Positions 1 to 64,000 of a DNA stretch of 64,000 nt are shown here, in pieces. Both the position numbers and the translations under genes were made by a program. The notes beneath the pieces are model-generated. The model ran no database searches. It saw nothing but the letters and a program-made list of their open reading frames with translations, and had not been told where the DNA came from. How positions within the stretch are numbered: the stretch's first letter is position 1; each line of letters starts with the position of its first letter. The stretch is from Hydractinia symbiolongicarpus (lineage: Eukaryota > Cnidaria > Hydrozoa > Anthoathecata > Hydractiniidae): positions 13,747,001-13,811,000 of the forward strand of contig NC_079888.1 in assembly GCF_029227915.1 (NCBI RefSeq). The letters are read 5' to 3'.

Positions 1-1455
1 ATGATTTGCTTTTGCTTTAAACAAAATTTAACAACATAATTCTAAAAACATCAATATACGTTAAAACCATCACAATCTAAATCTTTACGTTCCAGTCTTC
101 ACTAAAAAGTTCTATTTCCATCGATCACGATAAAATTCAGACACTAATAATTAAATTAAAAGTCCTTTATCAAAGACTAGGAAGTTAAACATTCCGAATA
201 AACAAGACAAAAGGGCATTAATTAAACATCTGTGAAAATCATAGATTTTCGAATAGCCTCCTTCGTCTTACCGTCCAGATTAGTTTGAACTGTTCCATTC
301 TGGTTAACTTTGGCGCAGCATATTGTCTGTTGTTAGCAGTTTCGCCTATGTTATTATCCGAAGCTTCGTTTATTTTTAAGGTTTATGTAATTGCGTGAAC
401 CTAACTACTTCAAAGCCAATCGTCATGTGATTGAATTTCGGAAAATTCCGACCTTAAATCACGCGACAACGTGATACCGAGGTTATTTCTGTAAGACCTG
501 TTCTACGTTAAAAATAATTACATTACATTGTTATGATACAAGGATTGTATGATGATTGTATAATAAATGTCTTGGTTTCTTCATGCACTATAAAATAAAT
601 TTTTTTATTTTTTGTTGCTGGGACGCTTCAGCAACATTTTGAATGTTGCGTTTGAATCGCTTCGACGCTTTATAATTGTTGTTAGCTGGAGTTGTTATAA
701 TGTTGCTGCAATGATACAAATACATTTTACGATGAACCCCATTCGTATCGTCATGTTACAATGAACCCCATTCATAAATACATGTTACGATGATTCCCAT
801 TCATAACTTCATGCAACGATTTCTAACATTGGGAGCCACTGCTGCTGCTGGGTAGGTTCCTACAAAAAGATGCGCAGCAGATATCACGGAAAACGTCGAA
901 CTATTGCACATATTGTTGAAAAGGGCAAAGTAATAATAAAAAGACTAATGGAGGATATAAGTCACAAATGTGTGAATTATAAATAATCTGATATAATCTG
1001 TCATGTGTCAAAAGTTCAACACCCTTTGGTTACTTTATCCACTAAAGTAGGGTTTTATCAAAACGATTTACTTTTTCATGGTAAACTATTATTTTCTTTG
1101 TACCAACACTTTGTCTTATTTTAAAAATAAAAAGGATAGAAGGAAGATGGACACATCGGTAAACTTAGTCCGTCAATTTTGAAATGTTATAAACTAAGGT
1201 TTTGGCTCCCTGTTAAAAAAATTGAGCAATTACAGAATAATGGAGAAAAAAGAAAAAATGTTAATTAACGCGTATGGGCACCATCCACAGCTACCAACAT
1301 ACCCATTTACCCACAAAACACTCGTGGCAAAATTGGACAGCCATTACAAATTATAGTTGTTAAGACAGGTTCCAACAATGACCCTGGCAAGCGCCAGCAA
1401 TCGTCTCAGCGTTGATAAGTGTACCAAAGAGAAATGTTTCTCTTGGAATGTATAT
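1..1455. other. no gene seen; contains a short minisatellite
   Basis: No supportable coding exon was found on either strand. The stretch is AT-rich and holds only the 29-bp tandem repeat listed separately. It lies downstream of the claudin-like gene. Confidence 0.5.
728..814. repeat. 29-bp minisatellite, three copies
   Basis: Three head-to-tail 29-bp units, each starting TAC(G/A)ATGA and containing CCCATTC, differ at a few positions. Confidence 0.75.
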
Positions 1456-1461
1456 TTTATT
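1456..1461 (-). terminator. poly(A) signal AATAAA of the claudin-like gene
   Basis: AATAAA on the - strand, about 42 nt after the stop of the claudin-like gene. A second AATAAA overlaps the stop codon itself (1502-1507). Confidence 0.4.
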
Positions 1462-1502
1462 TTAAGTTCAGGCTTAATAATTCATTTTTACCGTTTTGAA
1501 TT

Positions 1503-3069
1503 TTATTGTTCTCTGCCTTTTTCTGTCGCCGTCACTGAAATAGACACCAAAGTTGATAAATTTTGTCTTTTCTTTTGGCTTGTAGTAGCTTCACGAGAAT
1601 TCGCATATACCGTAACAGGAGGTTGCAAATTTGATTCTGTTACATTAAATGTGACTGTTTTCCTTTTAGGTTCGCTTTTCTCAGCTACGGCTGTAAAGGT
1701 TTCGTTTATCCAAGTTTTTTCTGTATTTTCTACAGGCATGAATGTTGAAAGATTTGAGTTCTAAAAAAAGGTAATGAAAAAATATCATCTTGGCAAACAA
1801 CGTGTAACTCCTACACACTTTAACAGGCATACCTAACAGTGTTTAAAAATAAGGCGCAAACATGGCTTGTGATTATTAATGCTAAAAAGATTCATAGATT
1901 GTTAGAACGTACAAGATACTAAAAGCACTTAAATAAAATATTGAAGTTCTTTTTAATAAACTTGATTACAATAGACTACTGTGATCTGTTGTTTATATTT
2001 TGTACCTATTAGAATGTGTGCAACATCAAAACATTATGTTCACGAAATGTAGTTTACAAATTCTGCAGGTGAATTTAGGTCTAAATTTTTATTCACATAG
2101 ATTTTTAAAGTTTTTAAAAAAATGTTAAGTAAGACCGCAGTAACAAATTTTGTACACATGCAAATAAATATTTACCATAATTGTGCAAATGTTTTGTGTC
2201 TGTGTGTTGTAAAAAGTTTCAGTTTTAACAAAAATTTAATACAACTCTAGTATACTATTTTTTCTGATGGAATTTTAAAAACAGTAGACTAGAGTATTAG
2301 TACTAGACTATCAATAAAAAAGAAGCCGACACAAGAACCCAAACCACCTAACCTCAATTACTTGATTATTTTCTAAATTACTTCGCCCATGACCATTGTC
2401 ACTGTGGACTGGTGCACTCGACATTGTATCATCATTTTGCCATTTGTTTGCATTTCCAACAAAAATTCCCACCGTTGGTTTTTCTTTTAAATTGTTTTTA
2501 AAATAGTAGGAAGCGCTTCTTTTGTAATTTCTGTACTTAATCAGGTACAGAAGAGTTGATAATATCAGCAACAGTCCATTAAGTACTGCGCCTACACAAC
2601 AGATAACGAATGACCAACCATAGGAAAAGTTTTGCAAATTAATATCAGCAACTTTTCGGGCAAACAGACTCACACCAACAACAGAAGTTACGCTTTGTAT
2701 CATTGCTATTAGACATAATATGAAAAGATGGTACATGTACTTCTGCTTCAAGATTATACGGAACAACAATATAATTGATATAATTTGAAGACCAATGCTA
2801 ACAAGAAGCCAAATTTTTATTTGTGTACTCTCAATAGTTTTTAAACTATCAATGACTTTTTCGGAGGAAAAGCATGTCACTTTTTTTTCTTCCTCAAAAC
2901 GGCATGTTTGCCACAATCCATATTTGTAGGATATGTCTTTTCCAGTCAAACTAGTTTCTTTAAAATGAATCCAAAAGTGCGTAAATTGGGAAATTGAAAG
3001 AAGGCATAAACTTGATACAGAAATAACTGCCATGAGCGATTTAAATGTTGCCCTGTTAGACCACGCCAT
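1503..3069 (-). CDS. claudin/PMP22-like four-transmembrane protein, two coding exons
   Basis: Exon A is 3069..2353 (239 codons) and exon B is 1760..1503 (85 codons plus stop); the joined product is 324 aa. The start is the ATG at 3069, 11 nt after a splice acceptor (TTTCAG, exon from 3080), so an upstream non-coding exon is likely. Four hydrophobic spans lie near residues 11-32, 86-107, 114-136 and 151-177. The first extracellular loop has W33, then GLW (51-53) and cysteines 56 and 66, the W-GLW-C-C signature of the claudin/PMP22/EMP family, whose members form or regulate cell junctions and membrane domains. Exon A ends GAG|GTTAGG and exon B starts after TTTTTTTAG; both are phase 0. The C-terminal tail of about 145 residues is cytoplasmic by family topology and longer than in most claudins. 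A poly(A) signal AATAAA lies at 1456-1461. The donor is weak, so the tail is less certain than the four-span core. Confidence 0.72.
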
Positions 3070-3244
3070 CTGTGACGGAGCTGAAATAAAGTAAATAAAT
3101 TTTGGTGAACTAGTAGATCGTGATATTATGAATTTTACATCAAAACTTGGAGGAAGATCAAAAGAAGTCACAACGAAAGAGATTTTATTGTGAAATTACA
3201 AAACAGCAAGATGTGATGACGAAACTGATCTACTGATTTCTTTA

Positions 3245-3310
3245 TTTGAATTGTAATGGTTACACACACCACTGACTCTTTTGTTTGAATTGTAATGGTT
3301 ACACACACCA
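3245..3310. repeat. direct duplication, 27-bp match at 39-bp offset
   Basis: The segment beginning TTTGAATTGTAATGG and ending CACACACCA occurs at 3245-3271 and again at 3284-3310. Confidence 0.75.
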
Positions 3311-4394
3311 TTTGGGATTATTACATTGCAAACACGTACTGACAGTTACATAGTAACATACAACATCGAAAAACAACAACAGGTAAACAGAGTAGAGAAG
3401 AACAAAGTGGTGGCTGTAACTCAAACTCTAAGTAAATTTTGCGAGTTATATAATGTTAATAATCTGGCTACTATTTAGAGTGAGTTTAAAAATCTTACGC
3501 ATTAGCGTTTTATTTGTTACTCAAGCAATACGTTTTGTAATCACGCAAATACCGTTAAAATTTATAATTTCCGGTGAATTTTGCTAATTTTTTACACATT
3601 GTCTAACCAAAAATATATAAAATAAACTGACAATTGTATAAAACAAAAAAAAAATAATTTGGCAATAAGAGATACTACCCTAAAACAAAGGATCAAATTA
3701 AAATCTGTTATACAATGAAACTTTGAAATTACATATTAAAGAAAACCTAATAAATTTACCTGTTAATACAATGACAAATAGAGAGAGCTGTGTTAACTTT
3801 AATATTTCACTTAAATTTCCAAATAAAAAAGACAAATGTAACAAAATTATTATTTAACAAATACTAATTCATACCGCTAGCAGAAGAGAATATAAACATC
3901 AAGTCACTGACAATAACTAATGCGCAATCTGACTCATGTTTTTAATTTAATTAAGTAGCCTACTTAGAATTAATTGACCTTCCCTAGCATTCCCAATTAA
4001 AAAGATCTTTTTTTCTTGTATTCCCTGTATAAGAAGCTTGATTGTTGTCAAGAAAACAACTATGTTTTTGCAACAATCTCATAGATAAACAACTATTATG
4101 ATAGCAACCTGTTTTATAATATTAATAGTCCTTATTAAAATATATTTGGGAAAGAATGCGAATTTTGACATTTATGCTTTTGTCAGACTTCAGAGAAATC
4201 CAAACTTTAAAACAATGTAATCTTGTAAATTCCATTTATAAACAAATCCAGTATTCCATCTCATAATAGCACGTTTTGAGCAACGGTTTTAATAATAAAC
4301 ACGCATTTTCTTAAGTGAAGCATGTTTTCACATATCTTGTCTCACCATCAGTATATACTACATAAAAGCTATTCGTAAGATATATATTAAAAAA

Positions 4395-6025
4395 CTAGTC
4401 AGTAGTTCGTGTGGAGAAATCTACGGATTTGCCGTCGTTTATATATCGTAGTAAATTTGATCATTAAGAGACTAGTCGATAAAACCCGTGGAAAAATCCA
4501 CTGAGGCAGGATAAGAATGGAAAAGAAGCATAATTTTAATTTTGATGACGTCAGCAACCCATCCACAAAAAAAATAGAAACTTGTTTTCACGTTGCGTCT
4601 ATTGCGTGGAGCTTAAACTGCTGATCAAGAAAATGTATATGATCATGTGCTTTTGATGAGCGGTTAATGAGATAAAAGGGTTTAAAAATTTCGTCAGCAA
4701 AGACTTGTCAAAACAGAAAATTTTTTTTAGAAATTTATTTACCTGTTGCCACCATTATATAGATCTTGAAACGCTGATCTAGCAAATGTGTATGATCATG
4801 CGTTTGGGAATATTACCCAAATTGGTCCTATGTTAACGGTTTTATTTATTTATTTTTTAAAGTCCCACGGGTTTGTTAGAGATGAAATAATTTTTTTTTA
4901 CCTCCGGTTTACTATGTGCGCGCTGTATCTAATGGAAACAAGTTGTTTATCAACTGAAAAAGGAAACCGAAGCGAAGAAGGTTGTGTCTTCTTTAAAGTA
5001 ATCCTGAAATGCCACCGCTGACTCATCATAAGGTTAGCTTTAAGCTTATATGTTCTCTCATATGTGTTTTGTGTTTTGGGACCGAGGTTGCCCTCCTTTT
5101 TATAGAAAATCTATCGAATTCGAATGTAATTCGAATCTAAAATGTAAAAAACAAACTGATGTTGTCGAACTAAGTTGGTGTTGTTAGTTAAAAATACTTT
5201 TTAAAAAATAAAAATGTTTGATATAACATTACAAAGAGAATTGATTGAAAATGTATCAAATAATTGTATACGCTTCCAATTTATGAAGCAAAGTTTAGTA
5301 TTCCAAGTAAAAAACTGATTGAACAGAGAATGCTAGCAAGCTACCTACTGAGAAAGCGAAAGAAAAGCAGGTGTGTTGTTTAGATTTTTTAGTAGAAAAA
5401 CGAATTTTGGTGTATAACGATATTTTAGTCGTTTCTTTCAGAGCTAAATTCTCCTTAGATATTAAAATTCTTGTTGTGTCTTGAGCCGGAAAATATAATG
5501 TTTAAGCACTTATTTTGCAAGAATATAGTCTGAAGAATGGGTCAGAAGCTTAGAATATCCTTAGAATATGTCTAAGCTTGGTAGTTTGTTTTAAATATAA
5601 ACATTTGTATGACGCACAAAATTGTATAGAAATTTATTTTTTTAAAGGTATATCAAACGAACTGAACTTTTTTGTGTCCAAGCAATGGGCCGTTACATGT
5701 AGTAAAAATTGCATGTTTTACTTTATTAAGGCATTATATTATTTCAGGCCATAGTCATTCTACACACATATTGAGAATAATGAGGATAACATCTGTCAAA
5801 AAAGTTAAGAACATCGTGGCTGAAACTAATACACACTATTCTTTTCAAAATTTTAAGCGCACTGTAATGGCTTCATTATTTTAAAGTAGTGTTATTGACG
5901 TCGCGCCGTTACGTCAGAAAATTTAACATTTGAGACATAACGTTTTCGGCGATATCAAAGGAAAATGAACACATCCACTTCGCTTGTCACAGACAGACAC
6001 ACTCAGCGTAATATTATATAGATTC
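4395..6025 (+). mobile_element. dispersed repeat family, longest copy (non-autonomous element?)
   Basis: The left part holds two related blocks (around 4408 and 4470) of the form CCGTGGARAAATCYAC. The right part ends near 5971-6025 with CATCCACTTCGCTTGTCACA followed by ACAGACACACTCAGCG. The same pair of ends recurs inverted at 20259-20937, and the left block recurs near 37516. Between the ends I see no coding sequence. The precise boundaries, the element class and the target duplications are not resolved; the common ends argue for one family rather than chance matches. Confidence 0.45.
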
Positions 6026-6525
6026 GATTCTTAAAATCGAAGACTCTGCATTGTTATCTTCCTTGATTTTATACGTGATTTTCTTGATTATAAGTTTGGA
6101 TCTGTTAAAGCACACTTTTTTTATTACTTTGGATTAAAATATTTCGGTAGATATACAATATACCAAATGATTCAAGTTTTTATATTTTTCTTTTATGCGT
6201 TTTCAACTATTAATTTCTTATATTTTAAGTATAACTTTGGAAGGTTTGCCGTATGCAATAGACTGAATAGCTGATTTTGTATGCCATAACGAAAAATGTT
6301 GGATTTTTTTAATGTTTGGTATCCTTTTTTCCCCTGGTGTTCTTCTGGAATGGCAAAGCAAGTATATAGTTTTAGCGTATTTCGCTTTTTACGTAACGGT
6401 TGTTAGACGCCTTTGATTTTTTTGGACATTTTCCATTTTTATTTTATAATTTTTTCTTGCACATGCTTATATTTTTAGACGTTTTGTTTCAGCGGTTATA
6501 AACATACAATAATGCAGATTGTGAG

Positions 6526-6600
6526 AAACCTCGATCCCAGGGCTTTTTTTTCTTTTTGCCATCCCGTTATAAAAGAGACAAAGACCCCCGGGTCGAGGTT
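6526..6600. mobile_element. miniature inverted-repeat element, 75 bp
   Basis: Starts AACCTCGATCCCAGGG and ends CCCCGGGTCGAGGTT, an imperfect inverted repeat around a T-rich loop. The arm is related to the CCAACCTCGTCCCCAGGG arm of the element at 26847-28478, so both probably belong to one superfamily. Confidence 0.55.
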
Positions 6601-6844
6601 GAAATGTGAGGTTTAAAAATTCAAATTACCGTGTTGTATGTTTTGTTTGGTAAAAAAATCCTTCGCAAAATTTGCTTTTCAGTCGTAAAATACGCATATT
6701 CCAAGATGGATGATGTAATATAATCCTTGTTTTAAAATCGAGGTTTGTACCGACAAAATTAAAGCTGGAGGTGTACAGAAGAGCTGATGATTAAAAAAAA
6801 TATGTAAACCTAGAAAATTATGTGGACGATGTTATATGGGAAGC

Positions 6845-7232
6845 AATACACCTTTCCCGAGACTTATTCTTTTGATGTGCCGCAACTTTGTCTGTTGAGT
6901 TTTATGAAAAACGAACAACAGATTTGAATTCCTTATCAAAAATGTCATAAACAAAGAAAATTTCGAAACAATGCAGCAAGTAAACAACCTGCGATTCTAA
7001 TTTAAAGATTTGTGGCATGTCCAACCTCTTTTTGAAAACAAGGCGGGCCATGGTAACTTGAGCATTAAGAAGACTTTAACTGTAATATATCTCCTCAAAA
7101 TTGCACTTTCTGTTTGCGTATCAAGTTAAACTTTTACACATAAATTAAACAAGAAATGCTAAATTCAAATATAGTATTCATATTTTACGAGTTTAAAAAA
7201 AGTATGACTCATGGTCTCGGGAAAGGTGTATT
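6845..7232. mobile_element. MITE candidate with perfect 19-bp terminal inverted repeats
   Basis: AATACACCTTTCCCGAGAC at 6845-6863 is exactly the reverse complement of 7214-7232. The 350 bp between have no coding potential. No clear target-site duplication could be assigned. Confidence 0.65.
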
Positions 7233-8073
7233 AATAAACCCGCGTCACCAGTTTGTTTTTCGCAACACGTTTTATAACATTTTATATTAAAATTAAGTTT
7301 TATGTTGGATACTATACTTATTTTCTACGAAAATATAAATAAGCACTAATACATATGATAAAATAAATTGGAGGAAGGTGTCATCAGCCGTAACACATAA
7401 ATTGCATTCAAATTAATATACACTGCTAAATATGAAATATGAAACAAAAGGTTTGTTATTCAATTACAAGTTAAATTTCACGTGACACTCCATATCCGTT
7501 TGTTACAAATAAATTGATTTAATAACTTGACGGATCAAAAATACGATGTTTATCCACATCAGTGCTTGCTGTAACCTTTGCGTTAATCACTTCGGGAGAA
7601 CAGATAGCAGGACATTAATCTTGAAAAATATTTCTTTCGCAGTACTCGTGGCGAAAGTGGTATGGTATTATGGAACATATCCCATTGGTAAAGTATTTTC
7701 GACCTAACGAAGAATTAAGATTGATTAACAGAACAAATTAAAAATACATTTAATTATTACCTTATTATTATTAATTATTAGTTATTTCTTTAGGTTCTTG
7801 CAGGTCTTAAACAGATTTTCCTGGGCATCCCGATGGTGATGATCGGCTTATGGGCGCCCTACCTATAATTCTGATACCCATTGAGGCTGTGGGACGAAAC
7901 CAACTTGTATAGAATAATTTCTGTTGTTTACTTTAACATCTGACTTATTTTATCTGACTGTTTTCAAATTGTGGAAAAAGTCAATTTTAATATGAAAAAA
8001 CTGATGTAGCAAGTTGAATATGTCATTGTGGCTATGTGACTTTGCACACTTCTTCTCTTTTAGAGAAAAAAAA

Positions 8074-8771
8074 TTAACATTGACTTCCTGCTAGGACTAA
8101 ACTCTCGCAATAATAGTGCAGCTAACTCTTCATCCTAAATACACGATCTGCATTAGTTGACGATAAAAATAGACGTATTTTTACCTGTGTGTAGTATACC
8201 TTTGCAGCACAACTCTGGGCATTCCTTTTGATGTGCATAGTGTGCACAATGTAGATCTCTATATAAATACGGTATTTGAAAACAAATTGGACTTGTATCC
8301 CGTTTATTATTGCATTCTAAATAATAATGAAATATAATAATTTTAGTGTATTTATCCAATTAAATCCGAAAAAAAAATATTTAAAAAGAAAGATTCCGAA
8401 GATCGTGTACAAGCAATTTTTTTAGTTTTCAATGTAGGCAGTCTACGAACATGACTTAAATAAAAAGGCTTTAAAAGTGTTGAAGATTGCATCAGATATT
8501 TGTCTAAAACTTATTTCTGGTGTTTTTATAATATTTATAATAGAACAAATTTAATGACAACGAGTTTACACAGATAAGGAATTGAAAACAAAGAATAAAT
8601 TTTCTTACTGTTTGCATCTGTGTTTTTGAACACTTCTTTGTTGAATTCGCGACAGTTTATTACTAATAAGAAATATAAAACTATCAGAAACATGACAACA
8701 TGGACGAATAAACACCTAATTTGTAAATATCCAGAAAAAAAAATGCGATTAAATTTTCTCTTTGCAGACAT
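8074..8771 (-). CDS. small membrane-anchored or secreted protein with a six-cysteine ShK-like exon
   Basis: Exon 1 is 8771..8609 (ATG to ACA|GTAAG, phase 1). Exon 2 is 8316..8200 (39 codons, phase 1 on both sides, donor AAAG|GTATAC). A tentative last exon is 8096..8074 (acceptor GTTTAG, ending in Cys then TAA). The joined product is about 100 aa. Residues 22-39 are hydrophobic (signal anchor or late signal peptide). Cysteines fall at 56, 66, 78, 87, 91 and 92, with a C-P-E-L-C-C end, resembling the ShK/SXC domain, a disulphide module common in cnidarian secreted proteins, proteases and toxins. Oddities: the last two cysteines are adjacent rather than separated by two residues, and the usual aromatic and glycine positions are not clear. 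Exon phases agree throughout. The 1-1 symmetric exon is typical of shuffled extracellular modules. Function not assignable; alternatively it is one exon of a longer gene. Confidence 0.42.
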
Positions 8772-9245
8772 TGCATTACAATTAATTTAACTTACAAGTC
8801 AATGCAATGAAAAGTGATCCAAATAAAAACATGTTCATTTTCTTCTCGCAACTTCTCTTTTAAACGATCTTTACGAACAGCATATATTTCAGTTAGAATC
8901 TTACTATCCAGTGTGTTAATTTTATAAAAGAACCGCTATTTAAATATTACACGAACAAAAGACGGGTATTGACGAGAAATTACAGGAAAGAAGGTGTGCT
9001 GATTATAAACACCACAATGAAATACGCCAACGTGTCTTGTCAACGTTTATAATTAATTTCGTTCATAATTTTTTCTTGTGTAAGTGACGGTAAAAATAAA
9101 GCTGAGAAAGTCTGCATAGTTCAGTTTTACTTTCTAGCATAACCTTTAGAGCTATGTTATATCTTCCTTGGGTAAAGGGACTCGTAAATTTGAGTTGTGT
9201 AGCAAAGTTGAAACATTCGGAAGTGTTAAATAATCATAATGTGCC

Positions 9246-9309
9246 ATGTTCAAATTGTAGCATGTTCAGATTGTAGCATGTTCAGATTGTAGCTTGCTTA
9301 GATTGTAGC
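9246..9309. repeat. 16-bp minisatellite, four copies
   Basis: Four consecutive units of the form ATGTTCAGATTGTAGC; the last has TTGCTTAG in place of ATGTTCAG, and a further partial unit follows. Confidence 0.8.
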
Positions 9310-10938
9310 TTGCTACATATTTTATGAACTTTTGAGGGATTCAAGGAAAACGAAAACACCTTATTTCAAGCAGTGTGATAGCATATGATGAAAAATTGTT
9401 GTATTTTTACAATGTGTGTTTGTTTTAAACGTTTAACAGGATTCAAAACCAGGACGTGTTACACTGCAGCATAATCCTTAGCGTCAAACATTAATTTACG
9501 ACTCTAGTTTTAATACAACACATAAATCATTGTGATGAGTTGTTTGTGTACTTTGTATTGCTTATTTCAAAAAGCTACAACACACTAGAAGAAGCAAGTA
9601 TTTCCGACCGGAATTTTCTGATGTTACTTATATTTTTACAATGTTTTCACATATGGGTAAAACAGCATTGGTTATGGACGTATATTTTTTTTAACAAAAC
9701 CTGACCTTTCATATGGAAGTTTGACGTATAATGTGAAACATAAGTCATATGAAATTATTAAATGAATGCATTACTATTCATGCTTAAAACGAGATTGCAA
9801 AATTATGATTTTTTTTCAACCTAACCATGCGTTAACAAGAACCATGTCAACAAAGCCTACTAATGTCACCATTTTTTATTTAAAACAAATCGAAAATTAA
9901 ATAAAATTAACATACAGAAAAAGTTGTAATTTACACAAATACTTAAATGACTGAACGAGTTGTTTACATCAATTTATTAGTTTCTAAGAAACATGCGCTT
10001 CCACGATCAATCCGGAAGACAAATATTTCTTCCTAATTTTAATTTAGGGTCAATGTAATCTTAAATTTATTGCATAATAAATATTTTTAATGAAGTCCTG
10101 CATTTTCCTTCAAATTAAAATCACTTCATTAATATTCCTATTTTCATGTGAAAATGTCAGTAGGTACCTACCTATAATAAATCTTATTTCTAATATTTTA
10201 TTATAAATATGCATGATTTCAATTTACATGTATGATTAGAAGTGTACGAGCCGATCACTTGTAAAAACAGTTATTTTTATCTTTGAAAATACATCATTCT
10301 TAGATAAGCCTTATTTGGTTGAGTATAAAGGGAAGGGCCGTACCAGATCCCAGACATAAGTCGTATAATATATTCTTTGTGTCTGTCTCTATCGTGTTTA
10401 TGAATTACTAGAAACGTTTACGTAGCCAGAGAAACATATTTCGATTAGTACATTGAAGTTGTTAAAAAATTGGTTTAGGTCAATAGAAAAAATCGACCAT
10501 CATCCGCTTAAACCGTTAAAAACATTGAAATAGTAACGAGATATGTTTACTCCAAAATTTCGATGGCAATTCTTTATCCGTTAAGTGAAGCATGGGTTGA
10601 CCAGAATATTGCAATCGAATTTCGAGATGGTTTCAACTTTCGATTTGCGCTAACATCACATATCTTTGTTTGTAGTGGCCAAAACTTGGAATTGAATTTT
10701 GTACTATTGAAAAAATTTATAAAGAATGCAAACTGTTTGTACCTTCAGATGTGCAGTAGTGAAAAAGTTATTTTAACTAATAGTGCAGTGAAATGTGCAA
10801 ATTGAGCAACAAGAATGAAATTTGACACAGTGGTAACTTAAGTGAAAATTTAAACCTCAGACTTAATAAAAGGCACAACTTGTCCGCGGTCTCTTTGCCT
10901 CTTTGGGAAAATATATTACATATATATTAGGGTTGTTA

Positions 10939-11080
10939 CAACAGGATATGTCGCAATCAACGTGATATGTCGCAATCAACGGTAAATGTCGCAACGTTGC
11001 TGGTAAATGTCGCATGTCAACAGTAAATGTCGCAACAGCAAATGTCGCACCAAAATAGATGATCAACGGTAAATGTTGCA
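10939..11080. repeat. degenerate repeats built on (A)AATGTCGCAAC
   Basis: At least seven occurrences of (T/A)ATGT(C/T)GCA, spaced about 15-25 bp and interleaved with CAACGGTA. The array is irregular. Confidence 0.6.
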
Positions 11081-13251
11081 CAGATAGAAATCACCATATT
11101 ACTCTCAAAATGTTCTACAACATAAGAAACACTGAGGGAAGGAATAAATATTTTGAAGAAGCTAAAAAAGTTTTTCTTACATATGCAAATAATCCTAAAA
11201 AACTAAACTTTAATGTTATCTCGAAATAAACACCTCTTATGAAAAGACCACTTCCTTACGATATCAAAGAATTATTTGTGTCATACGGAGAAAGGCCAAG
11301 AAATGTGTAATCTTTAGTTGTTTTTTCCTTCTTTGCTTTTTATACCAACGTTCAACTTTTAAATAACGTGTTGAAATGGTGCTGCTAGTCGTCTCTTTGG
11401 TATATTAACTTTATTAAAACAAGAACAACTTACAGTTATCAACTTTTACAAAGTTGGATGATGGTAAAATTTTTAGCTCTGTGACTGCAGAGAGGCAATG
11501 AGCATGGACTGAAGTATCTATTAGAAAATACATGACACACTGCTAGATATTACACATTTTTTCCTTATAATCAACCTTCATGGTATGAATTATATATAGC
11601 TTGATGGCTGGAAACTACCATATGTACAATGTAATGAATGTTTCGCTATGGCTGCAACAAGGAAAACCAAAAAAGAATTAGAGCTAGCTAGCTAATTGTT
11701 GCAAAAGTAGAAGAAATGGATAATCGAATATCAAGCTGAAAGAATCAAAATATGGATAATTATCAAAGAATATTTACAAATTTGGACGAAAGGTTATTAA
11801 AAATGGCACAACTGCATATGCACCTTGTACTGTCCTTATTACGTGATTATCTAAAAGCGAATATTTAACCCCGCCAACTCCATAACTTTATGGTTTAGCA
11901 TATCTAAAAATATCTTTAAAAAATTGTGATTGAATGGGAAGTCATCGGATGAAAAGCGAATTGGTAAAAACATTCAAACATCCATATATATAGCTACTAT
12001 AATTTTGTTGTTTTGATGCGGACAAAGTGGTGGATGCCGACAAAGTCGTGGAAGACATATTTTTAGAGAATATACCAGGAACTGAAATACATATTGGAAT
12101 ATAGATATATTAATAAATGCTAATGCTAAATTCTTCTAACAGATTTATTGTTAATTTAGTTGGGTTTAAAATTGAATTTTAAAAGTTTTAATTTTTTATT
12201 CAACTTTTTCTGGCTAACTATCTTCTTTTTTTTTTTTGAGGAAAAGATTTTGAGGATGAAGGTAATCTTTAAGAGATTGTTTTTTACAGAAAGAAGTCAT
12301 GATTTCTTCAGTTCACAAGTTCACAACAAATTTTAAGAGTCAGTCATGTGTTTACAAATTATTCCGCTGAAATAAATTTTTGTGAATAAGTATAAAGAGA
12401 ACATTTTCTTACATTCATGTAATTTTGCTATGATTTCTTTCCAACCTTTCATTCTTTCTAACCAATTTTGGAGTTTTTATTGAGAATTAATTTTTTTATA
12501 TCAGATATTTATTATTAACTAAAAGATTATATATATGTCAAATGTTGATGAAGATTTTTGCAAAAACAGTTTGCTGATGCTGAAGATTTAGTAATTTTGG
12601 TGAAAGAAAAATCAGTATTGTCAAATAACGAAAACTTTATTACTGTGGAAACTTTATTGTGGATAAAAAATAAAAAAATTTACGGTAGAAATTTATGGAT
12701 GTTGGATTTTAATTTTTTTTTAAGTTTAGGGTTAAAGTAGATGTAACTAACAGCTAACATAATGATAATAAAAGAAAAGTATTTACAGTGATGTTTCCCT
12801 TGTACCTGCGCACTGGCCAGGCCAACTAAAGCTAACTGGCTTAAGCTACACCCATCTTTTATCAGCTATTTAGCTAGCTAGTTCGCTAACTGCACTTGCT
12901 TACTTTTGAAATATAGTGGTAGTAACTATTGCGGACAATACTTTTTAAAGGTAACAACTACAAATTTGGTGCCAACAATAACATTTCTTTTTGGTTTAAC
13001 AGGTTAGACACTTTACTTTTAGCTAGGCTAATCTTAAGACGGAATCAACAGTCTTTAGTCATAAATAACCTTGAATTTTGTGTCTTTTGGATAGAACACA
13101 TAAACCATTAAAGAATACCCTTCTTTAATTTTAATGTTATAATAGTAAAGCAGGGAGGTATAAAAGTTCTTTTATACCTTCATGGGTAAGCCAGAAGTTA
13201 AATTTTCTGTTAATGCTGTTGTTCTTTCTTGTTGCGCTACCATTATGAAAA

Positions 13252-13311
13252 ATTTGCCCCTACAAGCGCTTTACTAATGCCCAGACCGCGCTGTATGAAA
13301 GTCGGTAATGA
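13252..13311 (+). repeat. dispersed repeat, copy 1 of 2
   Basis: Matches 26738-26800 over about 60 bp with substitutions. Shared pieces include CCCTACAA, GCGCTT, GCCCAGA, CGCG and TATGAAA. It is probably the end of an unclassified transposable element. Confidence 0.55.
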
Positions 13312-13742
13312 TAAGCGTCGTGTTTAAGAATTTTAAACTTTGTCATAACGGTAACAAATATATATTCTTGAATTTAGAGAGCAACTAATTTTGTAAAGAA
13401 ATTGAGCGTAATATGAGCTTAAAGTTTCCATAAATTAAATGACATAATCACATAATATAATCTTGCAAAAACTTTATTCGCTGCTGAACATAGAACTTTA
13501 TGAACTTTATTGACAGTCGTTTGGCGAGTGTAAATAAAGTATCGCACGTGTTCTCGAAATTTATCGTCATATTTTTTTGGTTTTTTTTATTACTCGTCTA
13601 TTTTACTCGACTAAAGGCTGGTGAAATTTATAAACGAGAACACACTGTTCGGTTACTACTGCTTTTATATCAAGAAATTCAAAAATATGAAATAGTGCTA
13701 TATTGTTATATTTTGTTACTTGTATTTCGCATTTAGTCGTAT

Positions 13743-14037
13743 TTACGATTTTTCTTTTGTCAAGAAAAATTGAATAAAAAACAAGACGCATTGTAATTGA
13801 ATTACCATTTTTCTTTTGTCAAGGAAAATTGAATAAAAAACAAGACGCATTGTAATTGAATTATCATTTTTCTTTTGTCAAGGAAAATTGAATAAAAAAC
13901 AAGAAGCATTGTAATTTAATTACCATTTTTCTTTTGTCAAGGAAAATTGAATAAAAAACAAGACGCATTGTAATTGAATTACCATTTTTCTTTTGTCAAG
14001 GAAAATTGAATAAAAAACAAGACGCATTGTAATTCAA
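13743..14037. repeat. 59-bp minisatellite, five copies
   Basis: The motif TTTTTCTTTTGTCAAGG recurs at 13749, 13808, 13867, 13926 and 13985, exactly 59 bp apart each time, with very few differences between units. The array abuts the left (CTGT)n array. Confidence 0.92.
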
Positions 14038-14038
14038 G

Positions 14039-14382
<344 letters not shown>

Positions 14383-17300
14383 AATAATAATAATAATAAT
14401 AATGGTATATTTCGGGCATATCCATATGTTACAATGGCTCTTCATCCCTAATTAAAAACAGCTATTTATAATAAAAATTAAAGAAAATTTTAAAAAGCGT
14501 AATATATATTTCAGTATAAACATTAATCAACTAAAATTTGACTCGAAATGGACACGAGAATAGAGTAGATAGGACTAGTGGAGAAGTGGCTAGAGGCATG
14601 GTGGGATGCGATAGCGTGGAATCGATTGGTGAGAAAACGTATGGACAAGGCAAAATCAACAAATAAACAGATTATATAATAAAGAAATACTATAGTATTA
14701 GTATATGTAATCAAATAAAGTCAGAGACTAAAATGGACTTGGAATAGAACGAGTAGAACAAGCGGAGAGAACAAAAAACAGCCTGGGGGAAATAGTAACT
14801 TGATTGGCTGGAGCTATGCGCATACTGAGGACATACTGGTAGAACCGAGGCTGTTGTTGGAATATATAAGAACAGGACAAAATCAACAAATGAACATGCA
14901 ATCGTAAAGTCGTAAATAAAAGTGAACAGTGTGTGTATATATTGAATGCAATATTTTCTATAAAAAAAAAACAAAAAAAAACTAATGTTTATTTATATAT
15001 TTTGCAAGAGCTCTATCTGATAAATAACATTTAGCTCCGTAAACAAATTTTTTATAAACCACTTCTTTTCGTAGACTGGTGGGAAGATCGTTCAGTTGTC
15101 GACCACTTCTTCCAATAAAAGTTTTATCCGATGCGTTAACTTTGAATTCGGACACACATCTTTCAGAACTTCTTGTCGTTCTTTCTGTTTTCTTCATTTC
15201 CAGCCCTTTCAGGTATGTGGGAAATTCTGTTTCGTGCAAAGATTTGTGAGCGAGTTTCAACATGTTCAAGTTGATTTTCTCTTTGGAGGGCAACCATTTC
15301 AAATTCAAAATATCTGCTGTGGTACAGTAGTGCGCTGTAACAAAGGCTGCTGCACATCTTAAAACTTTGTTGATACGGTTAAGTTTGTAATCTGGTGCGT
15401 TGGAAAACACCACATTGCAGTAGTCAAGTCTAGAGAGTAACAGTGTCTCCGCTAACTGTTTACGTAAGTACTGAGGAGCTGAATGTTTCAATTTGCGCAA
15501 TACAGAAAGCTTACAGTAAGTAGATTTCAAAAGCTGGTTTAAATGAGTATCCCAGGCTAAATGTTCATCAAAATGCACACCAAGTAACTTATAACTTGCA
15601 ACTCTTTCAATAAGTTTACCACAATGTTTAATATTGAAGGTTACATGTGTGTCATCATCTAACTTATGTGTTTGTGACATTCTGCTTCCCGAAAACAGCA
15701 TGGTTTTAGTCTTGCCTTGGTTGAAAGCAAGGTTGTTGTTGGAAGACCAGTCACACAAGTTGTCCAAACGTTGTGTGAGTTGTTCAATAGCATTCGGTAA
15801 TTCGTTTTGTTTACAGTGATCATAGCAAGATGTGTCGTCAGCGAATTGACAAACTGTCCCATGAACTGCATCTTGTAGGTCAGTTACGTACAAGTTGAAA
15901 AGAATCGGCCCTAGAACTGAACCCTGTGGCACACCAAATTGAACGGTCTCCATCGATGATGAACAGTCATCGATTTGAACGTACTGCAATTGATTGTTGA
16001 GGTAGGAAAACATCCATAGAACAGCTGGTTTAGAAAAGCCAAGATGATACAGCTTAGTTATGATAGTTTTGAAATCAACTGTATCAAATGCCTTGGAATA
16101 ATCTAAAAACATTGCTAGTGTCACTTCACCCTTTTCCATAGCTTTTATAATATCATCGCGTATTTTCAGCAGTAAGGTGGTAGTCGAGTGATGCTTTCTA
16201 AATCCGGACATGGTGTCTTTGAGTACATTCTCCGATGAGATGTATTCACATATTTGGTTTGCGATACACCTTTCGTACACTTTAGACAAGGTCGGCAAAA
16301 CTGAAACAGGTCGATACTGATCTGGAGAAGTAGCATTGTCACATTTTGGAATTGGAGAAACCTTTCCGATTTTCCATTGCGTATGAAATTTTTGCTCATC
16401 AATACCAGAATTAATAACATGTGTTAAAGGTGAAATGAGATATTCTAATACAGGTTTTATAAGAGCAACTGGTATATTATCGAATCCAGCGGAACAATCC
16501 ATGCGAAGCGATTTCAGTTCTGTTTCAACTTCCGTATAGGTCACATGTCTTAAATACAACTCTGAACGGTCATTGCGTAGTTGGAAATTGTTAATATGAT
16601 TCAATAAGTCATCTTGTGTAGTTGGAACAGCGTTCAAAATTCTATTCGCGGTTGATATATAGTGATCATTCAGCGTGGTTGGATCCAGCCAAATTTTATC
16701 TTTCTTCGGATTCAGAATACGATGAATAAACTTCCACACATCTGCAGGTCTTTTTGAGCTTAGAGCTTTCTTGAAAAACGTTTTCCTAGTGTGCTTGATC
16801 GTACGTTTCAGGTTATTTCGAATATCTCTGAAATTATCCCAGTCACTATCAGATTGTGTCAGGGGAGCTTTGTGACGCAATTCTCTACATTTGCTTTGCA
16901 TATCATTAATGCGGAGATCTTTTAGCCATGGTGCTGGAGGTCTGGTAACTTTGATTCGTTTCAATGGTGCATGTCGTTCTATACATGAAGATATTAATTC
17001 ATTGAGAATATCTAGTTTATCATCTGCAGATTCTGAAGAATAAACAACACTCAATGGTAATTGCGAAAAGTCAGTGACATAATCATTTAAAATGTAATTC
17101 TTGTAATCACGTATATATTTAAAACGAGGCTGAAACCTTGTAACTCTTGTGTTGATACAGGCATATATAGCATCATGATCACTTATTTCTGGTGTTGGAG
17201 TAACATCACAAAGTTTTACTTTACATTGAGCGTTTGTTATAAAATGGTCAATCAGCGTAGTCCCTCTTCTACTTGGCTTCGTAACATGTTGTACTAAGTT

Positions 17301-18587
17301 ATGAGAGTCAAGAATGTCGTTGTACACTGTTGTGATCTGTGAATTCTCCAACAAGTTGATGTTCATATCACCGGTAATAACAATGTGACCTCTCCACTGA
17401 GACACAACTTTATCTAATATAATATCCACTTTACTGAGCCATTCAGCTTTGCTTGTATCGTCAAAGTTCGGTTGATAAAAAACACCCAACAGAATTTTGC
17501 TATGTCTATTGCGACCATTTATCTCTATCCATATGTGTTCAAGTTCGTTATGTAAAGTTGTGATGTCATTTCGTAATTTAAAGTCAATATCATCTTTAAC
17601 ATACGCTGCCACGCCACCTCCTCGCCTTTCTTCCCGGTTTTTATAGACTAGCTTGAAACCTGGTAATTCAACATATTCGATAATGTGTTTATTATTTTTC
17701 AACCAAGTTTCAGACATTGTCATTATATCGAAGTTATATGTATGGGCAAATACTTGAAATTCTGCGAAAGAAGATATCAAGGATTGAGTGTTCAAATGAG
17801 ATATTTTTAACAAATGTTTGTTTTTGTTCAGCGCTTCAAGATGGTAGTCAGTCATTGATACGTCGTTCTCACTTTCTACATAGGATGTATTTAGTGAAAC
17901 ATTGAGAAACGGGAGAACAGTATGAAGACATCGATCACACATTGTTTCGTACGGTACTCGAGAATTCGTAACCAAGTGTTGTTTATTTTGGCATACTGCA
18001 TGTGAAACATCGAGGCATTGACTACATAATAGACGTTTTTGGTTACATCTCACTACTTTAGAACAAGTACTGCATTTAGGAGCGACGAAACCAGGTCCTG
18101 GATTAACTTCAATATCACCATCAAGAATAAGATTAAACGCACTGCAATTTGAATAATACAATACCCGTGATTTCCCTCTTTTAAGATGTCTCGCTTGGGT
18201 ATTCTTTGGTAACAACGGTAATGAAGTTTCATAATGTACTTGTTGATCATTGGAACTAATTACGAATGTTGTTAAAATTAATGTGTAAAATAGAATTTTT
18301 CTCATATCACCTGGTTTCTATTAGATGGAATGTAAGAAGCTGGTGTAGAAAATTCTCCCGCAATCAATTTTCAGAGCAACGACTTATTTTGTAAATTCCT
18401 TCCAAATTATTAGTCAATTCACATAATGTCTTCTTGGTTATCATGTATCAATAACAAAATAAATCTGTGTTAAAATCTGTAACAAATATGAGTAAAATCT
18501 TGGTTTATCATAACTTTATCAATAACTTTTATCAACAATCTGTTTATTCAACATGCTGTCGTCGAGTCAATAAATTATGATTACCAA
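14383..18587 (-). mobile_element. complete non-LTR retrotransposon (LINE, L2/CR1-like), APE-type
   Basis: The element runs from about 18587 (5' end) to a (TTA)n tail at 14383-14402 (3' end). It has a 5' leader of about 280 bp, one intact 1107-aa ORF and a 3' UTR of about 580 bp ending in sequence that includes CCATTGTAACATATGGATAT. It lies exactly between two (CTGT)n arrays with the same repeat strand, which suggests insertion into one pre-existing array. The intact frame suggests recent activity. A 3' fragment of a related element is at 45047-45125. Assignment to the L2/CR1 group rests on the endonuclease-RT order, the PHD-like finger, the absence of an RNase H domain and the short-repeat tail. 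Confidence 0.85.
14982..18305 (-). CDS. LINE polyprotein: signal-like leader, 2A-like peptide, zinc finger, APE endonuclease, reverse transcriptase
   Basis: 1107 aa from the ATG at 18305. Residues 4-18 are hydrophobic, like a signal peptide. Residues 64-71 read DIEVNPGP, a match to the D-x-E-x-N-P-G-P 2A motif, which makes ribosomes skip the Gly70-Pro71 bond, so the leader would be released from the rest. A Cys-rich PHD-like finger follows (about 78-126). The APE-type endonuclease spans about 166-390, with HLNTQS (171-176), SETW (198-201), GDMN (312-315) and SDHD (375-378). The reverse transcriptase spans about 600-880, with YSKAFD (736-741), GVPQGSVLGP (791-800) and the catalytic FADD (821-824). 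All catalytic motifs seem intact and there is no internal stop. By homology it nicks target DNA and copies its own mRNA into the break. 2A-like peptides at LINE N-termini are known from other animals. Confidence 0.95.
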   Translation of the reverse strand: MRKILFYTLILTTFVISSNDQQVHYETSLPLLPKNTQARHLKRGKSRVLYYSNCSAFNLILDGDIEVNPGPGFVAPKCSTCSKVVRCNQKRLLCSQCLDVSHAVCQNKQHLVTNSRVPYETMCDRCLHTVLPFLNVSLNTSYVESENDVSMTDYHLEALNKNKHLLKISHLNTQSLISSFAEFQVFAHTYNFDIMTMSETWLKNNKHIIEYVELPGFKLVYKNREERRGGGVAAYVKDDIDFKLRNDITTLHNELEHIWIEINGRNRHSKILLGVFYQPNFDDTSKAEWLSKVDIILDKVVSQWRGHIVITGDMNINLLENSQITTVYNDILDSHNLVQHVTKPSRRGTTLIDHFITNAQCKVKLCDVTPTPEISDHDAIYACINTRVTRFQPRFKYIRDYKNYILNDYVTDFSQLPLSVVYSSESADDKLDILNELISSCIERHAPLKRIKVTRPPAPWLKDLRINDMQSKCRELRHKAPLTQSDSDWDNFRDIRNNLKRTIKHTRKTFFKKALSSKRPADVWKFIHRILNPKKDKIWLDPTTLNDHYISTANRILNAVPTTQDDLLNHINNFQLRNDRSELYLRHVTYTEVETELKSLRMDCSAGFDNIPVALIKPVLEYLISPLTHVINSGIDEQKFHTQWKIGKVSPIPKCDNATSPDQYRPVSVLPTLSKVYERCIANQICEYISSENVLKDTMSGFRKHHSTTTLLLKIRDDIIKAMEKGEVTLAMFLDYSKAFDTVDFKTIITKLYHLGFSKPAVLWMFSYLNNQLQYVQIDDCSSSMETVQFGVPQGSVLGPILFNLYVTDLQDAVHGTVCQFADDTSCYDHCKQNELPNAIEQLTQRLDNLCDWSSNNNLAFNQGKTKTMLFSGSRMSQTHKLDDDTHVTFNIKHCGKLIERVASYKLLGVHFDEHLAWDTHLNQLLKSTYCKLSVLRKLKHSAPQYLRKQLAETLLLSRLDYCNVVFSNAPDYKLNRINKVLRCAAAFVTAHYCTTADILNLKWLPSKEKINLNMLKLAHKSLHETEFPTYLKGLEMKKTERTTRSSERCVSEFKVNASDKTFIGRSGRQLNDLPTSLRKEVVYKKFVYGAKCYLSDRALAKYINKH

Positions 18588-18893
<306 letters not shown>

Positions 18894-20258
18894 CGTTTTG
18901 TACATTTTTATATTAAATAAAAGAACATTATACCAATTTCCAATACAAACACCGACAATAATGTTTTCTAGTTACACATGCATGTTTCGTAACGCTCAAG
19001 TTTCTATTCTTTGTTTTTCAAAAAAGATGGAAGGACCTGCCAAAAATTTTCAGGGGGTAAATGTGCCCATTTTTTTCAATTTTTGTTATTGTTAAAGGCT
19101 GCATGTAATGCTGATAATGCAGTTTCAAAAACAGTTTTGTTCAAACAACCACTTATAAGTCAGTAGCTTCTGCAACACATTTATGACCTACCATAATCAT
19201 AAGAGTGAATTTTATTTATATAATATTAATACCCCCGTTTTACCAACTTATCACGACACGAACATTATTCGATCTTTCGGTCACGCATTTTAATGGTCCT
19301 CCATAAAATTTCAACGTTACATAAAATTTGTTTGCATTTGTGCGCAAAAAAGCGCGTGCGGAGAAAAGATATTGCTGAATTGTGAAATAAAAATAAACTG
19401 GCTTGTAAAGTAAGAAAGATTTTGTACTGAATTAAATGATAAAGTTTTTTGGCGAAAAGAATGTAAAAAAAGCAATTAAATATTTTTTTTATTTCTATAA
19501 AAAGAAAATATTTTGCTAAGAACGTTTCTCTGAGTCAGTAAAAGACACCTCGTCACTTTGCATCATTATTTATTTCTCCCTTGTGAGGCACAAGAGGTTC
19601 GAAGCCGCATGGCTGTAGCTTTGTAAAGTCTTTTTCATGAAGAGAATTATTCGATTCTAAATTTTCTGAGTTATAATCTTCGTTATTATTACAAGACGTC
19701 TTATCAGCGAACAATGTAAACAGTAAGTAAACAAACTTTTAGCAGGCGTGCTGCTTAGCTCATGGACTTTCTGCACGAGGTGACGTATGCTCATTTATTC
19801 GGACCTAGTCCCCTAGACTTTTCGTGACCTTCAAAATTTATTTGAGATTGAAGATGTTTACAGACCCGAGTAAGGTATAAATAAAGTTTATTTTGACAAA
19901 TTTATGTAATGTCTTATCGAATAAATTTTTTTCAAATATTTTGTTTTCAACTATTTTTCAGGGCTACTTAATTTCGCCGATCGTAATATATTACATTTTG
20001 CAGGTAATTATCGCTGTTTTAAAAACATTTTCTCGAATGGGGTAATGACATATTGTTTATAAAACATACGCAACAATACGCTCTTAAAGATACTTGGCCA
20101 TGCAGTTCGATAACGTTTGTAAATGTAAATGAAATTTTCCTATTATTGTCTACGGAGTAAAATATAGTAAAATGCAATGAGGAGGGTTATCTCTCAAGGT
20201 TAACCAAATGTTATTTTAACTGCATGTTGAAGAGTTGTCAACTCGGAGGAGGGTTAAG

Positions 20259-20937
20259 CCTGTGTCTGTCTGTAACAGGCAAAGTGGATATGTTTATTTT
20301 CCTTTTATGTAACTGAAAGAATGATGTCCTAAATGTTAAATTTTCTCACGTTACGGCACAACGGTAATAAAATGCACGTCAATATCCTAGCTTATAATCA
20401 AATAAAGTCATTAAAATGCACTTAAAACTTTGAAGCCAAATATATTGAAAACGGGGCGGTGACGTCATTTTTCACCGTGCAGGTAACGAAGAACAACCTA
20501 GGACCAAATTAGGTAAGTTTTCCAAACTGGTTTCCAGAATGGACGGGTTGATGACGTTATCAAAGAACCTTTAAACCTCAATATCTCTCCAACCATTTGT
20601 CAAAAGTACATAATCCTATGCATTTCCTTTATGAACGTTTCAAAATCTAGCTGATGAAGGCAATGGGTATAGAACGTTCTCAAGAGATGTTTTCTATTTT
20701 GGCAATATATACAATATTATATCTTCTTAGGCGCTTGACAAAGCACATGATTTTATACATTTTTTTCATCTGCGTTTCAAGATTTGCATATAACAGGCAA
20801 CAAATAAACAAATTTCGCCAAATTTTTTTTGTCTATGCACTGTTGACGTCAGCAAAACTCCTAAATACAGCTATATTTCTTCATTGTTTTTCTGCCTGAG
20901 TGGATTTCTCCACGGGCCTTATCGACTAGCGTTTTAT
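20259..20937 (-). mobile_element. dispersed repeat family, inverted shorter copy
   Basis: In - orientation it starts CTAGTCGATAAGGCCCGTGG, matching the block near 4470, and ends with ATATCCACTTTGCCTGTTAC followed by AGACAGACACAGGC, matching 5971-6010. It is about 0.7 kb against 1.6 kb for the + strand copy, so one is deleted or the other carries an insertion. Confidence 0.5.
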
Positions 20938-21746
20938 AAAAAAATATGTTACTAACACATTACAATCTCATATGAAATATATAATTTTGCTGCGTGGTTT
21001 TATTATTCTTGTTAGTTCATCATTTTGTAAATTAATTTTTAAATTTTGCAGACACTAAGACTTTCCCCCCAAAACGATTTTGCTTCCTACGGGGCTGTAA
21101 TTGTGATGTATTGCGTAGAAATTATCTTAAGATTGCAGAATTATCTTAACCCTATTCGGTCCGGTGTTTTTCGAACATATTATGACAGGGGGATGTCGCC
21201 CCCCCCGCAATAACTATTTATCAGCTTCTCCAAATTGAATAAAGCTTCGCACACTTATACTACGTCACAAAAGAAACAAAATGGCAGCAATAAATTTTTG
21301 CTTGCGTCAGCATGTTTTCTGTGACGTCATCAAAAGCATGAAATTTGTTTAAAATGCTTAAAATTAAATTACTTTAGTTCTAGAGCGAATTTTTACATTC
21401 TGTTTGAAGTTTCTGAAAGCTAAATAAAAGTTAATTAACATATTTTCAGGTTTCTACATAGAACGCATAAAAAGTTGCTAAAAATCGCCCGAAAATCCAG
21501 TTTTTTTCCGATTTTTTGGTAAAACACGAGAAAATCGGAAAATCGGACTATTCACGTTTCCAAATTATGTAAAAGATTCTTCTTGATAAAAAAAAGTTGT
21601 GTTGTAAGTTTCAATTTCTAAGGATAATCCTACCAAAAGTTAATTTTCTTATAGAGATTTTTAGGGATAGTTTCGAGTAATAGCCAATATCAATGCCTCT
21701 GAAAGGTATGGTACCTAAAAATTTGGCATGCAGGTGTCTAACTAGC

Positions 21747-21878
21747 CCTATAATAACTGTTTATGAGGGCAATACAGGAGAATATTGACCGACGCCAAAG
21801 TATTGTCCGAGCTTGTGATGGCAATACGTGACAGAGTTCATTCAAAGGTATTGCCCGAAATAAACAGTTATTATATGG
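21747..21878. mobile_element. short inverted-repeat element, about 130 bp
   Basis: CCTATAATAACTGTTTA at the left pairs with TAAACAGTTATTATATGG at the right, with one mismatch. Inside, GGGCAATAC and GTATTGCCC extend the inverted repeat. Confidence 0.6.
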
Positions 21879-22673
21879 ATTATTATGCGGGTACTGCATT
21901 ACATTTTAACATTTTAGGCAGAATGTAGAAACCATGTCTTTACAGAAACTATTCCCATATGGAACGTACATTCGACCCAAAATATATGTTTTTTTAAATC
22001 GAATGTCGTGTAAACATTACAGGTTTTTATTGTAGCTACAACATAGAATTCTTTAAAAGATAAAAGTAAGTTTCACTTCTGTTGCGCGGTTTGCTTACTT
22101 TTCTCTGTGTGTATTTACATTTAATACTACCATATTTAAACACGGTTGCTACGGTAGCAGGCAATACCGTGGAATACTGCCCGCTATGACGTAAGTTCTA
22201 ACTAATCACATTACGCGCTTTTCGAAGATATTGATGCCTCCCTTTTACCCGGGTAATAAAAATAAATATTGAAACTCAGTTAGTATCATAGCCATGGAAC
22301 CTAGCATTTAAGAAGTTATTAAAAAAACCGTCGGGGGGTTGGTCGGGAAGGGCTGATTCCGCCCCCAAGATCGTATTATCTTAAGATCGTAGAAATTATC
22401 TTAAATCGTAGTGTACACTAAATATAAAGTATAACATGTCCCTAATGACTTCCGTAATTTTTAAAATAAAAACAAATAAAAACATTCAAAATTTTTATAA
22501 AATATTTACATATACTATAGTTATAACAGTTTGTATTTTTTTAAATTTTTTAGTCCAATAATTTACAGTGCTTTGGATGATACTTATGATTCATAATACA
22601 ATTATTAGCTAACCCGACTATCCGATTTTCAGATTTTACCCTAATTGAGGAAAATCTCATTTTAAGTTAAATT

Positions 22674-22679
22674 TTTATT
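22674..22679 (-). terminator. poly(A) signal AATAAA of the receptor-like gene
   Basis: AATAAA on the - strand, about 25 nt past the TGA stop at 22705-22707. The position supports this exon as the true last exon. Confidence 0.6.
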
Positions 22680-22704
22680 GTTTACGTATTTTACATGCTG
22701 ACGC

Positions 22705-25700
22705 TCAATTACAGTACAAAGTTTCTTGTCGTTTTATTGGTGTTGTCAGTTCGTAATTATTACCGTTTTCTTCTTCAGTCTTTTTATATTTTTCATTCTC
22801 AGCATTGTTTTCATCACTTGCTGGTGAACTTTTCCATTTTTGAAGCATGTTTTGAACGTCATCTATCATAACTTCGTGTGTAACTTTTTCAATTTCACAT
22901 TCATTGCCAGGGATATCTTAAAAAAGCGTTTCAAGCAAAAATTATGTAAAATGTTTCAATGAAATATCGAAAGCCAATAACAAGTACGAAAAGACATTAT
23001 GATTAACGTCTTCAGATTTGTTTTACGTGTTTTGAGTTTATTATAAAAAAAGAATGTTGGATATAGCAAATAATCCGTACCGATTTCAGACTTCGCTCTT
23101 TTCCGTCGACGATATTCGTAAATAAAACCAAGTCCACTAATTAATGCTATTAGCGAAACACAAGAAATTATTGTTGGTTGAAAAAGACCAGATGATGGAG
23201 AGAAAATATTTCCAGGTTCATACTCATGCTGGGATTTCTATAAGATAAATCACAAATGGATGACGTTGCTGTTTTGAGAGCAAAGAAATAATTCATGCAA
23301 AATTTCTGTTATTGATGTGAGCTCCATCCTTACACATTCTAAATAACAGTGTAATACATTAAACTTACCACGCCATTGGTTACATTACCCATGCAAGTTT
23401 GTAGGATCAGTTTGTTACTCTTTATAAATGTGGTCATATATTCGAAGTCTATCTTACGCAGCACCAGCATCCCATAGCTTAGCTTTTCCCCGCTATAGGT
23501 TACATCTGTCGCATAATACTCATCATATAACTTGGATGGATGAGTCTCGTAACCAATTCTTGTGTGCTTATCCAAGAAAAAACCCTAGGAACAATGAAGT
23601 TGTCAATCAAAGTGAGATTGATGTTGATACTTTATTTCACAGGCTTGTCTTAATCACATCTATCGTCGCATGAAATTAATGATTTTAGAAAAAGAAAAGC
23701 CTCGAAAACTGTTTGTATACTCCCTGTTATTGTCTTTTTTTTCTTTCTTTATTATCCTTAGACCGGCTGTTACTTACAGTCTGCTTCGCCTTTTGAAGGT
23801 TTGATCCTCGTGTTGCTTATAAGAGGTTGTTTGCAATACTCAAAGAAACGTGTGTATGTAAGAGCATTGAATTGTAAATGATTTGTTAAAATTATACTGA
23901 AAGAAATTTATGGTCTGCATCTATAAATTTACCAGCTTTAAAATTAGAGTGTAGCAACGAGTTGTATGTCGTGCGAGATACAAGTCCATAATGCCGGTTA
24001 TTTATCAATGGGTGTGGCTAAAGCAAACCAGATTGAATAAGACGTAGTAATTAACGACGATCTTAGTTAAAATATCCCGAAAAATGGGTATCATCTAGTT
24101 CTCGCGTTCTATCACATTCCTACAATAACTTAAAAAACTTACCATCTAAATTATCATCACTATCCACTTTCTCAATTATTGTATTTATATCTGAAAACAC
24201 TAGAATGAAGACAATATATAAGTGAGGGCTGTGGTAAAATGTATAGGATGAGGTCGATATTACAGAACATGAATGCGTCACCTTCGATTGAAGTTCCACC
24301 TTTATCAACCACAAACGTTGAATCAAGTAATCTATCTGGTAAGACGGCAACCTTTGAAAAAGACATTAGCAGTGTAATTATTGCTGCTAATTAACAAGCG
24401 GCCGATCGTAATTTTTAACTAATACTCCTTTGTTGTTTCTGACAATACAATTGCTTTTGTGACCTCTCCTTTTTTTATCTTGGAAGTTTTAGCATGCGAA
24501 TGCAGTTGTGGTTATACCTATGTGACCAAGCCTATATGCAGAAAAAGGAGGACCAACAGAAACTGAAAAAGACTTTTTTAAACTATTCTTTTTCTCTTTT
24601 TAGCATTTTTCTTTTTTCTTTTAGTTGATTTCTTTAATCACCTTTTAATTTTCTCCTTGTATGTATTCACATGAATAACCAATTTCTTCAATGCAGAATT
24701 GACATAATCCGTTAAACTACAACCCATCTACATCCAAAGCAGCTGCAAACATGTATTTATACTGCTACTTTTTATTGCATTTGGTTAAAATATAGAAACA
24801 CGCATAAAAACTCACTATTTTGTTTCCTTAAGGAATAAAAACTATTCCTAAAGGAAATAAAATTTTGTTCACTCAAAAAATTGCGTACTGCAGGAGTCTA
24901 AAAATTTAGATTAATTTTGCTTGTAGAGAGTCCTTTACTAAATACGTTTTGTCTAAAATGAGCTTTTCACACCAAAAGTTATATTTTTAAAAAAAATGCA
25001 AATGGATCGCAAAATTCCTGCTAGAAAGAAATTCTAGTAGGAAACACTTTGAAGAGACATTCAACAAAAAAAACGCACTCATGTCGAATTCACAGGTAAA
25101 AATAAAAAATGTCAAAATGAATTTCAGCAAACACCACTTCTGATTTGAAAAAATGTAGTCAAAGGCTGTGCACATGATTTCACATGAAAAAAATTTCAGA
25201 GCAACTGAAAATGTATTAGGCCAAATGTTAGTTAAGCTCTACCGAACACATTTTAACCCATAATGATACCCTGTATAATATAGCACTGTAACACTGTGAA
25301 TTTTTGTTTTGTGCCCCCAAAATAATATGTGAAAAATGATACTTTCACTACATTTAGAGCTAACACTTTGGTAATATTCGTATTCACTACCATAAACTGT
25401 AAATTTTTCCCGCTTTGCTTGGAGTAAAAATACAGACTGCCTACTCAAAGTTTTGAATTGCTATGCCGAGTCCATAACATACTCAAAAGCTGGCTTCCTA
25501 GGCACATTCTCAGAGTAAAAAGCATTCGAATCACGAAAATTTTCAAGAATTGTACAAAAAGAAATCAAAACCCTATAAAATATATATATATATATATCGT
25601 AGCCTTATTCATACAATAATCAGATATATAGGTGGGTAAGCGCCCAGATGCTAAAAATAGAATCATAAAAACTCATTTCTAATATCACTCAACTTAACAG

Positions 25701-28700
25701 TGCAGTTCGAACACCAACTTAGCCTTAAAAAAATTGCTACGCCTCAATTTTGCATTGGAATAATTTTAATCTGTAAAGTACAAAGTTTCGACCGCTGCGA
25801 AATATAAAATAAAATAACATACTGTGGTTAAAATAAGCAAATTTAATGGAAAATAACTTTTTAAACAAATTTAGTGACTTTAACTGTTTTCGTCAAATAT
25901 TATCGGTTGCCAAATTTTTCTTATGTCAATGTACCAAAATTACTATAGCTATCACAAAATTGTAAAAATGGAACTTGCCTAAATTTATTCTTACATTTTA
26001 TCAAAATTAAGAACACAGTAATACAGTGTAACATGCTATTATATATATCCCTTCCTAGCTAGTTATGTAATATTTATAAACAATAATTTCTAACGAAAAG
26101 TCAAAGCCAGTCATTATATCATTGAAGTGTGTATTTTATTTTCAGTCGATTTCCTCTGTGCTCTTTTTTATATAACTAGTTAGCTATACTTTACAAGTAA
26201 ATCCTTTATTAAATGCTCTTCCACGTTAATCCATGTCAAACTTGCAGATCCATATATAACTAGCTAGCTATAGCTTACTGTAAAAAAACTTCCTTTAAGT
26301 CTTTCTATAGCTAGCTGTAATTTTTATTTCTTCTTGCCAAAGTGCACTGATAATGATAGAATAGTGTTTCTTTTTAACCATTACTTTATTCCTCACAACA
26401 CAAAATGTATGGTATATGTAGCTTGCAACTTCAGAAAGCTAACCCCTAAAACCAACATCAACAATATGTCTTCTCTTGGCTCTCTATAAAAGTCAGTAAT
26501 TTAAGTTTTCTTCGATTCCTACATCTTACCCATGTCAATATACCACAAAGAGGGTTAGCAACACCATTTAAACGTGTTATTAAAAAGCAAAACGTCAGTT
26601 AAAGTGAAAAATCAGTTGAAGAAACATCAGGCAGGATTTTGCATTTTTGCCTCTTTTCGCAGCACTAACCAGAATATTTGTGAAAAACTGACTATGAACA
26701 TTATTTGGGCTATCGACACAAATGAAAACAAGCCAAAAATTTGTCCCTACAAAGCGCTTCGCTAGCGCCCAGAACTGCGCGGTATGAAACTCCGTAATTC
26801 CTCATCTGTAGAGTTTGTGACGTAGAACCAAAAATGCGGTCCCTTTCCAACCTCGTCCCCAGGGTCTTGTGGCCCCTGAGCCGTTATTACGGAGTGGCCA
26901 ACAATGACCGTGGAACAGGCTGGTCATGTGACACAATAATGCCCAGATATACTGCGCATTTTTAAAATTCCAAAGATAACGAGATGCAAATTTGTCGCTC
27001 GCCTACAAGCAAGATGGCGGGCGAAAAGAGACACAGCGTTAAAGAAACTATTTTGTCGATAAAAGCAAAATTTTCAGAATATTACTGACGTAAAGTCTAT
27101 TAATCTCGCTTAGCTTGATTGTTCAATATTGGCGAAAGGCTTTTAATTTGGAAAATGTTTTGAAAGTTTGTTTCCATAAAAATTCATGAGCTCTAGGTAG
27201 CTAGCTAGCTGGGCTGTGTATTATATGTAGCTGCCTTAGCTAGCTAACGTGATATCCTGAGACAGCTTTACTCAACCACATTTATAAAGGACATATTAAA
27301 TGGCTATTATTTTCCAGGTAGGTGATTTTGTTAAGAACACGTTAGAAATTGTAGGAGAAGGTCTGGGCACTCTGGTTGCACACATTTTTCTAATATGCAC
27401 AACAAATTTTCCTATTTTTAAAAACGAAACTAAGAATGACAGGTTGTAGTGCTAAATTTATGGATTATTCTCGGATACGGGTTAACATTCTTGACACTTT
27501 CTGTTGTTCTTAATTATATTTTGTAAAAGGGACAATATTTGATATCATTAAACGACATAAAGAATGGGTTAAGTTAAAGCTGGTTTATTATATACGTGCA
27601 GGGTGTTAATTCTAAAAATGCCATTTGTACTTGGCCACGATATGTAAAAATATGCTGGTGGAGCATAATCAATCACTGACCAAAAATAAAAGTAGGGCAT
27701 TTATTGACCTTAGAAGAATTATTTGTTCAAAAACCTTACTTGTTTGTTCATATTTGGTCAAGATTTAGAAGTTTTGTTACAAAAGCCTTATCAGCCTCAT
27801 TTAAATTGCTCAAATTCTGTAAAATTTTTAGCCAACAAAATGTTTCTCAGAAATGTAACAGATAATTTAGCTAATTTGCCCACATAAGATTTAAGCAGAA
27901 CACAGCCGGCTTGTCATCACAATATTTATAAAAAAAACTCAAACATTGACTAACAACATTCAGTTTTGTATCCAGGTAGGGTAATGACTTTTAGAACATC
28001 GATATATGTGGCTACTAACTATTAGGTAAATGTTCACGTCATTTAGACGGTATACGCTCTAGCTAGCTAGCTAGCTACCAGTAGTTCTGCAGGATAAGAC
28101 AAACACCGCACATATATCAATTTAATTATCGAGATAAATTTGCTTCATATCATGTTGAACTAAAAATGGTATCTTTTTTTAATATATTTCTCAAAAACTA
28201 GCTTCTCTAAAGTCAGTGCTAAACCTTAGCTAGTATTTTTATCCACTCCAAAAATAAATCGACCGCCATATTTGTTGTACTCTTGTTTACATAAAACTCC
28301 GATATCGATACTCCGGCGAGGGGCAGAAATAAATTTTTGCAGGGCAAGAACTGTTCATAAATTATTTTTTTGGTATAATTATCTTAAATTATAAGCGATC
28401 ATGTGACCAGCCTGTTCCAGGGCCTTTTCGCCGCTATCAACTTATCAACAAGGCAAAATGCCCTGGGAACGAGGTTGGTCCCTTCCTGCAAAATTACACC
28501 CCGCCGTGGTTTTACACAATAACTTATAACCTAAGAGCCACATTTTTTTTCCGTTTAAAAAATACGCCCCCCCCCCCCCCCCATTTAAAAAATCCGGTCC
28601 ACCCCCATTTAAAAAATACGGTTCCCCTATTTAAAAAATTCGGTCCCCCCATTTAAAAAATACTGTCCCCCCATTTAAAAAAAACAGTCAAATCAAATGC

Positions 28701-31700
28701 AAATCCTTCAATTGTTCTATGCTGATAGTTTCAGTAGCAGAGTACACCAATGATATGTTAAAAGTGGAAAGTGACGATGAAGTGATTGTGATAAACGAAG
28801 TAAGTTTTTCTGTTGCATATTTTTTTATTTCTTTACTAAGGTCTTGGCTATCTGCATGTCAAAGTGTTATTGCATTTTAGAAATATCACCAATATTTCTA
28901 GCGAAAATTGTTTTGTTTACATTTGGATCATCAACGGTGATGAATTTATTTTAAAAGAACGAAAAAACAGAAGAGTACGGAAGTGTGCAGGCTGCAATCT
29001 TCCCTTCAACAGCGAAATGCTGTGTCTTATGACGACAGAGCTAAGGCTCATTAAGGGCGAAATAATGCCACATGGGAAAAAATGTACAAACCTACACTAT
29101 CACCTGGGGTGATAAATGTTTAAAAAAAAACAAATGTATTAATTGTATTATTATTGTATTAGTAAAGTATTTTTTACACCTCATTTATTATGTCATAACG
29201 CATGATAATTCTGTACAAGTTGCTAAATTTAGAACCGCATGTACTATCGGATGTCGGTATTCTTTGATATTTGCTTAAATATTGCGCTGAATAAAATTGA
29301 AACGTTATAATTTTACTTGTATTCCGTTAAGTGTTCTATTTGTAGTAAACTTGATGTATAATTTATCGAATAGTTCACCATCTTAAAAGGCTTTATGTGA
29401 TGACATTAACATTTCAGATCCAAATACAAAGTTAGCATTAAGAAACATTTGGTATCTAAATGTTTTAACTATCATGATTATTAACAACTATCATTTAAGC
29501 CGATATTTCATCAGGTTGAGTATTACCGGTTAAATATTTGTGATACCCTGGTTAGTGACACTATGCCATGTGAAAATTGTGAACCGCTAAAAATGAAATC
29601 TATGTATGAACGGAATCGTAAGATGCTATGTTGAACCAACCAGATAAATTGAATGCTTCTATCAAATTTACTTCACCCGAGCGTATCAAATTAATTTGTA
29701 AAGTCAACGTCTAAAATGCAAACAGTTGGAGCAGCAACTTTCTGGTATGAGAGAAACATTAGAGAAAGAAAGTGAACTAATAAATCCTGATCTGAGTAAT
29801 AATTTTAAGACATTATTCTCTGCATGTGATCAACAAGATGTTCCAAATCCCATGAAATTATTCTTAGAAGAACAACAAAAGTATGTAAATCCTTCGTGTT
29901 CTTACCATTCAATGATATTCAAATACTGTCTTACGTTATGATTCCAAAACTGGATGTGAAATATTAGTTATACCGAGTTTAAGTACCTTACGAAATTATA
30001 AAAATTATATTCTTCACACCTGTAGTTTTAACCCTGCTGTATTACAGAACTTAGGAAAAACACAACTTACAGGAGCATCTTGTTTGTAATGAAGCACTCA
30101 GGAGAACTTATTGAATTTATTATTCTGGGTGATATGTATACTAATTTTGCAACTATAGAGAATGTCGGACAACTAGCTACTTGTGTACTTGTTTTTCCAC
30201 TCAACAGCATTGTATAGCTATACATTGTCTTACAGCTTAGCCACATTTGCAACAACTAGTGCCACATCCTTTCAAATCATGCCAATTTTTTTTGGAAAGC
30301 TGTATGTTACCTTAAAGGAATAAATTTGAAAGTTACTGCAACTAAAAAAGGTGTGCAAAAAATTTGTAGTAATAATAAGATAAGAAATAAATAACTGTTC
30401 TAAAACAATTATAATAATAAAATTCTGGACTTCATTAACTTTTTACATTAACGTTTTTATAATCAATTAACTTTTGGCAAAATCTCAATTGTTCTATGCT
30501 GATAGTTTCAGTAGCAGAGTACACCAATGATATGTTAAAAGTGGAAAGTGACGATGAAGTGATTGTGATAAACGAAGTAAGTTTTTCTGTTGCATATTTT
30601 TTTATTTCTTTACTAAGGTCTTGGCTATCTGCATGTCAAAGTGTTATTGCATTTTAGAAATATCACCAATATTTCTAGCGAAAATTGTTTTGTTTACATT
30701 TGGATCATCAACGGTGATGAATTTATTTTAAAAGAACGAAAAAACAGAAGAGTACGGAAGTGTGCAGGCTGCAATCTTCCCTTCAACAGCGAAATGCTGT
30801 GTCTTATGACGACAGAGCTAAGGCTCATTAAGGGCGAAATAATGCCACATGGGAAAAAAATGTACAAACCTACACTATCACCTGGGGTGATAAATGTTTA
30901 AAAAAAAAACAAATGTATTAATTGTATTATTATTGTATTAGTAAAGTATTTTTTACACCTCATTTATTATGTCATAACGCATGATAATTCTGTACAAGTT
31001 GCTAAATTTAGAACCGCATGTACTATCGGATGTCGGTATTCTTTGATATTTGCTTAAATATTGCGCTGAATAAAATTGAAACGTTATAATTTTACTTGTA
31101 TTCCGTTAAGTGTTCTATTTGTAGTAAACTTGATGTATAATTTATCGAATAGTTCACCATCTTAAAAGGCTTTATGTGATGACATTAACATTTCAGATCC
31201 AAATACAAAGTTAGCATTAAGAAACATTTGGTATCTAAATGTTTTAACTATCATGATTATTAACAACTATCATTTAAGCCGATATTTCATCAGGTTGAGT
31301 ATTACCGGTTAAATATTTGTGATACCCTGGTTAGTGACACTATGCCATGTGAAAATTGTGAACCGCTAAAAATGAAATCCATGTATGAACGGAATCGTAA
31401 GATGCTATGTTGAACCAACCAGATAAATTGAATGCTTCTATCAAATTTACTTCACCCGAGCGTATCAAATTAATTTGTAAAGTCAACGTCTAAAATGCAA
31501 ACAGTTGGAGCAGCTACTTTCTGGTATGAGAGAAACATTAGAGAAAGAAAGTGAACTAATAAATCCTGATCTGAGTAATAATTTTAAGACATTATTCTCT
31601 GCATGTGATCAACAAGATGTTCCAAATCCCATGAAATTATTCTTAGAAGAACAACAAAAGTATGTTAATCCTTCGTGTTCTTACCATTCAATGATATTCA

Positions 31701-34700
31701 AATACTGTCTTACGTTATGATTCCAAAACTGGATGTGAAATATTAGTTATACCGAGTTTAAGTACCTTACGAAATTATAAAAATTATATTCTTCACACCT
31801 GATAAAGTGTGTCAATTGCCCTCTCTCTTCCCCATAGTTGTTTTATACATCCCGCGGTGTCTACTTCGCATATTCTTAAAACATAATTTGTTCACGCCTA
31901 TTTTTTATTTCAACAAGTCACTCGTAGGTATTTTCAGGCTTGCTTGTATTTATTCGTATTAACTCGTAGTCTGTCTCGTATTCATTTGTAGTCACTTGTT
32001 GTCATTAGTAGGCTTACTCGTCCACTTGTCAATGTTCAGAGTGGACTTGCATCTCAGGTTATTTGGTAAAGTCCAAATTTTTAAAATGTGCTTATTGTTG
32101 CTGATGTCATTTTTTTACGAATTTCGGAGTCTTCGTTGGCCCCAACGTGTGTGTGCGTGCTAGAGAATGTGATTAGCAACCTTTCAACGCTGTCTGCCTG
32201 ACCTACGTGTGCGCAAAAGTTGCGACTTCGCATTGACTGTTTGACATTTTTGTCCATATTTGAAAAAACTGCCTTTAATATTTTTTTCCAAGATTGTGGT
32301 TCCTGGCACCTCTTTTCTGACGTCACACTCAAGAATTTTGTCTACAGACAAGTGAAGCCTTGTAAGGTCACTATACATTTTGACAAACAGTTTTTTTAAT
32401 ATTGCAATGAATATTTTAATATTTTTGTTATAAATAAAAAAAATTACCAAGTCTCATTTTCATTATTTTCTACTACATAAAAATCTTTAAATCAGCCAGA
32501 ACTATTGCTGCAAACAAAAATTTTTATTTTCTTTCAAAGAGAAAAGACATTGGTTCACACAGATTTGTTCAAAATTTAACAGAACATGTAATCATGGTGA
32601 AATAGACGATTGCCATAAATAAATCTAATATGCACATATTGTTACGAACAACATAGCGAAGTTGGTGTAGTGGTAGCCCATTTGACTTGTAATCATAAGG
32701 TTTAAGGTTCGGGTCCCCACTCCGGCGCACTTTAAATGCAGTGTTGTCAGCCCATTTGGTGGCTTTTATTGACCGCTAACCGTCTTGTGTGGCAGGCAAG
32801 CAAGTTAGAGCAACGGTATAGTTACAGACGGAGGGGAGGAAGAGCCAACCGTTAGGATGGAATCCCCAACGAAAAATGGGTCAAGTTAACAAATGTTGGT
32901 CATCCGGGGTTCGACTTAACCAGAGTTTGTTATAACAAGTATTAACGAAAGTTCAAGGGACCCAAGAAAATGGTTCGAGATAATGAAAGTTCGAGTTACC
33001 CGCTCTTCGAGTTATCGGAAACTAGCTGTACGTACCTTTTGACCACTCATGGATGCTACTGGTAATTTTGATGATTCAGTAATTGCAGACGTTAATGCAG
33101 CAGTGAACATGGAGCAAATGGTAATACCCATAATAATCCAAATGACGGCAAATGCACGTGCCTGTGCTGATTTTGGGCTTTTGTCGCCATACCTAAGTAT
33201 CAAAAACAATATAAATCGATCATTTTGGCAGTAAGCAACCTGAATCGCTGATTAAAAAACTCGCTCGTTACCAAGGAGTGTAATGGCTTGGTTCTAATTT
33301 AAGCGCAAAAGAAACGAATGAGGAAAAAAAAGTAATATGGAAGAAAAAAAATGTTTAAGTTTCTCAACACTGTTTTTGTGAAAGAAATGAGAAAAAATAG
33401 AAACAGTTTTAGTTTCAAAACGAATTTAATTAGCAACTCCTTAATTGGCAACTAAAAATCCAGCTTTTAGCTTTGTTGACAACTTTGCTCATCAAATTAA
33501 TAATTACCGTACCGCCACACTAGACTGGAACGGTTACGTACTTCACTAGCCTCAGTAGCAAGAAGAGCGACGAAGAAAGGGTTTGTTTTAAAAAGGTTTG
33601 TTATAAAAGTCGTCGAACAATTATGAAAGATTAAAAATAGAAAATTAAAGTTGCAAAGTATGAAAATTGAAACAAAAGTACTGAACACTGTCGTAAACAT
33701 TGTTTTGCACTATCTTATTTTGATGATAAACACTTGTAAGAAAGAAGTGTCGTGTAACAACAGATTTGAAATATTGAAATTTGAGGTGAGAAAGAAAATG
33801 TAAATACTAAATGAGAATTACTAGGTCAATAAATTTTCCTTACCCTACTGTTGTCATAGATATGAAACTCCACCAAAAACCCTCCAACACTCCATTAACA
33901 AAAGGCCGTGGAAACTCTTCTTCGTTATATCGAGTGTCCTAAAAAATTTTTACTTACACCATTTACATCACCTTACATCAGTTATCTAAAACACCACAAA
34001 CCGAAAATATTGGAACCCGGCTTTAATGTTACTAAAATAATAATAAAACAATAAAAAAGTAAACGAATATTTTAAGTATCTGTGGTACTCGAGCTCAATT
34101 TTGGTATTTGACAAATATAACAATGCTTCAATTCAAAAAATACAACATTCTAAGCAGAAAGCAATCACAGTCGATGAAATTAAATGAAATAATATACTAA
34201 GCATCTGTATTTTAGCTGTATTTATTCTACGTGTAAACAGAGCCACAAATTATACATGTTAAAAGTCACACTTACACAAATCCAGCCAATTGCTCCAGCT
34301 ATGAAGGCCAATAGAAGTGTGATTAAAAATAACGGCCATAAGCCTAAGCAAGCCTTCAGCAGCGCGTTGACTGTGTCCGAGTTCTTGCGTTTCTTGACGA
34401 AATAATAGCCTGTTTGAACATCGATAAGTGGTACGAAATGGTAGCCGTATACCTTGTCAATGTTATACTCAGCCAGAATTGGGAATATAAAACGAGAGTT
34501 TGTAACTGCAGAAGTTTGTAACAAATCATGGAAATTTTTCATTGATGTAAAGTTACTTTTGTAGTGCATTCCTCTGCAAATACCACAACAGCTGCGAACG
34601 GCAATTTCTAGCATTGCTGAAAAGAAAAGAAAACAAAATAGATTTGAAAAGGCATTGTTGTTTAAAAAGTAAATTCTTGAAGAGTAAGCCAAGGGAACGT

Positions 34701-37700
34701 CTGTTTTAGAATTTACGTACAGGGCACTTTGATTGTACACATAAAATTTGGGACTTATGCAAAAATACCACCCGTTAATACAAAAACGGAACCACTTCAA
34801 TGTTGTTTGATTTTGTTCTTAAAAAGGGAGTTTAGCTACACTGTAGCTACATTCAGGTTTTAGCTAGCATTTATTAGTACTAACAAGTCAAGTTTAAATA
34901 TAACCCTTTTTTCTATTTAACTAAGAAAAAGTCAAAACCTGAGAGGGAGATTACATCACAGTCTCCTACCCTATAGCTAAACATATTTAAGTACACCTGT
35001 GAAGAAATACCATTGTTCATCATGTTACCCAATATGGCAATATTTTTTTGGTATGGCCAAATTGGTCTCTCACAGCCTTTTTATAGGCTAAATGAAATAT
35101 TGCTATTGCAAAATTAAAAATTCTCGCAATTTTTCAAATTTCTCGCTTAGAAAATTTTAGTTTTGAAACAAATGTCCTAGGAAGGAAGTTTTTCGTTTTC
35201 ACGCTATAGTCATAAATAAGCTATGCAACAACTTGTTTTTTGTTTTCTTACAAATAATGTTTGTATTAAATAAACTTTCACGAATTAAAACAGAGTAGTT
35301 TATACTACTCTCAGTACTACAGGTGAAACCCCAATTACTGTTAAATTCGGAGTAAGAACATTGGACAGCTAACCACTTTGGTAACTCATCAAGACTCTAT
35401 CATCACATTATAAAAAGTTTACAAAAAAAAATCCAAACTGATTACCCTGCAGTCATTTTGGAATCAGGGGTATAAAAAAACGTGCTTTCCATTGAAATTA
35501 AAAGTTTTGTAGCATCAGTAAAAGTTTTAATATTTCCTTGAAATTTCGTTTTTATACTGGTTTGATAAAATAAAGCTAATTTGATTTCCTTCACTTTTAT
35601 CATAGCTCATGCGTTCCTAATTTTGCTATTTTCGGAGACGCCATTAGGTTATCGGCGTCTCCGAAATAGGCAAAAAATAGTTTTACAAAGATACCTGTCC
35701 AGAAAACATTAGAAGAATTCTCACTAATAAATTAAGTCAGATAGATAAACGGTTCCTAAGTTTCGGACTAAATGGTTTACCCAGCCCAGAGAAACTGGGA
35801 ATACTTCTAAACCACAGTGCCAAATATTCAATCTAATTCCGTGTAAATACAAGGTTGTGAGAAAGTTATTGTTTTGTGGTCCACCCGTATCTGCAACAAG
35901 ATTTGTCTGCACTATTCGACCAACCTGGTGTCACTCACGATTAATATTTAAACACCCATGGCAACTTATTTATTAAAACATGATAAACAACCTTATTTGC
36001 TTTGACAAAGTAACAATAAGTTTTATCGTAAGTCTCGGGATCGTTAGTTTTGAAAAAAGATATTACACCTTTAATGCTGTATTGCTAAGTATTCCACAAA
36101 ATATACCTGTACTAAGTGCCCTACCTAGATGTGTAACAGTTTACCCTGTACCAAGTATTTAACCCGGAATCTCCCGCTCAACAACAATACAACAAATTAC
36201 CTTATCATTCCGAGAACTTCATAGTGAATATTTACTTTTTACTAGATCTCATTTGCTTTTTATAAAAATCCTGAAAATCTGCAGAAATTATTTATGAAGA
36301 ATAGGTTCACTGCGACAACATATTTGGCCAGCATAGAATACCCTGCATACCTAGCTAGCTATATACTGACGTTTTGACTGTCCACTGCTGTAAGAAAATT
36401 GTAAAATACTCAAAAAGGTCCCTATATACCTAGCTAGCTGTCTTATTATTAAAATGGCAGAATCCTTTTAAAATTATGCTAGCTAGGTAGCTCCTGACAT
36501 TTTTAACCTTTTTGAAGAAAACAAGATAAATTGGTTGTCACAGAACCTATTCTCAAAATAAAGATATTTCCGGATTTATTTTAATGACTTTTAGAAGTTG
36601 TTATAGGCATTCGTGTTAATTTCGTGACCTTTATTAATTTCCTCGAATAAACTAGGTTTTACCAATTCATTTCACTAACACAAAAATTTAGCAACTCAGG
36701 ACCAGAATTATAAAAGCATTTGATTTGACAAAGACAGTCACCACAAAATATTTTTATTACAAAATAAAGCTTTTTTGTTACAAAAAATTCATTTAGCATA
36801 GGCACCAAATTTTTGTGTACAAATGAGCGCATTGGAGTCTCTCCTTGTAGCTATGTAAACTCTTCGACCTTTGTACTTTCGCTCAATCTTTATGTATAGC
36901 AAAACTCGCATTTTCTTTTTACAAGAGGATTTTATTGTGTTATATATAATCGTTGGTAACTAAAATTACTGAGCATATGTCACATTGTCTGCGATTATAC
37001 TAATCATCCCAATAACTAGTAACTCTTGCTTTCTCCTGTTTTCTTCAGTCGTAAACTTATATATTTCGAATTTGTTTTAATCTGATGAAAATTCAATAGT
37101 TATGAAACAATAACTATTCTGCAATGTCGTATTCACTTGTATGCTTTTCACCCATTTTATTTTTATGTAAAACACCAAACCTTGTGTCAACAGAGTTGCA
37201 TTTTTCAAGTTAATAGTTTACCAAAACTAGCTATTCTTAAAAGGGAATACTTTCTTGATAAGATTGATCATGATAACCGCGTCTTTTTAAATTTAGATAA
37301 AGTAAATACTTATTATCACGGTAAATTAAACGCCCCTTTTCAAATAAACGCCCCTGGTTAAACAAATGCTTCTTTTGAAATAAAAGCCGAGAGTAAGATC
37401 TTTAAAATCGGGAAGAATATCTTTTTGTAACAGAGTAAAAATAAATAAGTTACTACTAAAAGATGAATATTTTTAAAAAAATGTATCTGATATAAATCTG
37501 TTACTCATAATACTCGGTAACCCGTGGATAAATCTACAGGTTCGTCCGTTCCTTATATACCGCTATCCCGCATCCTTGTCCCTCTTTTAGCATAAAGTAA
37601 TAAACCTTATGTGCGATTATAATAGCGTTTTTGATTACAAAACCCATGTTTTTAAGTTGGCTCAAAGACAAATGCAATTATTTAGATATAATAGTAACGG

Positions 37701-38303
37701 TCTTGTGTAACTGTGCTAAAAATATTGCCCGAGGTCATCAGTATCGAGTTTGCAAGGTCATTACGCTGACCAATGGTAAATATGTCTCGATATGAAAATG
37801 TGACGTCACGTCTGTTGTCATGGTGACTTATCGGTAACAGGTGGACCCATCATGGCTTCTCAGAGCCCCCCGCTCTGAATATAGTTAATAGAACGGTAAG
37901 TACCGTTAATGATTTTGGGGTAATCGAAACGTTTTATTAGCGTTTTTGAAACATAAAGGTTGCTCGCATTGGTGTTCTATACTGCAGGGTGTTAAAAAGG
38001 ACGGAAGGAAATCGTAATGTGCCGCACAACAGTGACGATGACAGTCGTGTAAAACAAAGTAGTCTTTAGAACAGTATACTTACGTGGCATAAGTTCCGAT
38101 GAGTACGGTGGTATATTAATAGTTGAAATGTTGAAGATATCCTGACATACAGTTACATTGGAACAAGTTGGTGGCGATGTTAACGAAGAACCGGGACCGG
38201 AACATTCCCTCATATCAATCGTTTTCAAGCATTTTTCGGCCGCCTTCGTGTACCGAATACGTGTGCAGAATAATACAAGTAACAACAGATTTAATCGAGA
38301 CAT
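22705..38303 (-). CDS. ionotropic-glutamate-receptor-like channel with a TVGYGD potassium filter, ten exons
   Basis: Exons: 38303..38084, 34616..34276, 33938..33844, 33192..33036, 24351..24282, 24190..24143, 23815..23778, 23584..23369, 23237..23081, 22916..22705. All phases agree and give 517 aa. Residues 1-21 are a signal peptide; there is no amino-terminal (LIVBP-like) domain. S1 starts near 58-67 (NISTINIPPY). M1 is about 166-187. The pore loop is GFWWSFISMTTVGYGD (207-222), with the filter at 217-222. The M3-like helix is 232-256, ending TAALTSAI (249-256) where canonical receptors have SYTANLAAF. S2 runs from about 272 to 400, M4 is about 416-435, followed by RRRKR and a short acidic tail. 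Order and M4 follow animal iGluRs, while the filter is that of K+ channels, as known in cyanobacterial GluR0 and rotifer AvGluR1. Expected to be a ligand-gated K+-selective membrane channel. The aligned S1 site for the ligand-binding Arg is Ile126. Least certain are exon 7 (acceptor ATAAG) and the exon 5 donor (GTGACG). Confidence 0.83.
26738..26800 (+). repeat. dispersed repeat, copy 2 of 2
   Basis: Matches 13252-13311 (see that entry). It ends about 45 bp before the inverted-repeat element at 26847. Confidence 0.55.
26847..28478. mobile_element. 1.6-kb inverted-repeat DNA element, non-autonomous
   Basis: The left arm CCAACCTCGTCCCCAGGG (26847-26864) pairs with CCCTGGGAACGAGGTTGG (28461-28478). 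An inner block, TGGAACAGGCTGGTCATGTG (26911-26930), pairs with 28403-28419. The spacing of outer and inner blocks is similar at both ends, so the arms are about 80 bp and diverged between the blocks. Only a 24-codon frame starting at an ATGGCGGGCG context (27014) is seen inside. Class and target duplication unresolved. Confidence 0.6.
28551..28688. repeat. C-rich minisatellite of ATTTAAAAAATACGGTCCCC units
   Basis: Five to six units alternate TTTAAAAAA with runs of 4-18 C. The period is about 20-28 bp, varying mainly in C-run length. It ends 20 bp before the first copy of the 1.3-kb duplication. Confidence 0.85.
28708..30022 (+). pseudogene. transposase-like gene fragment, copy 1 of a 1.3-kb duplication
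   Basis: Three coding-like blocks. First, 28720-28799 starts at an ATG and ends at a donor-like GAA|GTAAGT. Second, after TTTTAG, 28879-29112 encodes a C-x2-C ... H-x-H motif (KCAGC ... LHYHLG) that looks zinc-binding. Third, 29715-29940 encodes a Glu/Gln-rich helix, then SYHSMIFKYCLTL. A one-base shift at 29940 restores a frame reading GCEILVIPSLSTLRNYKNYI, which resembles the central part of P-element/THAP9-type transposases; that family call is from pattern memory. The shift, and blocks 1 and 2 that do not join in phase, point to a decayed gene. It lies in intron 4 of the receptor-like gene, on the opposite strand. Confidence 0.5.
30023..30484. other. spacer between the two 1.3-kb copies
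   Basis: 462 bp, present once and not related to the duplicated unit. No coding potential seen. Confidence 0.5.
30485..31801 (+). pseudogene. transposase-like gene fragment, copy 2 of the 1.3-kb duplication
   Basis: Nearly identical to 28708-30022, offset about 1777 bp, with very few substitutions. One extra A in the GGGAAAAAA run at 30851-30858 shifts the end of the Cys/His block, so it reads differently from copy 1. The frame break before the NYKNYI block is shared, so that decay came before the duplication. Confidence 0.55.
32656..32900 (+). mobile_element. tRNA-derived SINE
   Basis: The head (32656-32729) has an RNA polymerase III A box TGGTGTAGTGG (32663-32673), a B box GGTTCGGGTCC (32706-32716) and an anticodon-like loop with TGT (Thr) at 32688-32690. 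Acceptor and anticodon stems pair poorly, so it is not a working tRNA. Unrelated sequence follows (to about 32900) instead of a pol III T-run, as in SINE bodies. The 3' end is a guess. It lies in intron 4 of the receptor-like gene. Confidence 0.65.
32905..33015. repeat. TTCGAGTTA/ATAACGAAAGTTC repeat fragment
   Basis: Several copies of GTTCGA(G/C)TTA and its kin, in the style of the AATTCGAAC subrepeats of the MITE at 59814. It could be a decayed relative; ends not defined. Confidence 0.35.
34617..38083 (-). other. 3.5-kb intron 1 of the receptor-like gene
   Basis: The intron starts CCAC|GTAAGT at 38083 and ends CTTTTCAG at 34617, phase 1. Joining the two flanking exons gives a continuous S1 start (ELMP-P-MLEIAV), so no extra exon is required. 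It carries a copy of the dispersed repeat (near 37516), AGCT repeats near 36350-36490, an AAACGCCCC motif repeat near 37320 and a CRE-like TGACGTCA near 37801. No other gene seen. Confidence 0.55.
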
Positions 38304-39339
38304 CACTAATTTCTATGTCCCTTTTTTAAATGTGCATGCCTTGCTGTAGACATTATCATTCGGTTTTTTAAACGATTTCTCACTGTGTATAAATCTCTAT
38401 CTCCTTTTATGCTAATTATTTTTACAGTTTATATATTTAATTATACAAAAATCTCTGAATAAAACTGTTCAGTTTACATAATATATTATTAATTAATATT
38501 TTATGCTTAATAAATAATATATATGATTTTAATTCACCTTAAAAATTGAGGTGGTTTGGTTGTTGCTATTTAGGACGTAGCTATCGATGTGTGCTGTTTA
38601 CGTGGTTAAGCAATAATAATTTTGTTTATTGACATAACAATGTTGCAAATTAAAATTATAAAAAAAAAAAACAGAACTGTAGATACAATGGCAGTTTTTA
38701 TTTTAAGCATTATACTTTGACCTGACTAAAGGTCGCACGATTCTCGAACTTTTACTTCATGTTTTACAAAAATTGATATAGATAATATTGTATAAACGAT
38801 TATATTTAGTTTCTAATTCACAATACTCGAATCCTATGGCTTTAAATATTTATATAATTCGGCTTAGTCATGAGAAGGTCAGCATAACACTGGCTACGTT
38901 AAATAGGGTACGCAAATAACCACAATCCTAATTTACATTAGACCTATTTATACCTGGCGGTTATACCTGATCGATTGGGGAGAGGTGGCTAGATTCAAAC
39001 AACAACTTTTTCTCTTCTAAAATAACGATCTAATACATCTTCAATTTGGCGATTTCAATATTTATCTATTAACTTTTCTTTAAATTTTTTTGAAAAGCTT
39101 ATCATTTTACTGCGACACTAAATTCTTTTTGGCATTTTTTTGAGCATTTTTTTTGCTCACCTTCTGTATGTTTCAAAAGGTAACCAACAAACAATCCAAT
39201 CTCCATTAGACGATTTTCACGACGATCGTCAGATATTTCGTGAGGACACATGCGCAAAGAAAAAAAAAATGTCATCGCTGCAGCGAAAATATTGGCTGAC
39301 GAAAAGTAGAAATGGTTTCTACTGGTCAGCAATCGTCAA

Positions 39340-39374
39340 GCATTTTGATTGGTTTAAAAAACCAATCAAAATGC
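39340..39374. repeat. perfect 16-bp palindrome with 3-nt loop
   Basis: GCATTTTGATTGGTTT followed after three A by its exact reverse complement. It could form a hairpin, or be the core of a tiny inverted-repeat element. Confidence 0.85.
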
Positions 39375-40102
39375 AGGAAAATAATAATCAGAAAGCGAAA
39401 TGCTTTGCGAACATTTTAAAGATGGCATCTGAAGAGCATGGCCGTGTGTTGAAAAAATGTGTCAAGCCAACAAAATCAGCCAGCAACAGAAGATTTCAAT
39501 AAGGAAATGTTATTCAACGCCTTTAGAAAGTACAAGTGTCTGTGGGAAAAATCGAAATATAAAAAATAATGCGTGAAAGGAGCTGTTTTTAACTAAGACG
39601 GTAAGTGCATGCTGTTTGTCAGTGAATTTGTAGTCAAACACACTAACTAGCTATATGTAAGAAAACAATAAGTTCTATTGTAGCAAGTACAAATATTTAG
39701 CATAGTCATCAGCTTTTGTATTAAAACTAAATGTTGTGTTTTTGAAATCAAGAATTAGGCTTGGTTTTAACTGTTGTATCCATTAATTTGTGTAGTGCCC
39801 TTTCTACAAAAAAGTTCAAAAAACGTAAAAGACTATGTTCTAGAAAAAGTTTTAATAAGAGAAATGCCATGAAAAGATCATGTGCAACTTCTGCATCATT
39901 ACCAACTTGCAAGTATACTTCGAAGTGATGCGTTTCTTACATGAGAAAAGTGGAAGCAATATAACAGAAAGTAATTTAAATTCACAAGTTTCGACCATCG
40001 AAATAGGTACTGTACTGTAAAATTCGATTTATCGTGTGCCAATAATCCATTGCCTAGCGTCCAATATTGCTGTCTGGTACTACTTCAAACACATCACTTT
40101 AC

Positions 40103-40162
40103 CATCAAGTGTTTTATTATCGCCAGACCCATCAATGCCAACAGCCACTTTAACCATGGGTA
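40103..40162 (-). other. possible short coding exon (MVKVAVGIDGSGDNKTLDG)
   Basis: The acceptor CTTTCTTCATAG precedes TACCC and an ATG at 40157; 18 codons later there is a donor GATG|GTAAAG. The start is reminiscent of universal-stress-protein N-termini or of a transposase motif, but no partner exon was found. Confidence 0.15.
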
Positions 40163-40573
40163 CTATGAAGAAAGAATGAATGAAACGGAAGCAAATTGCA
40201 ACAAACGATCATACAGCTAACGATGGGGTTTTTTATAAACATATGAAAGAAATATCATTGTACCATAAAAAAAAAGTTAAGATTGGCAAAAATTAAAATA
40301 AACCAGTTACTTTTTGATATAGAATTTTAAGAGCAATTATTTATATTATATGTTATACCGTAAATAAAATCAAACTGGAATTGTTAAGGTACTTTTTAAG
40401 CAGGAGCAGTTATTCCTTCATTTATGGTGTCAGGGTTGTACATATATGTGACATGTTTTTTTTAAACTTATGTACAGTTAACTTTTTTTTTCTAACAGTA
40501 TTTTTTTTCTTTTAGCACCATTAGTTTGTTTTTTTTAAAATTTCCAATTGCTAGTCAACAGCACCTTCATTAC

Positions 40574-40653
40574 AAAAATATTCTGTGAATTAATCTCGCA
40601 CCCACTTGGCGTCAAAAATATTCTGTGAATTAATCTCGCACCCACTTGGCGTC
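40574..40653. repeat. perfect 40-bp tandem duplication
   Basis: The 40-bp segment starting AAAAATATTCTGTGAATTAA occurs twice in a row with no differences. Confidence 0.95.
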
Positions 40654-41970
40654 TTTACCGTAATTATTCGAAGCACGTAGATGTCTCAACGCTTTTCGAG
40701 AACATGACAATTTTGCTCCAGTCATGTGTAGTTGACAGGAATTTTAATTATCCGTTTTTATTTAGTTGTTTCCAAATAAATGTGCATGTCTTATGTATAA
40801 TTCTACCCACTGTAGCTGGACTTACTCTACAATTTGCACCAATAGTGGTATGTGCATCACCAGTCGCTAAATATCTTAGAGTTATTGCCAACCATTGTTC
40901 CGGACGAAATTAATGTTCGCATATTTGTGGTATCTTTTTTATCAGAGGTGCAATAAACCCAAGCAACGTTTCAAATGTTTTAGGAGTCATTCTGAAATAC
41001 TTAAAAAACATCCCATAATCATAACGTTTGAGGTCACAAACAAGCAATTCGTATTTGTTTGTTTAATTATTAACTGCTTTCGTCTGAATAAGTACTATAA
41101 GTCTCCTTCGGATTAAAAACAAGTAACGCATATTAACAGCAGCTAGCAGCTATTTAAAACAATTTTCTAGAAATAAATTTAATCGCAGCGAGCTTCTCCA
41201 CTATACTTCTGTTTCGATGCAATTTTTCCGGCGAATGTTATAAAAATCTTCGTAAAAAATCGTCTAGTGGAGATTCGTCTTTAAAGCCGGCGAACTTAAA
41301 ATTTTTAAACCACGTGAATATTAATTTTTTCTCTCTCTTCTCTTCCCGGAAAACTCTTTCTCTGCTTTCTGTGCGGATACAGCCTAATCAAATCCACTTT
41401 TTTCACTTTTTGCAGGGAATGATCAAAGTAACTCTCTCCTAAAAAACGAAGCGCGGGAAAAGCTACTTATTGGATGTGAAATTGACTTCGAAAAGATTGT
41501 CAGAAACTAGCTCATCATGACAAATAAAGAGAAATTACATTATGAACACAAATACTCTAGCGTAATGTTGGCCATTTTGAAGGATTTGAGTCGTTTTTAG
41601 GGTTTTGACTTTCTTGTTTTCTAAAAGCTTTGTCTTGTGCTTTTTACATGTTTTGCATGTTAAGATAACAATATTGTCACGATCGAACAAACAAATTTTA
41701 AAATTGTGACTACAAACGTAGATTTCGAGCTAGCTTAGCTATTGATATTCATATGAAGTTTTTTATTTAGTTTGATATAAGATCTTTTTATCCTAGCCGA
41801 AATTATTTATTTTTATGTTTGGGTTGTGGTTATTTAGCTAGCTGCTTATTTACATCTGACTAAAAGTGAAATAGTCTGATGTAGTTTGGCTGCACTAAAA
41901 CTCTTAATCATAAATTTCTTATGCTAAATGCTATAAGGTTTGCTGCCATTAAAATTAATCTATTGCCTTG

Positions 41971-42620
41971 TTACTGTTTTAGCTTGACAGGGTAACAACG
42001 GGCTGTTTCCTGTATTTTGCATTTAAGCCGAAGTTGCACAAAAGTTTTTTGTTTTACCTGTACTAAGCGCTCAGCCTGGTGTCACAATTAAATCTTAAAC
42101 TTTCACGGAACTTTTCCAGCAAAAAAAATAAATAAAAAATGGTGCACCATTGTTTTGCCTTAACGCGTTAAAAACAGGTTGAAAACTGTGTTTTTACCCT
42201 GTTCACCCTCTTTAAATAACTTTTCTAAAAAATAAAGTTCTTTCACAAAAAATAATTGTTGAGTGACTGTTTTAGCTAAATAGGGTAACAACGGGCTGTT
42301 TCCTATGTGTTTTATTTAACCTGAAGTTAAAATATAGCTGGGCGACAAGGTATACCTCAGTGTTAACGATAGGCTGCCTGTTTCCGGTGTTTAACCGAAG
42401 TTGCGATATATATTTTTTTTGGAACGGGTAGAACACTAACATGGATGTGCAGCATTCTCATCTTTGCTAAGCGCTCAACCCGGAGTAACAGTCATTTTTG
42501 AACTTTCATCCGTAACAACTGGTTGTAAACTGTGTTTTTATATCAGCTAAAGTGATGAGAAAGTTATATTTTGAAAAATAGATTCACTTGCAAAACCATA
42601 ATGTTGTGTGCGTTTCATTT
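41971..42620. repeat. diverged tandem repeat, about 290-bp unit
   Basis: Two copies share, in order, GGGTAACAACGGGCTGTTTC, CTAAGCGCTCA, AACTGTGTTTTTA and a closing TTCACTTGCAAAA/TTCACAAAAA block. Related CTGTACTAAGYGC motifs also occur near 36107 and 42643. Confidence 0.5.
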
Positions 42621-42979
42621 GATTGACGACATACTACATACCTGTAATAAAGCGCTTTACCTGAATGTGTGGCACAGTTTACGGTTTGTGTTATTTGTAC
42701 CACCAGCTGTTAAACGACGATTAACACAGATACTTGTGACTTAACATGGCGTTTCCCCGCCGAGTCTCCGGCTAATGCGTGTTAAAAACATACAGAGGCC
42801 TTCAGGGGACGAATGAAATTAGGTGACGAAGAAAGATTAAATCCAATTACAGCCTGCTGAATAAAAAACCCGTCTAGTTTCTAATACATATAAAAAAAGC
42901 AAAACTCCTTAACCTCTCGAGGTTTGTGACAAGGAGCCATTGGTTCTCCATATCCATGATGTTTCCGAGTGCTTTAGAT

Positions 42980-43543
42980 TCAGCTAACTTGCTCTTGATA
43001 CTCTACAACGTCGACGCAATGTGGCCTGCACCCTGAGAAGTTACTAATAACAATATGCTTTATGTTTATGTATGTACTACCAGTAACTGCAACATTATGA
43101 CTGACAGGAACATCGTCATTCATCCTTGAAACGTGATTATCAGACACATGAATACCATTAACCTTAATACTAGTCTCTCCAATCCCCATAGTAAACCCTG
43201 CAAGCTTGGTATCATAATTATAACCATCAACTTCACTAAGCCTGACCAACATATCTGGGGCAACATATTCACTCCATAAACCACAGAAAAAACAACTTTA
43301 TTCCTGGAATATTTCAACAAACTCTCACATCTCCTAATACTACCATCAAATGAACAGCTCACATAACGTTACTCCCAAGTTTTTGAAGATATTTCTTCCT
43401 GAAATCCGGGTGATAAACAAATAACAATATTCCCTCAGACTTTCAGAAATCAACGGTAAGGCCTTCTTTGTCAAACCCCTACTTCTATCATTTATCCACC
43501 TTGAATACATATAATTCTCCAACCAATCACCCTGATTGGTCAT
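42980..43543 (-). pseudogene. decayed protein-coding remnant of unknown type
   Basis: Three overlapping open frames in successive reading frames (43543..43346, 43362..about 43240, 43252..42980) read as one protein if two single-base shifts are allowed, near 43360 and 43258. Composition is protein-like throughout (for example ESLREYCYLFITRISGRNIF and KLAGFTMGIGETSIKVNGIH), with no low complexity. I do not recognise the family. It could be part of a transposon-encoded protein or a dead host gene. Confidence 0.35.
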
Positions 43544-43975
43544 TTCTTAAATATACCATATTTTAAGTCCCTATCAGTACCATTTTCATCACAAACACTA
43601 TTTGAACCCCTTCTGACCAAACATTATAATATTGAGAAAGAACATTTTTACTAGGTAACTTCATCTGTACAGTGTGTAATATCTTTCATTTCCAGCTTAA
43701 TCGCTGTTTTGGTACTTGACTTTGAACAAAATAAATTGAAAAAGAATTTGGGTAACTGCTTAGCAGAATTTTTAATAATCTTTCATACTGTTAGATTTTC
43801 GTTTAAGTAACCTTTAAGCAGCAAGTCGCCACTTAGCATCAATAACTGTAGGCGACGATTACATCTTGTGGATTTAAGCGTCTAGGACTAGCTGTATAAT
43901 AGGATGACAGTTTCTGCAACGTTTATATAAACACAATTAGTTGAAACATGTGTTGAAACGTAAGCTTTGTGCATA

Positions 43976-44975
43976 CAGTCGTCTCTCTTGATTTTCAAGG
44001 GGGATAAAATTTCAATCGGATTAGAGAGAGAATCGAATTAAGGACTGTCTCTCTAATTCGAATTTTTAGGCGACAAGGTAGAAAAAATCGAATTACAGAG
44101 AGAAATCTTTGTAAACTCGCAAAAAAGGAGTAAGACATACATAATATGAACAGTGCAGTACGAATATTAAAGACTTTTTTAAAGACAAAGATCTCTGAAA
44201 ATCTCTGAAAATAGTCATTAATATTCGAGTATTCCTCATTCAGCATACGTTCTAAATCAACCTCCCTATTTACATCTTTTAATGCAACAATTACATCGTT
44301 TCCAAAGTTGGAAAACACAATCTTCTAATGTACTAATGGCATTTAATACATCTTTGTATAATGGCTTTGCAAGTGGTCATTCGTTTGGTTCATCGTCATC
44401 TGTTTTGTTATCACTGGAGTCCACAGAATTCTCAGACACTTCGCACTGCCATTTTGAAATAGCCTCAATTTTATAATTGTTTTTTTTTAGGTAGATACAG
44501 TGTTTTATGGAACTTCTATGGATTTATTTTCTATTTAGTCTATCTTAGTTTATCTAGTCTTCTATTTATGGATTTTCCCTTGTGAAGTTCAGCAAGGCTT
44601 TATATTTCAGCTCTAAACCCAGTTCTTTGTGTACTCGTTTATTCGGTACAGCACCCATTTTCTCGAGTTCAAATGCCTTTGTTTTTACAAAACTTACTTT
44701 CAAAATGCAATTTTAAAACATTCGAATGAATGAAATTTCGAAACATGGTTCGAAACTGTGGTTAAGGCCCTTTTACACTCAAGAAATGGAATTAGAGAGA
44801 GAATTTCCTTGAATGGACCTTAAATCTAGATCGAATTAAAAAGTTTATCAAATTAGAGAGTATCGAGGAGGTTCATTTATGAGAGTTTTTTAAATTTGAT
44901 GGTGACTTTGAATTTAGTCGAATGAGAGAGAGAGAGTACCGAATTACGGAGTTTCGAATTACAAAGAGTCGACTG
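43976..44975 (-). mobile_element. pogo/Tigger-like non-autonomous DNA transposon, 1.0 kb
   Basis: Flanked by TA on both sides (43974-43975 and 44976-44977). Ends start CAGTCG and are imperfect inverted repeats rich in AATTCGA and GAGAGA subrepeats. Inside, on the - strand (44477..43995), is a decayed frame with one in-frame TGA (near 44360) and a shift near 44300. It reads an acidic stretch followed by NAISTLEDCVF and DVIVALKDVNREVDLERML, resembling the C-terminal end of Tigger/jerky transposases. It is a deletion derivative that cannot move by itself. Confidence 0.65.
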
Positions 44976-45046
44976 TATATATGTAAAAGACTAGTTATAA
45001 TATGCAATGACAGTGAACTAATTATTATTAGTTTCGATACTACCCT

Positions 45047-45051
45047 AAGAA

Positions 45052-45085
<34 letters not shown>

Positions 45086-45125
45086 CGACATATATTTCAA
45101 TCGTCCATAAATTACAATGGTTCTT
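45047..45125 (-). mobile_element. LINE 3'-end fragment with (TTA)n-type tail
   Basis: A trinucleotide run ATTATT (45049-45082) is followed by a tract containing TATATTTC, TCCATA and TTACAATGG in the same order as the 3' end of the LINE at 14383-14460. It is 5'-truncated to under 100 bp and diverged, so it comes from an older or different family member. Confidence 0.5.
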
Positions 45126-45208
45126 AATGCTGAAATGCGTAAATACTAAATGTATTTGCAAACGTAAATATAAATTCAATCAGAAACAAGAAGCCCTGGG
45201 GGCTCTAA

Positions 45209-46372
45209 GAATTTCCGCGCGCTACCAAAATATTTGATGAAAACCTGCTAATTCGTTGTGTTATTGTGCCAAACATTCGAAGGGGTTTGGTGCATGAACC
45301 TCTGAAGATAAAGCCCATCAGTGACATTATATCTTACAACAAACGCAAACAAAACGAAACGTGTCATAATAAACTCACATTTTAAAAGAAATTGCTAACA
45401 AAAAATACAGCCTATCATTCATGGTTGAAATTCTTGCGATTGAGACGTTTATGGTCTTAAACGGCATTAGTTGACAAAAAATCAAAATTTTGATGTAACC
45501 ATCATTTTCAGCATACTTTTTTTATTAACTGTGTCAATTTTTGTCGAAAATAAAGCAGTTTTAATATTTGGATGAATTTTGGCCTGAAATGACATTTAGG
45601 TGACAAAAAATCAAACTTTTGTACCATCATCATTTTCAGCATACTTTATTTGTTAACCGTGCCAGATTTAGCCGAAAATGAAGTGGTTTTAATTTTTGGA
45701 CCAATTTTGGTCTAAAATGGCATTTAGGTGACAAAAATCAAAATTTTGATGTCACCATTATGTTCAGCATACTTTTTTTGTTAACTTTGCCAATTTTTGT
45801 TGAAAATGAAGTAGTTTTAATTTTTGGACCAATTTTGGCCTAAAATGGCATTTAGGTGACAAAAATCAAAATTTTGATGTCACCATTATGTATACTTTTT
45901 TTGTTAACTTTGCCACTTTTTGTTGAAAATGAAGTAGTTTTAATTTTTGGACCAATTTTGGCCTAAAATGACATTCAGGTAACAGGAAATCAAAATTTTG
46001 ATGTCACCATCATGTTCAGCATACTTTATTTGTTAACTGTTCCAAATTTTGTTGAAAATAAAGTAGTTCTAATTTTTGGACCAATTTTGGCCTAAAATGA
46101 CATTTAGGTGACAAAACTCAAAATTATTATGTCACCATTATGTTCAGCATACTTTTTTTGTTAACTGTGCCAAATTTTGTCGAAAACAAATACCAATTTT
46201 GGCCTGAAGCGTCAATACTAGACTTCCCAGTAGTTAAGGAGCTTCGGTACGAAGTTTACATCTGTGACGGACCAACGTGAAATCCCAGGGTCGATTTTTT
46301 CTCAAAAAATGCTCCGAAAGAAAAAAAACGACGGTTTTAAAGAATTTCCTACGCCTTCGGGCGCGGAAATTC
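45209..46372. mobile_element. TIR element with a central 128-bp satellite
   Basis: Begins GAATTTCCGCGC (45209-45220) and ends GCGCGGAAATTC (46361-46372). The right end also forms its own hairpin (46342-46372) around CGCC-TTCG-GGCG. The middle is the satellite listed separately. No coding sequence. The layout (short ends, core tandem array, terminal hairpin) resembles Helitron-like DINE elements of invertebrates, but no CTRR terminus is evident, so the class is open. Confidence 0.5.
45474..46212. repeat. 128-bp satellite, about six copies
   Basis: Units start (G)ACAAAAATCAAAATTTTGATG at about 45474, 45602, 45729, 45858, 45980 and 46110; all but one spacing is near 128 bp. Each contains CAGCATACTTT, TTAACTGTGCCA, GAAAATGAAGTAGTTTTAAT and TTTTGGCCTAAAATG in that order. 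The units diverge by several percent or more. Confidence 0.88.
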
Positions 46373-46878
46373 AATAAAAACAAAATGAACACGAACAAAA
46401 GAGCATAGACAAAGCAGTCAAATAATCATACGAAAGTCTTCAGTTGTGAAAACGTATTGAAAGGCATTAGGATAAATGAACCATTATAATTGAGCAAAGC
46501 TAAAGAAGGCTTGGTAGTCTAGATAATGTAAATTAAGGAATAAGTTAAGCGTCACGTGAAAACAAAAACTAAAAAACAAAAAACCTACTATCCGTAATAG
46601 GAAATAACCAAGATTTAAACCAAATGTATATTGAGAAAAAAAGAAAAAAAAAAGGTAAAGGACGACCGATAATTATAATTAAGAATAGCTATGTCGATAA
46701 GTTTTAATTAATGTTGTCGAAGAAAGGAAATGACATATAATCTTGTTTACATCAATTACTTATATTTAAACGATAAAATAACCTTCAAAAATCCAAATCA
46801 ACAAAAAAATCATATAGTTTTAAGCGTCGGTAATTTTCTTTTATAATCGCATTTGCTTGTTACTTGTAATTTGTTCTT

Positions 46879-49734
46879 TCAATACCACTGCCAACGCGCA
46901 CCATATTTCCAATAGAACGCTGCTAAATGTGTTTGTTGGCGTTTACTTTTAAAAGGGTCAGCTGACGAAAAACCAGTAAGACGATTGTTGATACATGCTT
47001 GAAAGAGTCTTCTGCGATACTGGGAAACCTTCACCCGATGGTCAAATCCTTGCTTCCCGTTATTACACTCACCGATATCTGAACCTATAATACATAAAGC
47101 ATTAGGACATATTGACACTGAAAATGCAATAGTTTTTTGGTGAAATTAATTAGGATGAAAAAATGAGAATATTCGCATTAGGAATAGTATCAGAATATCT
47201 ACCAATAAATATAAAGCTACCATTTTTTGTAAATATTTTAAAAATAAAATGAGAGAAAATGACGAAATTGGTTTGTACAGGCATCACCAAAGTTTTATCT
47301 CCCAAAAATATCTGGTGCGGATAAGCATTTTCTAAGCAAGATTGTCTCTAAGATTGAATTAGTTTTTAGATTAAGTGATGTCAAAACATGTCATAATGTG
47401 TCACGATGACACGATAAGTCCCTATGTGCATATCTTATGTTTGCTTTACTATTTGCCCGCTTTAGAAATTCTGAAGATGTTTACTATGTTTCTGTATTAA
47501 AATTTAATAGTAATTGCGCACTCGTGCGTTCTTAGTGTGCTTACCTCGTTCAAAATCATCTACACATCTATATTGGCAAAAATGAATAGTAATATTTAGT
47601 AACACCTGGTTTCAATCGTTTACTTTAAGGGGACAAACCTTTTGCGAGAGAAACTTTTTCTTTTGCAGGCAAGCTGAATCGCACAAGTCTCTTCGTTCGT
47701 TCAAATGATAAATTTTATCGCAACTTGTACTATATTTTTCTTTGTAGATCTGAACCGTGATGGTTTTGATAGCTATGTACCTTATCATCATTTCGATATT
47801 CCGTTGGAATCACAAAATTTACTGATTTATAGAGACGATTTGCGAAATTCAGCGAAATATACCGTAGTCAGGTCTTCTGGAAAATTAATTCTCACAAAAA
47901 AAATAATGTGATGTGATTTGTGAAAATTTCTGGAATGAAGAAAAAAATCTGGATAATAATTCACCAATTTCTTTTATTTGGCCTTTAAAAAATTCAAACA
48001 GAATGTGAAAACATGCATTCTTGTTAAATTTTTATAATGTTAATTTACGCGATGAAAAAACACATTTTAATTAAAGGTCGGTTTCCTTTAACATAAAAAT
48101 TGTTGAGCAACGTTTGCACAACAGTCGACGTTAGCACCTCAATGAAAACACATGTTGTAAAACACAGTCACAAGAAATGTTGCACAACAAAATGTTGAAG
48201 AGATAAAAATTGTCTGCAACACAACGTGTCTACAGCACTTGACTTTAATGGAAACCAACATATGCTGTCAATCAGCTGTGAGTCAAAATGAAAGAGAAGT
48301 TGGTTGATCTGCAAAGGATATTTAAAAAAAACGTTTGACCATCCCTTTTTTTTCTTTTTTCACAGTTATGATAGATCGCATGTTGAAGAGAGCAGCTTTT
48401 TTATGAAGCAAAAAATTTCGATTTGCCCCAGTCTTAAAAAATTTAATCTCTGTGTCAAATACATTTAATTTAAGAGACATTGCATTGTTTGTCTAGAGGG
48501 TTGAATTCTAATCGGCTCTAGAGTTTTTCTTACATATTACTTACTCACGCGATGCTAATACATTATTACTACCTTTTTATTTTCAACTTCACAATTTTTT
48601 AAAACTTCTGTTATACATGTTTTTCTTTTATAAGAATATGTTTTATAGAAATATCAAACTGGGATTTCACGGTTAAAAACAATAGGTCGGTTTTTTGGAA
48701 CAATAGAGAAATAAATATAATGACCAGCCTGGATAGAAATTTCGATATGCAAAGAGCGTGTAATCGTTCTTTTAAACTGTCCGAATGGTTTTTAAATTCA
48801 GTGATCAAATTTTGTTTGGCTTAGAATCTAATTTTAACTTTTATTTTCTAATTTGCTTCGCTCAACCGAAAATAACCTTACTTATTTGCTAAACTCCATG
48901 CGGGACAAGAATAACGCGGTATTAGTAGTGTAGTAGATGGTGTAGTCGTCTTAGTTATCAGAGTTGTACAAGTTCGTAAATAAAGTGTAAAAATACAACT
49001 GTAAAGCTTATCTGGCCTAATTGTCGTTAGCAATATGCCCATTGGCTTCTCTACTAAGGTCAGTGTTAACGATATTGAATTTTTAACTCATCCTCCTGCT
49101 TAGCAATATGCCTCCGTGGCTTTTCTACTAAGCTACAACTTTGACTTAGCTAACAGTCAGCATTATTTTTATCGTAATATCACATCTTTATTACACTTTT
49201 TCAAAACAACAACAAGCAATCAGAAGGTATTCGCCTTTTTTCAATTTTACGTAAAGATTTGCCCTTTCCAGGAAAAAACTCTTCGCTACCTTGTAGCCAA
49301 TTGAGGCCAGTTTCATTTACCTCTTTTCCGAAAAGAAACCATATAAAATGGCATATTTCTAAGCTTGGCGTAGGCAGTATTATTTTTAGAAAATGTTTAT
49401 TGGGTGGGTGTGCGGTCTTTCTCTTTAACTTGCTACAGCTCTTATGGTTAATCGACTTGTTAGAAGGGGTGGGTGGAATATTACGTAACAAAAATAAAAC
49501 TTACTGTTCTGTATAATGTAAAAGAACTTAATATACTATATAATATTAAAACAAATTGTATAATTTAACAAGAGACTTACGTATTTTGAATAGAGTTTGA
49601 GGTTTTCCCTTATGACAAATTTTTACTTGCGTCTGAATGATCCTCCCTTCATTTTCAGCATTACACAGATTATGTGTGTCACAAACTGCTAGAATGGTAC
49701 ATAGACTCAATAGAACTGTCACTTGTGTCTTCAT
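46879..49734 (-). CDS. secreted four-cysteine protein, family member A
   Basis: Exon 1 is 49734..49581 (donor ATAC|GTAAGT, phase 1), intron about 2.5 kb, exon 2 is 47084..46879 (acceptor GTATTATAG). Product 119 aa. A signal peptide covers about residues 1-21. Exon 1 carries one cysteine pair (LCNAE ... KICHK) and exon 2 another (GECNNG ... QACIN), then the family C-terminal block QTHLAAFYWKYGARWQWY. It is the most diverged of the four: exon 1 lacks the K-L-R-L-G stretch, and its R-L-T-G-F replaces R-I-G-Y. It lies furthest downstream in the array. Function unknown; the two cysteine pairs suggest an extracellular disulphide-bonded protein. The long intron contains an open frame at 47705-47911 on the other strand. 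Confidence 0.72.
47705..47911 (+). CDS. hypothetical 68-aa frame inside intron 1 of member A
   Basis: ATG-started frame with a hydrophobic N-terminus and a D-L-N-R-D-G motif. An acceptor-like TTTTTCTTTGTAG lies just before the DLNRDG codons, so it could instead be a last exon. No other support; could be chance. Confidence 0.15.
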   Translation: MINFIATCTIFFFVDLNRDGFDSYVPYHHFDIPLESQNLLIYRDDLRNSAKYTVVRSSGKLILTKKIM

Positions 49735-51651
49735 TTTGAAATTTTAAAATGTGGTATGAACATATGCATCAAGGGTAAAACTAGTTCATGGGTAAATGTG
49801 AAACATAAGTTTAAATGTTGTCAAAAAATGTGAAACAATAGATTTAGCAATGCCGAATTCAGACGGGGGTTAAAGTCACCTTTTTAGGCTAAATGTTGTA
49901 ATTTCATATCATGCTTTAAACAACTCAATTGAGAAATACGTAATCACATCCAAAAGTTACATGTTCCACATGACACGTAGGTTAGTATCAATAATAATTT
50001 CGATTATGCCATCTCACAGCATTTTGAAAATTTAAAAAACTCTTAAATCAAGCCAGAGAGGATGACAAAATTGTGGACTTTAGATCAAGTTGTCAGGGAA
50101 CATTTTAACCATTTTTTGAAATATTTGCACCATAAATGCATATCTGCAAAATCTGTTTTTATTAATGTGTCTGAAGTTATGTGCTTTTTGAGTGTTTAAA
50201 GCAACAGGAATGTACGTGCACCTATGCTTCAGCCTAAGTGGTAATCCAAAATGTTTAAGAATTGACAATCGAAATAGTCAAGATATACTACGCTATTATA
50301 ATACTTACAAGACGATAGCTTATTAGGGACGACAAAATGATGATAAACTTAAAAGAAGGACGTGTACATAATGATGAACTTAGGAGAAGGGCGCTTAAAT
50401 GATGATGAGCTTAGAAGAAGGGCGTTTAAATGATGATGAACTTAGAAAAAGGGCGTTAAAATGATGATAAACTTAGATGAAGGGCGTTTAAAAGATGACG
50501 AACGTAGAAGAAGGGCGTTAAAACGAAAACATGTACAAAATAAATGCTTTACTTTTAATTATTAAATACATGTTAAATACTTTTAAATTTAAACTTCTTT
50601 ACCCCCCCGATTTTTCTTGATCTAATCTCTTTATTGCATCATATCAGCGCATTTCGGTGAAATGTAAATATCTTTCAAACACTCAGGTGTTAGAACATTG
50701 CTTATATCTTCTTTGCTATCGTTGTGGTGATTAAAATTAGCCAGCTATATGCTAAAAGTTTTTAAAAATGTGTTTATGTGAACGCTCCTATTAGAATCTG
50801 ATTTTAATAGCTTTCTATAACCAGATTGCCATTCTCCTGTTCTTTCCTTTGTTAACAAGAAGTATCAAAGGCGTGGCCTCTCAATGCAGTACACGTGAAA
50901 GAGGCAAAGTTCAGTTGTTACCTATGCAATGCATTGACATTCAACAACAAAATTTCTGACACAAAATCTACAAATAATTGTTATTGTATATTATTAAAAA
51001 AAATATTATTTTGTTGCTTTAAGCATTTTAGCATTATTTTGTAGTCTTTGAGCAGAAACTTGTTCACGCTTTATTCAAAAAAATCTTTACAAACTCAGAG
51101 ACTCTTCCAAAAACACACTTCTTTTCACCGCAAAATGGCCATTATTCGTATTTCTTTACTGTTTTGAAAATAGACCTTTTGTTTTTAACCTGAAATCTCA
51201 GTCTGATATATTTATAAAGGAAAAAGCGTGTATAGATTAAAGAAGTGAAATTTACCTAACAACATCAATTATTCTGTTTGGTGAAAGAAAGTTGAAAATT
51301 TGGGAAGTTGTCAGTTAAAGATTTTAATCTTTATTGCAAGGAACTGTTAATCGAAGTTATCTCCAAAAACAAATTTGTAATTAAAAACGAAATAAGAATA
51401 CGTCATTTATGCATTAGTGATTCTTGCAAAAAAGAGTCTGAGATAAAGATTTCAGTGCTTAAAACAACGATTTGTATATCTAAAACGTAATCTAAACGTA
51501 TTTTTTGCCAACGTTGTTAAATTGTGGAAATGTTTTTTTTTCTCAAGGCTTAGGATAGCGGGAAAGTGAAACAAAAAATACTCAACTTTGTCGTACATTT
51601 AAAAATTGGTAACACAATTTAAAGCATATAAATATATCGCTTCGCTTTCTT
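49735..51651. other. intergenic between family members A and B
   Basis: Contains the 31-bp minisatellite. No further copy of either family exon was found by reading for the cysteine blocks or the HLAAF end. Confidence 0.45.
50334..50525. repeat. 31-bp minisatellite, six copies
   Basis: The motif CTTAGAAGAAGGGCG recurs near 50348, 50379, 50410, 50441, 50472 and 50503, exactly 31 bp apart. Since 31 is not a multiple of three, it is unlikely to code. It lies between family members B and A. Confidence 0.9.
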
Positions 51652-53164
51652 TTACCAGTCCCATTTAAGATCGTATTTTTCATGAAAAGCTGCCAAGTGT
51701 GTGAACGACTTGTCTGAGCTTGAAGATGGTTTCTTTAAGGTATAACCGATTCTTGTTCCATCTTCTTTGCACAGCAAAAACAACTTCGAATCATCTTGTC
51801 GTGTGAACAAACCGTTCTTTCTACAAGGCTTGTCTTTCAGGTAGGCTAAAGTAAAAAAAAACAAAAAAAGTCAGATTGGTATGTATTATTGTATTTTATT
51901 GAGAAAAAGTCATAAAGATGTCATAAACCAACTTTTCAGAACTTTTTACTGGATATGTTTTGCCGCAATAAAGTAAACAGTGAGCATAATTGTTTAACAA
52001 TGTCTGCGCATATAAATATTTTTCTTCAGTTTGTTATTTGCTTTGCTACATGGGATCCAAAGTTCAACTCACTGTACTTGTACAAAAGTTCATAATGGTT
52101 ACTGTCATTGGTGAATGGGCTTGTGATGTTGGCTATATTAGTCAGTGAAACCTCCCTATAGCAGACATGCTCCAGAGCAGATAGGATGACGGTCAAACAT
52201 GTATGTAAAGAGCACTTTATAGTTAACGTGTCCTCAAAACTGAACTTTCCAAATTGGACATGCCCGACAGTGGGTCATATACGACAATATTTTACGTTTT
52301 TACTGATGAACCTTCAATTTTTGTCGCTTTATTTTCAGTTAGCTTAATTTTCAGAATGAAAGATATAACAATATATTGTCTTCAACAAGGCTCTTGATAC
52401 GCCTTGCGGTAGATTTTATTAGCTATGCACTGTACTACCAGAGATACAATGTAAAGAACTTGTGACATTGATGTATTTTGTATCGTTTACAAAGTAAAAT
52501 ACTACTCGAAACTCCAAGCAAAAAGTAATGTCTGAGTATTAAACACTTCAATATTATTCTGGTTTCCTCTTTCCATTTAAGTTGGGCCATGTTGACAGTG
52601 ACACTATGGATGAAATATGTGGTTCTTACCAGAAAGATGAGTTGAAATCTTTAACAGACAACAGACAACAGTCAAAACACTGCAATATTATGCACGCTTG
52701 ACTTCACAAAATTGGATGAAATAAAAACCATGAAAAGTATTAAAGAATTTAAGGTAACGTAAAGACTAAAATAAAAACCAGGCTCCAGATATTACCCAAT
52801 ACTATATACTGTCGTGCCATTTTTTCCATCTTTTCAAAATTCGTCACTTTTGTTCCGTTCCGATGTTCTTTTTAAGAAGAAGCAGAAGTTTGTCCAAGCG
52901 CCGTCACAAAGTATCATGTTTCACTGACTGTCATCTAGACATTTCATCAATCATCACACAACTATAAACTTCTAATAATTTCTTACCTATTTGGTATATG
53001 TACTTTCTCCTATACTGATGACATATTAATAATTTGTCCTCGTATTGACGTAAGATACTTCTCCCGTTTTTACTGTTACAACGGCTGCCGACTTTAAATC
53101 CATTGCTCCACTGAAATCCAACGCAAAAAAGACAGAGGAACAGCAAAAAACTTGCAGGATACAT
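51652..53164 (-). CDS. secreted four-cysteine protein, family member B
   Basis: Exon 1 is 53164..52987 (donor ATAG|GTAAGA, phase 1), exon 2 is 51845..51652 (acceptor TTTACTTTAG). Product 123 aa. The start at 53164 is the first ATG of the frame. Residues 1-22 are a clear signal peptide. The exon 1 module reads SRCNSKNG ... KLLICHQYRRKYIYQIG and the exon 2 module KPCRKNG ... KLFLLCKEDGTRIGYT, so the two halves look alike (C, then about 16-18 residues, then hydrophobic-hydrophobic-C). It ends THLAAFHEKYDLKWDW. Same orientation, phase and layout as A, C and D. Confidence 0.78.
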
Positions 53165-55178
53165 GTTATGCAAGTCCAGATGAAATATAGTTTGAATTGT
53201 TTATTTCATACATGAAGTAATATAAAATAAAATACTATGTATATATGCATATACTTTAATTAAAACTTAGGAGATCAGGGGGTAATGTTAAGAAATTATT
53301 TAGGTTTTAAATAGACGAATCTAAAGAAAAATGTCTATCTACTTAGTGTACGCATGCGTAAAACTGATGTATGCAGATACGTATAATTGAAACGTTAATA
53401 TGAATCCGTACTATTATTTCACCGAAAAAGAAGTTAATAAACTTTTTAATAGCAAAATTGATTGTCTACCCACTCATTACACTAATCGAGCAAAACTATT
53501 TCTTAGCGTTGCAAGCTTATATTGCGGGTTCAGTTATCAGTATCGTCTATATTGGCCATCACTTTTGGTTATGTCTCATTAGCCAAATATACAGTAGCTA
53601 TAAAAAAACTGCTTTGTCAAAACCACTTTGCCAGACACGTGTTGAAGATAACTAACCTTCCATCATTTTAAACAGACTTTAGCGCAGAGTTTAGAGATGT
53701 TCTTTCTTATAGAAAATCCATCTATTTTTTCTTATCAAAACCACACAGCATCTTTACAGAACAATAACATGTCTTTTAACGCTCTTGATATAACGAATCT
53801 GAGAGGGAGATTAAACCCAACATCAGTTCACTTTAAACCTTTAATCTCAGAATTCGCAGCTAAAATGTTTTCACCTGAACTATAACTTTTGGAAGATACT
53901 CACATATTAACAATTTCGTGTGGCATAAGATGATATTTTATTCCATATGTTAACACGAGTACCTCTTCTTAGCCGGATTTTTCATCGAAGTTATAAGAAA
54001 TCGAATCGAATCGAAGGAGTTATCTTAAATCAATCGGTTATGAAATTTTGGCTCGGAAAAAAAATTGTTCTCCGCGTCAAGCCAGGAAGAAAATTTAAAT
54101 TCAATTTAAATTCAAGAAAGAATTAATTTTATAAACTGATCAACAGCTTTAAAACAAGATTCTACGAAAACTACAAATTTAAAGACTTTTTTGGACTTTT
54201 TTAGAAGTGTGATGATGTTTTGTTTAAAGAACTTATTGTTTTGAGAGTTTTTTTACCTAACATGGTAGCTATGTCTTCTCAAGGTCAGTTACATCTCAGC
54301 TACCTGGGTCGGTAGACGTCTATAACGCAACATCAATAGTCTGAAGTCTGAATTTTTTAACAGAACACGTTACGTGTGTTACGTGTCAAGCAAAAAAATT
54401 CGGAGAAATATATTGCTAGAAACAAAACGAAAGAAAACACTCACGTCAAAAAAGATAGGAAAAATATTTACTTGCCAAGATAATTCTTCTTTTTTATGTA
54501 AACACTTTCTCTAGTTTGGTTTTAACAAACTTGAAGGGGAAATTTTCAAAAAAGACACCCACCAGAAAATACACCAGCTGAAAAACATATTTCTATTGCT
54601 TAACTTCCTCACTTATCTCATTCGCTTTTAAGTTACCATTTATTTTTGAAATGGCGTTGCAGTACACAGAAAATGAACAAAAATGAAGATGATTGTAGCA
54701 TCAACCAGTTAGCAGCGAGGTGCTGACAATAACAAAATACATTTAAACCTGAACCTGCATTTTTTTCATTTAACTAAAGCAAAATTACATTTGTCAAGAT
54801 GAATTTAAATTTAAGGATAAAATACTATTCATAAGGTCAGAATTTCAGTATGAAATACAAGTAACGTGTTATTTTAGTTATTCAGTTGTCTAAATACTTT
54901 TTGATACGCGTACCACTAATTCAATCCTAATTTTTCACATATCAACCAAAAGATAAAAATCGTCCAATCAGATAAAGTAACTTGGTATGATACTTGTGGC
55001 AATATTTTCATTGTGAGTCCGCCCTTAACACTCGTAAGAATTTCTGCTTCTCATTTATGGTTACTTTTATGACGTTTTCTAAATTACAAATTATAAACGA
55101 AGAATAAAGAAGCTAGTTCTATCGTGGGTTAAAATATATCATAGTAAATTTATAATAAAATAATAACCATAAAAAAAT
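53165..55178. other. intergenic between family members B and C
   Basis: No further family exon and no other gene seen. Short + strand frames near 53400-53885 have no splice or composition support. Confidence 0.45.
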
Positions 55179-55890
55179 TTAGTCCAAATCCCAATTCCAA
55201 TTATATTCATAGAGCCAGTATTGTCGTCCCAGGCTTATTCTTCCAAGTATTCGTCTTTTTGAGTAGCCAATTCGAACTCCATTCTTTTCACAATATAAAA
55301 ACAAGCCAACCTTATTGACAGCAGGGAAAATTCCAAATTTCTTGCAGGTACTGTTATCTTGATATTGCACTAAAAAGTCAAACACAAAGAAAAAAATAAT
55401 CGAATGCAGAAAAAAAGTTGTAATAAATATGTAAAAGTAAAAAGAACCAAGGATTTAAAAATAAAAATAACAAAAACCGGGATAAATAATAACAGTAACA
55501 ATAACAATAACAATAACAATAACAATAACAATAAAAATAACAATAACAATAACAATAACAATAACAATAACAATAATAATAACAATAATAATAACAATAA
55601 CAATAACAATAACAATAACAATAACAAAAATAATAATATAAAATATGAAAGATTAACTGAAAATTTATTTATCTGCGCACACATTGACGTAAAAGATTTC
55701 CACACTTACCAACTTCGTAAACAAGGGTCGTTTTGCTTTGGCTACATATCACCAATTTTTTTGTCAACCTGCGCATCACACGAGGACCTTTTCTGCTGTT
55801 ACAACGCTTTCCCAGCCTTAAATTTAAACTGGCTGCAGATGAAATGCAAATAAAAACAACCAACAGGACGATGCATGTCTTGGATACCAT
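55179..55890 (-). CDS. secreted four-cysteine protein, family member C
   Basis: Exon 1 is 55890..55710 (donor GTTG|GTAAGT, phase 1), the intron is 340 bp, exon 2 is 55369..55179 (acceptor CTTTTTAG). Product 123 aa. A signal peptide covers residues 1-20 or so; then LNLRLGKRCNSRKG ... KLVICSQ in exon 1 and STCKKFGIF ... LFLYCEKNGVRIGYS in exon 2. The C-terminus, YWLYEYNWNWDLD, keeps the aromatic/acidic character but has lost the THLAAF block seen in A, B and D. The intron carries an (AATAAC)n array that gives false Asn- or Leu-rich frames. Confidence 0.8.
55485..55635. repeat. (AATAAC)n microsatellite in the intron of member C
   Basis: About 23 hexamers with a few AATAAT and AAAAAT variants, filling nearly half of the 340-bp intron. 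Confidence 0.92.
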
Positions 55891-58067
55891 GTTGAATTAG
55901 ATATAGCGAAAGTATTACTTTCACCACTGCCACGTAATCACAATGATAAAAAAATTCACATAGACGAATTTATTATTAAGAAATATATTAATCAAGACAA
56001 AATAAGTTATAAAAACAAGTGAGGCAAAATAGCACAAAAATGCTTCGATGTAATTAATTACTGGCAACGTTTTTCTGAATTTCATAATATGTATAGTACC
56101 ACTTTGATTTCTCTGATGTATCGCATGCTAAAAAGATTAAGTGTTTTTTTAAGAAAAAAAGCATGCTAAGTTGTTGTTGTGGTAGTTGTTATTACCGTCG
56201 TTTTTATTACCGTCATCGTCATTGTCATTATAATCGCCGTCCCCCTCGTGGTTTTCCAAAAAACGTTTTTTAACCTCCCTTGTATTACATGCTAGAAGTA
56301 GTACAGCAGTGTTTGGATTCCAATTAAATTCTTATTTGGTTTTATATTTCATCCTGTTTTTAGATTTTAGCATTTGCACGTTTATGTGTTAAGTATTAAA
56401 ATTTATGTTAAATTATCGAGCAAATTGTAAATGAGTGTGACGAAATAACAATGTCGGTGCAAAAATGTTGCATCACAAAACTTGAAACCTTTCTGTAACA
56501 ACAAAATCTGTGGAGGAACATTGAGTAGAATAAACAACAAGTTTAGCGACACGTATATCATTATTATCCACATAATTTTCTTGTTAAAAATTTCCAAATG
56601 AAACCTTTTTATTCCTGTGCGGTATTTCGACATTTACGGTAATTTGCGATAGTTTAAAAAGCCAAAAAAATGAGCATTTACGTATTTCACGGAAATGAAA
56701 AATTCTTTTTTTTTATTCTCTTTTTTTAATTCTATTCATCCTAGAAAAAATCCCCAGTGTCGTAAAAAAAATATGAAAATTTCTATTTTATTGATAAATT
56801 TTTAATTAGTTTCGAAGAACAAGCACCATTTATTATCTGTTTCTTTCTTTAGTTTTGAGTATTTATTTCCACAAAACCATTCTTTTTTCAACCAAAAAAT
56901 GTTATGTCAGTGACAGCATGAGAAAATATTATGTGTTATATTAGCAATCATGCCAAATTAAAATTATTTGCTGCGTAAGCGTGTTTTTTTTTTATACATT
57001 TTTTATATATACTGTTTTTACATATACTTTTTTTTAAATACCTTTTTATATACTTTTTCAAAGCAATTTTTTCTTCTATGGCGGTAACATATGTATTATG
57101 TGGAAAAAATGACTTTACTTAAAAAAGTGATTTTTCGTAAACACCTGCCTCGCACAGAGCAATTGAACTAATGCACCGATAAGTTAGAAACATAACTAAA
57201 TGAAAAAATAGATACCGTCGTATAAGTAATTAGAGATGAACAATTATGAGTCGCTGAGTGTACAAACCCGTGTTTATGGCTATTTGTACATTTCGACAAA
57301 ATGATTGTCCACAACTTTATAACTACTACAGCTTTGAACATAATATTTATGGTAATGAACCTTTTTAGCTATCTTCCAAAATGGTTAAAATATCATCATA
57401 TGACGACCAATACTCTGCGGCCGGCAGTCTACTTTGACATATATGTAGATCAGAACGGCAACATGTGCTAGTGGCAGTTTTTTAAAATCTCAATTTGATG
57501 GCACAAATGCGGGAAACAATAACAAATGATGTTTAAGATTTAAATACGCCTTAATAGTATCTTGTGAAAACAGTTAACACTTTGATCCTCTTTTTTAATA
57601 CGTTATTTGCGAATCTGCAACAACCAAGTTTTGAAATAAACCATCTGTTTTTAGTTAGTATTAGCTTACAAACTAAGTTAGATTATCTTATTTCTAAACA
57701 TAAAGGTGAATGACGGAAATCGAACGTATTCGTTTTTTCAACTGTACAGTGAAATCCTTCTAAAGTGAACACCATCAGTGCAAAAAAAAAAAAAAAAAAA
57801 AATCTGTAGACTTCATAGAGATTTCTAACTACGTACACTGAGACACGAATGTCATTCTGCGGTAGAGAATTCTACACGACTGTATACTTTTAACTCTTTT
57901 GGGAGCAGTAATAGCAATTTAGGCTATTTATTATTTAAGATGAGATATTGAGAATCAAGTATAATAATATCTTCTTTGTTTTTATTCCTTGTACGTGTTT
58001 AATATTTTACAAAACAAGTATACAAATCATATAAAACAAGAACTAACATTATGTTGTTTTGAGTAAC
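55891..58067. other. intergenic between family members C and D
   Basis: No gene seen. T-rich tracts (56700-57060) and a poly(A) run at 57781-57801. The AATAAA at 57981-57986 (- strand) is listed with member D. Confidence 0.45.
57981..57986 (-). terminator. poly(A) signal AATAAA of family member D
   Basis: AATAAA on the - strand, about 80 nt after the stop of member D. Confidence 0.45.
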
Positions 58068-58533
58068 TTAGTACCACTCCCAATCGTAATCGTAAATCCA
58101 GTGAAACGCTGCAAGATGAGTGCGCGTGTGCGTGAGTGGTGGTGCATTTGTTGAGTATCCAATTCTGTTTCCATTTCTCGTGCAGTACAAAAACTCCGTC
58201 GACGATTCTTTACTTGGGAATATTCCAGTTTTCGGGCACGGCTTGTTGCGGATTAATGCTGTAAAATAAAAAATTTTGTTAGATACTCTACTATTTATTT
58301 TATTATTCTAAAGGTTCCCTTTTTACCTTACCTCTTCTATAAAATCGTTTCACGACATTTTGATGACAAACCACTAAATTTCCGTACCGTCCACGCAAAA
58401 TCACTACTTTTTTACTTTTACATGTCGATCCCAATCTCAGTTTTGAACAAGATGTTTGCCAAACGCTAACAATGAGAAAAACAAACACGATGAATTTTAC
58501 AGCTGACATCATGAACGTGTGTTGTAGACGCAT
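58068..58533 (-). CDS. secreted four-cysteine protein, family member D
   Basis: Exon 1 is 58533..58332 (donor AGAG|GTAAGG, phase 1), intron 73 bp, exon 2 is 58258..58068 (acceptor ATTTTACAG). Product 130 aa from the first ATG; the in-frame ATGs at 58512 and 58509 would give a more usual signal peptide. Exon 1 module: SKLRLGSTCKSKK ... NLVVCHQN; exon 2 module: KPCPKTGIF ... EFLYCTRNGNRIGYS, then THLAAFHWIYDYDWEWY. A TATAAAA match at 58557-58563 lies so close to the first ATG that transcription may start near it, favouring the internal ATGs. It is the most upstream and most compact of the four genes. Confidence 0.8.
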
Positions 58534-58556
58534 AATTTTAAAACCATACCGTCAGA

Positions 58557-58563
58557 TTTTATA
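58557..58563 (-). promoter_or_regulatory. TATA-like box upstream of family member D
   Basis: TATAAAA on the - strand, about 25 nt upstream of the first ATG. Confidence 0.35.
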
Positions 58564-59813
58564 ACTTTATGTGACAGGGGGTTTACAAACAGCTAATTTG
58601 GCAAAAGGGACGGAGGGGCAAGATTTTCTCAATAAAAATTCAATCAAAGATTCTTGATTGGAACACCCTATATGATAAATCTAAAAGAAAAAAATATACC
58701 TCCCTAAAAAACCGTTGTTATTAAGTTATCAACCATATGCCTATTGACTTAAAGCTTGTTTGAGAGTACAGACAATATGTTAGTTTTGTTTTGACAAATT
58801 TTAAACTTCTTTCGGTTCTTCTTACATGTAGAATACAACCTTTGTAAAAAGTATTGTAAAGCAGGTTATTAAAAGCATTATAATCAGCTTATGTTTATTA
58901 GCGTATGTTTATAAAAAAGCGTAAGTTTTTTGACTAGTTTTAATGTTGTAAATCGTTGCCATGGTAATAAGGTATTATTTGCCTTTCAACTGTTCCGCGT
59001 TTTTGATTCATATAGATACTATTAAATAGTCTACGCTTCAATTTTTATTTTTTCTTAATAGCTGTGAAATCAACGGTTGTTTAGAATTTTAAAGACGTAA
59101 ACACAAACGGGCATACAACATTGTTCTTAATATCATCAAATGTGAACTTGTTTGTATTTCTTAAAACCTTTCCCAGAACTGATGTGGGAATGTATACTTA
59201 CATTAAAAAATTGTAAAAGCGATATTGTTGCAATCCCAAAAGTTTCAACACCAAATGCAAAATATAAATATAGTATTATGTCAGAGCTAAAGGTAACAAA
59301 AATCCCTCTAAAATAGTAGATCTTTAAAAACTATTTGACTGAAGTAACTTATGCTAAAACTGAGTTTTAAACAGGTTACAAAGAAAGCCCTAAAGGATTC
59401 CCCGTCATTGGCATTTCTCTTCATTCTCGGCCATTTCGGCCATCAGACAATTACAAATACTCCTGTTAAAACATTGTATTTTTTATTGTACGCTTTTAAG
59501 AATATATATACTTTCCTTTAAAATTGGGTCAGTTACAAAATTGAACAAAAAAGCTGGACGACTATGCAACGACTTTACTTTACTGGGGAATTCTTGCTGG
59601 AATGTTAATATGGCTTTGTTACCGCGTGACCAGCGGCTAGTTAGTTAAAAAAGAAATAATTCATCATCAAACGCGAGCCTTTTCATTGACTACTTTAAAA
59701 GAAGAAAGTTTCGCGAGTTATAGGCAAAATTTATTACCATGAAATATGCCGAGGTGGTTTGCAAACAGTTATTCCCGCGAAATATTGCGACGTTAATTCC
59801 CGGTCGAGTTGTA

Positions 59814-60231
59814 CAGTAGACGTCCGTTAATTCGAATGCCGCTTAATTCGAACTTTCCGTTATTTCGAACAAATTTCCAAGTCCCTTGAGTTTTGTTTAA
59901 TAAAGTCTTATATTTTGAGCTGCTTAATTCAAACTCCGCTAATTCGAACATTTCGGTAAGTCGAACAATTTTTTAGTCCCATCCAAGGCTGCATTATGCT
60001 CGTAATTTGAAATTTTGTGTATATATAAATAAAATCTTATGGGAAAATAAAAAAAAAATTTTCATTTTTATTGCATCAATGGTGGCGAAATTTCTTTTAA
60101 TTTATCAATTAAATTGGCATTTCCAATAAAATGAAGTTTACAAGAAATTTTAATTAATTTTTTTTTAATTAATCGTTAATTCGAACAATTAATTTAGTCC
60201 CTTGCGTGTTCGAATTAACGGACGTCTACTG
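59814..60231. mobile_element. 418-bp MITE with 23-bp perfect TIRs and TA target duplication
   Basis: Ends start CAGTAGACGTCCGTTAATTC and are perfect inverted repeats for 23 bp. TA flanks both sides (59812-59813 and 60232-60233). Many AATTCGAAC subrepeats lie inside both arms; no coding sequence. TA targets and CAG-starting ends fit the pogo/Tigger group of the Tc1/mariner superfamily. The perfect ends suggest recent activity. Confidence 0.88.
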
Positions 60232-60496
60232 TATACGGAATAAATTATGATCGACGATAAGTTTTAAATTCGAAATTCGAGTAAATACAACTCCGAGAAA
60301 GCAAAAATTAATCTCGTTAACGAACGTTCTTTCGAATTCAAGATGGGATTGAGTTAACGTATTGAACTGTTGTACCTTAGGTGGATTGGGTGTTAAAATA
60401 ACAATTGTTTAATATAGCATGATCAACCGTTAAAGCAATTTGCACTTTTTACTAATAATGTCAAAGGTAACAACTTTCAAGTGCGAAGCTTTGTCA

Positions 60497-60730
60497 CTAA
60501 AATCCAATATCAAACGAGTTTGCATTGATAGATACCATTTTCGCTTCAATCTTTTTGATTTCATCATCACATAATTCTACCTTTATTTTAGCTATGGACA
60601 CCTCCGTTGATTTTAACACCCTCACCTGTTCAAACTTTCGCACTCTGAATGTGCATAAACCATGACATCTATTTTCATTAAGGGAATCAATTAAGTCACC
60701 AAAAAAGTTTTGTTCATCCATCCTGAACAT
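60497..60730 (-). CDS. hypothetical 77-aa protein
   Basis: ATG at 60730 to the stop at 60497. Composition is protein-like and charged (for example RVRKFEQVRVLKSTEVSIAK, then acidic/basic helix), without low complexity or a signal peptide. An acceptor-like ATGTTCAG directly before ATGGATGAA raises the option that it is an internal or last exon. The family is not recognised. Confidence 0.25.
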   Translation of the reverse strand: MFRMDEQNFFGDLIDSLNENRCHGLCTFRVRKFEQVRVLKSTEVSIAKIKVELCDDEIKKIEAKMVSINANSFDIGF

Positions 60731-61070
60731 TTTCAGCTTATAAAATGTATTTGCAGACACCTTTATAATGAAGTACGTAAACCAAAAAGTACCTTGTGTG
60801 GTCAACTGTGTTGTGGGAACGACGCATCCTCAAATGACAAGACAAACAGATCTTTTTTCCCAAGCGAACAAACACCCTCGAAAAAAAGCGAAAAATGTTT
60901 TTGCGTAGAAAGTTGGTGTGAAACAAGTCACATGGCTTTAAAATCAGCTGGAACCGGAAACTGAGCGCTCCGCAGTTAACACGACAGTTAGGAAGCATTG
61001 ACAGTCACACTGTTCCTAAAACGTTCCCAACACATTAGTGAAATTAAATCACTTCACCACCTCCACCATC

Positions 61071-61468
61071 TAAGGCTCGAATAAGCGCCCAGGTAATTTC
61101 CTTAAAGTTCAATCAATGCCCATCACTTATTGAGCGCCCCCTCAAATAAGCGCCCACCTGATAAAAGGAAGCGCTTAATCGAAAACTACCTTGAAAAACT
61201 TGGCGCTTATTTGAAAATGTTACTTTCTTATATTTAGAACCCTAGAAAGACTAAACTTCATGTTGTTACATTTTTTGTTCAGTTTTATTTCTCAGGAAAA
61301 ATAACAAAATTGAAAATTACCTTTGTCTTTAATTTGTACAAAATTAGGAAAAATTTATAAGCGCAAAGCATTTTTTAAGCGCCCCTCCCCCCCTCAATTA
61401 AGTGCACACGCAAAAAAATCCGAAAATTTAATAAGCGCTCAGGGCACTTGCTCGGATCATTACGGTAA
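61071..61468. mobile_element. MITE-like element built of AATAAGCGCCC repeats
   Basis: Left part GGCTCGAATAAGCGCCCAGG and right part AATAAGCGCTCAGGGCACTT then GCTCGGATCATTACGGTAA. The motif TAAGCGC(C/T)C or its complement recurs at least seven times. Single motif copies elsewhere (25637; AAACGCCCC near 37331) suggest more family members. Confidence 0.5.
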
Positions 61469-64000
61469 CTTTCTGAATAATTTTTTGAATATTAATAATA
61501 TAAACAGGATAACTTTTTCTATTCTGCAATGAAACTACGAATAAATTTCATATCCTAAAGCTAATTAATATTCCAATGGACATATATTTGCGGCTTTTGC
61601 ATAACTTACGACAAAATAATATCATTTTTTGATAAATATTTTTGTTTATCAACCACGCTTTTTCCATCGCCAAAACGCCATTTTTTATATTTGTGCTTCT
61701 TCGTGGTCGCAAGTGCTTCAATTTAAAAACTATCTTACTATCTTGCTACCTAAACCAAACACTCATACTTTGAAAAATTATTGTGTGTAGCGTTGTAAAA
61801 TAAAAAAAGTAATATAACTGCACTGTCACATTACCATACTTTGCTTCTTAGTGGGACTGAAAAACTGTGTCGGGAGAAAATCCTTACTTCGGTCCTTACC
61901 AGAAAGAGTGGTATGCTTATAGTTCAAACTTCTATCTCCTAGTTGAACGAGTAATATCACATAGTTGGGATGGTAAAATACTGACAAGTTTTCTACAATC
62001 ATTTAAAACATATGCGTCGGATGAAGTGGATAGGAATTGATAAAAATGGATTTTCTAACAGAAGTCACACTGTAACAAAAGTTGTTATTTTAACTAATCA
62101 GTTCCACACTGTCAAAAATTATCAGCACAAGATCTGAAATGAAAGATCGTTAAAGAAATATTAGGGTTGGAAGTCACTCATGTCGGACAGCAACAAAAGT
62201 GCAAAAAAAAAAAAAAGAAAAAAAAAAGTGAAACTAAATTAAAAAACCAGTTTTATGCAATTAGTGGTGGGCACTCAAGACAAGTTTACTGTGTTGGATG
62301 CTTCTCTTCTTACTCTGCGTAGATAAATGGACAAAAAACGTACTGTTATTTTTATATGGAGAGAAATTGCGAGATATAGCGACCAGAGCATGTTAGACTC
62401 AAAGAGTGATACCTTAAAAATAGCGATAGCGTTATACATAATTGGTTGGCCCAGTTCTTTACATCTAATATCAAGTTACACGTAGGCTTGTTTGAGATTA
62501 AATAGGCTGAAAGACTTTTAATTCAGTTGGAGCCTAGGTGACCACATTGAAAATAGGCTAGCTACTCTGTTCACAATGTCCATGTCGTAAAACAATCCGC
62601 GCCACGAACCTGAACATCATTTTGATTAGTATCGTTTATCTCCATTGTGCATTTTTTTAAAAAAAATCAAGTCCAGGGACGAGGTTGCTTCACACGAAGT
62701 ATTAAAGAAAAGTGTATTTAAACCCTAAGCAGCATGTTTTTTTACTCGAAATTCTTAAGAAAAATCGATTATTGACATATTGGAGACTTTTGTTTATTTG
62801 GTGGTTTCCTATTTCAATTAGTGATTTTCATTGAAAATGTTTTCTGAAAATACAGCACTACTAGCCGGTGGAGTGACACAGTATCTTTGTTACAAATTAA
62901 TATACCGTTAGGCGATAACCGACTTCGTCAAAATTTTAAATTTCTTTCTCTTAAAAGTATTGCCTTAGAAAAGTACTTAGTATATCGATCAGATCGTGGA
63001 TAAAAAATATTTAGCAAACTTTTATGTTACTTTTGGACAATTCAAGTATGTACACATAGGCCACACGAAACTTAGGCTGGTATTAAACTTTATACTGAAA
63101 TAAAGGTGCATGTAACAAAATAAAAACTTCTGCTGCATGCAGTTTAATTAATTGTTGTCATATAAGAATAAATCTTAAATCCGGTTCCATTTTCACAATT
63201 TTTTTGATTTTTAAATTAAATTTCATTTTAATTTTCAAATGAATGTGCAATTACAAATGAAATACAATTCGTTTCAAAACTCATTTACATTTCATATTTT
63301 GTTTTGAAAGTCACAACTAAAAACATCATTTTAAAGAAACTAAAACAAAATTGAGTCTTAAATACGTTTCCGAAAATGTAGAGAGTTTTTGCGAAAACAC
63401 TGGTAGGAGCTTGGAATGTAAATTGAAAATTATGTGCAGGACTTTTAGAATACAAGGCTTGATGTCCTACTGTTAATAAATACACATGCCACTAAGAAAA
63501 GCACAACATTTACTCCATAGTTAATAGACGAAAGAAATTTTTGACATGTATATTTCATGACCTTGTTGCTTTACTGTACTGGGGCTATACTTCAAGCAAA
63601 AAGAATACTTTCCTAATTTTTAAAGGAGAGGCGAACAAAAAAACTATTTTGTGGCAGCCAGAAAATAAAAAGTATTATATTATTAAAAAATATTATTAAA
63701 AAATATTATAGATTTCTAAACTACTATAATAACAAATAAATAACTATCTTTCATAACTAAGTATTTGCATATCTTCCCAACAACATTTTTACCAAATCTT
63801 TATGGCTGTGCAGGATAAAAAAAAGTAGGTTTTGGATGTACTTGCCAGTAAACATCAAAAATAAGATCTTTTACTTAAGATAACAGAGCCAGTCGGTCTG
63901 GTCTTTAAAACCAACACAGTCATCATGAACTTTTACTCCGCCTTTCCTTTAAACTGGATGCAAAAAGCAAAACTCTCTCTTGGTTTTTGCGTCTGGGTTG

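Follow-up and report, generated by a model that had tools for sequence, protein, structure and literature searches.

The gene at positions 22705 to 38303 of the window, the 64,000-nucleotide stretch of Hydractinia symbiolongicarpus DNA analyzed here, is likely (probability roughly 0.78) to encode one of a large family of cnidarian K+ channels, tetrameric and ligand-gated, with a clamshell of the ionotropic glutamate receptor (iGluR) or GluR0 type and an M4 helix but no amino-terminal domain. Anatomy, filter, family and copy number are read directly from sequence, and the fold is taken from predicted models of relatives.

Structure of the gene

The gene is real at the site where an earlier note on this DNA had placed it, on the minus strand, with its start codon at 38303 and its stop at 22705. 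The earlier model of ten phase-consistent exons encoding 517 aa had to be revised: nine GT-AG exons were recovered, with phases that fit at seven of the eight junctions.

38084..38303, minus strand: exon 1; from the start codon through the signal peptide and cysteine-rich N-terminus into S1
34276..34616, minus strand: exon 2; remainder of S1 (CCGIC, FIFPIL, FVPL) and M1
34276..34341, minus strand: M1 helix LWPLFLITLLLAFIAGAIGWIC; position counted from the translation, helix present in the model of the relative P0005
33844..33938, minus strand: exon 3; pore helix, ending within the selectivity filter (after TTVG)
33036..33192, minus strand: exon 4; completes the filter (GYGD) and continues through the inner helix M3 (FTAALTSAIT) into S2
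24352..33035, minus strand: intron 4; 8.7 kb
24282..24351, minus strand: exon 5; S2 (VAVLPDRLLDSTFVVDKGGTSIE)
24143..24199, minus strand: exon 6; S2 helix (VFSDINTIIEKVDSDDNLD), junction to exon 7 one base off frame
23778..23806, minus strand: candidate 29-nt exon (GSNLQKAKQT) between exons 6 and 7
23369..23584, minus strand: exon 7; S2 with DGFFLD (acidic ligand-site position) and LSYGMLV
23081..23237, minus strand: exon 8; end of the S2 linker and M4 (PTIISCVSLIALISGLGFIY, about 23177-23118)
22705..22916, minus strand: exon 9; cytoplasmic tail and stop

Intron 4 contains a perfect tandem duplication with a spacing of 1777-1779 bp.

We read the exons as one gene and not two, a possibility that the earlier note had itself raised, because the nine-exon reading of 507 aa gives a single continuous alignment across positions 11-461, at 458.6 bits, to a family profile built without the window protein from 99 of the 120 listed relatives (those of at least 400 aa). 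Exons 1-5 correspond to the NCBI Hydractinia symbiolongicarpus model LOC130625765 X1, with identity over the first 294 of its 330 aa; this model runs into intron 5, where it stops. Exon 9 had no match in a tblastn comparison with 187 relatives. As a candidate, a separate C-terminal gene was rejected after a search with aa 269-507 gave no match among 164 candidates of 0.55-1.75 times the query length, a weak search that also missed known relatives.

The protein has the anatomy previously described: a signal peptide, S1, M1, a pore ending in TTVGYGD, the inner helix FTAALTSAIT, S2 and M4. Only about 55 residues separate the start from S1, and no Pfam amino-terminal domain was matched at E values up to 1, in agreement with the proposed absence of that domain. 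The proposed Pfam search returned Ion_trans_2 (1.5e-16, aa 173-257) and Lig_chan (1.5e-7, aa 172-260).

The junction between exons 6 and 7

The earlier model either overlooked the frame fault at this junction or solved it with an extra exon, which the family does not need: a direct join of exons 6 and 7 with a one-base shift yields LDGFFLDK, the family motif. The window copy may be intact, with a sequence error or unseen splicing behind the shift, or it may be a recent frameshifted allele or pseudogene. Canonical splicing of exon 6 to exon 7 leads to a stop after NLDGFFLG, five residues into exon 7 (GFFLG), and the NCBI X1 model is itself only 330 aa long; both observations favor a recently broken copy, a pseudogene or loss-of-function allele within an otherwise functional family, in which S2 would be cut short and M4 lost through the one-base shift where exon 7 begins. 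We nevertheless consider such a breakage somewhat unlikely, as the family frame runs without a stop through exons 7-9, some 193 codons (chance about 3e-6), with family motifs retained, and as a sequencing error is plausible given the homopolymer run in this part of exon 7.

An intact gene with a tenth exon of 29 or 38 nt between exons 6 and 7 is improbable. A microexon scan of this interval (lengths 5-159 nt) yielded eight phase-fitting candidates, of which these two, both restoring phase and with a GTAAGT donor, were scored against the family profile. The 29-nt exon (23806-23778) is probably the tenth exon of the earlier note, because it restores phase and because 1525 + 29 nt give exactly 517 aa. 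By profile score this form, at 453.8 bits, is a poorer fit than the direct join (458.6 bits) and a better one than most random insertions: when 10 random residues were inserted there instead, 50 trials averaged 449.4 bits with a maximum of 456.1, and two reached 453.8. It also puts Gln in place of the hydrophobic residue that precedes DG in the family. The 38-nt form scored 448.7 bits, a value equaled or exceeded by 33 of the 50 random insertions. Skipping of exon 6 combined with a microexon was rejected at 436.1 and 441.7 bits, below the direct join.

Family distribution and phylogeny

The suggestion that such a receptor might be widespread in this lineage is borne out, with named relatives from Hydrozoa, Scyphozoa, Hexacorallia and Octocorallia. 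These proteins of corals, sea anemones, jellyfish and hydroids are mostly labeled uncharacterized in databases. TT[VI]GYG occurs in 118 of 120 listed relatives, the window protein having TTVGYGD, and the M4-like helix of the window protein recurs in 63 of 64 family rows versus none of 79 bacterial frames. In the Hydractinia genome, single-frame copies number at least 24; nine paralogues with introns were also examined, and in all nine the tblastn segments break at the same filter position, after TTVG. So many copies suggest a repertoire of chemosensory or peptide/small-molecule receptors.

A support tree was calculated by a fast IQ-TREE run with SH-aLRT from representatives (42 of the 187 relatives and 16 bacterial sequences), CUB/Ig/FN3 forms being cropped ahead of alignment. 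It covered the loci remaining after removal of two short single frames of 269 and 341 aa, the loci with introns (L039-L048), L005 and L008 (which duplicate L009 and L012), L009 itself (split frame), and L030, L032-L036 and L038, which by eye were taken for Kv-type frames of the ordinary kind; L015, which escaped the first motif, is part of profile A4 and absent from the tree. The sampled family members form one clade (SH-aLRT 100), and in the trees the bacterial sequences do not form a clade around the family. Two eukaryotic iGluRs were sampled, NMDA1 and plant GLR3.4; with long branches in the tree, the family appears as a lineage separate from both. The idea that this receptor fills a gap between GluR0 and animal receptors holds for architecture, an animal M4 joined to a GluR0 filter; in the trees the family is a clade of its own.

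Two foreign sources were considered and rejected. For a recent bacterial transfer, prokaryotic loci were 25-36% identical, with no close donor among the best 80 of 537 confirmed. For a viral origin, 10 viral-contig loci were matched (of 30 stretches) at 27-48%, and the two examined were GluR0-type frames.

The ligand site

The window protein has Asp at the S1 column of the canonical amino-acid-binding Arg and Asp at the S2 column, so that the ligand pair of GluR0-type proteins (S1 Arg and S2 Asp) is incomplete, the S1 Arg being missing. Arg occupies the ligand column in 16/16 bacteria, 6/6 members of the coral clade, 3/20 of the window clade and 0/21 single-frame copies; among the family groups sampled it is consistent only in the coral clade. 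Acropora LOC114971148 is one coral member that has it. Rows with an R within two columns of this position number 3/21 (single-frame copies), 5/20 (window clade) and 2/17 (others). Glutamate is probably not the ligand, because the Arg that holds the carboxylate is gone from the window protein, from all 21 single-frame copies and, among the 20 rows sampled for the window clade, from 16 others. On this sequence evidence, the window protein is probably a ligand-gated K+ channel that responds to something other than glutamate.

Outside the coral clade most rows have lost the ligand Arg, and S1 is shortened in the window clade; these features could also point to a channel that keeps the filter sequence and serves as a ligand-independent background K+ leak, or that is not K+-selective. 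However, the window protein retains the acidic S2 position, as do 13/20 members of its clade, and the clamshell fold persists in the model, which makes a leak or non-selective channel doubtful.

Fold and channel class

As the earlier note had inferred, the protein combines an iGluR-type S1/S2 fold, here taken from the model of a relative, with a K+-channel pore and a eukaryote-type M4. The order S1-pore-S2 is present with a GluR0-type ligand-binding fold. A relative's predicted model has matches to the GluR0 ligand core, to glutamate receptors and to the pores of Kv/KCNQ channels, and in the model of P0005 the M4 helix lies at 415-443. The concern that this might be a two-pore K+ channel is answered by the single filter per chain and by the clamshell in the relative's model; neither the second pore of K2P channels nor the voltage sensor of Kv channels is present, only the pore part of Ion_trans being matched.

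A divergent K2P- or Kv-type K+ channel whose extracellular parts are unrelated to receptors is very improbable: the best 60 PDB matches in a single-sequence search were K+-channel pores only, but each chain has a single pore, the predicted fold contradicts such a channel in that S1/S2 of the relatives' models match GluR0 and glutamate receptors, S2 of the coral-type profile matches the GluR0 structure 1II5 (1.1e-8), and a profile-profile comparison of the single-frame copies with bacterial GluR0 spans S1-pore-S2 over 286 columns (6.6e-39). For profiles A1 and A4, S1/S2 structures were absent among the best 60 matches.

Proposed mechanism and significance

In the ligand-gated channel that we propose, the S1/S2 clamshell would lie outside the cell, with an inverted K+-channel pore (M1, the TTVGYGD loop and M3) inserted between its halves, and M4, a helix characteristic of eukaryotic receptors, would come after S2. 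Four subunits would assemble; ligand binding would close the clamshell and pull on M3, opening a pore predicted to be K+-selective, and the cell would hyperpolarize. K+ selectivity and inhibition are expected from the sequence.

Animal glutamate receptors are thought to derive from a bacterial binding protein fused with an inverted K+-channel pore. In the available portions of the literature searched, the only receptors with a K+ filter are those of bacteria and of a single rotifer. A cnidarian family with a bacterial filter and an animal M4 offers living material for testing that step of the fusion origin. If the proposed function is correct, animals with a nerve net could inhibit cells directly through a ligand-gated K+ channel, an idea made testable by the presence of the family genes in a laboratory hydroid.

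Comparison with known systems

GluR0 (Synechocystis Slr1257) is a bacterial K+-selective glutamate receptor according to available excerpts (Chen et al. 1999, cited in PMC12226733 and PMC12332018). GluR0-type bacterial proteins share the TxVGYG K+ filter with the window protein; they have no M4 (0/79) and keep the ligand Arg (16/16), whereas the window protein has M4 and has lost the Arg. The rotifer receptor AvGluR1, reported in 2011 (ADW94593.1 is the accession given for it in PMC3483616), has a eukaryotic iGluR architecture and an amino-acid ligand profile, as far as the accessible text of PMC12332018, PMC11479355 and PMC3483616 describes it. By these partial descriptions, AvGluR1 resembles the window protein as an animal protein with a K+ signature in the filter and M4 topology, and differs from it in that architecture and ligand profile. 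A literature search covering few subscription journals found, in the text available, no description of a cnidarian K+-filter receptor, and the accessible parts of PMC6385376 and PMC7947827 contain nothing on cnidarians with a K+ filter.

The animal iGluRs (AMPA, kainate, delta, NMDA, epsilon and lambda) share the S1/S2 clamshell and the order M1-P-M3-M4 with the window protein, but carry a Q/R/N-site filter where the latter has TTVGYGD and no amino-terminal domain. Their M3 motif is SYTANLAAF, part of which is kept in FTAALTSAIT of the window protein. Insect ionotropic receptors (IRs) are derived from iGluRs and have expanded, with many copies lacking the glutamate-binding Arg; they are cation channels without a K+ filter. 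The window family is like the insect IRs in its expansion and in its many copies without the glutamate Arg, and unlike them in its filter. More tentatively, Cnidaria may possess a large class of K+-selective receptor channels with a GluR0 filter and clamshell, a eukaryotic M4 and no amino-terminal domain (in some members CUB-Ig, or FN3 with or without TSP1, instead), represented in Hydractinia by dozens of genes, many of them single-frame and in tandem clusters, which have lost the amino-acid Arg and might act as inhibitory chemosensors, a potassium counterpart of the insect IRs.

Family of potassium-filter receptor-like proteins in cnidarians

The finding of weight is a family of glutamate-receptor-like proteins rather than the window copy, which is a weak example because of its frame problem. 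Among the best 120 of 413 relatives found, 118 carry TT[VI]GYG (the exceptions read TTVGYR and TTLGFG). All eukaryotes named among the matches listed for the window and coral queries are cnidarians, from Hydrozoa, Scyphozoa, Hexacorallia and Octocorallia: Hydractinia, Clytia, Hydra, Rhopilema, Nematostella, Actinia, Actinostola, Acropora, Montipora, Stylophora, Pocillopora, Porites, Oculina and Dendronephthya. Hydractinia symbiolongicarpus is a hydrozoan. Many of the closest relatives among the matches listed are unnamed metagenome or transcriptome proteins. Relatives were taken as the best 120 per search, the sensitivity of which depends on shared words, and other phyla may hold members. The possibility raised in the earlier note, that such receptors are widespread in this lineage, is borne out by filter-bearing relatives in many cnidarian genera among the matches listed. 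With the coral query, proteins of the type of GluR0, the bacterial K+-filter glutamate receptor, ranked under the cnidarian matches (2e-24 and weaker).

Some members carry, ahead of the ligand-binding half S1 and replacing the usual amino-terminal domain, CUB and Ig domains (relative P0111, domain scan; P0138 and P0141, precomputed domains) or FN3, alone or together with TSP1 (P0163, P0159). Two Stylophora members, P0134 and P0163, bear the database names 'Potassium voltage-gated channel subfamily F member 1' and 'contactin-3-like'.

In trees of 82 sequences and 397 columns (FastTree support; SH-aLRT), the 64 cnidarian-type sequences formed one clade (0.992; 100) with a subclade of 21 single-frame sequences (0.986; 97.4); a window clade of 20 sequences (0.977; 94.8) and a coral clade of six (1.0; 100) were recovered. 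The bacterial sequences failed to form a clade, and eight of them, together with NMDA1 and GLR3.4, fell closer to the cnidarian branch (support 1.0 at the node, 0.228 inside). The trees yield a single cnidarian-type clade but no firm deep order relative to bacteria, NMDA1 and GLR3.4.

Exon structure of the window gene

The window gene (38303-22705, minus strand) comprises nine joinable exons with GT-AG borders, with matching phases at seven of the eight junctions.

Exons and candidate exon of the window gene
38303-38084, minus strand, exon 1, GT-AG joining
34616-34276, minus strand, exon 2, GT-AG joining
33938-33844, minus strand, exon 3, GT-AG joining
33192-33036, minus strand, exon 4, GT-AG joining
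24351-24282, minus strand, exon 5, GT-AG joining
24199-24143, minus strand, exon 6, GT-AG joining
23584-23369, minus strand, exon 7, GT-AG joining
23237-23081, minus strand, exon 8, GT-AG joining
22916-22705, minus strand, exon 9, GT-AG joining
23806-23778, minus strand, candidate 29-nt exon; adding it gives exactly ten exons and 517 aa

The plain join of exons 6 and 7 is off frame, with a stop after NLDGFFLG, and a one-base shift of exon 7 gives NLDGFFLDK and a 507-aa reading. This direct join requires one base fewer than is present; a homopolymer run lies within the start of exon 7. The family frame is open for about 193 codons across exons 7-9 (probability by chance, given the stop density of the window, about 3e-6), and sequence error, recent mutation and unseen splicing all fit the frame problem. 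The ten phase-consistent exons and 517 aa of the earlier note are reproduced exactly by the 29-nt exon, which we would guess was drawn there as the tenth. Against a profile of 99 relatives, with the window protein left out, the 507-aa reading scored 458.6 bits, the 29-nt-exon reading 453.8 and a 38-nt-exon variant 448.7, while 50 random 10-residue insertions at the junction spanned 446.8 to 456.1 bits (mean 449.4), two of them reaching 453.8. The family therefore favours the direct join, with the 29-nt exon a possible alternative, and the earlier observation is confirmed in part. The 458.6-bit alignment is single and continuous over the 507-aa reading, which argues against early and late exons belonging to different genes.

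NCBI LOC130625765 isoform X1 (Hydractinia symbiolongicarpus) equals the window protein over 294 aa, exons 1-5, then runs into intron 5 and terminates at 330 aa. With aa 269-507 alone as the query no protein matched, and known relatives were likewise missed, so this result carries little weight.

Intron 4 holds a perfect direct duplication (28708-31197, spacing 1777-1779 bp), either a recent tandem duplication or an assembly artefact. The window also carries a Claudin/PMP22-like open frame (2311-3195, minus strand; PF00822, 2e-8) and a 1111-aa LINE-type open frame (14982-18317, minus strand) encoding endonuclease and reverse transcriptase (RVT_1, 2.6e-31) domains, with a long array of CTGT-type tetranucleotides on either side (about 14010-14455 and 18540-18912; repeat frames).

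Domain and fold evidence

Pfam matched Ion_trans_2 (1.5e-16, aa 173-257), Ion_trans (8e-12) and Lig_chan (1.5e-7, aa 172-260) in the window protein. The best 60 PDB matches in a single-sequence search were K+-channel pores; recognising the family's extracellular parts took profile searches and structure. A profile of coral type, built without bacterial rows, matched S2, the second ligand-binding half, of Synechocystis GluR0 (1II5) at 1.1e-8, with K+-channel pores ranking higher (best 2.7e-12). A mixed profile of 39 cnidarian-type and 11 bacterial rows, the latter boosting its matches, reached Nostoc GluR0 (1.6e-28) and matched full-length NMDA1 (about 1e-21) in an alignment spanning S1-M1-P-M3-S2-M4. 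For the hydrozoan-weighted and single-frame profiles, the best 60 matches were all K+-channel pores. In profile alignments, the match between the single-frame copies and the window family spanned 359 columns (5.4e-49), and their match to bacterial GluR0 spanned 286 (6.6e-39); the hydrozoan-weighted profile aligned with bacterial GluR0 over 223 columns of pore and S2 (1.6e-41).

M4 helix and ligand-site residues

The M4 topology described in the earlier note holds across the family: 63 of 64 rows have a hydrophobic tail helix (the remaining one is too short for testing), against none of 79 bacterial open frames (80 loci, one without a frame) and none of 16 bacterial tree rows. The S1 ligand arginine occupies its column in 16/16 bacteria, 2/2 eukaryotic iGluRs and 6/6 of the coral clade, and in 3/20 of the window clade, 0/21 single-frame copies and 0/17 other rows, which are largely anthozoan and include one Hydra and some unnamed sequences; at this column the window protein carries Asp. 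The S2 acidic position is present in the window protein, 13/20 of its clade, 17/17 other rows, 5/6 of the coral clade and 5/21 single-frame copies; 15 of the 21 single-frame copies have Asn instead. Two contigs filed as viral (L049, 264 kb; L050, 40 kb) contain GluR0-type frames with the S1 arginine motif, TTVGYGD and S2, the L050 frame beginning within S1.

Copies in the Hydractinia genome

In the 480.9-Mb assembly (window at C14:13747001-13811000), the 507-aa query gave 79 matches, which group into 54 clusters at 3.5-kb linkage; three of the clusters are the window gene, and several resemble ordinary K+ channels by eye. The 40 genomic stretches fetched for inspection, from which copy counts are lower bounds, hold at least 24 apparently intronless single open frames with a K+-type filter (TTVGYG in 20; TSVGYG, STVGYG, TTVGFG and ATVGYG in one each). 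Two of these frames, of 269 and 341 aa, are short; eight are grouped at C13:7.74-7.85 Mb and another three at C5:21.36-21.37 Mb. In all nine intron-bearing paralogues examined (L039-L047), tblastn segments split between TTVG and YGD, the position of the window exon 3/4 border, as judged from segment ends rather than splice sites. Locus L009 (C1:21976900-21981200), with a long charged C-terminal tail and a frame split ahead of MTTVGYGD, probably corresponds in Hydractinia to Hydra LOC101238360 (P0101), as judged by eye.

Proposed working and comparison with known receptors

The family, its anatomy and its K+ filter are clear, and the fold of the relatives is predicted. We give a probability of about 0.78 to the whole reading of the window gene as a ligand-gated K+ channel, with ligand gating and current predicted; the earlier interpretation is partly supported. 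Four subunits would assemble, clamshell closure would open M3, and K+ efflux through the pore would cause hyperpolarisation. The ligand is expected to be amino acids in the coral clade and something other than amino acids in the window clade.

Ger et al. 2010 (PMC2950845) state that, to their knowledge, only bacteria combine a glutamate site and a K+ filter, and passages of three papers (PMC12332018, PMC11479355, PMC3483616) describe the rotifer receptor AvGluR1 with a K+ signature. A term search of the accessible text of Ramos-Vicente 2018 (PMC6307864) returned neither 'potassium' nor 'selectivity filter'; in that of a 2025 eukaryotic phylogeny (PMC12226733), GluR0 is named once, as bacterial. 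No description of a cnidarian K+-filter receptor was found in the accessible portions of the open-access literature. Bacterial GluR0-type proteins lack M4 and keep the S1 arginine, whereas the window family possesses M4.
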